Source: Bryobacterales bacterium (GTDB lineage Bacteria > Acidobacteriota > Terriglobia > Bryobacterales > Bryobacteraceae). From it: 50,059 nucleotides of DNA. Under the pieces are notes generated by a model. The model was not told the DNA's origin, searched no databases, and saw only the letters and a program-made list of their open reading frames with translations. Positions 1 through 50,059 of this stretch are shown here, one piece after another. Position 1 is the stretch's first letter, and the number at the start of each line of letters is the position of its first letter. The translations under genes and the position numbers were made by a program. The stretch spans positions 1 to 50,059 of the forward strand of contig JANXXL010000062.1 in assembly GCA_025350625.1 (NCBI GenBank), given 5' to 3'.

Positions 1-477
1 TTGCGCGTTATACGGCCACGTGAGCGTCTAATCCAAATGACCAGAAACTGACCGACTTATCAGTCGCGATTCAGTTCATCGACTTGGATAGTGAACAAAT
101 TGCGAGGTGTCAAATTGCGAGGGTGTAAACGGGTAACCGCCGGTGTAAACTTACTCTTATGGATCAGCACGACTACTTGGCTCACACGGCAGCACCTCGC
201 TGACCAACGTGACCTTTACATTCATTTTTACGGGGACAGCGCGAATGTAACTGGCTCGGGATGGGTATACGTGAATGACGAGACGGCAAGCAACTTATCG
301 TCGGAAGCGATGACAGGGCATTTACGGGCACCGTCGAAGTCGCTGGTAACATCAACCTTGTCCCTGTGCTCACTTTCCACGGCCCTCCCAGCACCGCAGG
401 ACGGCGTGGACCCTTGTTTTCCGGCCCTTCCACTCAAGGCATCACCGACGACGACGTCCCGATCTAGCGATTTCTCT
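1..477. other. Left-edge stretch without an intact gene; possible remnant of a secreted-protein gene
   Basis: No complete gene is supported. On the plus strand one frame around 177-261 reads like the Thr/Ser-rich beta-strand text of exported adhesion proteins and then stops. After frame changes, another frame (about 290-465) reads a similar beta-rich segment ending in a stop just before 478. Together these look like pieces of one frame-shifted secreted-protein gene. This rests on composition only, and no family was recognised. The open frame running from base 91 into the next gene is probably fortuitous, because the convincing signal peptide begins at 478. Confidence 0.25.
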
Positions 478-1299
478 ATGCGCATCACGGTCCTGCTCCT
501 CGCATGGTCGTGCATGACTGCATCCGCGCAACAGAAGTTTTTCCCTGAGCAAATCGGCGATTTAGGCGTTAAACGCGATCCAGCGACCTGGTCGTCTCCG
601 GAAGGTGTAGTTCACGACTTGCGTTCCAAGGACGCCGCTGTCCGCCTGAAGGCTATGCGGCTTGTCGGTGTGAATGAAGATTTCTTCAGCACCGGGGGCA
701 CACCTGCGGAGATTGACCTCCGGTACACGACGTTTGGCTTTGACGATCAAACTGTGGCGGTGATTGCCGTTGAGCAGAGTTCATTTCAATACGCCGCGGT
801 AGCGATCCTCAGTGCGGGAACGTGGTCGCGGTTGGGGGTTTTTGAATGTTGGTGTAAGTATGAAGCTCCGCTGGATGATTTTGTCCACGTTGCGCCTGTG
901 GTATCGGGAGAAAGATTGGAACTGCAAATCATGGTCCGAGCGAGCGGCGGAGGAACAGGCAAGTACGAGCAAACGGAGGCCTGGTTTAGACCGCGCAACG
1001 GAATCCTTGAGCCCGTTCTGAGTTTCACAAGCAGGCAACGTTCGTGCGAGCTACCAAGCGAGCCATGCACTTATGAGCACAGGTGGTTTGATGGGAACCA
1101 ATTTATAGAAGGCAAGAATCCTGCCATGAAGTTCGCCGAGCACAATGCCGGAACGTTCCGCGGACACCTGCTTGGATGGGCAGTTGAAGACAACGCACTC
1201 AAGTCGCTCACCTGCACCCCCTACAAATGGGACGCCGTGAATTTCAAGTACATGCCCTCCGGTCCTGCCCATCCCTGCAAATACGAACCCCCGAAATAG
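478..1299 (+). CDS. Secreted protein of unknown function
   Basis: The 273-residue product starts at an ATG followed by a clear signal peptide (MRITVLLLAWSCMTASAQQ), which is why this start is preferred to the upstream in-frame GTG at 91. The mature part is polar, rich in aromatic and charged residues, and has several cysteines (CWCKY near residue 120, a C-rich stretch near residue 190), so disulfide bonds outside the cytoplasm are plausible. No catalytic motif or known domain was recognised. It stands alone, followed by about 380 bases without a gene. Export is well supported; function is unknown. Confidence 0.6.
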   Translation: MRITVLLLAWSCMTASAQQKFFPEQIGDLGVKRDPATWSSPEGVVHDLRSKDAAVRLKAMRLVGVNEDFFSTGGTPAEIDLRYTTFGFDDQTVAVIAVEQSSFQYAAVAILSAGTWSRLGVFECWCKYEAPLDDFVHVAPVVSGERLELQIMVRASGGGTGKYEQTEAWFRPRNGILEPVLSFTSRQRSCELPSEPCTYEHRWFDGNQFIEGKNPAMKFAEHNAGTFRGHLLGWAVEDNALKSLTCTPYKWDAVNFKYMPSGPAHPCKYEPPK

Positions 1300-1682
1300 C
1301 TTGTAAGGGTCGGAGTCGTCCCTATGGGATGCCAGTCTTGCCGGTGCCCGGACTACACACAATACGGAGGGCGACTGCTAAACTCTTCGCATTCTGAAAT
1401 GAAGACACCGAATGACGAGTGTTTGTTCCCCAAAATAATTATTATCCGCAGCCGGGAGATTATCCATTTGGCTGTGTAGTCGGCGAACCGTCGAAGTGCC
1501 CCAGGAAACGGCGTTCTAGGCAATGTTGAATAACTCCCCATAATCCGACATATCGATAGCGACCGCGCGATCAGCGAATCTTTTAGTGCGGTATACCAAT
1601 TTCAGGGCAGGATCGATCCGACAACGCGTAACACGTGGTATTGTCCATTTTCCAACCGGATTTACGCTGGAAGGACTACGAG
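1300..1682. other. Intergenic, no gene seen
   Basis: Only short open frames with no recognisable product occur here. There is a small A/T-rich patch near 1430-1445 that could belong to a promoter for the downstream greB. The ribosome binding site for greB (GGAAGG, 1669-1674) lies at its right end. Confidence 0.4.
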
Positions 1683-2294
1683 ATGCGAAAAGGGTTCACG
1701 AGAAAACCAAGAGCGGACGAGCCCGCGACGCCAGGCAAGAACTACATAACTCCGAGCGGGCTGCAGCGTCTCCAAGATGAGCACCGGTTTCTGCTCACCA
1801 GGGAACGCCCGGCCGTGACGGCGGTAGTCGCGTGGGCTGCCAGTAACGGCGATCGCAGTGAAAACGCCGACTATCAGTACGGCAAGCGGCGGCTGCGCCA
1901 GATCGATGGGCGGATTCGCTTTCTCAGGAAGCGAATCGAGGCTGCGGAAGTGGTGGACCCGGAAACTCCGAGAACGGGGCAAGCGGCCACGAGAGCATTC
2001 TTCGGCGCGACCGTGCGCTATGCCAACGCCGTGGGAGTGGAGCGAGTGGTGAGTATCGTGGGTACCGACGAAGTCGATCTCGACCGCAAACACATCAGTT
2101 GGGTGTCGCCTCTGGGGCGCGCGTTGCTGAAGGCGGCAGCGGGCGACAGCGTTGTACTCCAAGCGCCGGGCGGTACAGAATACCTAGATGTGCTCGAAGT
2201 GCGTTACGAGCGCATTTCAGTGGAACCGTTTCGTGAGCCGCCTGGATCCGAGGCCTCGTCGCGGAAACTCCCTCGCCAAAGCCGATCCACCTGA
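1683..2294 (+). CDS. greB: Transcription elongation factor GreB
   Basis: The 203-residue product is a GreA/GreB-type factor. Such factors enter the RNA polymerase secondary channel and stimulate cleavage of backtracked RNA so that stalled complexes can resume. The N-terminal coiled coil carries the characteristic GDRSENADYQYGKRRLRQID stretch (about residues 58-77), including the Asp and Glu at the coiled-coil tip. The C-terminal FKBP-like domain has the family's SPLGRALL segment. The GreB-style YGKRRLR form favours GreB over GreA. The ATG at 1683 follows GGAAGG with 8 bases of spacing and is preferred over an upstream start at 1635. A basic N-terminal extension and a Ser/Arg-rich tail make it slightly longer than typical GreB. 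It is monocistronic. Confidence 0.88.
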   Translation: MRKGFTRKPRADEPATPGKNYITPSGLQRLQDEHRFLLTRERPAVTAVVAWAASNGDRSENADYQYGKRRLRQIDGRIRFLRKRIEAAEVVDPETPRTGQAATRAFFGATVRYANAVGVERVVSIVGTDEVDLDRKHISWVSPLGRALLKAAAGDSVVLQAPGGTEYLDVLEVRYERISVEPFREPPGSEASSRKLPRQSRST

Positions 2295-2503
2295 CGAAAG
2301 TTAACGGAGCGGCACAGGGAAATTCCAGGTCATGAGCAAGGACGGATTGTGAGCCGACTATAGGAAGATTGGCCTCGCTATTGTCCCACCTCAGTCAGGA
2401 TCGCTCGCATGTAATGCGTAGTGTTCGTTCAGCAACTCCCGAGAAACGCCGCTCCGTTTCCCGTGCTGTCGATATCCGGGTAAGGGTATGGGAGCCCGCC
2501 ACA

Positions 2504-3436
2504 ATGAAAACTCGAAATCGGAAGCACGCCAAGACCATCTTGCGCTTGGCTGACCTTGAACATGCGAAATCTGCTGTTCTGAATAGCCTGGCATCACCCG
2601 AATCTCGGCGTTCGTATGAATTCGCAAACTTCGTCGAATGGTACTGCTCAGAGCCTCGGCTCGCCCTGAACCGAATCGTCGTGACTCGGTACAGAATGCA
2701 ATTGGAGCAATTTCGCTTGGCTCCATCGACGATCAATCAGCGGCTGGCAGCCGTGCGCCGTCTCGCTTATGAAGCCTCCGACGCAGGCTTGCTGAGCCCC
2801 GAACTCGCCGCAGGAATACGTCGAGTCAAAGGTGCGAAGCAACTCGGCGTCCGCCTCGGCAACTGGCTCACCGCCGACGAGGGTCGCGCTCTGGTGAACG
2901 CGCCAACGTCGGAAACTCTGCGCGGCAAGCGAGACCGTGCGATTCTCGCTGTCCTCCTCGGCTGCGGCCTGCGTCGGTCCGAATTGGTTCATCTTAGCGT
3001 GGAGCATCTCCAGCGCAGGGAAGACCACTGGGCGCTCGTCGACCTCGTCGGAAAAGGTGGGCACATTCGGACGATACCGGTCCCCCAATGGGTGAAAACG
3101 CGAATTGACGAGTGGACCCAGGCGTCGGGTACTACGTCTGGGCGGTTGTTCCGGTCCATCAATAAGAACGGCATCGTCTGGGGAGAGGGTCTGACGGAGA
3201 AGGTGGTCTGGTATGTGGTCAAGAATTTCGCGAAAACCGTCGGCATCGAGAAGGTCGCGCCCCACGATTTGCGCCGCACGTGCGCCCGGCTCTGTCACGT
3301 GTCCGGCGGCGAACTTGAACAAATCCAGTTCCTCCTCGGGCACGTTTCGGTCCAGACAACCGAGCGGTATCTTGGATGCAAACAGAAGATTCGTGACGCC
3401 GTAAACGATCGGATCGGAATCGAGCCGCCGGAGTAG
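2504..3436 (+). CDS. Tyrosine recombinase / phage-type integrase
   Basis: A 310-residue site-specific recombinase with the SAM-like core-binding domain (about residues 20-105) and a C-terminal catalytic domain. All signature residues are visible: Arg in GCGLRRSE (about 147), HDLRR (His254, Arg257), LLGH (His280) and the nucleophile Tyr in ERYL (289), so it should be active. The start at 2504 is chosen because GGGAG precedes it by 9 bases; an open frame extends back to 2369. It resembles XerC/D-like and integron or phage integrases, but no excisionase, attachment repeats or phage genes are adjacent, so its substrate is unknown. It may be a remnant of an integrated element or a domesticated recombinase. 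Confidence 0.85.
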   Translation: MKTRNRKHAKTILRLADLEHAKSAVLNSLASPESRRSYEFANFVEWYCSEPRLALNRIVVTRYRMQLEQFRLAPSTINQRLAAVRRLAYEASDAGLLSPELAAGIRRVKGAKQLGVRLGNWLTADEGRALVNAPTSETLRGKRDRAILAVLLGCGLRRSELVHLSVEHLQRREDHWALVDLVGKGGHIRTIPVPQWVKTRIDEWTQASGTTSGRLFRSINKNGIVWGEGLTEKVVWYVVKNFAKTVGIEKVAPHDLRRTCARLCHVSGGELEQIQFLLGHVSVQTTERYLGCKQKIRDAVNDRIGIEPPE

Positions 3437-3852
3437 ATGCCGACTTCACGGGATCGATGATACCTACTCGAGCTTTCTCCGAGTCGCCGACAATACGTCC
3501 GCTATCCGGAAATTCACTGCAATGGAGGCTGCAGTCCTGCCTCCGGAGAGGCGACATGGGATTCAAGCGGCAAGAAATATGCTCCAACTTCAGTCCAACG
3601 GGTATATCATTGCCCCAGCCGGGAGGTCATACTGGAAATTCCGGGTAACTTCGTTTTGAAACGCCTGAGTTCTGATCACAACCTCCCAGTGGATCTGTTC
3701 CCGCGCCGTCAGCCGCTCATTGAAGTAGGATAGCAAGAGAAACAAATGCGAAAGAACCGAGCGAAACAGCAAAGTGTTGGCCCGCTCAACATGCGAAGCG
3801 GATTCGCATTATACTGAATTCCTAGTAGCGCGTGCAGAAGGAGGCAACAGTG
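3437..3852. other. Intergenic region with candidate promoter for the peroxidase gene
   Basis: About 415 bases with no supported gene. The right part contains a -10-like TATACT (3810-3815) without a convincing -35 hexamer. The left part, just after the integrase, shows no obvious att-type repeat. Confidence 0.35.
3838..3844 (+). promoter_or_regulatory. Strong Shine-Dalgarno site
   Basis: AAGGAGG lies 8 bases upstream of the ATG at 3853 and fixes that codon as the start of the di-heme peroxidase. An in-frame GTG at 3832 would place this motif inside the coding region. Confidence 0.8.
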
Positions 3853-5046
3853 ATGAAAAGTAAATTCCGTGAATTTTTGTTCGAAGCGAAACACCGTACC
3901 GGACTGCTGGTCGCAGCAGCTACGGTCGCCGTATCCCTTTACATGGGAGTTGGCGCCGTTGCACAAAGTAAAAGTACGTTATCGGCGCTGCCGCCGACTC
4001 CGCAGGCGCCCAAAGATAACCCGACGACCCCAGCAAAAGTTGCGCTGGGAAAGCTGCTGTTCTGGGACCCGCTTTTGTCGGGACCCCAAGACGTAGCCTG
4101 CGCGTCGTGCCATCATCCGCAAAATGGCTATGCGGAGGACCGCGACCTGTCGCTCGGCGTCACGAGCATCGGACTGGGCAAGAGCCGGCACCAATCGCCC
4201 GGCAGTACGATTCCGATCGTCAAACGCAATAGTCCGACGCTTCTGAACATTGCTTTCAGCGGCAGCGATCAATCGGGCAGCTACGACCCGGCGACTGCGC
4301 CGATGTTCTGGGACATGCGCGTCAAGAGCCTCGAAAAGCAGGCGCTCGAACCGCTCAAGGCGCTTGAGGAAATGCGAGAGAACACCTACCCGGAGGGGGA
4401 TGAGGCTGTCGCGAAAGTGGTGGCGAAGCTCCAGGCCAACGCCGAGTACCGGAGGCTGTTCGCCGGCGCCTTCGGCGGTAAACAGCCGGTCAGCGCGGAG
4501 AACCTGGGCAGGGCGATAGCGGCGTTCGAGCGTACGCTGCTGGCCAATAACTCGCCGTTCGACCGCTACATGCGCGGCGACCGCAGCGCCATGACGGAGG
4601 AACAGGTCAGGGGAATGCAGCGCTTCGAGAGCGTCGGGTGCGTCAAGTGCCACAGCGGGCCCATGTTCTCCGATTACAAACTGCATGTCATGGGCATACC
4701 CGACAACCCCGCTCTGCCCGCCTCCGACGATGGCGCGGAGAAGACCTATGCCTTTCGCACGCCGACGCTGCGAAACCTCAACTTTACCGCCCCCTACGAG
4801 CACAATGGCATGTTCCCGACGCTGAGCGCCGTCGTGGGGTTCTATGAAGACGCCAGCGGCGGGCGCTCCCGGAACCCGAACGTCAGCCCCGAGAAGCTCG
4901 ATCCGCTGCTTCGCGAGTTGAAGGACTTCGACGAGGAGGACGTGGATCTGGTCGAGTTTTTAAGGGCTCTGAGCGATGACAAGTTCGACCGGACGATCCC
5001 CGAGCGCGTACCGAGCGGCCTGCCCGTCGGCGGAAAAATCCAATGA
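3853..5046 (+). CDS. Di-heme cytochrome c peroxidase / MauG family protein
   Basis: The 397-residue product belongs to the CcpA/MauG family, periplasmic di-heme enzymes that reduce hydrogen peroxide or carry out long-range protein oxidation. A long charged N-terminus with a hydrophobic segment (about residues 17-38) serves as signal peptide or anchor. Two haem c motifs are visible: CASCH (83-87) and CVKCH (263-267), with family segments GKLLFWDPLLSG, FWDMRVKSLE, AAFERTLL and TLRNLNFTAPYEHNG. The second haem domain ends with the usual LVEFLRALSD helix. Whether it is a true peroxidase or a MauG-like oxidase cannot be told. It is followed after 79 bases by a secreted-protein gene on the same strand. 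Confidence 0.88.
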   Translation: MKSKFREFLFEAKHRTGLLVAAATVAVSLYMGVGAVAQSKSTLSALPPTPQAPKDNPTTPAKVALGKLLFWDPLLSGPQDVACASCHHPQNGYAEDRDLSLGVTSIGLGKSRHQSPGSTIPIVKRNSPTLLNIAFSGSDQSGSYDPATAPMFWDMRVKSLEKQALEPLKALEEMRENTYPEGDEAVAKVVAKLQANAEYRRLFAGAFGGKQPVSAENLGRAIAAFERTLLANNSPFDRYMRGDRSAMTEEQVRGMQRFESVGCVKCHSGPMFSDYKLHVMGIPDNPALPASDDGAEKTYAFRTPTLRNLNFTAPYEHNGMFPTLSAVVGFYEDASGGRSRNPNVSPEKLDPLLRELKDFDEEDVDLVEFLRALSDDKFDRTIPERVPSGLPVGGKIQ

Positions 5047-5125
5047 GCAGAGTACGCGCCGTTGTGGTATACTGCTAACCGAGTTTTCGACACTCAGATC
5101 TTAGGCAAAGGATTGGAGAGGCCAC

Positions 5126-5692
5126 ATGAAACTGATTTCTCTGTTTGTACTTGGCGTGTTGACGGTTTCGGTCAGCGCATTCGCGGAGACCATGGACCCC
5201 ATCGCAAAGGCCCTGCTCGCCGCCCCAAACGCGGCTATGGCCAAGGACGCCACGGTCATTAAGTGGAAACCGGACTTTACGTATGAAGTGTTGAGGAAAG
5301 GCACCAGCCCTATGGTGTGCTACGACCTGACCGGCTGGCCCGGAGAGCGGCCGTTTTCGGTGGAGTGCACCAGCAGCGAGGCCAATCTGCCGCGCGTCGC
5401 GCAGAATCGAAAGCTCGCGGCGGGGGGGCCTCAGGGGGCGAGCAACCGGGGAAAGATTGACGAGGCGGTTGCGGCCGCCGAGAAAGACGGAACGCGCATC
5501 ATGTCCGAAGTCGGGTCCATATGGTATAAGTTCTGGGGCAACAGCGAGGCGACCGCCGTCCGGCACTCGTTTATCGCCGTGCCGAAGAAAAACGGGAAAG
5601 ATGTCGGACTGCCGGAGGTCCGTGACGCAAACGGCTCCTGGGTGATGTTTCCGGGCACGTCAGAGGCCCACATCATGTTGCCGGGACTATAA
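5126..5692 (+). CDS. Secreted protein, three-member local family, copy A
   Basis: The 188-residue product has a signal peptide (residues 1-20, ending AFA) and a conserved core shared with two other loci in this window: copy B (11465-12084) and copy C (28625-29176). Shared blocks are KALLAAPNAAMA, TVIKWKPDFTYE, KGT...MVCYD, VECTS, AEKDGTRIM..GS.WY and a C-terminal SEAHIMLPG. These conserved Cys, Trp and Tyr residues suggest a small disulfide-bonded periplasmic domain. No named family was recognised and no function is proposed. The ATG is preceded by GGAGAG (5115-5120) at 5 bases. It is followed by a stem-loop and a DUF5818-like gene, an arrangement repeated at copy B. Confidence 0.72.
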   Translation: MKLISLFVLGVLTVSVSAFAETMDPIAKALLAAPNAAMAKDATVIKWKPDFTYEVLRKGTSPMVCYDLTGWPGERPFSVECTSSEANLPRVAQNRKLAAGGPQGASNRGKIDEAVAAAEKDGTRIMSEVGSIWYKFWGNSEATAVRHSFIAVPKKNGKDVGLPEVRDANGSWVMFPGTSEAHIMLPGL

Positions 5693-5752
5693 CAGGCCCC
5701 AGTTTGTTCGGTGATCCTTCTATGATCCTGCGATCCCGGCGTCCGCTCAAAA

Positions 5753-5787
5753 GACACAAAGGCGGCGGCACAAGCCGTCTTTGTGTC
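5753..5787 (+). terminator. Stem-loop between the secreted protein and the DUF5818-like gene
   Basis: Two 14-base arms (5753-5766 and 5774-5787) pair with one G-T wobble around a 7-base loop. The position, 60 bases after a stop codon and just before the next gene, suits a terminator or processing element. There is no T-tract, so it is not a classical intrinsic terminator. A decayed version occurs at the corresponding place in copy B (about 12143-12175). Confidence 0.45.
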
Positions 5788-5825
5788 CGCACGCTCGTAG
5801 CTCGGGCCGCGTCTCGAAGGTCGTT

Positions 5826-6152
5826 ATGAAGCGTCTGATCGTGTGTCTTCTAGCGGTTGCTGTGTTGTCCGCGCCGCAGAGCAAGCCGACCTTCACTGGC
5901 ACCATTACGGACGACGAGTGCGACAGAGCCGATCATTCACGGATGCGAATGGGGCCGACGGACGCCGCGTGCGTCCGGGCCTGCATCCGCGACCACGGCG
6001 CCTCGTACGTCCTCTATGACGGCAAAGAGGCCTACACACTGAGCGACCAGCAGGCGCCGGAGAAGTTTGCGGGACAGAAAGTCACCGTCGTAGGCGCGCT
6101 CGACGCCAAGACCAAGACGATCCAGGTGGAGTCAATCACCGCCGCAAGATAG
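5826..6152 (+). CDS. Small secreted DUF5818-like protein
   Basis: A 108-residue exported protein with a signal peptide (MKRLIVCLLAVAVLSAP). The short mature domain reads FTGTITDDEC..ADHSRMRMG, then CVRACI, then YVLYDG, KFAGQKVTVVG and a closing beta-strand. This layout, with a Cys in the DDEC motif and a CxxxC pair, matches small OB-fold-like proteins common in Acidobacteriota (DUF5818 as I recall it; the assignment is from pattern memory). Family members have no established function. The ATG at 5826 is preferred because the signal peptide begins there. A frame-damaged copy lies at 12214-12540. Confidence 0.7.
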   Translation: MKRLIVCLLAVAVLSAPQSKPTFTGTITDDECDRADHSRMRMGPTDAACVRACIRDHGASYVLYDGKEAYTLSDQQAPEKFAGQKVTVVGALDAKTKTIQVESITAAR

Positions 6153-6322
6153 AGCCCAGATCTAAACACCATTAGGAAAAAGCAAGTGCATGTCCTTCGT
6201 CGCTTCGCTTCTCAGGATGACCGGCCACTGCGGGAAAGACTGCCTAGGGCGGGGTGTATGGGATCGGGTTATTCGCCGGAGCGGTCGCGCCGGAGAAGCG
6301 GGCAAGTAAAAGGGGAACTCAG

Positions 6323-7657
6323 TTGGCCAATTACATGAGATGCCTTGCGGTAGTAATGCTTTTCGGCGTGCCTTGTCTGGTTCCGGCGGCTGGTGACGAC
6401 GGCAGGCCTGTCACGTTTGCCAAGGATATCGCTCCCATCTTTCAGGAGAAATGCCAGAACTGCCATCGCGCCGGACAAATGGCTCCCATGTCCCTGGTGA
6501 CTTACGAAGAAGTGCGCCCGTGGGCGAAGGCGATTAAGCAACGTGTCGTCCTGCGGCAGATGCCTCCCTGGCACATGGACCCGACGATTGGCATCCAGAA
6601 ATTTCAGAACGACATTTCGCTGAATGATGCCCAGATTGCCGTGATTTCTAAGTGGGTCGACGAGGGTGCGCCCATGGGCAACAAGGACGACATGCCCGCG
6701 CCCAGGAAATGGCCCAACGATGAAGGCTGGCAGTTGGCTAGCCAGTTTGGCAAGCCGGATTTCGTTCTCAAGTCTGAGCCTTACACGATGCCCGCCAAAG
6801 GGTCGGACCAATGGTTTAAGCCGCTGACGCCGATCCCGGTCACCGAGCCGCGCTGGGTGCGCGCCGTGGAAATGCGCCCGGGCACTCCGGCGGGCCGCAG
6901 GATTACGCATCACGCGCTGGCTTTCTTGCAGCAGGAGGAACCAGGTACAAACACCGGACCCGTGACGCAGGGCCTATTGATGGAGTGGGCTGTCAACAAG
7001 AACTATGACATTTATCGCCCGAATACCGGAAAACTACTGTTGCCGGGATCGCGCATTTGGTGGGAGATGCACTACCATGCGGTGGGCGAGGAAATTCGCG
7101 ATGACGTGGAGCTGGCGGTTTACCTTTATCCCAAGGGACAGGAGCCCAAGTATCGCACTGTTCTCGCGTTGTTCCCAGGCACGCCATTGACCGGCTTTGG
7201 CACCTCGGTCCTCGGAGTGCTGGATATTCCGCCCAACTCAGTGACGGAAACGGATGGCTATACAACCTTGCGCGAGCCCGCTCGGCTGGAGAATTTTCAG
7301 CCGCACATGCATCTGCGCGGCAAAGCAATGCTGCTGGAGGCGATATTGCCGGACAGCTCCAGGCGAACCTTGAGTTACGTGGATCACTTCGACGTCAATT
7401 GGATGACCAACTACATCTATGCCGACGATGCCGCGCCGGTGTTGCCCAAGGGCACCATGATTCACGTCGTTGCGTGGCACGATAATACGGCCGCGCAAAA
7501 GAGCAATCCGGATCCCACGCAGTGGGTGGGTTGGGGCGACCGCACCGTGGATGAGATGGCCCACGCCTGGGTGAACGTCACGTATATCACAGAAGACGAC
7601 TACAAAGAGTGGCTGGCCAAGAACCCCCAAGCAGGCGCGGCGATCGCAGCGCGCTAG
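6323..7657 (+). CDS. Secreted mono-haem protein with copper monooxygenase (PHM)-like C-terminal half
   Basis: An exported protein of about 444 residues. After the signal peptide comes a cytochrome-like segment with one haem c motif CQNCH (about residues 44-48), followed by QMAPMSL and RQMPPWH. The larger C-terminal part has His-rich motifs typical of the type II ascorbate-dependent copper monooxygenase fold (RITHHALAF, WEMHYHAVG, QPHMHLRGKAM). Activity is unproven; the role in acidobacterial relatives is unknown. The start is uncertain: TTG at 6323 has AGGGGA 6 bases upstream, ATG at 6335 keeps the signal peptide but lacks a well-placed site, and a GTG at 6254 is less likely. The next gene begins 19 bases later and is probably co-transcribed. 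Confidence 0.78.
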   Translation: MANYMRCLAVVMLFGVPCLVPAAGDDGRPVTFAKDIAPIFQEKCQNCHRAGQMAPMSLVTYEEVRPWAKAIKQRVVLRQMPPWHMDPTIGIQKFQNDISLNDAQIAVISKWVDEGAPMGNKDDMPAPRKWPNDEGWQLASQFGKPDFVLKSEPYTMPAKGSDQWFKPLTPIPVTEPRWVRAVEMRPGTPAGRRITHHALAFLQQEEPGTNTGPVTQGLLMEWAVNKNYDIYRPNTGKLLLPGSRIWWEMHYHAVGEEIRDDVELAVYLYPKGQEPKYRTVLALFPGTPLTGFGTSVLGVLDIPPNSVTETDGYTTLREPARLENFQPHMHLRGKAMLLEAILPDSSRRTLSYVDHFDVNWMTNYIYADDAAPVLPKGTMIHVVAWHDNTAAQKSNPDPTQWVGWGDRTVDEMAHAWVNVTYITEDDYKEWLAKNPQAGAAIAAR

Positions 7658-7676
7658 CCATCGGAATCATCACAAC

Positions 7677-8522
7677 ATGTCTCGCAAGATAGTGTTGGCC
7701 ACAGTTTTTTGTCTGACTTCGTCGCTTTTGCCTGGGCAGCAACAACTCCGCTCGGATCAGCCGCATGATTCAGGCCGGAGCGTTACGCCTGCTTTCGAGG
7801 GCTGGTTTGCGAATGCGGACGGCACCTACAGTATTTTGTTCGGGTACTTCAACCGGAATATGAAACAGGAATTGGATTTGCCTGTTGGCCCGGGGAACAA
7901 AATCGAACCCGGTGGACCGGATCAAGGCCAGCCAACTCATTTCATGACTCGTCGGCAATGGGGCGTCTTCACCGTCACCGTCCCGAAAGATTTCGGCTCG
8001 AAGAAAATTGTCTGGACGATTGTAGCCAACGGCGTCACCACCGCGATTCCGGCCGGGCTCGACCCATTGTGGGAGGTCTCACCCTTTCTGGACACCACGG
8101 GCAATACGCCGCCCTTCATCGGCTTTCACGAGAAAGGCCCATTTGTGCAGGGTCCTCGTGGGCAGAGCCAGACCCTGTCGGCTGCGGTTGGCGTTCCTCT
8201 GGAGCTTCCGGTATGGGTAGCCGATGACGCCAGCGTGATTCCGGGGGCAGCGCGTCCGCCCGCGCCGCCCATAGTTGTGACCTGGGAAAAGTTTCGTGGC
8301 CCAGGTGCGATGACTCTTTCCGAGGAAAGGCCTCCGGTCAAAGATGCAGATTTTCCGCTTCCTCCCAAGACGCAGGCTCACGGCAAAGCAACCACGAAGA
8401 TAACATTCAGCGAACCGGGCGAATATGTTCTCCTCGTAACCGCTAACGACTGGAGCGGAGAAGGCGGCCACGGTGTTCAATGCTGCTGGTCCAATTCGCA
8501 AGTGAGAGTTTCCGTGAAGTGA
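7677..8522 (+). CDS. Secreted protein of unknown function, partner of the haem/PHM-like protein
   Basis: The 281-residue product has a signal peptide (about residues 1-20) and a beta-rich mature sequence. It includes an N-terminal segment around FEGWFANADGTYSILFGYFN and a C-terminal strand pair ending FSEPGEYVLLVTANDWSG, like an immunoglobulin-type fold. The HGVQCCWSNSQ motif near the C-terminus places two adjacent cysteines in the last strand. No enzyme motif was seen. It lies 19 bases after the haem/copper-like gene, so the two probably form an operon and may act together in the periplasm. Start and end are clear; function is not. Confidence 0.7.
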   Translation: MSRKIVLATVFCLTSSLLPGQQQLRSDQPHDSGRSVTPAFEGWFANADGTYSILFGYFNRNMKQELDLPVGPGNKIEPGGPDQGQPTHFMTRRQWGVFTVTVPKDFGSKKIVWTIVANGVTTAIPAGLDPLWEVSPFLDTTGNTPPFIGFHEKGPFVQGPRGQSQTLSAAVGVPLELPVWVADDASVIPGAARPPAPPIVVTWEKFRGPGAMTLSEERPPVKDADFPLPPKTQAHGKATTKITFSEPGEYVLLVTANDWSGEGGHGVQCCWSNSQVRVSVK

Positions 8523-8946
8523 TGTGTGTGAACTCGGTTACGAATCATAGACCTTGCGCGTGTTCTGACTCGATGTTGTCATCGAGGCCCTGATCAATTG
8601 AGGCTATGATCTCGTACGGGCCAAGGCGAGTCCCGGCGATTAAAGCCACGGCGCTTGAATGATTTTCCTACTCGGACTTGCTGTGAAACGGATTGTGCCT
8701 GGATTACGGGCTATCCTTCCACTAACTTTCAAGAAACAGCTTCCGATTACTTGCCCACCGGCGCTTTGCGCCGCAGCTCGTCGGAGAAGTTCAGCAGAAA
8801 CGTCATGCGTGGATAGCTTCTCGGCGCAAGTTGATGTGATGCCGACTTGAACGAAGCCTGACGGCAAACGCTACGCCGTTTGCAGGACTTGGGTCTGTAT
8901 TGACGGTAAACTGAGGGATCCCAGATCGATATACCGGCTAAGGACT
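8523..8946. other. Intergenic, no gene seen
   Basis: About 420 bases with only short overlapping frames on both strands and no recognisable product. It must contain the promoter of the downstream SDR gene, but no clear -35/-10 pair stands out. Confidence 0.4.
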
Positions 8947-9699
8947 ATGAGCGAGTCGAAGATATTGGTGGTCACAGGCGGCAGCCGCGGAATTGGCGCG
9001 GCGACTGCGAGGCTTGCCGCCGCAAGTGGGTGGTGCGTCTGCATCGCCTATCTGAGTCGTCGCGACGCCGCCGATCGGATCGTGAGCGATATCTCCTCGA
9101 AAGGAGGGCGTGCGATCGCGGTGCAGGCCGACATCAGCTCCGAGGTGAGCGTCGTCGAGCTGTTTCGGAAAGTGGATCGGGAACTCGGCGGGGCCACTGC
9201 CCTTGTGAACAATGCCGCGACGTTGGAAACCCAAATGCGGCTAGACTCAATGGACGCGCCCCGAATCTTGCGGATTCTTTCGACAAATGTACTCGGCTCG
9301 ATGCTCTGTGCCCGCGAAGCGGTGCGACGAATGTCTACGAAACACGGTGGAAACGGCGGGGGGATCGTCAATGTCTCCTCCGGCGCCGCCAAGTACGGTT
9401 CGCCCGGCGAATATTTGGACTACGCCGCCAGCAAAGGAGCGATCGAAACGTTTACTGTCGGATTGGCGAAGGAAGTTGCCGAGGAAGGGATCCGCGTTAA
9501 TGCCGTTCGCCCGGGACATATCTATACCGAGTTGCATGCCAAAGGAGGGGAGCCTCAACGGGTGGACAAGGTGAAGGCGTTGGTTCCCATGCACAGAGGT
9601 GGCCAGCCAGAGGAGGTTGCGTATGCGATCTTGTGGCTGTTATCTCCAGAAGCATCCTACATTACGGGCACGATTGTCGATGTGTCCGGAGGCCGGTAG
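8947..9699 (+). CDS. Short-chain dehydrogenase/reductase (SDR)
   Basis: A 250-residue classical SDR, cytoplasmic and NAD(P)-dependent. The nucleotide-binding TGGSRGIG (residues 10-17), the NNAA motif (about 88-91), the catalytic Ser pair in VNVSSGAA and the YAASK active site (Tyr159, Lys163) are all present, followed by RVNAVRPGHI and the C-terminal ITGTIVDVSGG. Length and motifs match 3-oxoacyl-ACP-reductase-like or sugar dehydrogenases, but the substrate cannot be deduced. It is isolated, with an unrelated broken gene convergent downstream. Confidence 0.9.
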   Translation: MSESKILVVTGGSRGIGAATARLAAASGWCVCIAYLSRRDAADRIVSDISSKGGRAIAVQADISSEVSVVELFRKVDRELGGATALVNNAATLETQMRLDSMDAPRILRILSTNVLGSMLCAREAVRRMSTKHGGNGGGIVNVSSGAAKYGSPGEYLDYAASKGAIETFTVGLAKEVAEEGIRVNAVRPGHIYTELHAKGGEPQRVDKVKALVPMHRGGQPEEVAYAILWLLSPEASYITGTIVDVSGGR

Positions 9700-9747
9700 A
9701 ATCGGCTCTTGTCGTGGCAAGATAGCGAGTAGTCGCGCAGCATAGAG

Positions 9748-9764
9748 GTAACCCGAATGGTTAC
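9748..9764. terminator. Short perfect hairpin between convergent genes
   Basis: GTAACC (9748-9753) and GGTTAC (9759-9764) pair perfectly around a 5-base loop, about 50 bases after the SDR stop and between convergent genes. It is short and lacks a T-tract, so it is only a weak terminator candidate. Confidence 0.25.
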
Positions 9765-9896
9765 TCCCGTGAAACGCCGTTCCCGGTAACGTTTTCCCGA
9801 AAGCAGGTTCATCTGGGCTTATAGTTGGCATCTCGCCGAATTGACTCGTTTGATCCACGAAAACGGATAGCGCCTGTATTACGGCGAATCCGGAAG

Positions 9897-11432
9897 TTAT
9901 TCTTGAGGGATCTGAAACTTCCAGGAGGACTCGCTGGCACTACGCTGCTCCCACTGGCGGCGTTGGTCCGTCATCATGTTCGCGCGTGCGTCCCGCGCGG
10001 CTTGTTCAGCGGCGATCCTGCGAATGAGTTCGTCGATCTTCTCCTTTTGGCCCGACCGGTAGACCGTCATCTTCGGCTCAAAGGCATTCGGGCCGGTGTC
10101 GGCAACTAGGCCTTCTTCCTTGATGTCGGCGAAGAAGGCCTTCATGGAATAGAAATCTTTGGTAAGGATCGGATTGAACTTGTGGTCGTGACACTCGGCG
10201 CAGCCGAAGGTGCTGCCCAGCCAGTTGGCGCCGATGGCGCGCACGCGGTCGGCTCCGTATTTGGCCCAATATTCTTTGGGCTGCAATCCGCCTTCCGCAG
10301 ATGTGCGGCCCATGCGGTTGTAGGCCGAGGCGATCTTCTGTTCGCTGGTTTGTTCGGGAGTCGCGTTGGGCATCAGGTCGCCGGCAAGCTGCTCGCGCGT
10401 GAATTCGTCGAACGGCTTATTGTTGAGCAGCGCGCGCAGGACGTAATCGCGATAAGGCCACGCGGGGCGCTCGCCGTCGCTGTGGTATCCGGCGGAATCC
10501 GCATAGCGCACGGCATCGAGCCAGGGTACGGCCTGGTGCTCGGCGTATGCCTGCGAGGCCAGGAGGCGGTCGACGACTTTCTCGGACGCGTCCGCTGACT
10601 TGTCTTTAACGAAAGCTTCGATCTGCGCGGGCTCCGGAGCGAGACCGGTGAGATCGAGTGTCACTCGCCGGAGCAGCGTGCGGCGATCGGCTGCGGGCGA
10701 GGGCTGCAAGCCTTCCTTGGCGAGCCGCGCCCGGATGAACGCGCCGATAGGATTCCGTGCCGAAGCAAGGGCAGGCACCGTCGGCCGCGCGACCGGCTGA
10801 TACGACCAGTGCCCTTAGTAGCGTGCTCCCTCGGCGATCCAGCGGCGGAGGGTTTCCTTTTCCGTGGGCGTCAGCGTGCGGTTGGCGGATGCAGGCGGCA
10901 TCACCCGCGCGTCGGTCGCAAATATGCGCTGGATGATTTCGCTCTGATCCGGATCGCCGGGAACAATTGGAGTGCCGCGAGCTTTCGGTTTCAGCGCTTC
11001 GTCGCGAAGATCGAGCCGCATATCGGCCATGCGGGAACTGACGTCGGGTCCATGGCAGCTAAAGCAGGTGCGCGACATGATGGGACGGATGTCGCGGTTG
11101 AAGCTCACGGGACCCGATAGCGGCGCTGCACTCGATGCCGCGGTGGAAACACGGCTAACGGGTTGGGTATCATGAGCGCCTAAATTCTTTACCAGGTAGG
11201 CAATGATCGGTTCGATGTCATCGGGGTTGAACGAAGCTCCCTCTTCGATCATCTGGCGGACGGCGATGCGCCAGCCTGCTTCGGTAAGCTTGAGTGCCAC
11301 AATGCGATCGGCGGTATGGCAGGTGGTACAGGCGTTGACGACAACGTCTTTACCGGCGCCTTCGGGAAAGTCCGCCGCGATCGCGGAGAAGGTGCATAAA
11401 AGCCCCAACAGAGATGCGGACAGGGATCGCAT
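9897..11432 (-). pseudogene. Planctomycete-type cytochrome (PSCyt1/PSCyt2) gene, broken by an in-frame stop and truncated
   Basis: Reading from 11432, a signal peptide is followed by haem motifs CTTCH and CFSCH and the MPPASANRTLTPTEKETLRRWI segment of PSCyt1. An in-frame TAA (10815-10817) then interrupts the sentence after EGAR-Tyr. The same frame resumes at once with GHWSYQPVARP and the DUF1549 (PSCyt2) domain, including LRRVTLDLTGL, a WLDAVRYADSAGYHSDG block and CAECHDHKFNP. Intact relatives are one protein and continue into a C-terminal DUF1553 domain, which is missing here, where the frame ends near 9897. The gene is therefore broken twice. Alternatives are a recent point mutation, a sequencing error, or translation as two pieces (205 and up to 293 residues). 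Confidence 0.75.
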
Positions 11433-11433
11433 A

Positions 11434-11460
11434 TATCTTATAAGATACTACTAAGATACT
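11434..11460. promoter_or_regulatory. Iterated TATCTTA sites at the start codon of the broken cytochrome gene
   Basis: TATCTTATAAGATA (11434-11447) is a perfect 14-base palindrome two bases upstream of the ATG at 11430-11432 (minus strand). The half site recurs as a direct repeat TAAGATACT at 11441-11449 and 11452-11460, an 11-base period. This is roughly one helical turn and typical of cooperative repressor binding. Binding would cover the translation start. The regulator is unknown. Confidence 0.5.
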
Positions 11461-11464
11461 GCGA

Positions 11465-12084
11465 TTGAGCGGCCACTATACTTTCACAAACAATACGCAG
11501 ACGGGCTTGGGGACCTGGATCGGTTGGCCGGTTGCCGTTAGCTTCCCTGTACTCGGCGTGCTGGCGGTTTCCACAAATGTGGTGGCGCAGACCACAGACC
11601 CCATCCAAAAGGCGTTGCTCGCGGCTCCGAACGCGGCTATGGCCAGGGACGCCACGGTCATCAAGTGGAAACCGGACTTTACGTATGAAGTGTTGAAGAA
11701 AGGCACCAGCCGTATGGTCTGCTACGACCTGACCGGCTGGCCCGGAGAGCGGCCGTTTTCGGTGGAGTGCACCAGCAGCGAGGCCAACCTGCCGCGCGCC
11801 GCGCAGAATCGAAAGCTCGCGGGGATGGCGGGGGCGACCAGAAAAAGACTGCGGAGTTGGTTGCGGCCGCCGGGAAAGACGGAACGCGCATCATGTCCGA
11901 AGTCGGGTCCATATGGTATAAGTTCTGGGGCAACAGCGAGGCGACTGCCGTCAAGCACTCGTTTATCGCCATGCCGAACCACACGGGGGCCCAGGAAGGA
12001 CTGCCGGAGGCCCGTGACGCAAACGGCTCCTGGGTGATGTTTGCGGGCACGTCAGAGGCCCACATCATGTTGCCGGGACTATAA
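11465..12084 (+). pseudogene. Secreted three-member-family gene, copy B, frameshifted
   Basis: This is a duplicate of the 5126-5692 gene. The first frame reads a divergent N-terminus then KALLAAPNAAMARD, TVIKWKPDFTYE and QNRKLAGMAG. At a G-run (11830-11834) the frame changes by one base, and the rest (DQKKTAELVAAAGKDGTRIM through SEAHIMLPGL) continues in another frame to the stop at 12084. Adding one G would restore a full-length product. The ATG and first part of the signal peptide of copy A are not conserved, and only TTG or GTG starts are available. A homopolymer sequencing error cannot be excluded, but decay of the neighbouring copy argues for a real pseudogene. Confidence 0.72.
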
Positions 12085-12540
12085 CAGGCCCAGTTTGTTC
12101 GGTGATCCTTCGATGATCCTGCGATCCCGGCGTCCGCTCATAACACAGGGCGGCGGCACAAGCTGCCGTTGTGTACGCACGCTCGTAGCTCGGGCCGCGG
12201 CTCGAAAGTCGTTATGAAGCGCTGATCGTGTGTCTTCTGGCGTTTTGCCGTGTTGTCCGCGCCGCAGGGCAAGCAGGCCTTCACCGGCACCATTACGGAC
12301 GACGAGTGCAGCAGAGCCGATCATTCACGGATGCGAATGGGGCCGACGGACGCCGCGTGCGTCCGGGCCTGCATCAGCTCCCACGGCGCCTCGTACGTGC
12401 TCTATGACGGCAAAGACATCTACACGTTGAGCGACCAGCAGGCGCCGGAGAAGTTTGCGGGACAGAAAGTCACCGTCGTAGGCGCGCTCGACGCGAATAC
12501 CAAGACCATCAAGGTGGAGTCCATTACCGCGGCGAATTAG
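11549..12540 (+). repeat. Direct repeat of about 1 kb, copy B (decayed)
   Basis: Second copy of the segment at 5147-6152, in the same orientation and gene order. Both genes carry single-base frame changes, and the internal stem-loop has lost pairing, whereas copy A keeps both genes and the hairpin intact. Copy A is therefore under selection or copy B is older debris. Confidence 0.78.
12214..12540 (+). pseudogene. DUF5818-like gene, copy B, with scrambled signal peptide
   Basis: This matches the gene at 5826-6152. The ATG at 12214 is followed by AAG CGC TGA, because one T present in copy A is missing. A compensating extra base about 20 positions later restores the frame at the SAP cleavage region. 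The mature domain (FTGTITDDEC, ADHSRMRMG, CVRACI, KFAGQKVTVVG) is intact to the stop, but the signal peptide is lost. A GTG at 12250 could only give an unexported product. It is probably non-functional. Confidence 0.7.
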
Positions 12541-12689
12541 CTCTCTCCACCAGCTTCGCCCATTCCCGTTCGTAATCCGCTGTGGATTCCGGACCCGGCG
12601 TTGCCACCTCCCCACGTTCGGCGGCATGGCCTGGATGTATACATTGGGCTGCCCCGAATCGCGGGACGATTATGCAAGATATTTTCCAT

Positions 12690-13037
12690 CAGGAGATCTA
12701 CGTACAGGCCGTGCCGCCGGGGGGCGCAAAATACCAGATCTCGGCTGCGGGCGGCGAGGCCCCCATGTGGCGGCGCGAAGGTAAGGAATTGTTCTACATC
12801 TCGGCAGACCGGAAACTGACGGCCGTACCCATCACGCTGGGCTCTACCGTGGTCGCGGGCTCCCCACAACCGCTGTTTACGTTCCCGAATCCACCGCTAG
12901 CGTTTTCGACAGGCTTTTACACGCCTTTGCGCGACGGCCAGCGCTTCCTGGTGAATGTCACCGGCGGGGGCGAAAACGCCGCCGAGGGAGAGTCCATCAC
13001 CGTTGTTACCAACTGGCAGGCGGGAGCGAAGAAGTAA
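12690..13037 (+). pseudogene. C-terminal fragment of a TolB/PD40-like propeller protein
   Basis: The frame encodes EIYVQAVPPGG, then SAAGGEAPMWRREGKELFYI and a beta-rich tail ending near VVTNW. This is the typical last blades of TolB-like (PD40/WD40) repeats found at the C-terminus of acidobacterial serine/threonine kinases and related exported proteins. The rest of the propeller and any kinase domain are absent upstream; the frame continues back only to about 12582 with unrelated text. It is therefore a gene remnant, next to the decayed copy B genes. Confidence 0.6.
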
Positions 13038-13054
13038 CGAGTAAGGGAGTCCCT

Positions 13055-13076
13055 CGCGTTACTCCCGAGTAACGCG
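13055..13076. repeat. 22-base perfect palindrome
   Basis: CGCGTTACTC (13055-13064) and GAGTAACGCG (13067-13076) are exact inverted repeats separated by CC, 18 bases after the TolB-like fragment's stop. It may be a leftover terminator stem or a protein-binding site. There is no T-tract. Confidence 0.4.
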
Positions 13077-13405
13077 CCACTCGGAGAAAGCTCGCCATAG
13101 CGTCAAACTACGCTTCGAACATTAATCCTGGGAAACGGCGCTTGGGAAGCTGAGGGGACTTTGACGTGCTACGCGCGAACCGAAGAATTGGCGGTTCAAG
13201 CTACCGATAATGGCTGACATCAGGCAGTAAATTGGTTGTCACTTCTATGGTTTACCGACAAACCGGCGAATGCTTTCCGTGAGCGTCGTTATGGGGAGTA
13301 TCGGCAGGTATGTCCCACAACCGGACTTCTGGTCAACTGCGATGCTCTTTATCCGCCATATGGACGAGCCGCAGATCACAACTGGCCCTTCTATAGATTT
13401 CCCGT
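13077..13405. other. Intergenic, no gene seen
   Basis: Short overlapping frames only. None has a convincing start, ribosome site or known motif. With the pseudogenes to the left, this looks like a decaying stretch. Confidence 0.35.
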
Positions 13406-13642
13406 ATGCAACCGATGATACGGGTGGCGATGAACGTCTACAACAGAGCGACCGGGTGGGGCACCTTTACAACCCTCGCCTTGCTTGCGGGAGTACTCGT
13501 GCTAGATGTCTGGCTGATGGACAAGCTGCCGGCCCTGCAGCACGGTTTGGCCTACGCAATGCTGCAGGTTGTCATGGCGGGGGTGTTGCTAAAGTTGATC
13601 CGGCTGATCTTCAAAGGCGGACCTCCATCTGTTAAGGAATGA
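13406..13642 (+). CDS. Small membrane protein, unknown
   Basis: A predicted 78-residue protein with two hydrophobic segments (about residues 20-37 and 48-66) separated by a short charged link, and a positively charged C-terminal end (LIRLIFKGG). This fits a small two-helix membrane protein. No ribosome binding site stands out. In-frame ATG codons at 13406 and 13415 and one a few codons further in are all possible starts. No family was recognised and no neighbour suggests a role. Confidence 0.4.
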   Translation: MQPMIRVAMNVYNRATGWGTFTTLALLAGVLVLDVWLMDKLPALQHGLAYAMLQVVMAGVLLKLIRLIFKGGPPSVKE

Positions 13643-13858
13643 TACGTCGTCCTAGCTGCAATAGCTACGATATCGATAATCCTCGGGTTTGAGCGGTTGG
13701 GAATCTACTTTATTGTCCTGTAACATTGCGGTGCCAAGATTGGAGGATTCCGCGCCACTGACGGAGCGTGCCGGTTACTGGGCCTGTTCTTTATCGGAGG
13801 GGAGCAGCCCAGCCCTCGGCTGCCGAGCCTTGAGTGATAGGCGTTAACTCGGCGTCAC
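13643..13858. other. Intergenic between convergent genes, nothing clear
   Basis: No gene or strong hairpin recognised. Confidence 0.3.
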
Positions 13859-14131
13859 TTACTTGCCGACCGATTTGAGCGCAGCTCCGCTCGTCTCGAT
13901 GCCAGAACCGGTCCCTAATGCAATCTTCCTGGCGCCCCACTTAATCCCTCGGCCCGTGGCTTTGACGCCCTTAAGCGTAACTTTACCCGTAGCGGTGCCA
14001 GTCTTGACGATCGCAGTCTTGGCGGACCCACCGGCCGCCTTGATGTCTTGTGCGGCGCCGTCCTGGCCAAAAGCGGCCTCGACCGGCACTATAAAACAGA
14101 TCAATAGAAAAATGTTTCTTGCAGCGCGCAT
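13859..14131 (-). CDS. Small secreted Gly/Lys/Thr-rich protein
   Basis: A 90-residue product with a signal peptide (MRAARNIFLLICFIVPVEAAFGQ) and a low-complexity, basic mature region. Short motifs alternate: AAGGSAKTAIVKTGTATGKV, then LKGVKATGRGIKWG and ALGTGSGIETSGAALKS. This is typical of small exported proteins in Acidobacteriota with no assigned function. The second Met of the frame is chosen as start because the signal peptide begins there; ATG at 14149 is the alternative. A perfect small palindrome (TTCTAC, one base, GTAGAA at 14134-14146) sits where a ribosome site would be expected, so translation or transcription may be controlled there. Confidence 0.55.
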   Translation of the reverse strand: MRAARNIFLLICFIVPVEAAFGQDGAAQDIKAAGGSAKTAIVKTGTATGKVTLKGVKATGRGIKWGARKIALGTGSGIETSGAALKSVGK

Positions 14132-14200
14132 ATTTCTACTGTAGAACATTTCATCGGGTTATCGTGACAGGCGTCTTAAGAATTCGATCGGTCAAGCTCT

Positions 14201-14290
14201 CTACAAACGCTACGGCTCCTTCTGGAATGACCCGGCGCACGAGTGCTAGAGAGCGGCGCGTCACTCCAGAAGGAGTCGTAGCGTTTGTAG
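14201..14290. repeat. Large inverted repeat (31-base arms) downstream of the TonB receptor gene
   Basis: Arms 14201-14231 and 14260-14290 are reverse complements with only two mismatches, both transitions that would allow G-U pairs on one strand. The loop is 28 bases. A further seven-base complement (GATCGGT / ACCGATC) flanks the arms on the outside with uneven spacing. The element lies between the stop of the receptor gene (14334) and the start of the small secreted gene (14131), both on the minus strand. It could be a strong transcript-end hairpin or a MITE-like element. No coding content. Confidence 0.7.
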
Positions 14291-14333
14291 TTACCGATCT
14301 GTTGAAGCAAGGTCGTCTTCTGCTTGAGACGAG

Positions 14334-17252
14334 TCAAAAATTCAGTTTCAGCGTGAACTGCACCTGCCGCCCCTTGTTGACGGTGTTGGTGATCTTTCCA
14401 AAAGTGGCCAGGGCCAGTTGCACACCAGGTTTATCAAACTGAGGCGTATTGAAGAAGTTAATGAATTCGGAGCGAAAGTCGAGCGAGTGTTCGCCGCCCG
14501 GCAGACGGAAGCTTCTGCCAACAGCGACGTTCCAATTGGCGGTTCCGTCCTTCCGGAAAGTGTTCATGCCGAGATTGCCACGGCCTGAGGGGGGAATGTT
14601 GTCATCGAAATACCGGCAGTGCAGGTACGGGAGGCCATCCGTGCCGGGGCGCCTGCAAGTATCGGCGCCCAATAACACAGGGGTCGTATTGGGATTATCC
14701 AGACTCCTTCCCAGCAGGGACGGGTTCAAGATATTGGGACGATCCCCGGTGTCGCCGTCCACGTTACCGTAACCGGGCGCGTCCCCTCCAGTATGAATGT
14801 GGAAAGCAACTCCGGACTGAAAAAGCGTGGTGCCCGAGATTTGCCATCCTTTAAACGCGGCCGTCCGCCAGGAGGTGGATCCAGCGAAAAAAGGCAGACG
14901 ATAGATGTAGCTGATGGAGAACACTTGCGGGGTATCAAACAACGCGACGGCTTTTAGATCGGAGACACGATTGCAGGTTTCACAGGTTGTCGTGCCCTCT
15001 TCGGGGGGAACCTCGACTCCGGAAGCCGTGTTGGTAAAATCACCGCCCAGATTGATGTCCTTGCTGAAGGTGTAGGCAGCGCGTACGGTCAAGCCATGCG
15101 TCAATCTCTTTTCGACGCTGGCTTGCGCGGCGTCGTAGTAGTCATTGCTGTTGCTCTCGACCATATTAATCGCGCCATAGCGCTGGTCGGGACGACGCAG
15201 ATTCAGCGTGGCCTCCGTGGTTGGAATGCCAGGCACAACCACGGGCCGGTTGTGTACCCCTAAGGTCAATAAATGGAAAGACCGGCTTCCCATGTAGGTG
15301 AGGCGCACCAGGGTTTGCGCCGGCAGGGCCCACTCGAGCCCGAAATTATACATGTGGGTGTAGGGAAGAACCAAGTCCGGGCTCAACAGATACAAGTTCT
15401 GTTGCGCCCCCGGAATTGGTTTCATGGTGGGGGCGGCTTTGGCAAGCGCAAGAGCGTCAACCAACCTCGGCGTATTGATTTCCAGCACCTGCACGGAGGG
15501 AGGGTTAAAGCGCGTGATTTGATAGGTCACCGGGAAGATGGAGCTGAATGAGATGCCATAGCCTGAGCGCAGCGTCAGCCTTCCCCGGCCGGGGTTCCAT
15601 GCAAACCCAAACCGCGGCCCGACCCCTTGCTCGGTTGGCATCTTGGGATCAGTGAGGTGGTTGACTTCTGTGGGCGAGGTCTCTACTTCGTAGCGCACTC
15701 CCATGTTGATGCTGAAGGTGGGGGAAACACGGAATTCGTCCTCGGCGTAAACGGCGTGTTCCCAGTTCCTGAACCCGCGATAGAGATTTCCAATTGTGAT
15801 CGTAAACAGGTCAGGAGTGCCCAACAGGAAGTTCTCCACTGCCGTGCGCCCGAAGTCCGGAAGAAAGCTCAAGGTACCGCGGCTATTGTTGCTTTGCAAG
15901 TCGTTCACCTGGGAGCGGGTGGTGCTCCAGCCGACCTTGAGCGTGTGCCGCCCCATAGTCCTACTGAGGTTGGAGAACAGTTTAAACCGATTCTCCGCCC
16001 TAAATCGCGGGAACTGGATTCCGGGGCCGATCTGAGCCAGATCTGTTTGAGCGATCAGGGGCGTAGCGAAGCCCAGAGGAGCGAGCAGATTCTCAAACTC
16101 CCGCGTCGGCAGCAGAGACGCTCGAACACGATCGAAATGAAAGCCAAACTGGCCGACGGTTCGCGGAGAAAAAACCTGGGTAAGATCGGCGTACGCGGCC
16201 TGGCTTCTCAAATCGGTCTGAGGATTTTGTCCGAGCACTAACTGGAACGGATCCTCGCTGTATTGGTTTACCGAATACAACCCTGCTACCGAGGTCTTTT
16301 CGTTCGGCTTTACATCCAGGCGCGCCAATCCGTCGGCGGTGAGAATTCTGCGCGGGGCGTTGGTATTGAGCTGCCGCAGGCTGACCTGGGGCAGGTTGGG
16401 AAGTTCCGCCGGATACGCCTTCAACAGATCGGAGATGATGGCCCGGGTTTGCGGGTCCGCCGCAAGCGGGGTACGCTCGGATGCCAAAGGCGCCTGCACG
16501 TTTCCGTTGACCATGCCGGTATTGAAAATCTGGCCGAACTCGAGGAGCAGCGATGCCCTGCGGGAGATCAGCGGGCCTCCCGCCACCAGGTTGTAACTGG
16601 TGATTCGGGACGGAAGCAAGGGCCCGACGTTAAAAAAATTGCGGGCGTTCAGGGCACTGTTTTGGTGCGTCGCGGAAACCGAGGCGTGCCAGTCCCGCAG
16701 CAGCGTTCTGGGGCGGAGAGGCTGGAAGCTGAGCAGTGGCGCTCCATATTCAGCGCCGAAATAATTGTCCTCTGCTAGAAATACAGGAGTGTAAGTCGGG
16801 TTGGGACCGCGGAAAAGCGTGAGCAGGTTACGCAGGTCGTTCAGGTCGATCCGGTAGATGAAGATGTTCGGATTCCGCTCTTCCAGGCCGGCGACTCCTT
16901 CGGCAGCCGCTGCGGTAAAACGAAAGTCGGCGCGATCGGGTTCAGCCTGACTGCCCACGGTCACCTGCTGGCGCAACACCTGTTGACCGTTCGCGATCGA
17001 CACGGTAACCGTGTAGACGCCGGGCTCCAAATTCGGGATGGCATAAGAACCGTCCGCCGCCGTGACGACTTTCGCGCGAGGCGGTTCGTGGTTGGCGCCG
17101 ACCGTGACGATCGCCCCTGCAACCGGTCCCCCTTGAGCATTCAGCACAAGCCCCTGAATTCCCATGCTAAGTGCGGGCGCTGACGCCAAAAACGACACCA
17201 AAAGAGCCGCAAAAAGAAAAGACGAGTTTGAAGTCAAGGGTCTAGTGTACAT
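14334..17252 (-). CDS. Oar-like TonB-dependent outer-membrane receptor
   Basis: The 972-residue product is an outer-membrane beta-barrel of the Oar/SusC-like type frequent in Acidobacteriota. A signal peptide (about residues 1-30) is followed by a carboxypeptidase-regulatory (Ig-like) domain: QGLVLNAQGGPVAGAIVTV, then DGSYAIPNLEPGVYTVTV. A poorly conserved plug region follows, then a long barrel with many alternating strands ending in an aromatic C-terminal Phe (FTLKLNF). Such receptors take up large substrates using TonB energy, but the ligand cannot be predicted. The ATG at 17252 is preferred because the signal peptide begins there, although the open frame extends to 17672. No TonB or ExbBD gene is nearby. 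Confidence 0.88.
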   Translation of the reverse strand: MYTRPLTSNSSFLFAALLVSFLASAPALSMGIQGLVLNAQGGPVAGAIVTVGANHEPPRAKVVTAADGSYAIPNLEPGVYTVTVSIANGQQVLRQQVTVGSQAEPDRADFRFTAAAAEGVAGLEERNPNIFIYRIDLNDLRNLLTLFRGPNPTYTPVFLAEDNYFGAEYGAPLLSFQPLRPRTLLRDWHASVSATHQNSALNARNFFNVGPLLPSRITSYNLVAGGPLISRRASLLLEFGQIFNTGMVNGNVQAPLASERTPLAADPQTRAIISDLLKAYPAELPNLPQVSLRQLNTNAPRRILTADGLARLDVKPNEKTSVAGLYSVNQYSEDPFQLVLGQNPQTDLRSQAAYADLTQVFSPRTVGQFGFHFDRVRASLLPTREFENLLAPLGFATPLIAQTDLAQIGPGIQFPRFRAENRFKLFSNLSRTMGRHTLKVGWSTTRSQVNDLQSNNSRGTLSFLPDFGRTAVENFLLGTPDLFTITIGNLYRGFRNWEHAVYAEDEFRVSPTFSINMGVRYEVETSPTEVNHLTDPKMPTEQGVGPRFGFAWNPGRGRLTLRSGYGISFSSIFPVTYQITRFNPPSVQVLEINTPRLVDALALAKAAPTMKPIPGAQQNLYLLSPDLVLPYTHMYNFGLEWALPAQTLVRLTYMGSRSFHLLTLGVHNRPVVVPGIPTTEATLNLRRPDQRYGAINMVESNSNDYYDAAQASVEKRLTHGLTVRAAYTFSKDINLGGDFTNTASGVEVPPEEGTTTCETCNRVSDLKAVALFDTPQVFSISYIYRLPFFAGSTSWRTAAFKGWQISGTTLFQSGVAFHIHTGGDAPGYGNVDGDTGDRPNILNPSLLGRSLDNPNTTPVLLGADTCRRPGTDGLPYLHCRYFDDNIPPSGRGNLGMNTFRKDGTANWNVAVGRSFRLPGGEHSLDFRSEFINFFNTPQFDKPGVQLALATFGKITNTVNKGRQVQFTLKLNF

Positions 17253-17458
17253 GAATCCGACTGGATGACCGGGCCGTGGATAGGAGCAAGCCCGCGACAC
17301 GGCGCTCGACGACATTACTGCCGTGATGTCCGCGATAGGAGTTTTCGGGACTTGGCGACCCCGGCACATGGCAGACCCAAACCTCGGTCCAACGAACTCC
17401 TCAACACGGCGACTCGGAAACTTCTTTTTTGCAAACCGCTTCGTAGACGCCCACGGAA

Positions 17459-18304
17459 CTACTTCTTTTTCATCTCCGCCTGGATCACCGGTTCGATAAT
17501 CGCGAATTCGAAAGAGGAATTCAGCTTCTTCCCGTTGATATAGAACGTGGGAGTTCCTACCACCCCCGCATCCTCGCCCTGCTTTTCCTCCGCCGTGACC
17601 CGAGCGAGGTATTTGTGCGAATCCAAATCCGTCTTGAAACGGGTCACATCCAGGCCCAGCTCCTGTGCCCACGCCAGAATGCGAACCCTGCTAATGCTGC
17701 GGAAATTTGCATAGAGTTTGTCGTGCATCTCCCAGAACTTACCCTGCGCCTGCGCCGCGAGCGAAGCCTCCGCCGCCACGGCCGCCTGAGAATGGATGTC
17801 AAGCGGAAATTGTTTGAAAAGAAAACGCACGTCGTTAGGATACTTGTCCAGGATCTGCCTCACTGCAACGGTTGCCTTGGCGCAATAGGGACACTGGAAA
17901 TCGGAAAACTCTACTATCGTCACCTTTGCGCTAGCGGGCCCACAAACGGGATCTCCGTCGGTGGCGATCTGGATCGGATCGTCCAGCAAATTCTCAGGGG
18001 CCTTCGCGAACTTCAACAACTCCTCGCGCACCGCTTCTTTTGATTTTCCGGAAGAGGCCATTGTGACCACGAAGTGTGCAAGGCGCCTGCTGCTGACGCA
18101 CGCCGGATCACCCATCCGACATTGGGCGATCTTCATGTCACAACCGCAAGTGCAACTTTCGGCGCGCATTGTCTGGAGCGCGATTTGACGTTGGGAATCG
18201 GTTAAACCCGCTAAGTCGACGCCGGGGAGATTAGTAGCGATCTCCCAACCTGTCTGAGCGACGCACAAACCCGCAATTAGGAACACCAGTGGAAGTCGGC
18301 CCAT
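17459..18304 (-). CDS. DsbA-family thiol:disulfide oxidoreductase
   Basis: The 281-residue exported protein has a signal peptide (residues 1-16). A Cys-rich N-terminal segment follows (SCTCGCDMKIAQC near residues 50-62), then a thioredoxin-like domain with the active site FSDFQCPYC (Cys138-Cys141) and a cis-proline loop VVGTPTFYING. The fold matches DsbA/BdbD proteins that oxidise or isomerise cysteines in exported proteins. The extra CTCGC segment, reminiscent of CcmH-type haem-lyase regions, occurs in acidobacterial homologues. It may help haem or cysteine handling for the many cytochromes nearby (inference). The start ATG is clear, and the gene is upstream of and in the same orientation as the receptor. 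Confidence 0.82.
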   Translation of the reverse strand: MGRLPLVFLIAGLCVAQTGWEIATNLPGVDLAGLTDSQRQIALQTMRAESCTCGCDMKIAQCRMGDPACVSSRRLAHFVVTMASSGKSKEAVREELLKFAKAPENLLDDPIQIATDGDPVCGPASAKVTIVEFSDFQCPYCAKATVAVRQILDKYPNDVRFLFKQFPLDIHSQAAVAAEASLAAQAQGKFWEMHDKLYANFRSISRVRILAWAQELGLDVTRFKTDLDSHKYLARVTAEEKQGEDAGVVGTPTFYINGKKLNSSFEFAIIEPVIQAEMKKK

Positions 18305-18550
18305 GGCTTCTATTCCAGCACGTTCCTCCTGATCGTGGAAGGCCCTCGGCTAGACTGGGAATAAGCTGGCCTCTTTTTTTGCTCACATGGACCCACGCCC
18401 CGGCATCAGCAGCAACAGATGGTCCAATCCGCACTTCCGATAATGAACCTTATCATTTTCATGATCTCAGCATGCGCCTGGGCCCTGGGCGTGGGCGATT
18501 CGAGAAACCTTTGCCGCTTGCCGGAGTCTCTGTTGTAGACAGGTGCATTC

Positions 18551-19051
18551 ATGCCGAGGCTAATGCCGCATAACCCCGCAAACCTCCCCGAAATAATAAG
18601 GCCGGAAATCATCGATGAGCGAATCGCCGATGTGGAGGCCCTTGCCCGCTGGTTGGATTATGCTTTCGTGCTGCCAGGAGGGTTTAGATTTGGCATTGCG
18701 GGCATCATTGGTCTGATACCGGGCATAGGTGACATTTTCGATGCGCTGCTTTCGCTCTATATCGTGGCGCGTGCTCACCAGCTTGGACTGCCGCGAGCAG
18801 CTATTACTCGCATGCTGATTAATGTGGGGATAGAAGCTCTGGCAGGCTCTGTCCCATTCATAGGCGATCTGTTTGACATCGCTTTCAAGGCCAATCGCCG
18901 AAACTATCAATTGTTGAAGAGCCATTTAGCGCAACCGCGGCGGCAACACAGGCACGATTGGTTGTTTCTTATGCTCACACTGGCTCTTGTGATCCTCTGC
19001 ATTGCATTGCCCGTCGTGGTCGTGATTGAAGTAGCGCGTCATTTCCGTTAG
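18551..19051 (+). CDS. DUF4112 membrane protein
   Basis: The 166-residue protein matches the DUF4112 pattern: an amphipathic start (ALARWLDYAF..PGGFRFGIAGIIGLIPGIGD), a hydrophobic segment with LSLYIVARAHQLG, a second GSVPFIGDLFDIAFKANRRN block and an added C-terminal transmembrane helix (about residues 139-160). The duplicated G-x-x-P-x-x-G-D signatures are diagnostic. Function of the family is unknown; membrane location is likely. No operon partner is evident. It is divergent from the DsbA gene with about 250 bases between, where its promoter must lie. Confidence 0.8.
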   Translation: MPRLMPHNPANLPEIIRPEIIDERIADVEALARWLDYAFVLPGGFRFGIAGIIGLIPGIGDIFDALLSLYIVARAHQLGLPRAAITRMLINVGIEALAGSVPFIGDLFDIAFKANRRNYQLLKSHLAQPRRQHRHDWLFLMLTLALVILCIALPVVVVIEVARHFR

Positions 19052-19167
19052 GTCCGCCCCAACGCCAGCCTTCGGGGGGCGACCAGCCCCGCGATCACTT
19101 CGCCGTCTTGATTTACGGTAGGGTAAAGGAGTTTTCCGATCCCGTTCGTCAAACGGAGGTGAGTCAA

Positions 19168-20271
19168 ATGAACCGACGCGAATTTTCCAACCTTCTCGGC
19201 GCTGCGGCGGCCCTTTGGTCGCAGCGCGCATACGCGCAACAGCAAGCCGCGCCGTCTAGCCCGATTCGCCGAGAGTGGCTCGACCGGCGCAAGGAGCCGA
19301 TTCTCGAACCGGAACTGCCGATCATCGATCCGCACCATCATTTGTGGCAGCGCCCTGGATGGAGATATTTGCTCGATGACCTGCTGCTGGATACCGGCAG
19401 CGGTCACAATATTGTTGCCACGGTGTACATGGAGGCGAGTTCGATGTATCGCGATCGGGGCCCCGAGGAAATGCGGCCTGTCGGCGAGGTTGAGTTCGCC
19501 AATGGCGTCGCGGCTATGTGCGACAGCGGCGTCTTCGGCAAAACCAGGGTCGCCGCAGGCATAGTTGGACACGCGGATATGACGTTGGGCAGCCGTGTCG
19601 AGCCGGTTTTGACCGCGCTGATGCGAGCGGGCGGCGATCGCTTTCGCGGGATCCGCCATGGTGTGTCATGGGAGGCCGAGGCTGCCACCCTTAGACCTAA
19701 TCCGAGTACCCGCGCCGGGATGCTGGCCGACAAGAAGTTCCGCGAAGGCCTCGCGGTGGTCGGCCGTCTTGACCTCTCCTATGATGTGTCTCTCTACCAT
19801 ACCCAGATCGGCGAAGTTGCCGAACTCGCGAGCGCTTTGCCGAATACCCGAATCGTCCTCAATCATGTCGGCGGCGTTCTCGGACTGGGCTCTTATCGCA
19901 GCAAGCGCGATGAAGTGTTTGCCCGTTGGTCATCCTCGATCAAGGCCCTGGCTGCCCGGCCCAACGTTTTCGTCAAGCTCGGCGGACTGGGTCAGAGCTA
20001 TACTAGCTTGCGCTTCGACGAGGACGCCGAACCGCCATCGTCCGAGATGGTGGCCGCCCGATTCCGCCCCTACATCGAAATATGCATCACAGCGTTTGGG
20101 ACGCCGCGCTGTATGTTTGAGAGCAACTTCCCAGTCGACAAGATCTCGTACAGTTATCACGTATTCTGGAATGCTTGTAAGCTGATGGCAAAAGGTGCCA
20201 GCAACACCGAAAAGACCGATCTATTTGGGGGCGCGGCGGCGCGGTGTTACCGTCTCAACGTAATTGGCTGA
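19168..20271 (+). CDS. Tat-exported amidohydrolase (metal-dependent TIM-barrel hydrolase)
   Basis: The 367-residue product starts with a twin-arginine signal (MNRREFSNLLGAAAALW, then YAQQ), so it should be exported folded. The amidohydrolase-2 metal-binding motif IIDPHHHLW follows, then GIRHGVSW, IVLNHVGG and the late FESNFPVD aspartate. The pattern matches lactone hydrolases and decarboxylases of the COG3618 type acting on sugar or aromatic lactones. The start is fixed by GGAGGTGAG a few bases upstream, not the earlier in-frame codon at 19108. It is followed after about 170 bases by a DUF4091 gene on the same strand and precedes the sugar-acid-like catabolic cluster. Substrate unknown. Confidence 0.82.
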   Translation: MNRREFSNLLGAAAALWSQRAYAQQQAAPSSPIRREWLDRRKEPILEPELPIIDPHHHLWQRPGWRYLLDDLLLDTGSGHNIVATVYMEASSMYRDRGPEEMRPVGEVEFANGVAAMCDSGVFGKTRVAAGIVGHADMTLGSRVEPVLTALMRAGGDRFRGIRHGVSWEAEAATLRPNPSTRAGMLADKKFREGLAVVGRLDLSYDVSLYHTQIGEVAELASALPNTRIVLNHVGGVLGLGSYRSKRDEVFARWSSSIKALAARPNVFVKLGGLGQSYTSLRFDEDAEPPSSEMVAARFRPYIEICITAFGTPRCMFESNFPVDKISYSYHVFWNACKLMAKGASNTEKTDLFGGAAARCYRLNVIG

Positions 20272-20439
20272 CGGCAGTAAATTAAGCAGCTTGCCAGCCG
20301 TTAGTTTGTTCCTGGCACGTAATGCCACCGGCGAGATGTGTTCTGCTCGCGATGCATCCATCTCGCAGGCGCGTCCGTCGGAGCGCAAATCCGTTGCGAG
20401 CTTACAATGGTTACGGCTCACAGGAGCAAGGAGGCAGAT

Positions 20440-22221
20440 TTGATTGCGCTGCGAATCAGATCAGTGGTCGTTACCTCAATGGTTGTGGCCCTGCTGCCGT
20501 GCCTCGGCCCAGGGCAGGATAACGATCCTTTAGCGGCCGATCTGCATCCCAAAATCGATAACAATTCGGCCGATTATCCCTCGAACGTTTGGGTGACCGG
20601 ATCGCTTGCAAAGATCGGGCCCACGGCGACTCCCGGCTCCATTCACTGGGCTGAGATATCGGCTGCGCGGAATGAGTTCGAAAGCTTCCAGGTCCACGTA
20701 CGCGCGGGCGATCAGCCAATCCAACTGGAAGTTTCGGTAAGCGATTTTACCGGCGTTTCCGGCCAGCACGTTCCCGCCGATCCCAACATTCAGGTGTTCC
20801 GCGAGTCCTACTCGAACGTCCAGCAGGTTTCGGATTTGAACGGAACATCCGGGCTGATTCCGGATGCTCTCATCCCCGTGCGTGATTCGACGTTTCACGA
20901 ACTCCGGAACGCCTTTCCGGTCACCATTCCTCCTAACCAGACGCGCAGCGCCTGGATCGACGTGTTTGTGCCACCGGCGACTCCCTCCGGTTATTATTCG
21001 GCCACCGTCACTGTAAAAGACCGTGGGCGTGTAACCGCTACCATCCCCGCTGTCCTGAAAGTCTGGGGATTCGAACTTCCATCGACTGCGACGCTCAAGA
21101 GCGCCTTTGGCTTGAGCTACGGGACGTTGGCGACCGCGGCGTACAAGGATTATGCCGGCGTCGGAAGGTTTCCGGGGGCAAGGGGTGATTCGGAGCTAGG
21201 TTTGGCTCTGGCGCACGCCGCCGAAGCCACGTTCTTCCTGGATCATCGCGTCTCCATCTCTGCGGTGGCCGTACAGTCGACAATTCCCCATGGGGACTGG
21301 AGGGGTTTCGACAAGGTGTACGGCCCTTTTCTTAACGGCACGGCTCAAACGCTGCTGCGGGGAGCTCGGCTCACCGCTATGCAGTATTCCAACACCAGTG
21401 AATTTGACCGGGGCGACATCCGGGACTGGATGGCACATTTCCGCAAAAAGGGGTGGTTGCCAGTGCTTTTCAATTACGTCTGCGATGAGCCTCCGGCCGG
21501 TTGCAACTGGCGCCAGCTTGGGCAAAAGGCCGGGTCATTTCGAGCGGTCGCGCCTGGCCTGAAGAACCTGGTCACGACAAACATCGAGTTCGCAGACCGC
21601 GAGAAAGTGCTCGACAATCTCGACATACTGGCGGTCGTTGTGAATGAGCTAATCCAGAAGGATAAGGGGAATCAGCGCTCTCTTTATGACGCTTGGCTTG
21701 CGCAGCCGGGAAAAGAACTGTGGTGGTATCAAGCGTGCAGCCAGCATGAGAGTTGCTCAAACGGAACGTCCGGGCCGAAGTCGTCCACTTGGCCTTCTTA
21801 TATGATCGATGCATCTCCGGTTCGAAACCGCATATTTCAGTGGATGGCATTTCTTTATCAAGTGCAAGGCGAACTCTATTATCAGACCGATCTCTGGAAG
21901 GACGATCCTTGGGATCATCTCTACGACTTCGGCGGCAACGGAGACGGAGCGCTGTTCTATCCGGGAACTGTAGATAAAATCGGTGGTCGAAGTCCTACGC
22001 CCGTGGCCAGCATTCGCCTGAAGCTGATCCGGGACGGTATGGAGGATTACGAATATCTTATTTCGCTCCAGAAATCTGGGAACGGCACTGAAGCTACGAG
22101 GATTGCGCGTTCGTTTATACAAAATGTTCTGACCTTCCATGACGATCCGGAAGCTTTGTATTCCGCCCGCGAGCAACTCGGGACAACTCTCCATGAGCTG
22201 GCTCGCCACGTGTCGCAGTGA
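20440..22221 (+). CDS. Secreted glycoside-hydrolase-like protein with DUF4091
   Basis: The 593-residue product has a signal peptide, an N-terminal beta-sandwich region (WAEISAARNEFESFQVHV, then FVPPATPSGYYSATVTVKD) and a central TIM-barrel-like part. The C-terminal block GDGALFYPG..IRLKLIRDGMEDYEYL is diagnostic of DUF4091, a domain in putative polysaccharide-active proteins. The start is a TTG at 20440 chosen because AAGGAGG (20428-20434) sits 5 bases upstream; an ATG at 20407 is the alternative. Activity and substrate are unknown. Periplasmic or surface location fits a role in plant or microbial polysaccharide breakdown. Confidence 0.75.
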   Translation: MIALRIRSVVVTSMVVALLPCLGPGQDNDPLAADLHPKIDNNSADYPSNVWVTGSLAKIGPTATPGSIHWAEISAARNEFESFQVHVRAGDQPIQLEVSVSDFTGVSGQHVPADPNIQVFRESYSNVQQVSDLNGTSGLIPDALIPVRDSTFHELRNAFPVTIPPNQTRSAWIDVFVPPATPSGYYSATVTVKDRGRVTATIPAVLKVWGFELPSTATLKSAFGLSYGTLATAAYKDYAGVGRFPGARGDSELGLALAHAAEATFFLDHRVSISAVAVQSTIPHGDWRGFDKVYGPFLNGTAQTLLRGARLTAMQYSNTSEFDRGDIRDWMAHFRKKGWLPVLFNYVCDEPPAGCNWRQLGQKAGSFRAVAPGLKNLVTTNIEFADREKVLDNLDILAVVVNELIQKDKGNQRSLYDAWLAQPGKELWWYQACSQHESCSNGTSGPKSSTWPSYMIDASPVRNRIFQWMAFLYQVQGELYYQTDLWKDDPWDHLYDFGGNGDGALFYPGTVDKIGGRSPTPVASIRLKLIRDGMEDYEYLISLQKSGNGTEATRIARSFIQNVLTFHDDPEALYSAREQLGTTLHELARHVSQ

Positions 22222-22333
22222 CAGTGCTCTCAAACGTCGTGCGCGCGGAGTGCATCATCGAGTTTTCTAAAGCTCGCGCGCCGTCGGTGCAGGGACAGAG
22301 CGCTCGCAGTAGGCCGAGCACTAGCTAAGCCAG

Positions 22334-23275
22334 CTAAATTACAGCATTCTCGGTGGTTCCCGCCAAAAAGCTTCGTACGTTCCTTACCGCCAAATGCAGG
22401 CCAGCCTCAAGAGCCTCCTGCGTGATGCCAGCGGAATGTGGCGTGAGGACCACATTGGATAGCTTTGAAAGAGAATGCCCAGGCGGCAATGGCTCGTGGG
22501 TGAACACATCGAGACCCGCACCGTATATTCTTTCCATGGAAAGGGCTTCGACCAATGCTTCTTCATCGACGATCGCGCCTCGAGCGGTGTTCACCAGGAT
22601 CGCCGCAGGTTTCATCAGCCCGAATTCGCGCGTGCCTATCAGCCCTCTAGTTTCGGGCGAGAGCCGTAAATGGACGCTGATAACGTCGCTCGTGCGGAGT
22701 AATTGCTCAAACTCAACCAGCTCAAAACCGAGTTCCGGGTTCGGGTGCATGGTCCAAGCGATTACGCGCATGCCGATTGCCTGGCCAAGCTGGGCAAATC
22801 GGCGCCCAATGGCGCCCAGTCCAATGATCCCTAAGGTCTTGCCATAGAGCTCGATCGAGCTTCCTCGAGGCCAGCTTCCATTGCGTACGGCTCCATCCTG
22901 GCCCGGGATCCTGCGAGCAACTGCCAGCATGAGCGCCAACGCATGTTCCGCAATGGAGATGGCGGAAACGCCAGGGGTATTTGTAATGGTAACTCCGTGC
23001 CGCTGGGCCGCTATCAGATCCACATTGTCGGTGCCGGTTCCCCATATTGAAACCAGACGGACACGCGGGCAGGTCTGAAATAGCTCTTCGGTGAATCGGG
23101 AAGACGATCGTATCGTGATTACGATGTCCGCGTCTCGAACCCGATCGATCAAACGCTCCTCAGAATTGGGCAGCGTATCGAAATGCTGAACGTCAGCTAC
23201 CTGGTGCAGGATTTGGAACGCGGAGCTGCCGGCGAGAACCGGGGGCCAATCATCCGGAATAACAACTTTCGGCAT
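22334..23275 (-). CDS. D-2-hydroxyacid dehydrogenase (phosphoglycerate dehydrogenase-like)
   Basis: A 313-residue cytoplasmic enzyme with the NAD-binding LGIIGLGAIGRRFAQ motif (about 148-162) and the catalytic triad: Arg in NTARGAIVDE (about 232), Glu in FTHEPLP (about 261) and His in LTPHSAG (about 280). It reduces 2-oxoacids to D-2-hydroxyacids or the reverse, with NAD(P)H. The gene begins 12 bases after the semialdehyde dehydrogenase gene ends, so they form an operon. It may act on glyoxylate, hydroxypyruvate or a sugar-derived 2-oxo acid, but specificity is not visible. Confidence 0.88.
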   Translation of the reverse strand: MPKVVIPDDWPPVLAGSSAFQILHQVADVQHFDTLPNSEERLIDRVRDADIVITIRSSSRFTEELFQTCPRVRLVSIWGTGTDNVDLIAAQRHGVTITNTPGVSAISIAEHALALMLAVARRIPGQDGAVRNGSWPRGSSIELYGKTLGIIGLGAIGRRFAQLGQAIGMRVIAWTMHPNPELGFELVEFEQLLRTSDVISVHLRLSPETRGLIGTREFGLMKPAAILVNTARGAIVDEEALVEALSMERIYGAGLDVFTHEPLPPGHSLSKLSNVVLTPHSAGITQEALEAGLHLAVRNVRSFLAGTTENAVI

Positions 23276-23287
23276 GCTTAAAACAGA

Positions 23288-24883
23288 CTAGGCCACTTCC
23301 CGCGTTAGGCGACCGTCAACCATTCTCCATATACCCAGCGGATTGGCATCCTTCAATTCATCGGGCAAACTGGTATCAGGGAAGTCTTGATAGCAGACGG
23401 GATGTGCGAAGCGAAGGATGGCTCTGCTCCCGACCGATGTCGAGCGGCTGTCAGACGATGCCGGCCACGGTCCTCCATGCACCATGGAGTGGCCGACCTC
23501 CACTCCCGTTGGAAATCCGTTGAAAATCAGGCGGCCAACTTTTGTTTCGAGGATCGCGACCAATTCTCCGTCTTCTAAATCCTTTGGGTCGCCGTGCACG
23601 GTGGCGGTCAGATGTCCTTCAAAGCCTCGGGCGATTTCGAGCAATTCATCTCGGCTTGAGTAAGTAACCAGCATCGTCGCGGGGCCAAAAATCTCGTTAT
23701 TAAAAGTCGGGTCGGACAGGTACGACTTCGCGTCGGTTCGAAAAAGTGCTGCACCGGCCTGGATCGCGTCTCCAGAACGGGCCTTGGATTGGACCATGGT
23801 TAGAATACTCGTCTGCTTCTGCCGTTCGGAAGTTCCCTCCTGGTAAGCACGAAGGATTCCGGGAGCGAGCATGGTGCACATGTCATGCCCAGCCATCATC
23901 TGACTTAAGCGAGTCGCGAACTCTTCAGCATGAGAGGACTCTTCGAGGAAGACCAAGCCCGGCTTGGTGCAAAATTGGCCGGATCCGAGGGTGACGGAGG
24001 CAAACAATCCTGACACCCGCGCCTCCCAGCTCTGGCGGAACACACCAGGCAAAAGGAAAACCGGGTTGATGCTGCCCATCTCCGCGTAGAACGGAATAGG
24101 AGTGGGTCGAGTTGCCGCAGTATCCATCAGCGCAAGACCGCCCCTTCGAGATCCAGTAAAGCCAACCGCCTTAACTTCTGCACGCTTTACCAGCGCGGCC
24201 GCAATTTCGTAGCCAGCGTCGTAGAGCAGAGAGAAGGTCCCTTCCGGCAAACCACATTCGCTCACCGCCTGCGACACCGCATATCCAATCATTTCGGACG
24301 TGCCCGGATGAGCGGGATGGGCCTTGGCGATGACGGGACAACCTGCGGCGAAGGCGGACGCCGTATCTCCCCCCGCTACCGAGAACGCCAGCGGAAAATT
24401 GCTCGCGCCAAACACGGCTACCGGACCAAGTGGCCTCAGCAGAGAACGCACGTCCGGCTTGGGCGAGGGTTTACGGCTAGAATCGGAGCGATCGATCCGG
24501 GCGTCCACCCACGAGCCTTCCTCTGCGACCTCCGCGAATAACCGCAACTGAAAGCATGTTCGAGCGGTCTCGCCTTGGGCGCGACCCGCGGGGAGTCCTG
24601 TCTCACGCACCACGCGATCGAACAGTTCCTGGCCCAGCGCTTCGATATTTGCGGCGATGGTACGCAAAAACTTCGCTTTATCGCGACCTGATATACGGCT
24701 GAGGATTGGGGAAGCTGCGGCCGCCAGTTGGGACGCCCGTTCGAGTTCCGCAAGGCTTGCACTCCAATAGTCGGGAGGAATCTGCTCGCCCGTTGCGGGG
24801 TTGATAGCGCGAAAGTGCGTTCCGGTGCGGGGACCTCTGCTAAACCCGACGATCGAACTTCCCGACAAATCCTGTGTCACCAT
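23288..24883 (-). CDS. Alpha-ketoglutaric semialdehyde dehydrogenase (2,5-dioxovalerate dehydrogenase type)
   Basis: A 531-residue aldehyde dehydrogenase closest in pattern to alpha-ketoglutaric semialdehyde dehydrogenases. Characteristic text includes GPVAVFGASNFPLAFSVAGG (about 153-172) and KAHPAHPGTSE. The general-base Glu is in YAEMGSINP (about 268) and the nucleophilic Cys in GSGQFCTKPGL (about 305). The reaction oxidises 2,5-dioxopentanoate to 2-oxoglutarate in pentose/sugar-acid or hydroxyproline catabolism. GAGGAG precedes the ATG. It is first in an operon with the 2-hydroxyacid dehydrogenase and divergent from the MFS/ThDP pair. Confidence 0.88.
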   Translation of the reverse strand: MVTQDLSGSSIVGFSRGPRTGTHFRAINPATGEQIPPDYWSASLAELERASQLAAAASPILSRISGRDKAKFLRTIAANIEALGQELFDRVVRETGLPAGRAQGETARTCFQLRLFAEVAEEGSWVDARIDRSDSSRKPSPKPDVRSLLRPLGPVAVFGASNFPLAFSVAGGDTASAFAAGCPVIAKAHPAHPGTSEMIGYAVSQAVSECGLPEGTFSLLYDAGYEIAAALVKRAEVKAVGFTGSRRGGLALMDTAATRPTPIPFYAEMGSINPVFLLPGVFRQSWEARVSGLFASVTLGSGQFCTKPGLVFLEESSHAEEFATRLSQMMAGHDMCTMLAPGILRAYQEGTSERQKQTSILTMVQSKARSGDAIQAGAALFRTDAKSYLSDPTFNNEIFGPATMLVTYSSRDELLEIARGFEGHLTATVHGDPKDLEDGELVAILETKVGRLIFNGFPTGVEVGHSMVHGGPWPASSDSRSTSVGSRAILRFAHPVCYQDFPDTSLPDELKDANPLGIWRMVDGRLTREVA

Positions 24884-24910
24884 ACCATCTCCTCGAATTC
24901 ACTGAACGCC

Positions 24911-24925
24911 GAAGCAATGTGCTTC
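24911..24925. promoter_or_regulatory. Palindromic operator candidate in a divergent promoter region
   Basis: GAAGCA (24911-24916) and TGCTTC (24920-24925) are exact inverted repeats with a 3-base spacer, in the 99-base gap between the divergent dehydrogenase operon and the MFS gene. Size and position suit a dimeric repressor (GntR- or LacI-like) controlling both arms. No regulator gene is adjacent. Confidence 0.4.
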
Positions 24926-24982
24926 AAAATTTGCTGTGTGTGGCAGTTTGCCCCGCGTTCCATTTTAGCGTAGACTGCTGGA

Positions 24983-26254
24983 GTGAGTGGGCCTAAAGTA
25001 GCAGCGATAGAGCACTCGGCGAACTGGTTTTCAAGCATGTCCAGCCGCGAGCGACGGACATTCTGGGCCTGCTTTACGGGTTGGTCGCTCGACGCCATGG
25101 ACGTTCAAATTTACGCCGTGGTGATGCCGACCCTCATCGCATTGTGGGGCTTGTCGAGGGGCCAAGCCGGGATGCTCGGCACCTCGGCGCTGCTGGTTTC
25201 ATCGCTGGGAGGCTGGATCGCCGGCATTCTAGCGGACCGCATCGGCCGCGCGAGAGTGCTGCGAATCACGATCGTTTGGTTCGCGGCGTTCACTTTCCTT
25301 TCCGGCTTTACGAACTCCTACCCTCAACTCCTGGTTACGCGGAGTCTCCAGGGCCTGGGTTTTGGAGGGGAGTGGGCCGCAGGAGCCGTCCTCATTGGAG
25401 AAGTGATCGACAAGCGCATACGTGGGCGCGTGGTTGGAACCGTTCAAAGCGGCTGGTCGGTGGGTTATGGCGCTGCCGTGCTCCTATATACCGTGGTCTT
25501 CAGCCTGGTGCCCCCGGCGCAAGCCTGGCGCATCCTTTTCTTCATTGGACTGCTGCCCGCACTGGTCGTTCTCTGGATCTGCCGCAACGTAGAGGAACCC
25601 GATATCTTCAAGAAGTCGCAGGTAGCCCAAACTAAAAAGGGGCGTTCTAACTTCCTGGAGATTTTCCAGCCGTCTCTGCTGCGCACAACGCTGGTGGCTT
25701 CGCTGCTTGCTACGGGAGCACTCGGCGGCAACTACTCCATCCTCACCTGGCTTCCGACTTATCTGAAAACGGTGCGCGGCCTGTCGGTTCTGAATACCGG
25801 CGGCTACTTGGCTATCAACATTCTGGGATCATTCTTTGGTTACGTAGTGAGCGCGCACCTGAGCGATTGGTTCGGTCGACGCCGGACTTTTGTCTTCACC
25901 TCACTCTCGGCTGCCGCGACGGTGGCTATTTACACTCTTGTGCCACTCAGTAGCCAAATGGTGTTCCTGCTCGGATTCCCACTGGGCTTCTTCCAGTCCG
26001 GGATCATCGCCGGAATGGGTGCGACCTTCGCGGAACTTTTTCCGACGCGGGTTCGCGCCAGTGGTCAAGGGTTCTCTTATAATGTGGGGCGCGGGCTCGG
26101 TTCGGTGGTGCCTGCCGTGATTGGTTATCTCAGTGTCACGATGCAGTTAGGCCCAGCGATCGGCGTATGCGCGGTCAGCTCCTACGCATTGGTGTTGCTC
26201 GCCACGATCTTACTCCCTGAAACCCGGGGCAAGGAACTTGAAACCCATGGCTGA
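24983..26254 (+). CDS. MFS transporter (aromatic acid / carboxylate symporter type)
   Basis: The 423-residue protein has about twelve hydrophobic helices in two halves. MFS loop motifs are seen: the helix-2/3 loop ADRIGRARV, the RSLQGLGFGGEWAAGAVL segment and the helix-8/9 loop SDWFGRRRTF. The first-helix sequence GWSLDAMDVQIYAVVMPTL resembles aromatic-acid:proton symporters and sugar-acid carriers. The start is uncertain: GTG at 24983, or the ATG at 25040 just before the hydrophobic region. Its stop overlaps the start of the ThDP enzyme gene by 8 bases, so the two are translationally coupled. It probably imports the substrate of this catabolic cluster. Confidence 0.85.
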   Translation: MSGPKVAAIEHSANWFSSMSSRERRTFWACFTGWSLDAMDVQIYAVVMPTLIALWGLSRGQAGMLGTSALLVSSLGGWIAGILADRIGRARVLRITIVWFAAFTFLSGFTNSYPQLLVTRSLQGLGFGGEWAAGAVLIGEVIDKRIRGRVVGTVQSGWSVGYGAAVLLYTVVFSLVPPAQAWRILFFIGLLPALVVLWICRNVEEPDIFKKSQVAQTKKGRSNFLEIFQPSLLRTTLVASLLATGALGGNYSILTWLPTYLKTVRGLSVLNTGGYLAINILGSFFGYVVSAHLSDWFGRRRTFVFTSLSAAATVAIYTLVPLSSQMVFLLGFPLGFFQSGIIAGMGATFAELFPTRVRASGQGFSYNVGRGLGSVVPAVIGYLSVTMQLGPAIGVCAVSSYALVLLATILLPETRGKELETHG

Positions 26255-27956
26255 CCAGATCAAGACGCCCCTACACGAGAGTGTACAGAAGGGTGTAGGC
26301 CCGGCGATCCAGCCGCGCAGCGGAGGACGCGTGCTGGCCGAAGCGCTCCGCATACATGGCACCGATCGCGTGTTTTGCGTCCCCGGCGAGAGCTATATCG
26401 ATGTGCTCGACGCGTTTGTGGATATGGCCGATATCCAGGTTATCGTCGCCAAGCATGAAGGCGCTGCGGCCAATATGGCAGAGGCGGACGGCAAACTCAC
26501 CGGTCGTCCCGGAATATGTTTTGTGACGCGGGGGCCAGGTGCGACCCACGCGAGTGTTGGCGTGCATACCGCGTACCAGGATTCCACGCCCATGATCCTG
26601 TTCATTGGCCAGGTGAAGCGCAGTGTTCGTGGGCGCGAGGCGTTCCAGGAAGTCGAATTCCGCCAGATGTTCGCTCCGCTTGCGAAATGGGTTGCCGAGA
26701 TCGAGGACCCCGCTCGCATTCCGGAGTACGTGCTCCGCGCCTTTCAATGCGCGACCTCCGGCCGTCCGGGACCAGTAGTCCTCTCGCTTCCCGAGGACGT
26801 GTTGGGCGAAGCCTGTTCGGTGGCGGATACTGCCCGATTCTCCGCGGTGCAGGCGAGGCCAAACGCCGCTGACCTGGAATCATTCCATTCCGAACTCGCT
26901 CAGTCCCAGCGCCCGCTCCTCATATTGGGCGGATCCGCCTGGACCAAGGAAGGTAGTTCAAAGGTTGAAGCGTTTGTCGAAGCGAATCGCTTGCCGGTGG
27001 TTTCATCCTTCCGCCGGCAGGACCTGTTCAACAACCAGCATCCATGTTATGTGGGGCACCTTGGCCTGGGGCAACCGCCGTACATTGGCGACCTGGTCCG
27101 CTCGGCAGATCTGCTGATCGCTCTTGGCACGCGTCTCGGCGACATCCCGACGAACGGCTATGGCCTGCTCGAGCCCCCGCGCATACCGCAGCGTTTGGTT
27201 CACATCCATGCCGATCCCAACGAACTCGGTCGAGTCTTTCAGGCCGATCTGGCGATCAACGCGGCGCCTGCAAAGTTCGCGGCGATGCTCGGTACGGCAG
27301 TCCCGATTATTCATCCAGGCTGGCGTTCCTGGACGGAAAAGGCGCGAGGAGAGTTTGAGAAGTTCGTGAGCGTTCCCGGCAAGTCCCAATTTTCTCAAGG
27401 GGTCGACCTCGGCGCCGTAGTCGCGCACCTGTCGGAGAGGCTGCCGGCCGACACCACGATCAGCAATGGAGCCGGAAACTACACGGTTTGGGTGCATCGG
27501 TTTTTCAAATACAAAGCACCGCGCACCGAGTTGGCGCCGACCAGTGGCGCGATGGGCTACGGTTTGCCTGCCGCGATCGCAGCAAAACTGCGGTACCCCG
27601 ATCGCATCTCGGTTTGCTTTGCAGGGGATGGTTGTTTCCTGATGTACCCGCAGGAACTCGCCACGGCGCAACAGTATGGCGCAGCCATTATCGTGCTGGT
27701 TGTGAACAATGGAATGTATGGCACCATCCGCATGCATCAGGAGCGGCGCTTTCCCGGCCGTGTGTCGAGCACCGATTTGTCCGATCCAGATTTCGTCGCT
27801 CTTGCGAAATCCTTCGGTGCGCACGCCGAGAGAATTGAGTCAACGGAAGCATTCGCCGCTGCTTTCGAGCGCGCAGTGGAGGCCGGCCGCCCTTCCTTGT
27901 TGGAGCTTTGCGTCGATCGAAACCAGATCACTCCGGACCGCAGGCTACCCTTGTGA
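26247..27956 (+). CDS. Thiamine diphosphate-dependent enzyme (acetolactate synthase-like)
   Basis: The 569-residue enzyme has the three-domain layout of ThDP-dependent decarboxylases and carboligases. The N-terminal PYR domain has FCVPGESY and the catalytic Glu in KHEGAAANMAEADG (about residue 71). A central nucleotide-like domain follows, then a C-terminal PP domain whose GDGCFLM..VVNN motif binds ThDP and magnesium. The Glu rules out a glyoxylate carboligase-type valine. It resembles acetolactate synthase large subunits, but no small subunit gene follows and the neighbours are catabolic, so it more probably decarboxylates or ligates a 2-oxo acid. The ATG overlaps the MFS gene end, with AAGGAA upstream. 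Confidence 0.85.
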   Translation: MADQIKTPLHESVQKGVGPAIQPRSGGRVLAEALRIHGTDRVFCVPGESYIDVLDAFVDMADIQVIVAKHEGAAANMAEADGKLTGRPGICFVTRGPGATHASVGVHTAYQDSTPMILFIGQVKRSVRGREAFQEVEFRQMFAPLAKWVAEIEDPARIPEYVLRAFQCATSGRPGPVVLSLPEDVLGEACSVADTARFSAVQARPNAADLESFHSELAQSQRPLLILGGSAWTKEGSSKVEAFVEANRLPVVSSFRRQDLFNNQHPCYVGHLGLGQPPYIGDLVRSADLLIALGTRLGDIPTNGYGLLEPPRIPQRLVHIHADPNELGRVFQADLAINAAPAKFAAMLGTAVPIIHPGWRSWTEKARGEFEKFVSVPGKSQFSQGVDLGAVVAHLSERLPADTTISNGAGNYTVWVHRFFKYKAPRTELAPTSGAMGYGLPAAIAAKLRYPDRISVCFAGDGCFLMYPQELATAQQYGAAIIVLVVNNGMYGTIRMHQERRFPGRVSSTDLSDPDFVALAKSFGAHAERIESTEAFAAAFERAVEAGRPSLLELCVDRNQITPDRRLPL

Positions 27957-28624
27957 GAGTCACCGAGATCGAGCCGAAGCCTCAGCTGCGAGATGACGGG
28001 TGGGATTCAGGTACAGCATACCTACTCGCATCTGGTTGAAGCAGTGAACCCCGATTCAGTTGAAGTGGTGTCAAAGCTCTCCGGTTCCGCGAAGTTGGCC
28101 CGATGTGCTTGCGAAACCGTCTATTCCTGAGTGAAGTTAGTCTAGCGGATCATGCTAGGTATCTTCGCCGTTCGGCACGATAGAGAAAGCCAACGCTGCT
28201 TTTCGTATCGCTCCCGCTCTGCCACTCCCGCTTAACCGAAGACCACTTTGCCTGGCACGAACGCCATCTACACGCCCTCCCCAAGCCAGTAATTTGCAAA
28301 CGTAACCTTGGCTAAGAACAGTTTCACGGGCAAAGTCGCTGACGCCGGAATGGGTTATTCGCGTCGTAATGGCAGTAGGGCGCGGCGTAGCCATAGATAT
28401 CAGACCTCCGTATCTGAAACCATCTTATCAAGCCTAAGCGAATGTCAAGCGTCCACCCTATATCGCCCTCCGCACAAAACTGAAAACATCACGCTTGTGC
28501 CGCGATATACTAAATGCAGTCGCCGAGACTTCTATTGCCTCATCGCCTAGCAATCGTTTGACGGTATTTCCTGCGGGCGTTCGTTGAGGTGAGGAAGTTT
28601 CAGGTGCAAGAATTGGAGACACAA
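27957..28624. other. Intergenic, about 670 bases without a supported gene
   Basis: Only short frames of mixed strand occur, none with a known motif. No clear inverted repeat, tRNA or promoter pair was found. The right end carries the GGAG (28615-28618) serving the copy C gene. Confidence 0.4.
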
Positions 28625-29176
28625 ATGAAACACATGATACTAATCGGCCTCGCCGCTGTAGCGCTTTCGGCCAGCGCATTAGCGCAAGGGCCGGACCAAG
28701 CCGCGATTGATAAGGCGCTGCTCGCCGCTCCGGGCAATTTGAAAGCCGGGGCTACAGTCATCAAGTGGAAGTCCGACTTCACATACGACACCCTGAAGAA
28801 GGGCACCGGCAATTTGGTCTGCTACGACAAATCCGGCCAACCTAACCAGCAGCCATTCATGGTCGAGTGCACCAGCATGGGCAACTTGAATCGAGCGGCT
28901 CAGAACATGAAGTTTGAAGGTATGGGTGACAAGGCTAAAGTACAGGCGGCATTAGATGCCGCCGAGAAGGACGGAACGCGAGTGAAACCCGAATTCGGGT
29001 CGGTATGGTACCACTGGATGGGTCCTGACGCGGAGCACGCTAGAGCGCACATGACAATCGCAATGCCGGGGGCTACGACCCAATCCCTCGGATTGCCCGA
29101 CAATAATAAGCAAGGTGGCGTGTGGATCATGAATGCGGGCACGACAACCGCCCACCTCATGACGCCAGGTGAGTAG
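28625..29176 (+). CDS. Secreted protein, three-member local family, copy C
   Basis: The 183-residue product has a signal peptide (MKHMILIGLAAVALSASALAQ) and shares the family blocks IDKALLAAPG, ATVIKWKSDFTYDTLKKGT, LVCYD, VECTS, AEKDGTR, a GSVWYHW segment and the closing AHLMTPG. It is clearly more divergent from copies A and B than those are from each other, and has no DUF5818-like partner, so it is an older paralogue. The ATG at 28625 follows GGAG by 6 bases; an upstream in-frame start at 28589 is less likely. Function unknown. Confidence 0.72.
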   Translation: MKHMILIGLAAVALSASALAQGPDQAAIDKALLAAPGNLKAGATVIKWKSDFTYDTLKKGTGNLVCYDKSGQPNQQPFMVECTSMGNLNRAAQNMKFEGMGDKAKVQAALDAAEKDGTRVKPEFGSVWYHWMGPDAEHARAHMTIAMPGATTQSLGLPDNNKQGGVWIMNAGTTTAHLMTPGE

Positions 29177-29735
29177 GAAGGGCGGTTGGGACCACTTCCA
29201 TGGACTCTAGCGCTACACCGCGGCTTTTACAGTAAGCGCGTCGCGCAAGGGGGTGGGTGTACTCCTGGAAATGCGTCTCCTCCTGGCATCTCGGAATAGC
29301 CACGCCATTACTTACTACTCGAATACCGTTCTGCCAGCCTTGCGCAAACATGGTCGGTAGGATCCGCGCACGATCATCTGATCCCCGGAGGATATGTACG
29401 CCGACTAAGGAACCATCAAATTCAGCCTGACAAAGATTTCCACGCTGTGCCGGGAAGTATGGCGGCTTTTTCTCACCCACATTCATTACAGCGGGAACCG
29501 CCAGTTCCAGATTACACGGGCGTTTGTATGATATGCGTTTCCCGTTTATAGCCAGCGTAGTCCGCTGGACGGCGACGGCGAACACTAATTCCGGGACGGA
29601 GCAACAGCTTCCCTGGAGTTCCTTCAACCCCGTGTCGGCGCGGTCTTTCTCGCTTTCGGTGCAGCCTACTCCAAAATTTCGGAATCCCCCTGAAGCCGGT
29701 GCTTCACCTTGATCGTGAACACCGTCGAAACACAT
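29157..29735 (-). other. Open frame of uncertain status
   Basis: A stop-free minus-strand frame of 192 codons from an ATG at 29735 covers otherwise empty DNA and just overlaps the end of copy C. The frame is open even further upstream, to 30104. No signal peptide, known motif or ribosome site was recognised, and the composition (scattered Cys, Arg, short hydrophobic runs) is not convincing for a protein. It could be a decayed gene or chance; no plus-strand gene is seen between 29177 and 29823. Confidence 0.2.
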
Positions 29736-29823
29736 CTTGGCGGCGCGAAATCGCGGAGTTTCGGTGTACTTTGATTGCGCTCGGGAAGCCAAATTGAAAT
29801 CCTGGCTAAACAAAGGAGAGCAT

Positions 29824-30201
29824 ATGCGACAGGCACTGTGTCTTGCTCTGGTAGTGCTCATGGTGACGCATTTGGGGCCGGCGGCTTTCGGAGCGGATAA
29901 CGTGACAAGCCAGATTACCGGAATGCCAACCGGGGCGAACATCGAGGTTCGCCTCAAGAACAAACAAGCACTGCGGGGAACGAGAGGAGACGTATCGGAT
30001 TCCGGCTTCACCCTCGTGAATCCAGGTGCCGGAGACCGCCAGATTGCCTTCGACGACGTTACCTCGGTGAAACAAGTGAACAAGAAGTCGCACACCACAC
30101 GCAACGTTCTGATCGTTGTGGGAATAGGAGTCGTGATTGCCGTGGCCGTGTTGGCGATTCACATCAAGAACTGTCCGCTCGGGTGCAACACACACTACTA
30201 G
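29824..30201 (+). CDS. Small membrane-anchored exported protein, unknown
   Basis: The 125-residue protein has a signal peptide (residues 1-23) and a compact beta-rich domain. Its motifs are TGMPTGANIEVRLKNKQALR, then GDVSDSGFTLV and QIAFDDVTSVKQV, reminiscent of an Sm-like small barrel. A C-terminal hydrophobic helix follows (about residues 95-112), ending in a short Cys-containing tail. AAAGGAGAG directly precedes the ATG, a strong ribosome site that decides the start against an upstream frame opening at 29737. Similar small proteins occur in Acidobacteriota with no assigned role. It is probably monocistronic. Confidence 0.68.
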   Translation: MRQALCLALVVLMVTHLGPAAFGADNVTSQITGMPTGANIEVRLKNKQALRGTRGDVSDSGFTLVNPGAGDRQIAFDDVTSVKQVNKKSHTTRNVLIVVGIGVVIAVAVLAIHIKNCPLGCNTHY

Positions 30202-30438
30202 AGCCGAGGCCGCATCCGTCCACTATCTTTCCCAGGTCCGGTCCAAACGTCCCATTGGAGGACGCGAGGGACCTTACTCCTCCACTTTTTGTTCCTCCCG
30301 TTGACCCATGTCACGGGATGTGTTACCCATGAAGTCCCGTACTCTCGGTTATGGAATCCGTGCGATCATTAATGACACCCGGAGGCTTTTGTGGATTAAT
30401 CCACCTGCCGGAAACTCACTATACAAAAAGAGCAGAAC

Positions 30439-31467
30439 ATGAAGAAACTGGTAGCAGTTCTCGCGTTGATACTGGCTTGGGGAGTGAAGTCTCGAGCTCA
30501 GGACAAGGCGCCGCTCCGGCTCGTACAAACTGTATCATTTGCGGGTGTCTCGCGTCACTGGGACCATATGGGTGCGGATGTGCAAGGCAACCGGCTTTTT
30601 GCCACTTCAGAAGAAGATGCGGTCCTCGAAGTTCTTGACTTGCATACGAACAAGAAAATCCAAACCATCACCGGCCTTAAGGGGCCGCACAACGTCCTAC
30701 CTTTCCCGCAGATGAATAAAATATTTGTTACGGATGGGGAGGGCTCGGAGCTCAAGATCTACAACTACAAGACGCTCCAATTGGTGGCCCATACCCCGTT
30801 GAGTATCGACGCAGACCCCATCGTATACGATCCCGCCACGAAGTATTTCTATATCGTAAATGGCGGCCGCGCAGCTCATACACCGTACTGCCTCATCAGT
30901 GTCGTGGATTCGGTGACTGGCAAGAAGCTGGAGGATATCAAGCTCGATACCAACCGGCTAGAGTCCATGGCGCTTGAAAAATCTAGTCAACGTCTTTTCG
31001 TCAACATGGCCACTGCCAATGCAATTGGAGTGGTCGACCGCCAGAAACGAGCCCTGATTGCGACGTGGCCCATCACCGCAGGCGTGGAAAACGTGCCGAT
31101 GCAGTACGACGAATCCACGCATCGTTTATTCGTGGCCACGCGCAAGCCTTCCAGGTTGGTTGTCGTGAATACGGACACGGGGAAGGAAGTCACCAGTCTT
31201 CCGACGGCAGACTCAGTTGACGATCTGGCTTATGATCCTGTCCTTCATCGCCTCTATGTTCCAGGCGGAAATTTGGGCGGAGCAGTGGGAGCCGTCACGG
31301 TAATCCAGCAAAAGGACGCCGACCACTACGAGGTACTTGCAAACATCCCCACCAAACCTGGCGCCAGGAATGCCCTTCTGGTTCCGGAGCTCAATAAGTA
31401 CTATGTCAGCACTTCGACGAAGGCCCCGCAGGCGGCGGAAATCTTGGTCTTTGACGTGGTTCCGTAA
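30439..31467 (+). CDS. Secreted YncE-like beta-propeller protein (first copy)
   Basis: The 342-residue product has a signal peptide (residues 1-20) and repeated blades of about 40-45 residues with the pattern hydrophobic-x-D...G...L, for example LFATSEEDAVLEVLDLHTNKKI, TWPITAGVE, LFVATRKPSRLVVVNTDTGK and RLYVPGG. This is a YncE/40-residue propeller fold used as a scaffold or ligand-binding protein in the periplasm. No catalytic residues were recognised. A second, divergent member is encoded at 42490-43536. It is followed after about 345 bases by the alternative-complex-III-like operon. Confidence 0.75.
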   Translation: MKKLVAVLALILAWGVKSRAQDKAPLRLVQTVSFAGVSRHWDHMGADVQGNRLFATSEEDAVLEVLDLHTNKKIQTITGLKGPHNVLPFPQMNKIFVTDGEGSELKIYNYKTLQLVAHTPLSIDADPIVYDPATKYFYIVNGGRAAHTPYCLISVVDSVTGKKLEDIKLDTNRLESMALEKSSQRLFVNMATANAIGVVDRQKRALIATWPITAGVENVPMQYDESTHRLFVATRKPSRLVVVNTDTGKEVTSLPTADSVDDLAYDPVLHRLYVPGGNLGGAVGAVTVIQQKDADHYEVLANIPTKPGARNALLVPELNKYYVSTSTKAPQAAEILVFDVVP

Positions 31468-31811
31468 ACCGGAATTTCCGATTTTGACCTCCGACTCGCG
31501 CACCCCCTCAAAAAAGTCGGTTAGGGCGGGAACCACGACGTAATACCACGAAGTAACGACGGTGCGCCCCGGCACTGTCGCTACGACGCAGTTGTTTCAA
31601 GTCTTACCTGGCGCGCCCGTTGCGGTGACGTTAGGCGGGAATGCCGAGCCAGCACCGCTAATTGAGGCCGCCAAGTAAATTAACAGGCGGCTGATCGAGA
31701 CTGTATGCTCGCGGCAGCGTATAAACGTTTCTGTCGACACGGAGATTGCCCTTTTGGCAAAAGGGAGTGGGCCTAATGGCATAATATTTACATGAGAAAA
31801 TGGCATAGCTC
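31468..31811. other. Intergenic region upstream of the cytochrome operon, with a small gene remnant
   Basis: No full gene is present. A plus-strand frame (about 31540-31677) reads a Thr/Val/Ala-rich beta-type sequence ending in TAA and looks like the last 40 or so residues of an exported protein. Its upstream part is missing, so it is probably a remnant. The right half holds a palindrome (31749-31765) and an A/T-rich stretch (TAATATT near 31782) likely to be the operon's promoter area. Confidence 0.35.
31749..31765. promoter_or_regulatory. Palindrome upstream of the cytochrome operon
   Basis: CCCTTTT (31749-31755) and AAAAGGG (31759-31765) are exact inverted repeats around GGC, about 46 bases before the first gene of the operon. 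It may be an operator or, less likely, a weak terminator for the remnant upstream. Confidence 0.4.
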
Positions 31812-32297
31812 ATGAAGCGCAATTCGAATGTGGCGGCGCTGGCGCTCGCGGCGCTAACAGTCTGGGACCTCAACGCTCTAGGGACCGGTCAACCGATCGC
31901 CTATTCGCACAAGGTCCATATTGGGGCTGGCCTGCAATGTCTGGATTGCCACAGCGGCGCGGATGTCAGTGCACGTGCCACACTTCCATCCGTTAACAAG
32001 TGCATGTTATGCCACGCCAAGATCGCCACGAATGCGCCGGAAATCAAAAAGGTTGCCGGGTATGCCGCCGCCAGGCGCGAGATCCCGTGGGAGCGCGTCT
32101 ATGGTTTCGACTCATCCGCGTTAGTGAAGTTTCGACATTCTCCACACTTCCGGGCCAAAATCGCATGCGCTAAATGTCACGGAGACATGGCGCAGGCGAC
32201 TACCGCGCAGCTTCTCGTGAAGCACACGATGGGAACATGTCTAAGTTGCCATCGCCAGAATCACGCTTCGGAGGACTGCGCGACATGTCACCACTAA
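31812..32297 (+). CDS. actA: Pentahaem c-type cytochrome (ActA-like)
   Basis: The 161-residue exported protein has five CxxCH motifs (about residues 43, 64, 119, 143 and 156) and a short signal-like N-terminus. Histidines before several motifs (SHKVHIG, RHSPHF, VKHTMG) can serve as axial ligands, so the haems are probably bis-His, as in the c7/class III-like cytochromes and the ActA/QrcA subunit. In alternative complex III this subunit takes electrons from the Fe-S protein to external carriers. It is the first gene of a six-gene run, 34 bases before the molybdopterin-fold gene. An upstream in-frame ATG at 31800 is immediately stopped, which confirms this start. Confidence 0.85.
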   Translation: MKRNSNVAALALAALTVWDLNALGTGQPIAYSHKVHIGAGLQCLDCHSGADVSARATLPSVNKCMLCHAKIATNAPEIKKVAGYAAARREIPWERVYGFDSSALVKFRHSPHFRAKIACAKCHGDMAQATTAQLLVKHTMGTCLSCHRQNHASEDCATCHH

Positions 32298-32331
32298 CCC
32301 TTCCTGGACTTCCCGCGAGAACGAGTTAACC

Positions 32332-34482
32332 ATGGATCGCCGAGTATTTTTTCGTATCCTCTCTACTAGTTCCGCCGCACTGACTACTGGCTGCGGAACG
32401 GGCACCCGGCAATTGCTACCGTTGCTGATACCGGAACAGCAGTTGATACCCGGGGAAGAACAGTGGCATTCGTCCGTCTGCACCAGTTGCGGCGCAGGTT
32501 GCGGGACGCTGGTTCGCGTAATGGAAGGGGAGCGCGTTATCAGCGACCAAGGTCAACCGGTACGGGAGCGCGTCGCCGCGATCAAGAAAATCGAAGGTAA
32601 TCCGCTTGACCCCATCAGTGGCGGAAAACTTTGCGCCAAGGGGCAGGCCGCGGTGCAATCGCTCTATCATCCGGACCGTTTGCGCGGCCCCATGCAGCGT
32701 ACAGGGGAACGAGGCAACGGCCAATTTACGTCTATCACCTGGGACGCTGCGCTGGCCTTTGCGGCCGAGAAAATCGGCAAGGTTCGTGCCGGGGCCCCCG
32801 GTAAGATCGTTTTGCTCACCAGCGGAATTGTAGGGTCGCGATCCGCGGCGCTCGAGCGGTTCGCGAAGGCGCTGAATGCCGCGTCCCCCGTCGTTTGCTC
32901 CATTACGGATCATCCAGTGGAGCGAACGGCGGCCGCGATGGTATTCGGTTGGACAGGCCAGCCCGTCTATGACCTCGCCAACGCGGATTTTGCGTTAGGA
33001 GTCGGCGCGGATTTTCTTGGTGGATGGACGTCTCCGGTTTACTACGCGCGCCAGTTTGGCAGTTTTCGCCAGGGGCGTAAGAACGTGCGTGGACGTCTGG
33101 TGCAAGCAGAATCCCGCCTCTCCATCACGGCATCGTCAGCGGACAGTTGGTTGCCACTACGGCCTGGCACCGAGCCACAATTACTGGCCGCCGTCGGCCG
33201 GCTTCTCATCGATAAACGACTGGCACGCAATCTAAAAGACGTTCCTAAAGCGGCGGCCGACGTTTTCCGTGGCGCCGATGTGAAGACACTGCTCGAGACT
33301 TGCAGGCTAGAAGAAAAACGCGTCCATGAAGTAGTGCAGGAACTGGGTGAATCCAAGGCGCCGCTCGTGATCGGAGGAGCGTCGGTTCTACAAACAAACT
33401 CTCTGGATGCGTTGATCGCATCCCACTACATCAACGTCATGCTCGGCAACGTAGGTAGGCCGGGCGGAGTCCTGGCACCTGGACCGGTCGCCCTGGCTCC
33501 CGCCAACAATTACCGGGTGACCGAAGCGCTAAGGAACGCGCAAGTGGCGCTCCTCATCGATACCGATCCCGCATACCTGTTGCCGGCCGCAAGCGGATTT
33601 AAAGCAGCGCTAAAACAGATGGAAACAGTCATCAGTTTTGGTTCGTTCATGGATGACTCCACGGCATGGGCGGACCTGATTTTGCCTGACCATGATGCGC
33701 TTGAGTCTGAGCTTGCGCTAGTGCCCGCGGTCTCCAGGAGCCGGGCAATCGCGGCGAGTAGCCCATTCATTCGTCCGCTCTACGATACGCGGCCAGTCGA
33801 GAACACGCTGGCGAATCTTGCGGGAAAGATGAACATCTCTTATGAACCCCTAGGGGTGACGGAATTTGTAAAGCCTTTTGAGAGCGGGGATCTGACGGTT
33901 GATGAAATTCTTCGCCAAGGTGGCGTGTGGGAAGAGGCGATCGAAGGCGGAGCGCGGGTGCCCGAGGTACGCGCTGCCAAGTTTGATATTTCCGCGATGG
34001 GTGCCCGCGACGATGCGACGCTCTTCCCGTTGGAATTCCAGCCGTATACCTCGCTTCAGTACCACGACGGCTCGGCGGCGCACCTTCCATGGATGCAGGA
34101 ATTGCCCGATCCGGTTTCCAGTTCTATTTGGGGGCTTCCGGTGGAGCTGGATCCGAAAACGGCTGCGGGCCTGCGTGTTTCTAACGGTGATATGGTGCGC
34201 GTTGAATCGCCGCATGGGACCATCGATGCCCCAGCCTACGTGCATCCGGGCGCTATTCCGGGCGTGGTCAGCATGCCTATCGGCGATGGACACACTCATT
34301 TCGGCCGCTATGCTTCCGGCCGCGGTGCAAATCCGCTTTCGATCTTGGCTCCGCTGTATGAAACCTCTACGGGAGCTCTGGTCCTAGGTGGTACGCGAGT
34401 GAAGATTACGCGCCTGAGTGGCCCTAAGGGGTGGATCCAATTTTCCACGCCAGACCGCGAAACAAGAGACATTCACCGCTGA
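32332..34482 (+). CDS. actB: Molybdopterin-oxidoreductase-fold subunit (ActB N-terminal part / QrcB-like)
   Basis: The 716-residue protein begins with a twin-arginine-type leader (DRRVFF) and a possible lipobox Cys (about 21). Cysteines 50, 53, 57 and 101 (CTSCGAGC, then KLCAKGQ) match the [4Fe-4S] site of molybdopterin oxidoreductases, followed by GNPLDPISGGKLC and the large alpha/beta domains to a C-terminal molydopterin-dinucleotide-type barrel (VSMPIGDGHTHFG). In alternative complex III the homologous ActB N-half carries no molybdenum cofactor; here cofactor status is unknown. Unlike ActB, the Fe-S half is a separate next gene. SD GAGAACGAG precedes the ATG. Confidence 0.85.
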   Translation: MDRRVFFRILSTSSAALTTGCGTGTRQLLPLLIPEQQLIPGEEQWHSSVCTSCGAGCGTLVRVMEGERVISDQGQPVRERVAAIKKIEGNPLDPISGGKLCAKGQAAVQSLYHPDRLRGPMQRTGERGNGQFTSITWDAALAFAAEKIGKVRAGAPGKIVLLTSGIVGSRSAALERFAKALNAASPVVCSITDHPVERTAAAMVFGWTGQPVYDLANADFALGVGADFLGGWTSPVYYARQFGSFRQGRKNVRGRLVQAESRLSITASSADSWLPLRPGTEPQLLAAVGRLLIDKRLARNLKDVPKAAADVFRGADVKTLLETCRLEEKRVHEVVQELGESKAPLVIGGASVLQTNSLDALIASHYINVMLGNVGRPGGVLAPGPVALAPANNYRVTEALRNAQVALLIDTDPAYLLPAASGFKAALKQMETVISFGSFMDDSTAWADLILPDHDALESELALVPAVSRSRAIAASSPFIRPLYDTRPVENTLANLAGKMNISYEPLGVTEFVKPFESGDLTVDEILRQGGVWEEAIEGGARVPEVRAAKFDISAMGARDDATLFPLEFQPYTSLQYHDGSAAHLPWMQELPDPVSSSIWGLPVELDPKTAAGLRVSNGDMVRVESPHGTIDAPAYVHPGAIPGVVSMPIGDGHTHFGRYASGRGANPLSILAPLYETSTGALVLGGTRVKITRLSGPKGWIQFSTPDRETRDIHR

Positions 34483-34503
34483 TGGGCGCGGATAGGAGAA
34501 CAC

Positions 34504-35190
34504 ATGCAAAATAGCTGGGGAATGGCGATCGACCTTGATCGGTGCACCGGGTGCGAAGCTTGCGTGGTCGCGTGCCATGCCGAAAATAATTTGCCGCTCT
34601 CAAGCCCTGAGCAAGCCGAGAAAGGCCGCACGGCGCACTGGATTCGCATCGACCGCTATTATGAGGGTGAATTTCCGGACGTGAAAGTGAAGTATCGTCC
34701 CGTGCTGTGCCAGCAATGCGATAACGCGCCTTGCGAGCCGGTTTGCCCAACCTATGCGACCTATCACAATCCTGAAGGATTGAATGTTCAGGTATACAAC
34801 CGTTGCGTTGGAACATTCTATTGCGCTAACAATTGCCCTTACACCGTACGCTTCTTTAACTGGTTTGCGCCGGAGTGGCCCGAGCCCCTGCAGTTGCAGC
34901 ATAATCCGGATGTCTCGATTCGCCCGGCTGGGGTCATGGAGAAATGCACGTTCTGCGTGCAACGGATTCAGCGGGGCAAGCGAAACGCCGCAGAAGAGAA
35001 TCGTCCGCTGCAGGATGGAGAGATTCAGCCCGCATGCGTGCAATCCTGTCCAGCGGAGGCCATGGTGTTTGGTAACCTGGCGGATCCTGAAAGTAAAGTT
35101 TCCGGACTTGCGCGCAGCGGACGGTCGACGCAGTTGTTAGGAGAGTTAGGCACCAAACCAAAAGTGTTCTATCTGGAAAAGGCCAAGTAG
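34504..35190 (+). CDS. Four-cluster ferredoxin subunit (ActB C-terminal part / QrcC-like)
   Basis: The 228-residue Fe-S protein has three complete [4Fe-4S] cysteine sets: 14/17/20/24, 69/72/77/81, and 148/151 with 178/182. The fourth set is 101/107/111, where the expected Cys is replaced by Thr in CVGTFYC. That gives fifteen cysteines, consistent with three [4Fe-4S] and one [3Fe-4S] cluster, as in the ActB Fe-S part. Here it is an independent protein, closer in organisation to Psr/Qrc subunits. AGGAG sits close before the ATG, and the stop codon abuts the next gene's ATG. It carries electrons between the NrfD quinol subunit and the haem/molybdopterin subunits. Confidence 0.88.
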   Translation: MQNSWGMAIDLDRCTGCEACVVACHAENNLPLSSPEQAEKGRTAHWIRIDRYYEGEFPDVKVKYRPVLCQQCDNAPCEPVCPTYATYHNPEGLNVQVYNRCVGTFYCANNCPYTVRFFNWFAPEWPEPLQLQHNPDVSIRPAGVMEKCTFCVQRIQRGKRNAAEENRPLQDGEIQPACVQSCPAEAMVFGNLADPESKVSGLARSGRSTQLLGELGTKPKVFYLEKAK

Positions 35191-36510
35191 ATGGCAGTAA
35201 TAACCCCCGAGCTATTACCTTATGAAAAAATTCGGGACGATCTTTTTCACCCGCTTTCCGGTGGCGGCCGGGCATACTGGATTACCCTTCTGACGGCGTT
35301 ATCGGTCGTCATTCTTGGCGGCGTGGCATGGTCCATCCAGATCCGCAACGGTATGGGTGTCACGGGACTGAACCGGCCGGTTTTTTGGGGCTTCTACATC
35401 GTTAATTTCGTTTTTTGGATCGGCATCTCACACGCTGGAACCTTGATCTCGGCGATTCTGCGGCTTACCGATGCGACGTGGCGCAAACCCGTTACTCGAG
35501 CGGCGGAAGCGATCACGGTTTTTTGCCTTATGATCGGCGGGATGTTCCCGATCATCCACTTAGGGCGCTCTTGGCGATTTTACTGGCTGATTCCATACCC
35601 CAATGCGCGCTTATTGTGGCCGAACTTCCGCTCGCCCTTGTTGTGGGATCTGACGGCCATCCTCACGTACCTTACTGGCAGTCTGATCTATCTTTACTTG
35701 CCGCTGATTCCAGATATGGCTCAGCTTGCGGAACATAATGTCCCGTGGCGCAGAAAATTGTATCGAGCGCTTTCGCTTGGCTGGACCGGCAGTGATCGCG
35801 AATGGCAGGCGCTTGAACGTGCCATAAAGTTGATGAGCTGCATCATTCTTGCGGTGGCCATCTCGGTTCACACCGTGGTCGCGTGGGACTTCGCTATGTC
35901 CATTGCTCCCATGTGGCACAGCACTATTTTTGGCCCCTATTTCGTCGTGGGCGCAATCTTCAGCGGGATCGCTGCGCTGTTGCTGGTGTTGGGCGTGCTC
36001 CGGAGGGCGTTGGGCTTGGACTTATATCTAACCAAGCACCACTTCAATAATCTCTCCAAGCTCCTACTGTTAATGAGTCTGCTGTGGTTCTATTTCACGT
36101 TTGCCGAGTACCAGACCACTTGGTATGGCAACGAGCCCAATGAAATGGCGGTATTCGTATCGAAGATCCGCGGCCCGTATTCGCCGTTCTTTTGGGCTAT
36201 GGTGTTCTGTAATTTCATCGTTCCCTTCATTTTGTTGGGGATTCGCAGGTTGCGCAATATCAGTACGGCAATGATCAGCTCGGTATGTGTGCTTATTGGA
36301 ATGTGGCTGGAACGTTATCTTATCGTCGCGCCCACGCTGGGGAATCCCCGCATGATTGCAGCGTCCGGCGTCTACGCCCCGACTTGGGTGGAAATTTCCA
36401 TCACCGCTGCAACGTTCGCCGGGATGATTGTGCTGTATCTGCTGTTTTCCAAGTTGTTTCCCATTATTTCCGTTTGGGAATTTAAGCCCCATCCGGTGGA
36501 GGAAGATTAG
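35191..36510 (+). CDS. actC: NrfD-type quinol-oxidising membrane subunit (ActC)
   Basis: The 439-residue integral membrane protein has about ten hydrophobic helices. It includes GMGVTGLNRPVFWGFYIVNF, then WIGISHAGTLISAILRL and PIIHLGRSWRFYW, the signature ActC/NrfD text for quinol binding and electron transfer across the membrane. The start codon directly follows the upstream stop, so the gene is translationally coupled. In alternative complex III a second NrfD protein (ActF) accompanies it, and none is encoded here. The length fits ActC (about 450 residues). Confidence 0.9.
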   Translation: MAVITPELLPYEKIRDDLFHPLSGGGRAYWITLLTALSVVILGGVAWSIQIRNGMGVTGLNRPVFWGFYIVNFVFWIGISHAGTLISAILRLTDATWRKPVTRAAEAITVFCLMIGGMFPIIHLGRSWRFYWLIPYPNARLLWPNFRSPLLWDLTAILTYLTGSLIYLYLPLIPDMAQLAEHNVPWRRKLYRALSLGWTGSDREWQALERAIKLMSCIILAVAISVHTVVAWDFAMSIAPMWHSTIFGPYFVVGAIFSGIAALLLVLGVLRRALGLDLYLTKHHFNNLSKLLLLMSLLWFYFTFAEYQTTWYGNEPNEMAVFVSKIRGPYSPFFWAMVFCNFIVPFILLGIRRLRNISTAMISSVCVLIGMWLERYLIVAPTLGNPRMIAASGVYAPTWVEISITAATFAGMIVLYLLFSKLFPIISVWEFKPHPVEED

Positions 36511-36512
36511 AG

Positions 36513-37025
36513 GTGTATTTAATAGCCGAGTTTCAGGATCAGTCCGAATTAGAAGACGCAATCCAGGCATTGAAGGCGGAGGGTCTGGGCGTTCTCGACA
36601 TGGATTTGTTTTCGGAAGAGCCGGTGGAGTTTCGCCGGGGAATCCTGGATAGGCCCAGCCGTATGTCGCTGGTGGCGGTCTTGGGAGCGATCATAATGGG
36701 AGGCCTTGCGACCACGGGCGTTTACGCGGCACAGCACAACTATGCCTTGGTTACCGGCGGCATGCCGATCTTCTCTTTTTGGGGCTCGGGTGTGATCACT
36801 TACGAAACGACGATGATGGGCGCTATATTGTCCACATTCGGATGGTTTTTGTGGGAAAGCCGGCTGCTTCATAAGCGGGACAAGAGTGCGCCCGTACCAC
36901 TGGTCCCTCCGGGGTCGATGTGTCTGCGCATTCATTGTGCCGACAATCATATCGCAGGGCGCGCGGAGCGGATCCTGAATCATGCCGGTGCCGTAGCAAT
37001 CGAGAAGAAGGGTCCGCGTGAGTAG
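36513..37025 (+). CDS. actD: DUF3341 membrane subunit (ActD)
   Basis: The 170-residue protein belongs to DUF3341/ActD. A short soluble N-terminal domain precedes two transmembrane helices, with the motifs DMDLFSEEPVEF, LATTGVYAAQHNYALVTGG, then FWGSGVITYETTMMGAIL. In alternative complex III ActD is the helper membrane subunit of the complex. Start is GTG with GGAGGA upstream. The stop overlaps the next gene's start by 8 bases, coupling the two. Confidence 0.85.
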   Translation: MYLIAEFQDQSELEDAIQALKAEGLGVLDMDLFSEEPVEFRRGILDRPSRMSLVAVLGAIIMGGLATTGVYAAQHNYALVTGGMPIFSFWGSGVITYETTMMGAILSTFGWFLWESRLLHKRDKSAPVPLVPPGSMCLRIHCADNHIAGRAERILNHAGAVAIEKKGPRE

Positions 37026-37683
37026 AGCCCGCAGCAAAAGTCCGGCCTGTGGGGTTCTGCCGAAGATTTCGTTAATGATCTGCGCCGTCGCTTTAGGGCC
37101 GGCGCCGGCCGCAGAATTACCCGCTGGAAAAGGGCGCGAAACGTTTGCGAACGTCTGCACCAGCTGCCATGACGTGGACCTTGCACTGCAAATGCGCCAG
37201 ACACGCAGCGGCTGGACTAATATCATCAAATTGATGAAGGATATGGGTGCCGATGCCACTACCGCGCAATTCAATGAAATCATCGATTACCTTACTGAAC
37301 ATTTCGGCAAAGAAGCAACTGGCAAAGACTCGCCTCAGAGGAAGAAATCGGTCCCAGGTAGTTCGGTCAGCCCGGCTGTGCCCGAGAATCCTCAAGTCCG
37401 GCGCGTGCTGCCGTGGGATAAGAATCCGCTAAGAATTGGACAGACGCTCTACCGTGAGAACTGTGTCGTTTGTCATGATGTGGACGCGGAGAGCTCTAAA
37501 AAACTCGGACCCAGTTTCTATCATTTGTTCCAGCGAGAACAAATGCCACGTACGAAAATGAAACCGAGCCGCTCTTACGTGGCCGCTAAGATCCGCTCAG
37601 GCGGAAACGTCATGCCAGCATTCAGCAGGAAGTTGACGTCCAGCGAGATAAACGCGCTCATCGACTACCTAGAGTTCAAATAG
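37018..37683 (+). CDS. actE: Di-haem cytochrome c (ActE-like position)
   Basis: The 221-residue exported protein has two haem motifs, CTSCH (Cys47-His51) and CVVCH (Cys149-His153), in two cytochrome c-like modules joined by a Pro/Ser-rich linker. A Met in GGNVMPAFS is a plausible axial ligand for the second haem. ActE of alternative complex III is usually a mono-haem cytochrome; here two haems are visible, so it may combine ActE with an extra haem domain. The N-terminal module (RSGWTNIIKLMKDMGA) resembles the N-terminal part of the broken cytochrome gene at 11.4 kb. GTG start within the overlap with actD. Confidence 0.8.
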   Translation: MSRARSKSPACGVLPKISLMICAVALGPAPAAELPAGKGRETFANVCTSCHDVDLALQMRQTRSGWTNIIKLMKDMGADATTAQFNEIIDYLTEHFGKEATGKDSPQRKKSVPGSSVSPAVPENPQVRRVLPWDKNPLRIGQTLYRENCVVCHDVDAESSKKLGPSFYHLFQREQMPRTKMKPSRSYVAAKIRSGGNVMPAFSRKLTSSEINALIDYLEFK

Positions 37684-37956
37684 CTTCCCTACGCCCGCAG
37701 TACAAAATCCAGCTTGAAGATTCTTGTACACCTAAACGCCGCGATTTCGCGCCCCCAAGATGTGTTCCAAGGGTGCGTATATACACGACCATGCTTCCAT
37801 AAATCTCAGAGTAGTTTTGAGTCAACAGACTCATACGCAGGTTCCGTGTTTGCCCACTCTCCTGGGTAATGGCGATGACCTCCAATCCGGCGTCAGTGGC
37901 GGGGAGGTATAATCCATAACGGCCAGAGAGCCCAAAGGAAATCCTAGGGGTAAAAT

Positions 37957-40002
37957 ATGCCAATACAAAACCCAAGAGATGTTCGATCCCGAGCAATTCT
38001 ACTTTCGCTCGCCAGCGGAATGGCTCTGTTAGTTGCGACGACGGCTGCGGCGGCCGATAAGGAAATCGCCACGGACGATCTCCAGCGCTCGCTCAGGCTG
38101 GATACCTATCGAATACTAGGCGATAGCGGCGCGGGGCGCGGCGAGAACATCTACTTCTTTAAGTGTTGGATGTGTCACAACCAATACGCCAAGAGCGCGC
38201 CCTTGTTGAAGGATCTCTATCAGCGCAAGAACCTGGTAGGGGGCGCCTCGGTCAACGACGATACCGTCAGCGCCAAAATTAAAGAAGGCGGTCCCGGCAT
38301 GCCGGCGTTTAAACACAGCCTGTCGGATTCCGATGTAGCGGATTTGCAAGCTTATTTCCACTCGGGGAAATGCTGCGCGGATGGTGAAAATCCGCCCCTG
38401 AACCCGGCGTACCGGGCGGAGACGCAAAAATGGCCGGTGCAGAGCGGCCTCACCGGCGGGGCTACCGGTGTCGTGCGGATCAAGAGCGGGGACTCGCCCG
38501 AAGGCATAGCCGTCCAGATCGTCGCACCGAGCGGTGTCCGAACCACCGTATACACCAACGCGGCGGGCAAATTTGAATTTCCCAGGATGCAAGCCGGCTC
38601 CTATACCTTGCGCATTGCCACGCCGGTGCCATTCAGGCCTTTCCGGCGCGATGCGGTTTCGATCGACGGCGATACCAAGCTTGACGACATCGTGCTCGAA
38701 AGGGTTGCCAACTCCGACAATCTGCCTGCCTCACCGGAACTGGAGTCCCAGTTGAGCAGCGCGGAGATCCTGTGGAACCTGCCGGGCACGGCAGAAGAAA
38801 AAGCCACGTTGCAGAAGAACTGCTCCGGGTGCCACTCCTGGCAGCAGATTTTCAGGAGCCGCTATGACGAACACGGCTGGAGCCTGATCGTCGACCGCAT
38901 GATGCACTTTAGCGGTACAGCGATTGCCGTGCGCAACCGGGCGATGTCGGATCCCGACCCTGAATACACGCTGCTCGTCAAATGGCTCTCGCGCATTCGC
39001 GGTCCGAACGCGCAGGACGCTCCGCTTCGCGTCTTTCCGCGTCCCCGCGGCCAGGCGACGAGAGTAGTCGTCACCGAATTCGAATTGCCGCGGCAATTGC
39101 TCATGCTCCACGACGCTGCCCTCGACCCCCAGGGTAACGTTTGGTACACCAGCCATAAGACCCGTTACGTCGGCAAAATGGATCCCAAGACGGGGATCTT
39201 CACCGACTACACGCTGCCGATGACACCCGGCGTCATGCCGGGAAGCCACCACGCCAAATTCGACAAGAACGGGATCGCCTGGATCTCGGAAAACTGGGCG
39301 CATCAGCTCAACCGGCTCGATCCGAAGACGGGAGATGTCAAGCAAGTCCGCATTGAAAGCAAGACTCCTCTCAACGCCCCCAGTTTCGGAAACTTTACGC
39401 TCGACGCCGACGGCTTTGTGTGGGACGCCCGCGCGAACCGCATTGTAAAAATGGATCCGGATACTGGCAAGGTCCTGAAGGAGTGGCCGCTGCAGGCCAA
39501 CAGCAGCTACGACAACACTATTTCTTACGATGGAAAATTTTGGGGAGGCAGCGGGCCGGCGAATTGGGGCAATACGGTCGAGATGCTGGAGATTGAGACC
39601 GGGAAAATCCTGAATTTGAACAGCGGCTCACACATGATGACCGCGAAACGCGGCGGCTTCGATCCCTCCGGAAATACCTGGTGGGGCGGAGCGGATGGCG
39701 CTCTCATCGAGCTTAATGCGAAGGAACAGCGCATTGATGAACATTGGCCCCCCATCGCCCCGCACCCCTACACCGACTTCTACGAAGCCATGCCGGACAA
39801 GAACGGCGAGATCTGGGCCGGCGTGCTGCACGGCCGCCAGATGCTTCGTTACAACCCCAAGACCGACCATTGGGTCGCGTACCAGATGCCCGAGCCGTTA
39901 TCCTACGACCGGCGAACCGTCATCGATACCTCCACCAAACCGGCAACCGTCTGGTATGTGGATTACAACGGCTACCTCGTCCGCGTTCAACCGCTGGAGT
40001 GA
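37957..40002 (+). CDS. Secreted fusion: haem c, carboxypeptidase-regulatory domain, haem c, Vgb-like beta-propeller
   Basis: The 681-residue exported protein has a signal peptide (about residues 12-33) and a cytochrome-like domain with CWMCH (Cys70-His74) and GGPGMPAFKH (Met ligand). A carboxypeptidase-regulatory (Ig-like) segment follows (GVVRIKSGDSPEG, then TNAAGKFEFPRMQAGSYTLRI, about 170-250), then a second haem motif CSGCH (289-293). A C-terminal seven-blade propeller (about 375-680) has Vgb/streptogramin-lyase-like repeats: HDAALDPQGNVWYTS, FDKNGIAWISENWAHQLNRL, PDKNGEIWAGVL. It follows the ACIII-like operon and may be co-regulated, though a 273-base gap separates them. Enzymatic activity of the propeller is not demonstrated. 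Confidence 0.85.
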   Translation: MPIQNPRDVRSRAILLSLASGMALLVATTAAAADKEIATDDLQRSLRLDTYRILGDSGAGRGENIYFFKCWMCHNQYAKSAPLLKDLYQRKNLVGGASVNDDTVSAKIKEGGPGMPAFKHSLSDSDVADLQAYFHSGKCCADGENPPLNPAYRAETQKWPVQSGLTGGATGVVRIKSGDSPEGIAVQIVAPSGVRTTVYTNAAGKFEFPRMQAGSYTLRIATPVPFRPFRRDAVSIDGDTKLDDIVLERVANSDNLPASPELESQLSSAEILWNLPGTAEEKATLQKNCSGCHSWQQIFRSRYDEHGWSLIVDRMMHFSGTAIAVRNRAMSDPDPEYTLLVKWLSRIRGPNAQDAPLRVFPRPRGQATRVVVTEFELPRQLLMLHDAALDPQGNVWYTSHKTRYVGKMDPKTGIFTDYTLPMTPGVMPGSHHAKFDKNGIAWISENWAHQLNRLDPKTGDVKQVRIESKTPLNAPSFGNFTLDADGFVWDARANRIVKMDPDTGKVLKEWPLQANSSYDNTISYDGKFWGGSGPANWGNTVEMLEIETGKILNLNSGSHMMTAKRGGFDPSGNTWWGGADGALIELNAKEQRIDEHWPPIAPHPYTDFYEAMPDKNGEIWAGVLHGRQMLRYNPKTDHWVAYQMPEPLSYDRRTVIDTSTKPATVWYVDYNGYLVRVQPLE

Positions 40003-40204
40003 GGGAGATCGCTATAGAAATGGCACCGGACAACCAATGGCCCGCCGCAGGAACGTTGCCGGGGACTCCCATATGTTCGACATCCGGGCCATAGTCTCTG
40101 GGTAAGGGAGGCTTAGGATGGTGCATGGCTCAACCGTAGCGGGTATAAAAGCAGTCCGTCGACAGAAAACGTGAACCCCAATTGAATAGGAAAAGGAGCA
40201 TTTT

Positions 40205-40717
40205 ATGGATTCCACGCAAACCAAGGCTATAGCTGATTTCCTAATCGCTGATTTCGAAAGCGAAATGCAGACAACCCTTCGGGTGATCAACGCAGTTCCC
40301 AATGATCGTCTCGACTACCAGCCTGACTCGAAATCGAAGACCGGCTTGGGGCTCGTCCGGCATCTCACGCTGGAAGATGAATGGCTGCTGAACAGCATCG
40401 CGAATGGCGAGTTCGCGCCTCCGCCCGACGATTCCGATGCCTGTGGCATTATGAACCCGGCCGATGCCGCGGCTCGTTACAAACAAAAAGTTCCGGCCGC
40501 CCTTGATCGCGTGCGTGCAATGTCGGCGGAACAGCTAAGCAACGTAATCGACTTGTTTGGAATGGTCCAGGCGCCCGGGGTTAACTTTCTGGCCATGACT
40601 ATTAAGCATTCGGTCCACCACCGTGGCCAGCTGAGCGCCTACCTCCGCGCGATGGGCGGTAACGTCCCGGGTATCTACGGCCCATCCGCCGACACGCAGG
40701 CAGCGATAGCTGGCTGA
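40205..40717 (+). CDS. DinB-family protein
   Basis: The 170-residue protein fits the DinB/YfiT four-helix bundle, with metal-binding His at VRHLTLED (53) and KHSVHHRGQLS (135, 138/139). Family members act as thiol-dependent transferases or damage-related proteins, with no role here. AGGAAAAGGAGC a few bases upstream fixes the ATG. It is monocistronic, between the haem fusion gene and a convergent glycoamylase-fold gene. Confidence 0.82.
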   Translation: MDSTQTKAIADFLIADFESEMQTTLRVINAVPNDRLDYQPDSKSKTGLGLVRHLTLEDEWLLNSIANGEFAPPPDDSDACGIMNPADAAARYKQKVPAALDRVRAMSAEQLSNVIDLFGMVQAPGVNFLAMTIKHSVHHRGQLSAYLRAMGGNVPGIYGPSADTQAAIAG

Positions 40718-40913
40718 CTGTCACCGGCGTAGATTCCACGATATACCCGGCGTACAGATGTCGGGGCCTGATAGATCATTGGCCAGATCGGTGCTTCAAG
40801 ATGTTGCGTTCGCTGCCGAAACTACATCCGTTAATGTTCGTTATCGTTCCAACTGGCCCGGCGTATTCGTTCGTCATTGTCCGGCCGACACTCGCTGAGT
40901 CGAGGCTCGAATG

Positions 40914-42254
40914 TCAAGGCAGATTGTGAAGCCAGCCTCCGCGGAAGCCGGCGCGTCGTAGGCCCTCAACGATGTAGGGGCATCGCTGAATAGTCTTCCA
41001 GATCAGCTCCGATTGAAAGTTCTCAATCATGAGAAGGATAGGACCCTGATTCAAACCGAAAATCCAGGGTGAAACCCAGTTATGTAGATTGGGCCTGGTG
41101 TGAGGAAACGTAGGATTAAAGCTGGCATCGAATTCATAGAGGCTGTGTCCTCTCGATTTGAGACGGTCGACAGCATGACGGACCGTCTTGAGCACGATCT
41201 CAGGTGCGAACGGGAGAGAGGCGACGACCGCCCATGGTGAAATAGTGCCGTCATCCGGGCCAAAGGGAGCGCCTCTCGCGACGTAATCGAAAAACACCTT
41301 CTGGACTCCGTCCACGTCAAGAACGGCAGGCCCCGGTCCGTCGCTCGCGGTCAATCCGCAACCGTATTCGTGGTAGCCGGCAAACCCCAGTGGATTCTCG
41401 ATTCCATATTGTCGGTGAACATACGTGGCCCGCCGGGAATTCTCAAAATAATCGATCCCCTTCTTCCTATTGAAGTCGTCCTGTATCCCGCGAAAGTCCA
41501 ACCAAAGATGGGACATCTGATGAATGAAGAGGGGCCCGGCGTACAGGTATTGTATGTCGTAGACTTTCCTCCATTCAAAAGTTGAGATCCATTCCTGGTA
41601 TCCTTGCGGAGCGATAGGAAACGTGGGTGATCCTAAGGCCAGTGTGTATAGGATCAGAGCTTCGCTATAGCCCGTGTCCCATCGGTACGGCAGAAATCCC
41701 GACTCGGGCTTCCATCCGTGGCAAACGGTTTTGCCACCATCCAAAGCCCATTGCCAGTCCACACGCTGGTAAAGGCTTTCAGCGACCTCCCGTATCTCAC
41801 CTTCCTCATCACTTTCTCCTGAGAAGTAACTGGCCGCCGTCAAAACACCTGCAAGGAGTATGGCGGTATCAATCGTCGATAATTCACATTGCAAAGCTCG
41901 GCGGCCGGTCTGCATGTTGAGAAAGTGATAGTAGAAACCTTTGTATCCCGTGGCATCTGCTTCTGGGCCCTGGTGACTGGACTGGAAGAACTTCAAGACC
42001 GTCAGGGTCCTGTCGATTGCCTCACTTCGTGAAAGCAAGTCTCGCTCGATTGCCATCACATATACACTGAGCGCCATTCCCACCGCGGCAATGCTCGAAG
42101 GTGATCCAGGCTGCGTCTTGTCTGCTACCAGGCCGGTTCGAGGGTTGACTTGAGTGCGGAAATAATTGAATGCCGCACACCGGAGGCCGTGAAGCATTTC
42201 TGCGTCGCTCCCCTCTGGATTCGAAACTGACAACTGTGGCTTTATGCTTCGCAT
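40914..42254 (-). CDS. Glycoamylase-fold protein (GH144-like)
   Basis: The product is about 446 residues. It has the alpha/alpha toroid of the glycoamylase/GH144 family (endo-beta-1,2-glucanase-like), with aromatic and acidic motifs WRKVYDIQYLYAGPLFIHQMSHLW, FLPYRWDTGYSEALILY, ENPLGFAGYHEYGCGLTASDGPG and FDASFNPT. No signal peptide is evident, so cytoplasmic or Tat-independent location is unclear. The start is uncertain: ATG at 42254 or GTG at 42329, neither with a good ribosome site. Family precedent suggests glucan or oligosaccharide hydrolysis; the substrate is not known. Confidence 0.75.
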   Translation of the reverse strand: MRSIKPQLSVSNPEGSDAEMLHGLRCAAFNYFRTQVNPRTGLVADKTQPGSPSSIAAVGMALSVYVMAIERDLLSRSEAIDRTLTVLKFFQSSHQGPEADATGYKGFYYHFLNMQTGRRALQCELSTIDTAILLAGVLTAASYFSGESDEEGEIREVAESLYQRVDWQWALDGGKTVCHGWKPESGFLPYRWDTGYSEALILYTLALGSPTFPIAPQGYQEWISTFEWRKVYDIQYLYAGPLFIHQMSHLWLDFRGIQDDFNRKKGIDYFENSRRATYVHRQYGIENPLGFAGYHEYGCGLTASDGPGPAVLDVDGVQKVFFDYVARGAPFGPDDGTISPWAVVASLPFAPEIVLKTVRHAVDRLKSRGHSLYEFDASFNPTFPHTRPNLHNWVSPWIFGLNQGPILLMIENFQSELIWKTIQRCPYIVEGLRRAGFRGGWLHNLP

Positions 42255-42489
42255 ATAAAATGGGCGCTGTGTCTCACTCCAGGATCCGTGGAACCGCGGC
42301 GCTTGGGAGATGCGCCAAATTCCAAGCACGTGTCTACTAGACTACAACTGGGCGTGGCGGCGCGCCGCGCTTGTCCACGCAATTGTCGCAGCAACGTGAG
42401 AAGTTCCTAAGCGAGCAAAGTAAAAAGCTCCTAAGAACACGGCGAGGCTCGCTGGAATGTCCTCGAAATTCGGTGCTAGGATTATCGCT

Positions 42490-43536
42490 ATGGAACAGCG
42501 AAATTCTCTTCTGCTAGTCGTCGTAGTGGCTATCTGCGCAATCGCTGTTGGATTGCAGGCTGCCGACGAGAAAAAAGCAAATTACACGACTCACATCCTG
42601 GCCCTGCCCGATCACGGCCAGGGAACCATCACAATGGATTACATCGCCTATGACCCTAAAACGGGATACGTCTGGGTCCCAGCGATAAACGTTGGTTCTG
42701 TCGATGTGGTGGACACCAGCAACGGTAGCGTCCGCGAGATCTCGGGCTTTGCGACAAAGGAAATTGAAGTCCAAGGTCGCAAGCGCTTTCAGGGGCCCAG
42801 CGGCGTATCGATTGGTGAGGGCGTGGTGTATATCGGTGACCGGGCCGACTCCAGTATATGCGCCATTGATGAAAGAACCCTCGCGCGCAAGACCTGTGGC
42901 CACATCGATGCTACCCCCGACGGGGTTGTCTATGTAGCGCCCACAAAAGAAGTCTGGGTTACCGTCCCTGGGGACAAATCTGTCCGTATTCTAGACAGCC
43001 AGACTTTGAGTCAGAAAGAAAAACTGACATTTGAAGGCCAGCCCGAAGGCTATTCGGTCGATGCAAAGCGCGGCCGCCTCTACATGAATTACGAAGACAA
43101 CGACCTCACGACCGCGATTGATCTTAAAACACACAAAACGGTGGCGAAGTGGCAACCGTCGTGTGGAAAGGAAGGTCCCCATGGTCTGTCGGTGGATCAA
43201 GCCACCGGCTACCTGTTCGTTGCCTGCAGCACGCAGGTCGAGGTGTTGGATGCAGGTCACAATGGGGAGAAGCTGTCATCCATCGACACCGGCGACGGTG
43301 TGGATGATCTCTACTACTCGCCAGCCACTCACACGTTGTACGTTGGGGCCGCCAAAGACAAGCGGCTCACGGTGGCCCGCGTCGACGCCGCGGGCAAGCT
43401 CAGTTTGGTTGCAGTGGTGCAGACCCAGGAGGGCGCTCGTAATGGAGTCGTAACGAAGGATGGCACGGTGTATCTCGCGCACTCGCAGCTCGGCCAATTG
43501 GCAGGCCTCGTCGTGGTGTCGCCGAGCAAGAAGTAA
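42490..43536 (+). CDS. Secreted YncE-like beta-propeller protein (second copy)
   Basis: A 348-residue exported protein with a signal peptide (about residues 1-25) and repeated propeller blades: DYIAYDPKTGYVWVPAINVG, TCGHIDATPDGVVYVAPT, GRLYMNYEDNDLTTAIDL, GLSVDQATGYLFVACST, VDDLYYSPATHTLYVGAAKD. It is divergent from the 30.4 kb paralogue. The ATG at 42490 is preferred because the signal peptide starts there; an earlier start at 42457 adds 11 residues. No partner gene and no catalytic motif are evident, and the role is unknown. Confidence 0.75.
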   Translation: MEQRNSLLLVVVVAICAIAVGLQAADEKKANYTTHILALPDHGQGTITMDYIAYDPKTGYVWVPAINVGSVDVVDTSNGSVREISGFATKEIEVQGRKRFQGPSGVSIGEGVVYIGDRADSSICAIDERTLARKTCGHIDATPDGVVYVAPTKEVWVTVPGDKSVRILDSQTLSQKEKLTFEGQPEGYSVDAKRGRLYMNYEDNDLTTAIDLKTHKTVAKWQPSCGKEGPHGLSVDQATGYLFVACSTQVEVLDAGHNGEKLSSIDTGDGVDDLYYSPATHTLYVGAAKDKRLTVARVDAAGKLSLVAVVQTQEGARNGVVTKDGTVYLAHSQLGQLAGLVVVSPSKK

Positions 43537-43718
43537 AGACTACAGCCTGAGGTATCACACGCCCCTCGATATTTTGAAGCAGCCTTAGGACAAGCGACTC
43601 GGGGCTTGGGCGAAGACTGCTCGCATGATTTCCGCTGCCGCATGAAAACACCGAGTTTCACCTCGCGCTGCTAGAGGAACAACTTGGCCAGCCGATCACG
43701 ATCATTGGTCGATACAAC

Positions 43719-44771
43719 TTACTGAGGGGAACTCGAGGCGACGTTGTCGTGATGAGATCCACCCAAAGCTCTAGGCTTCGTAACAAGGTCAAAACTGTCT
43801 TTGAGCTCGACCGCTAGATTCTTTGCCTCAGGGTTCGCAATCCGGTACATAGCCCCATGCAGGCGGTCCTTTTCAATGGTGAGCTTTACGTAGTGATAGT
43901 TGGGGAACAGGATGCTCTTGTACAGATCGCCTGGCGTGCGCTCGACGAAATCGGGCGGCGCCCCACCACCGCCAGAAACCAGGTATGTTACGCCCGCGAC
44001 CACGTTGCGTTCGTAATTGTGAACGTGCCCCGCGATTACCAGAAAATTGGCGTGAGAAGTCCGGGCTGCCGTCGACACATAATCCCGCAATGCAATCTCA
44101 TTCGGTCGCGGTTTATCTTCCACCCCGATATGTTCTTGTACATCCGCGACCGGAGGATGGTGCAAGGTAACTATTACGAAATCAATTGAAGGAGGCAGGC
44201 CATTAATCTGCTTCTCGATCCAGCGAGCCTGATCGCTGCCAGGTAGCAGCGAGGCATCGCTGTCTAAGGCCAAAAGATAAACCCGTGAACCCAGCTGCAC
44301 CGAGTACCAGCGGCGGTTGCGCATCTCCGGGAAAGCCCGCCACCAGTTCTCCAGAGCCTGCTGTGGATCGCCTATAAACTCGTGATTGCCCAGCGCTGGG
44401 AATACGAGGATGTGCGAATCGCGCCATGCTTTGGTCTCCGTCTGAAACACCAGGTAATCGTTACGAACGTTACCCGCAAGTGGTACGTCGCCATTCATGA
44501 TTACAGCGCTGGGACGCTCTTTAGCAATCCGGCTCACCAGCCACTGGCGGATTCGCGGATCGGCCTGCTGTGTGTTGGCTGGATCGGTGAAGCGCTGGTC
44601 CCCATAGGCTATGAGCGTTATCAGCTTTGGAATTTGGTGGTCCGCAATTTGAAACGTGGGCCCGAGTTCACCAAGCAGACGATCAGTGGGAAGCGCCGAT
44701 GTTGGAGTTTGGGCTAAAAGCGCAACTAGAGCGGGCGCGAATAATAGCGTGAATTGAATCGAGGTGTTCAT
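43719..44771 (-). CDS. Secreted calcineurin-like metallophosphoesterase
   Basis: The 350-residue product has a signal peptide (residues 1-20) and metallophosphoesterase motifs: AYGDQRFTDP (the first block, GDxRF in place of the usual DxH), NGDVPLAG, GNHEFIGDP, then VTLHHPPVA and GHVHNYER. This layout matches exported purple-acid-phosphatase-like esterases. The ATG at 44771 is preferred for the signal peptide; the longer open frame to 44894 is unlikely. Probable role: periplasmic phosphate or phosphoester hydrolysis; the substrate is unknown. Convergent with the propeller gene. Confidence 0.78.
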   Translation of the reverse strand: MNTSIQFTLLFAPALVALLAQTPTSALPTDRLLGELGPTFQIADHQIPKLITLIAYGDQRFTDPANTQQADPRIRQWLVSRIAKERPSAVIMNGDVPLAGNVRNDYLVFQTETKAWRDSHILVFPALGNHEFIGDPQQALENWWRAFPEMRNRRWYSVQLGSRVYLLALDSDASLLPGSDQARWIEKQINGLPPSIDFVIVTLHHPPVADVQEHIGVEDKPRPNEIALRDYVSTAARTSHANFLVIAGHVHNYERNVVAGVTYLVSGGGGAPPDFVERTPGDLYKSILFPNYHYVKLTIEKDRLHGAMYRIANPEAKNLAVELKDSFDLVTKPRALGGSHHDNVASSSPQ

Positions 44772-45201
44772 GATGAATATCTCACATAGTACCGGCTTGA
44801 ACTGCGTTTTGTGGGTGCTACAAGCGAAGGAATGCCAAAACCTGACGAAAGAGGAGCTCGCTGCGCGGATGACGAGCGGCCGGATCGGAACCATCGCAGG
44901 CGCAATCCAGGAGGCACAATGCCGCCGTGTGACAAAAAAAGATCTGATTTTAGAAGACGAGCGGCCGCGGGCAATCTCGCCTGCGAACGGACAATTGCTA
45001 AAGCGATCTGCATGGCCGCGCGGCGCTTATTTCAATCTGAGACTAGCAGCGAGACCGACGAATCTCGCCGGGGAAGGCGACGGCGGCCTGGAACACGAAT
45101 TTGAAAAAGCGATCCGCATTCGGCGCTGGAATCAAGATCGCTGTTAACCACCATTATCGGCTAGCTAGCCGCAGCACAATGACGGGATGCCTGAAGGAAA
45201 T
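44772..45201. other. Intergenic, no clear gene
   Basis: Three overlapping plus-strand frames lie between 44764 and 45147, one of 127 codons overlapping the start of the metallophosphoesterase gene on the other strand. None has a recognisable motif or ribosome site, so they are not called. The promoter of the metallophosphoesterase is expected here. Confidence 0.3.
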
Positions 45202-45613
45202 TTACGGCGATGCCAGTTGAGGCCCTTTAAGACGACTTTGCAAATACGAGGTTCCGAGTAAACTAAGGTGGTTTAAGGGTTTGATTAGGTAGTTCGAATT
45301 CGTAATCCCAAACTCTTGTCGGAACAATGTTCGTTCCTCATTGGAACTTGTGAGTATGCAGATCGGCAGTTCGTGCGCATTGGGAACCCCCCGGAGGATT
45401 TCGATCCCGTCCAGTTTCGGCAAATGAAGGTCCAGAAAAATCAAATCCGGCGTAGTAGACCGAGAGCAATCCCCGCGTTTCAGCAGGAAATCTAGCGCTT
45501 GTTCTCCATCAATTGCAGTGGAAAAGGAGCAATCCAATCCCTTCTAGTAGGGATTTTAGCCACATGCGATCAGCGAGTTCGTCCTCGATCACTAGCACTT
45601 CGATCTTGCTCAT
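45202..45613 (-). pseudogene. CheY-like response regulator, frameshifted by one base
   Basis: Reading from the ATG at 45613, the N-terminus (MSKIEVLVIEDELADRM..LKSLLE) is the classic receiver start with its acidic pair. At a GGG run (minus strand; CCC at 45539-45541 on plus) the frame changes. The rest continues as LDCSFSTAIDGEQALDFL, the phospho-acceptor motif DLIFLDLHLPKLDGIE, CILTSSNEE and the KPLNHL lysine, to a stop at 45202. Removing one G gives a complete 136-residue, DNA-binding-free receiver of the Rcp1/CheY type. A sequencing error or a very recent mutation are both possible. It is divergent from the sensor kinase at 45727 (113 bases apart), its likely partner. Confidence 0.72.
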
Positions 45614-45726
45614 TCCCACCTCTGAATGATTTGCGCACTCCAGTGGCCGAAGAGCATATGATTCGGAGCCAATTGGAGGGGGACACCTCAGGCTCGGATT
45701 GACGGCGGGGTAATATAGTCATCTAC

Positions 45727-47211
45727 GTGTCTGGCAAATCAGAATCCAATGAACTGCCGAAGAAGAAGACCAGCGATATGGTGTGGAAAGACGAAGCTCG
45801 TCTAGCCTATGCCCTAGAAGTCGCCGGAGGGGTTGGAACTTGGGATTGGGACCTTAAGAGCGATCTCATCTACGCAAATCAGCGTTTCGCTACGCTTTTC
45901 GGTGTCGATCCCATAGTCGCTTCCACCACGGGAGCCCCTTCCGCAGCCTACATATCTGCGATCCATCCTGAAGATCAGCACATTGTCGTGGACGCCACGC
46001 AAGCCGCGATAGCCTCTATGGGGCCGTACGTAGTCGAGTTTCGCCTTCCACAAAAAGACGGAGAGGATCTGTGGATATACGCTCTGGGCCATGCGTATTG
46101 TGACCCGGACGGGGTCGCATCGCGTTTTCCGGGCGCCGCCATGGATATCACGCAGCGTAAGAATACGGAAGTGGAGTTGAAGATCGCGCGTGATAAGGCT
46201 ACGTCCATTCTTGAAAGCATCACAGATGGCTTCCTTGCTCTCGACCGCAGCTTTTGCGTCAGTTACGTTAATAAAGCTGGGGAGCAGATCCTTGCGGCGC
46301 GGCGCGAAGATTTAGTTGGCAAAAGCATCTGGGAAGCTTACCCCGAAATCGTGGGGACGGAGCTTGAGGAGAAATATCGGCAGGTCGCACGGGAAAAAGT
46401 GGCTTTGGAATTCCAATGGTTGTTCAAGGAATGGAAGCGTTGGTTCTCCATTAAAACCTCTCCCACCACGGAGGGCGGCATCTCTGTTTATTTCCGCGAT
46501 GTAACCGAGGAGCGGGCTCACGAGCTGGAGCTTAAGAGGGCCAATCGCGAATTGGAAGAATTTGCTTTTCTAGTAAGCCATGATCTGCAAGAACCCCTTC
46601 GCGCTGTCAATATATACACGCAGCTCCTTATGAAGCGGATTACGGGGGACCCTGACGCCCGCGGCTTCGGTGATTTGATACAGCAATCCGTTACGAGAAT
46701 GGAGACGCTCATCCGGGATCTGTTGACGTATTCCCGCGTGGCTCAACGAGAAGAAGAGCCTCAGGGCATCGCAGACTTGTCGGATTCGCTGGCCGAAGCC
46801 CTGTCGGTGCTCAAGAGCCCAATTGAGGAAAGTGGCGCAACTATCACTGCTACTCCGCTGCCCACGGTTTTGGGCGATACCAAACAGTTGGCGCACGTCT
46901 TTCAGAATCTGCTATCCAACGCAATCAAATACCGGAAGAAATACGGGTCTCTGGAGATCCGTGTGTGGGCTTATCTGGAAGAATCTCGATGGATCGTGGG
47001 GGTCAAGGACAATGGCGTTGGCTTCGACCAGCAATATGCTGAACGCATCTTTGGGCTTTTCAAGCGACTGCATGGGGTTGAATATCCAGGCACTGGGTTG
47101 GGTCTGGCAATTTGCCAGCGCGTCATAGAACGTTACGGAGGCCGAATCTGGGCAGAAAGCACGGTTGGCGAAGGTGCAACGTTCTACTTTGAGCTTCCAA
47201 GGGTTGGCTGA
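45727..47211 (+). CDS. Sensor histidine kinase, PAS-PAS-HisKA-HATPase (phytochrome-like family)
   Basis: A soluble kinase of up to 494 residues. Two PAS domains (about 28-143, then about 155-264 with LDRSFCVSYVNKAGE) are followed by the dimerisation helix with the phospho-acceptor His in SHDLQEPLR (about 285). The ATPase has the N box LLSNAIKYRK, G1 VKDNGVGFD and G2 GTGLGLAI. The SHDLQEPLR form and overall layout match bacteriophytochrome-like kinases that pair with a small receiver. No transmembrane segment is seen, so it senses an internal signal. The GTG at 45727 or the ATG at 45778 may be the start. It is adjacent to the divergent frameshifted receiver gene. Confidence 0.85.
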   Translation: MSGKSESNELPKKKTSDMVWKDEARLAYALEVAGGVGTWDWDLKSDLIYANQRFATLFGVDPIVASTTGAPSAAYISAIHPEDQHIVVDATQAAIASMGPYVVEFRLPQKDGEDLWIYALGHAYCDPDGVASRFPGAAMDITQRKNTEVELKIARDKATSILESITDGFLALDRSFCVSYVNKAGEQILAARREDLVGKSIWEAYPEIVGTELEEKYRQVAREKVALEFQWLFKEWKRWFSIKTSPTTEGGISVYFRDVTEERAHELELKRANRELEEFAFLVSHDLQEPLRAVNIYTQLLMKRITGDPDARGFGDLIQQSVTRMETLIRDLLTYSRVAQREEEPQGIADLSDSLAEALSVLKSPIEESGATITATPLPTVLGDTKQLAHVFQNLLSNAIKYRKKYGSLEIRVWAYLEESRWIVGVKDNGVGFDQQYAERIFGLFKRLHGVEYPGTGLGLAICQRVIERYGGRIWAESTVGEGATFYFELPRVG

Positions 47212-47561
47212 TCAAATCGCACTGGATATTGCGACGCGAGCCAGCAACCGCCAAGAAATACTGTTCGAATAGTGCAGATCCTTGCCGGACAATAAACCCG
47301 AGGAAAGGAAGCTCAAATCGGAATAGCCCAACGCTCGGAATAGCAGCGAATAACAAAATGAGAACTACCAGCGCGGATCTCAAAGCATCCCATCTCTTAT
47401 AACTCCTCGTATTATCACAATCGGAACGGATCACATCTTCAAGTGCTGCTATCCGGAGAATCCCGTGATAGCAGTAAGCCACCCGCTCCAAATTCGCCGG
47501 CGGCAGAAGGCTTTGAGGCTGAGCCGGACGAGAGGCGAAGAACCTGTGAGGGGCCAGGGGA
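47212..47561. other. Intergenic, no gene seen
   Basis: Between convergent genes (sensor kinase and SLC13 carrier). No strong hairpin or coding frame was recognised. Frames in this stretch are shadows of neighbours. Confidence 0.4.
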
Positions 47562-49046
47562 TCATAAGGTGCGAGAGAGAATGAAACCGCTCCATGGAGT
47601 GCACAGCAACAAAAGTATCAAAAAGAAAAACAAGCCGAAGATTGCTCCCAGACGCCAGTAGTCTGCAGCCGGCAAATATCCGCTCCCTTGATAGATCGGA
47701 CAAGGACCCGCTGCGTACGGCGTAATCACTCCCATGATTCCGAGTTCGAGACAGAGCAACAGGGTGAACTGATGCACCGGCAATCCCGGAATGGATGCCC
47801 CGGCTGTAATCATCACGGGAAGCAGCGCGGTCGCGTGCGCCGCAATACTCGCGAACAGGTAGTGCGAAAGAAAAAAGACAGTCAACAGAACAAACATCGC
47901 TGCCAACGGGGAGATTCCTGTTAAACGGCTGGCCACAGACCTGGCGCCCCAACCCACAAATCCGACGCGATTCAACCCATCTGCCAGGGTGATCAGTGTT
48001 GCAAACCAGATAAGTGTGCTCCAGGCCTGCGCATTCCCTAGCACGTCGCTCCAGCTGAACACTCGCGCGGCGAGCAGCAACGACATCCCCAGCAGCGCCA
48101 CGCTGGTTGCATTTATAAATGCGCCTCCAAAAATCCACAGAGCCAACGCCAGCAGAACCACAAGAGCGAGAATTATCTCAGGCCAGGTTACCGGACCCAG
48201 CCTTTCCAGTTCGCGCGAGGCCCAAGCCGGGACTTCGCTGCTTTTCTTCACGGTGGGCGGATAGATCCAATATGTCAGGACCGGCACCAACCCAAGAAGG
48301 ATGACGCCTGCCGGGGCACAGACCAGGAACCACGTAATCCAAGAGATCTCAAAGCCGACGGTCTGGAACGCTATTTGAACCGCAAGGAGATTGGGCGCCA
48401 TTCCGGTAAGGAAGAGCGAACTGCTGACCGAAACCGAGGCAATGGCGACCCACATAAGATAAGAACCGATGCGGCGGCTCGACGGGTCATTAGGTAAGGA
48501 ATCGTATAAGCCGGGCAGATTACGAATAATCGGATAGATGGTCCCGCCGCTGCGCGCGGTATTCGAGGGGGTGAAAGGGGCGAGCGCGAGGTCTGCCAGC
48601 ATGATGGCATAGCCAAGTGCCAGTGAGCTTCCTCCCATCCGCCGAACGAGGACTAACGCAATTCGGCGCCCCAGTCCAGTTTTCTCATACCCAAAGGCGA
48701 ACATATACCCTCCGAATATGAGCCACACTGTTCCGTCAGAGAATCCAGATAAGGCCCAGGAGAGGGCCGCGTTCGCGGGCCGGAAGCCCGGGGCGGCGAG
48801 TTGTTCGGGACTGAACAGGACCCAAGGCGCGAATACAATCCCAAGCGTTACGCCTATCACGCCAATCGCCCCGCCAGGGAGCGGCTGGAGTATGAGCGCG
48901 AGAATTACCGCAGCGAACAAAGCGAAAAACCGCCAGGCATGGGGCGCCAAGCCAGCAGGCAGCGGCGCCAAAGCCACGAGAATGCCAATGGCGACTGGCA
49001 AGATCGCCTTCCAAACTGCATTAGCGCGCGGGCTGAAATCATGCAT
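47562..49046 (-). CDS. SLC13/DASS-family carrier (dicarboxylate / anion:sodium symporter)
   Basis: The 494-residue membrane protein has about twelve hydrophobic segments and the DASS signatures. These are the SNT motif in FTPSNTARSGGTIYPI (first repeat), the second repeat around GVITPYAAGPCPIY, and the sodium-binding-type loop GGYMFAFGYEKTG. It most resembles plant/bacterial DIT1-type 2-oxoglutarate/malate and citrate carriers. The start at 49046 is preferred; the open frame to 49250 encodes a hydrophilic extension unlikely to be translated. Substrate unknown; carboxylate uptake is the best guess. Confidence 0.83.
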   Translation of the reverse strand: MHDFSPRANAVWKAILPVAIGILVALAPLPAGLAPHAWRFFALFAAVILALILQPLPGGAIGVIGVTLGIVFAPWVLFSPEQLAAPGFRPANAALSWALSGFSDGTVWLIFGGYMFAFGYEKTGLGRRIALVLVRRMGGSSLALGYAIMLADLALAPFTPSNTARSGGTIYPIIRNLPGLYDSLPNDPSSRRIGSYLMWVAIASVSVSSSLFLTGMAPNLLAVQIAFQTVGFEISWITWFLVCAPAGVILLGLVPVLTYWIYPPTVKKSSEVPAWASRELERLGPVTWPEIILALVVLLALALWIFGGAFINATSVALLGMSLLLAARVFSWSDVLGNAQAWSTLIWFATLITLADGLNRVGFVGWGARSVASRLTGISPLAAMFVLLTVFFLSHYLFASIAAHATALLPVMITAGASIPGLPVHQFTLLLCLELGIMGVITPYAAGPCPIYQGSGYLPAADYWRLGAIFGLFFFLILLLLCTPWSGFILSRTL

Positions 49047-49246
49047 GACTAGCGATGGATTCGTCCTGCCTGTCGTTCCCTCGGTCGTACGCCACCACCA
49101 GAAGATAGCATGTGAGCTGACCCAGCCGAATCTACCACTCGTGCAGCAGCTTTTGTGTCTTTGCAAGCCCTTCGAATAGGTGCCGGGCAAAGGTCCGTTA
49201 ATGTTCGATGACGGACCGAACGATCGAGCTTTCTCGGTCGACGATT

Positions 49247-49429
49247 TCAAGTCTTCTTTTTGCTGCTCGGAAGGCGGCCACGTTTTTTAGGCAGAGCCTT
49301 CTGAGCGGCCAGCCACGCGGGCAGACGCCCACGTCGCTTTCCGTGCTTTTGCGCGAGGCGTTCCAAAGTGATGATCGCCTCGCCAATCTGTTCCTGGCGG
49401 AGGTCAGAAAGCATTCTCAGTATGTCCAT
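49247..49429 (-). CDS. Small basic protein of unknown function
   Basis: A 60-residue protein with an amphipathic N-terminal helix (MDILRMLSDLRQEQIGEAIITLERLA) followed by two arginine/lysine-rich repeats, KRRGRLPAWL and KKRGRLPSS, that resemble AT-hook minor-groove-binding text (RGRxP-like). Small proteins of this shape are frequent in Acidobacteriota, which supports it being real. The function is unknown; DNA binding is a guess from the basic repeats. No ribosome site was recognised. Confidence 0.45.
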   Translation of the reverse strand: MDILRMLSDLRQEQIGEAIITLERLAQKHGKRRGRLPAWLAAQKALPKKRGRLPSSKKKT

Positions 49430-49953
49430 CTCGGAAGAATAGCGCAGTCGCTAATGCGAAGTGGATCGCGTCACATCATCTCAGTTTGGATTTCAGAGCT
49501 GCCTCGCGCCGATAGCGGCCACTGCTTTCCAGCCATGCCTTAAGCTTGAACAATGGGACCTTATGCGTTGTAGTCGTCTTGATATCTACCGTGAGATCCT
49601 CGACGCCATCCTCGCCGATCATTTCTGTTCGCGGATCTGCTTCAGGCCGGCTGCCGCAGCTTCCAACACGCTGCCTGCCTACCGGGCGCTTCGCTCGCCG
49701 GACGCTCCACAGTTGGAGCCGGTCCATTATCGGTAAAACGACGCTCTAATCATCTGCTCCCAGCCCCAGTCCGTATTGCGCCGGGGTCCTGCCTTCTTTA
49801 TGCATGCGGTTTCCGATTTAGTGCCAGCTGTTCAGGCTGGACGTCGATTCAGCCGCATCGCAAAATCAATGAGTTAGTGACCAAACGCCAGCCAACTGGG
49901 GACGGCCAGTTCTCAATGGAGGGTGTAGCAAGGTGTCTGTAAGTTATTGAAAA
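49430..49953. other. Right-edge stretch, no supported gene
   Basis: Short frames on both strands, the longest (83 codons, minus, 49476-49727) without known motifs. Nothing is called. The area immediately left of the tRNA-like element has no clear repeat or promoter. Confidence 0.35.
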
Positions 49954-50027
49954 TGGAGCGGGAGACCGGGGTCGAACCGGCGACGTCCAGGGTCGAAAAT
50001 CCCTGTCAGTCATGCCGAAACTCCTGC
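49954..50027 (-). ncRNA. Degenerate tRNA-like element (possible tRNA remnant or tmRNA 3' end)
   Basis: On the minus strand the 3' end is a typical TTCGAAC T-loop with a CCGG-rich T-stem, followed by CTCCCGC, a discriminator T and CCA. A 5' GCAGGAG about 45 bases upstream pairs with CTCCCGC except for one A-C. Between them lie a weak D-arm (TCG...TGA) and a hairpin CAGGG...CCCTG around an eight-base loop. The T-stem and anticodon loop are each one base off standard, so a normal tRNA is not supported. It could be a decayed tRNA, an attachment-site remnant, or the 3' domain of a tmRNA continuing beyond the window. Confidence 0.3.
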
Positions 50028-50059
50028 TTGGGCCCCCATGGGTTCAACTCGGTAGCCGA

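Follow-up and report, generated by a model that had tools for sequence, protein, structure and literature searches.

The described systems closest to the operon analyzed here are several forms of alternative complex III (ACIII) and the Qrc complex of sulfate reducers, compared as far as the cited passages of the respective papers describe them. An ActA-B1-B2-C-D-E set without F and G is reported in 47 Nitrospirales genomes, and by its published description this complex shares with our operon the subunit list, the split B, and the lack of ActF and ActG; its act genes almost always precede cytochrome bd-like oxidase genes, whereas none is found near our operon, and the sixth cytochrome is di-haem here, unlike that of the Nitrospirales (PMC12342949). 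Subunits F and G are likewise described as absent from the ACIII of Caldithrix abyssi, in which, however, ActE is duplicated as separate mono-haem genes (PMC5317091). The operon is therefore a further example of a split-B, ActF-less layout already described in other bacteria, and the proposal of the first-pass annotation that the layout is a distinct one is not upheld, with the Nitrospirales form and the F/G loss in Caldithrix already in print.

Other relatives share fewer of these features. The ACIII of iron oxidizers (actAB1B2CDEF) has a split B and a [4Fe-4S] motif in B1, as here, but includes ActF, showing that a split B and ActF can occur together in some organisms (PMC4643136). Cluster 4 of MBNT15, which is ACIII-like, combines ActABCD with a multi-haem protein replacing ActE, carrying four haems as compared with two in our operon (PMC9386147). 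The ACIII of Rhodothermus marinus (PDB 6F0K; PMC5928083) and a second ACIII of the genome studied here, on contig C354, resemble the operon in ActA, the B1/B2 domains, ActC, ActD, the [3Fe-4S] signature, and the quinone site, but differ in their fused ActB, ActF, mono-haem ActE, and adjacent oxidase genes; the B1 domain of the R. marinus complex is described as being without cofactor (PMC5928083). Qrc (QrcABCD) also has separate Mo-fold and Fe-S subunits, a single NrfD protein, and a [3Fe-4S] cluster, but is described with four subunits only, and so without ActD or ActE, and has Asp120 in QrcD where our operon has His (PMC13059093, PMC8076601).

Gene Organization of the Operon

The window, by which we mean the whole 50,059-nucleotide stretch of a draft Bryobacterales (Acidobacteriota) genome that was analyzed, contains at positions 31812–37683 the six ORFs that the first-pass annotation had placed there (Table 1), with gaps of 34, 21, 0, and 2 bp between them and a single overlap of 8 bp. 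Pfam assigned the products, in gene order, to cytochrome c7/c3 type, molybdopterin oxidoreductase with an Fe4S4 domain, 4Fe-4S dicluster, NrfD, ActD, and cbb3-type cytochrome c, and, together with the ORF coordinates and the CXXCH counts, this bore out the close packing and the subunit families named earlier. The proposed search among relatives recovered the same six-gene order in many of them, and because the order recurs in this way it is not a product of chance. Promoter and terminator predictions occurred at approximately the level observed in shuffled sequence. The neighboring gene listed last in Table 1 encodes a cytochrome c domain, a carboxypeptidase-regulatory-like domain, and a Vgb-lyase-like propeller, and did not appear as a conserved neighbor of the split loci in the relatives compared.

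Table 1. Genes of the operon and a neighboring gene, with positions in the window
Feature	Position	Strand	Description
ActA-like pentahaem c-type cytochrome	31812..32297	+	161 aa; hydrophobic N terminus by eye; 5 CXXCH
ActB1, molybdopterin-fold protein	32332..34482	+	716 aa; N-terminal RR motif, Cys21, one [4Fe-4S] motif
ActB2, four-cluster Fe-S protein	34504..35190	+	228 aa; 15 conserved Cys
ActC, NrfD family	35191..36510	+	439 aa; keeps the quinone site and most of the two proposed half-channels
ActD (DUF3341)	36513..37025	+	170 aa; Pfam ActD
Sixth subunit, di-haem cytochrome c	37018..37683	+	221 aa; 2 CXXCH
Neighbor, membership in operon unsupported	37957..40002	+	681 aa; two CXXCH

ActA, ActB1, and ActB2

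The closest match of ActA in the PDB is ActA of 6f0k (E = 6.5e-24), with four ActA chains heading the matches, and that of ActB2 is the B2 half of ActB in the same structure (E = 5.8e-80). The [4Fe-4S] motif of ActB1 is formed by Cys50, Cys53, Cys57, and Cys101 and is lost in the fused ActB of the same genome (C354). Cys21 is conserved in the alignment and lipobox-like. Asp193 of ActB1 stands at the position of PhsA Cys174, which we take to be the Mo ligand, and across 54 split rows this column holds Asp (29), Gly (9), Ser (8), Glu (4), Ala (2), Pro (1), and Asn (1), with no Cys in any of them. In ActB2, Thr104 is found where PhsB has its 16th Cys, which is the [3Fe-4S] signature; the Thr is present in 65 of the 72 rows aligned, with Cys in the PhsB outgroup. 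As judged from motifs only, in these 72 rows, ActB1 would be without a Mo ligand and ActB2 would carry three [4Fe-4S] clusters and one [3Fe-4S] cluster, which is the pattern of an ACIII.

Scores against the NCBI models of Qrc subunits were all below cut-off, at 67.9 bits for ActA on QrcA (cut-off 180), 264.9 for ActB1 on QrcB (cut-off 440), and 249.4 for ActB2 on QrcC (cut-off 400). The ActB1 value of 265 bits compares with 74 and 87 for two canonical ActB proteins, from the same genome and from Paludisphaera, respectively; the fused ActB of locus L093 (G132:C56), however, reaches 323.5 bits, so the QrcB score does not separate split from fused kinds. The layout had been called intermediate, for which the ActB1 score gives some support, weakened by the L093 value; the residues of ActC and ActD are of ACIII type.

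ActC and ActD

ActC has ActC of 6f0k as its closest PDB match, with an E value of 1e-93, as compared with 1.2e-13 for ActF of that structure. Of the published quinone-site and channel residues of R. marinus ActC, 28 of 31 are identical in the window, comprising all 10 of the quinone pocket and 18 of the 21 others listed. The exceptions, R196, D197, and Y323, belong to the proposed channels, and their replacement counts against the function preferred below. His123 takes the place of R. marinus ActC His139, where QrcD has Asp120. As Asp occurs here in two of the other 32 split rows and growth is reported to be only marginally affected by the D120A mutation of QrcD (PMC13059093), this position is a weak discriminator between Qrc and ACIII.

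ActD scored 75.4 bits on Pfam PF11821 (cut-off 25.7), and a phmmer search of the PDB gave no ActD match. Its Glu98 is taken as the counterpart of the coupling Glu122 of R. marinus ActD, and a Glu is kept at this position in 58 of 59 aligned ActD proteins. ActD is said to seem exclusive to ACIII in the published passage (PMC5928083).

ActF, Oxidase Genes, and the Second ACIII of the Genome

B is not fused in the operon, being encoded by two ORFs, and the second NrfD subunit, ActF, is absent, both in departure from canonical ACIII. Throughout the window, an HMM built from 12 ActF proteins matched the ActC gene only and a COX1 query gave zero matches. The earlier statement that ActF and terminal oxidase genes are missing thus holds for this contig but not for the genome, where contig C354 contains a COX operon and, next to it, an ACIII that has a fused B and an ActF (C354:9858-11078).

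ActF was found in 0 of the 50 split loci sampled. It is encoded in six of seven family-f1 relatives searched (the seventh has an edge fragment) and in G654, and no separate ActF was found in eight of 16 searched relatives with the split complex, one of them a single-contig genome. These eight belong to genera g250 and g253, and in them the ActF query matches nothing but the split ActC, with no more than one match to the ActD family. As no separate ActF was found in these genomes, the split complex apparently needs none. The suggested look for an unlinked actF therefore gave a divided answer, with none separate in eight relatives and one in the window genome, inside a separate canonical ACIII.

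A PF13631 cytochrome b match was present in 11 of 11 close relatives searched, adjoining Rieske-like and octahaem proteins in G519. These relatives consequently have another candidate complex III besides the split complex, and the notion that it is the sole complex III of the ActF-less relatives was dropped.

Phylogenetic Placement

Trees that took in split and fused ACIII loci, without Qrc sequences, placed the fused ActB and fused ActC proteins in clades of their own, and the window fell outside these clades, in a group with split B. Given the unlinked ActF of the window genome, the refuting test proposed with the first-pass annotation had a mixed outcome overall. The tree group labeled fused_COX consists of six loci, with COX1 in the examined stretch of three only (L022, L126, and L127). 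None of 396 Acidobacteriota genomes passed the QrcB cut-off, PDB searches with the window proteins listed no Qrc, and among 20 listed of 621 plasmid records matching B2 none was named Qrc. From its sequence, the operon is best assigned to the broad ACIII family as a non-canonical member, and the description of it as ACIII-like, with a split B and ActD retained, agrees with its residues, its two B ORFs, and the Pfam ActD match.

The Sixth Subunit

The C-terminal haem domain of the sixth subunit is common to relatives, and apart from the window its N-terminal, SorB-like haem domain was seen in L088 alone, a locus of the same genus. The gene is accordingly di-haem, as first noted, in the window and L088, but this is not the norm of the clade, being mono-haem in the other 10 of 12 loci carrying it. 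BLAST at E = 1e-3 gave no match between the sixth subunit and the ActE of its own genome, and no lipobox was seen by eye; it is not a mono-haem lipoprotein like canonical ActE. Neither the acidobacterial split-B clade nor this genus-specific di-haem subunit was found in print in the searches made.

Proposed Function and Alternatives

The operon probably encodes a quinol:cytochrome c oxidoreductase of ACIII type that has a split B and lacks ActF, in a genome that also encodes a canonical ACIII. This agrees with the function first suggested and is the best reading, with a direction of electron flow that we infer. Quinol would be oxidized at a periplasmic pocket of ActC, its electrons entering the [3Fe-4S] cluster, passing along the five haems of ActA, and leaving through the small cytochrome, di-haem here, to reach an acceptor in the periplasm, for example the cytochrome c pool. 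Two routes for protons have been proposed in canonical ACIII, of which no more than one would be available here, because there is a single NrfD subunit.

A Qrc-like cytochrome:quinone reductase working in the reverse direction, in which a periplasmic dehydrogenase or cytochrome would supply the quinone pool with electrons by way of the di-haem subunit and ActA, is an unlikely alternative, although B is split as in Qrc. The higher scores of ActB1 and ActB2 on the Qrc models than those of the two canonical ActB proteins tested favor it and count against the ACIII-type reading, but all three models were missed at cut-off, ActD is present, and His rather than Asp stands at the QrcD Asp120 position. 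In ActB2, the Cys after the [3Fe-4S] Thr is directly preceded by a Tyr, matched here to the essential QrcC Tyr113 between two Cys ligands; this Tyr is, however, also found in the canonical ActB aligned. In L011 and L021, genes for PQQ dehydrogenases are located upstream and on the other strand, but none was seen among the window neighbors scanned.

It is very improbable that the operon is a canonical ACIII borrowing ActF from the unlinked C354 operon, for although the window genome, most f1 relatives, and G654 encode an ActF, the eight g250/g253 genomes yielded only the split ActC to a query that a very divergent ActF could escape, and a single ActD family match. Equally improbable is a catalytic molybdoenzyme of the Psr/Arr type, with B1 as Mo subunit acting on a periplasmic substrate: B1 has the conserved [4Fe-4S] motif, its residue in the ligand column is Asp, which in some enzymes binds Mo, and a fold search with its AlphaFold model gave a molybdopterin-oxidoreductase fold with ArrA first and ActB at ranks 17, 19, 24, and 30, but that model is of low confidence (mean pLDDT 63.6), no ligand is fixed across the 54 split rows, and both the pentahaem ActA and ActD are components of ACIII.

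Evolutionary Reading

Doubtful, but possible, is a joint scenario in which the single-NrfD complexes form a physiologically separate ACIII class in the ancestral state, lacking ActF and having split B1/B2 with a fifth [4Fe-4S] cluster in B1. From such a form, B fusion and gain of ActF would once have given rise to canonical ACIII, which would have lost the B1 cluster as the complex became tied to an oxidase, and the window genus would have gained a second haem domain in its exit cytochrome, with a partner other than the oxidase of canonical ACIII. Proton pumping by canonical ACIII through both ActC and ActF is an unproven proposal, and what ActF adds could be gauged by comparison with a widespread natural form that has ActC and ActD without ActF and that is, in some genomes, the sole ActD locus found. 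The split, F-less and fused, F-bearing loci of Acidobacteriota also bear on the descent of ACIII and Qrc.

Neighborhoods of Related Loci

No neighbor gene recurs across the split-B group, and the recurrent neighbor clusters are mostly frame shadows or confined to a few genera, so that neighboring genes were set aside as a guide to function. The window neighbors scanned include no multicopper oxidase, and a gene for such an enzyme lies near L009.

Operon architecture and genomic context

Inspection of the operon upheld the six ORFs, spacing and families given by the first-pass annotation, with five CXXCH motifs in ActA and two in the sixth gene. The observation of the operon stands, its family assignment is good, and by homology the encoded complex is probably a quinol:cytochrome c oxidoreductase, with ActB split into a Mo-fold protein (B1) and an Fe-S protein (B2). 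Contig C68, which makes up the window, belongs to a draft genome of 5.09 Mb in 417 contigs (89.2% complete, 5.54% contamination). Because another contig of this genome, C354, carries an alternative complex III (ACIII) with ActF and COX genes, the window complex is a second complex, parallel to the canonical one. The C354 gene order is ActA, fused ActB, ActC, ActD, mono-haem ActE, and ActF, then putative SCO, COX2, COX1, and COX3, the last four named from gene order and BLAST to Paludisphaera and Nitrobacter loci; COX1 is backed by Pfam and COX3 was called from gene order alone. An ActF search of the whole genome matched only C354 ActF, window ActC, and C354 ActC. The genome also has two more COX1-family matches, one bd oxidase, and one cytochrome b fragment.

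Coordinates of the operon and of other observed features (L, compared loci; G, genomes)
Sequence	Position	Strand	Feature
Window	31812-37683		six-gene operon
Window	2369-3436	+	phage-integrase-family recombinase, close to contig start
Window	3832-5046	+	di-haem cytochrome c peroxidase/MauG-type protein, 27 kb from operon
Window	10815-11432	-	two CXXCH, PSCyt1 domain, weak quinohemoprotein-type haem domain
L176 (G519)	4091-9614		one block encoding an octahaem cytochrome, a pair of cytochrome b-like proteins and a Rieske-like protein
L180 (G693)	6995-11921		octahaem gene with cytochrome b-like genes; Rieske pattern not seen
L158 (G000 contig C3)	1713-4794		cytochrome b fragment adjoining octahaem gene
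L005 (G000 contig C308)	18104-18583		two Gly-rich proteins, 187 and 202 aa

Split ActB and absence of ActF

The layout had been proposed as new; split B and F/G loss are already published (PMC4643136, PMC12342949, PMC5317091, and PMC9386147). Among the titles listed by literature searches on ACIII, none concerned an acidobacterial split, ActF-less or di-haem form, which does not prove that it is unpublished.

Three HMMs, for ActF (12 proteins, from the fused loci themselves), ActC, and ActD, were run on all ORFs. The split loci numbered 61, or 59 without two repeats (L150 and L152), and 50 of these reach at least 4.5 kb past B1. All 50 have one ActC-type gene, none has a match to the ActF HMM, and 46 have ActD. 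No ActD was recognisable in L090, L092, L097, and L146, the first three having an ActE-like cytochrome after ActC. L146, where the lipobox Cys of B1 and the Thr marking [3Fe-4S] are missing too, may not belong to the group. ActF is present in 12 of the 13 fused loci, 11 of which are from Acidobacteriota; the remaining one, L135, ends 1.9 kb past ActB. In the flanks analyzed, COX1 lies near a split locus once (L096, ∼8 kb upstream).

Excluded from the ActF count were L094, L103, L104, L105, L106, and L132, which belong to other families. Also excluded was L128 (a Cupriavidus plasmid), whose ActB is read as two ORFs, one of 859 aa, and which carries ActF and COX1; if truly split, L128 would be a counter-example to the link between split B and absence of ActF. 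Split B together with ActF is described for iron oxidisers (PMC4643136), and thus the link is not universal.

Sixteen split-operon relatives were searched with C354 ActF and the ActD family. In eight (G519, G565, G693, G716, G607, G622, G580, and G507) the ActF query found nothing apart from split ActC, and each has a single ActD; the G519 genome is one 6.19-Mb contig. Among the remaining eight, a long ActF-type match lies elsewhere in seven, and G625 has an edge fragment. The 202-aa protein of L005 scores 29.7 bits on PF11821 (ActD), over the cut-off, and the 3.5 kb analyzed contains no act gene; PF11821 by itself may therefore over-call ActD.

Phylogeny

Joined B1 and B2 were compared with fused ActB in a tree of 63 rows (PhsA/PhsB outgroup) and in a second, careful tree of 40 of these. 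Cut or short loci (L007, L013, L017, L032, L060, and L135) were omitted, as were near-copies or odd ORFs (twelve further loci in the 63-row tree; thirteen plus one ActF row in the ActC tree). In both trees, fused ActB forms one clade, and the window pairs with L088, followed by family relatives and L006; in the 40-row tree, support is 100/100 for the fused clade and at least 100/97 for the groupings around the window. Constraining the split rows to a single clade was weakly rejected (p-AU 0.033). In the ActC tree (67 rows, ActF root), fused ActC is sister to all split rows, with long branches flagged, and L094 and L103, of another family, are nested among the split rows. As the B and ActC trees differ, they do no more than suggest that the split state is ancestral.

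L094 and L103 encode another complex (four-haem protein, Mo-fold, Fe-S, and NrfD), have Asp at the His139 position, Val at the Asp253 position, and Cys as 16th Fe-S ligand. In the B trees they branch outside ACIII.

Conserved residues

ActC positions were mapped by alignment to R. marinus ActC, with residues listed in PMC5928083 and Ser164 from PMC8076601. Of these 31 positions, 28 are identical in window ActC, the changes being R196 to Ala, D197 to Glu, and Y323 to Thr. Within the window's clade, all 21 rows have Ala, Gly or Ser at the R196 position; the 32 other split rows all have Arg. The lipobox-like Cys21 of B1 is found in 53/54 split and 12/12 fused rows, and the four-Cys [4Fe-4S] motif in 54/54 and 8/12, respectively. 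All four motif Cys are gone in L022, L126, and L127, fused rows with COX1 in the analyzed stretch, and three of four in L133 (fused). The [3Fe-4S] Thr of B2 is present in 65 of 72 rows, and the other seven (PhsB, L146, and five rows belonging to other families) have Cys; the ActD Glu is present in 58/59.

The sixth subunit

The comparison set for this subunit was same-strand cytochromes shorter than 400 aa lying within 8 kb. In this set, the C-terminal haem domain has a counterpart in the di-haem protein of L088 (65%), in a mono-haem protein encoded after actD at 10 loci of the clade (44–56% identity), and, more weakly, in proteins of other groups. L088, a locus from the same genus as the window, also has a counterpart of the N-terminal haem domain (46% over 81 residues); beyond it, this domain aligns only with short segments of two mono-haem proteins, those of L113 and L114 (34% over 59). 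The NCBIfam match of the N-terminal domain is SorB-like, below cut-off. No match to the subunit was found within this set in nine loci (L115–L123) of genus g250.

Distribution and other genes on the window

The named locus-bearing relatives are Acidobacteriota MAGs, two of them Terriglobia, and a B1 scan of genome contigs gave 16 loci. The QrcB model matched 370 of 396 genomes in the phylum sample, none passing its cut-off. At E 1e-40 or better, the B1 query matched 96/399 class genomes, weaker fused ActB rows included. Within the window's genus 3 of the 14 genomes listed matched, and distribution there is therefore patchy. The order A-B1-B2-C-D recurs repeatedly around selected matches, the compared loci having been picked from high-scoring rows, with no random sampling. 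In L102 (G259), ActC lies ∼3.9 kb farther from B1 than usual; the gap between B2 and ActC holds two large ORFs (591 and 615 aa), a layout resembling an operon interrupted by an insertion.

On the window itself, the di-haem peroxidase/MauG-type protein is a possible electron acceptor of the operon complex. The minus-strand PSCyt1 cytochrome has a distant likeness to the sixth subunit.
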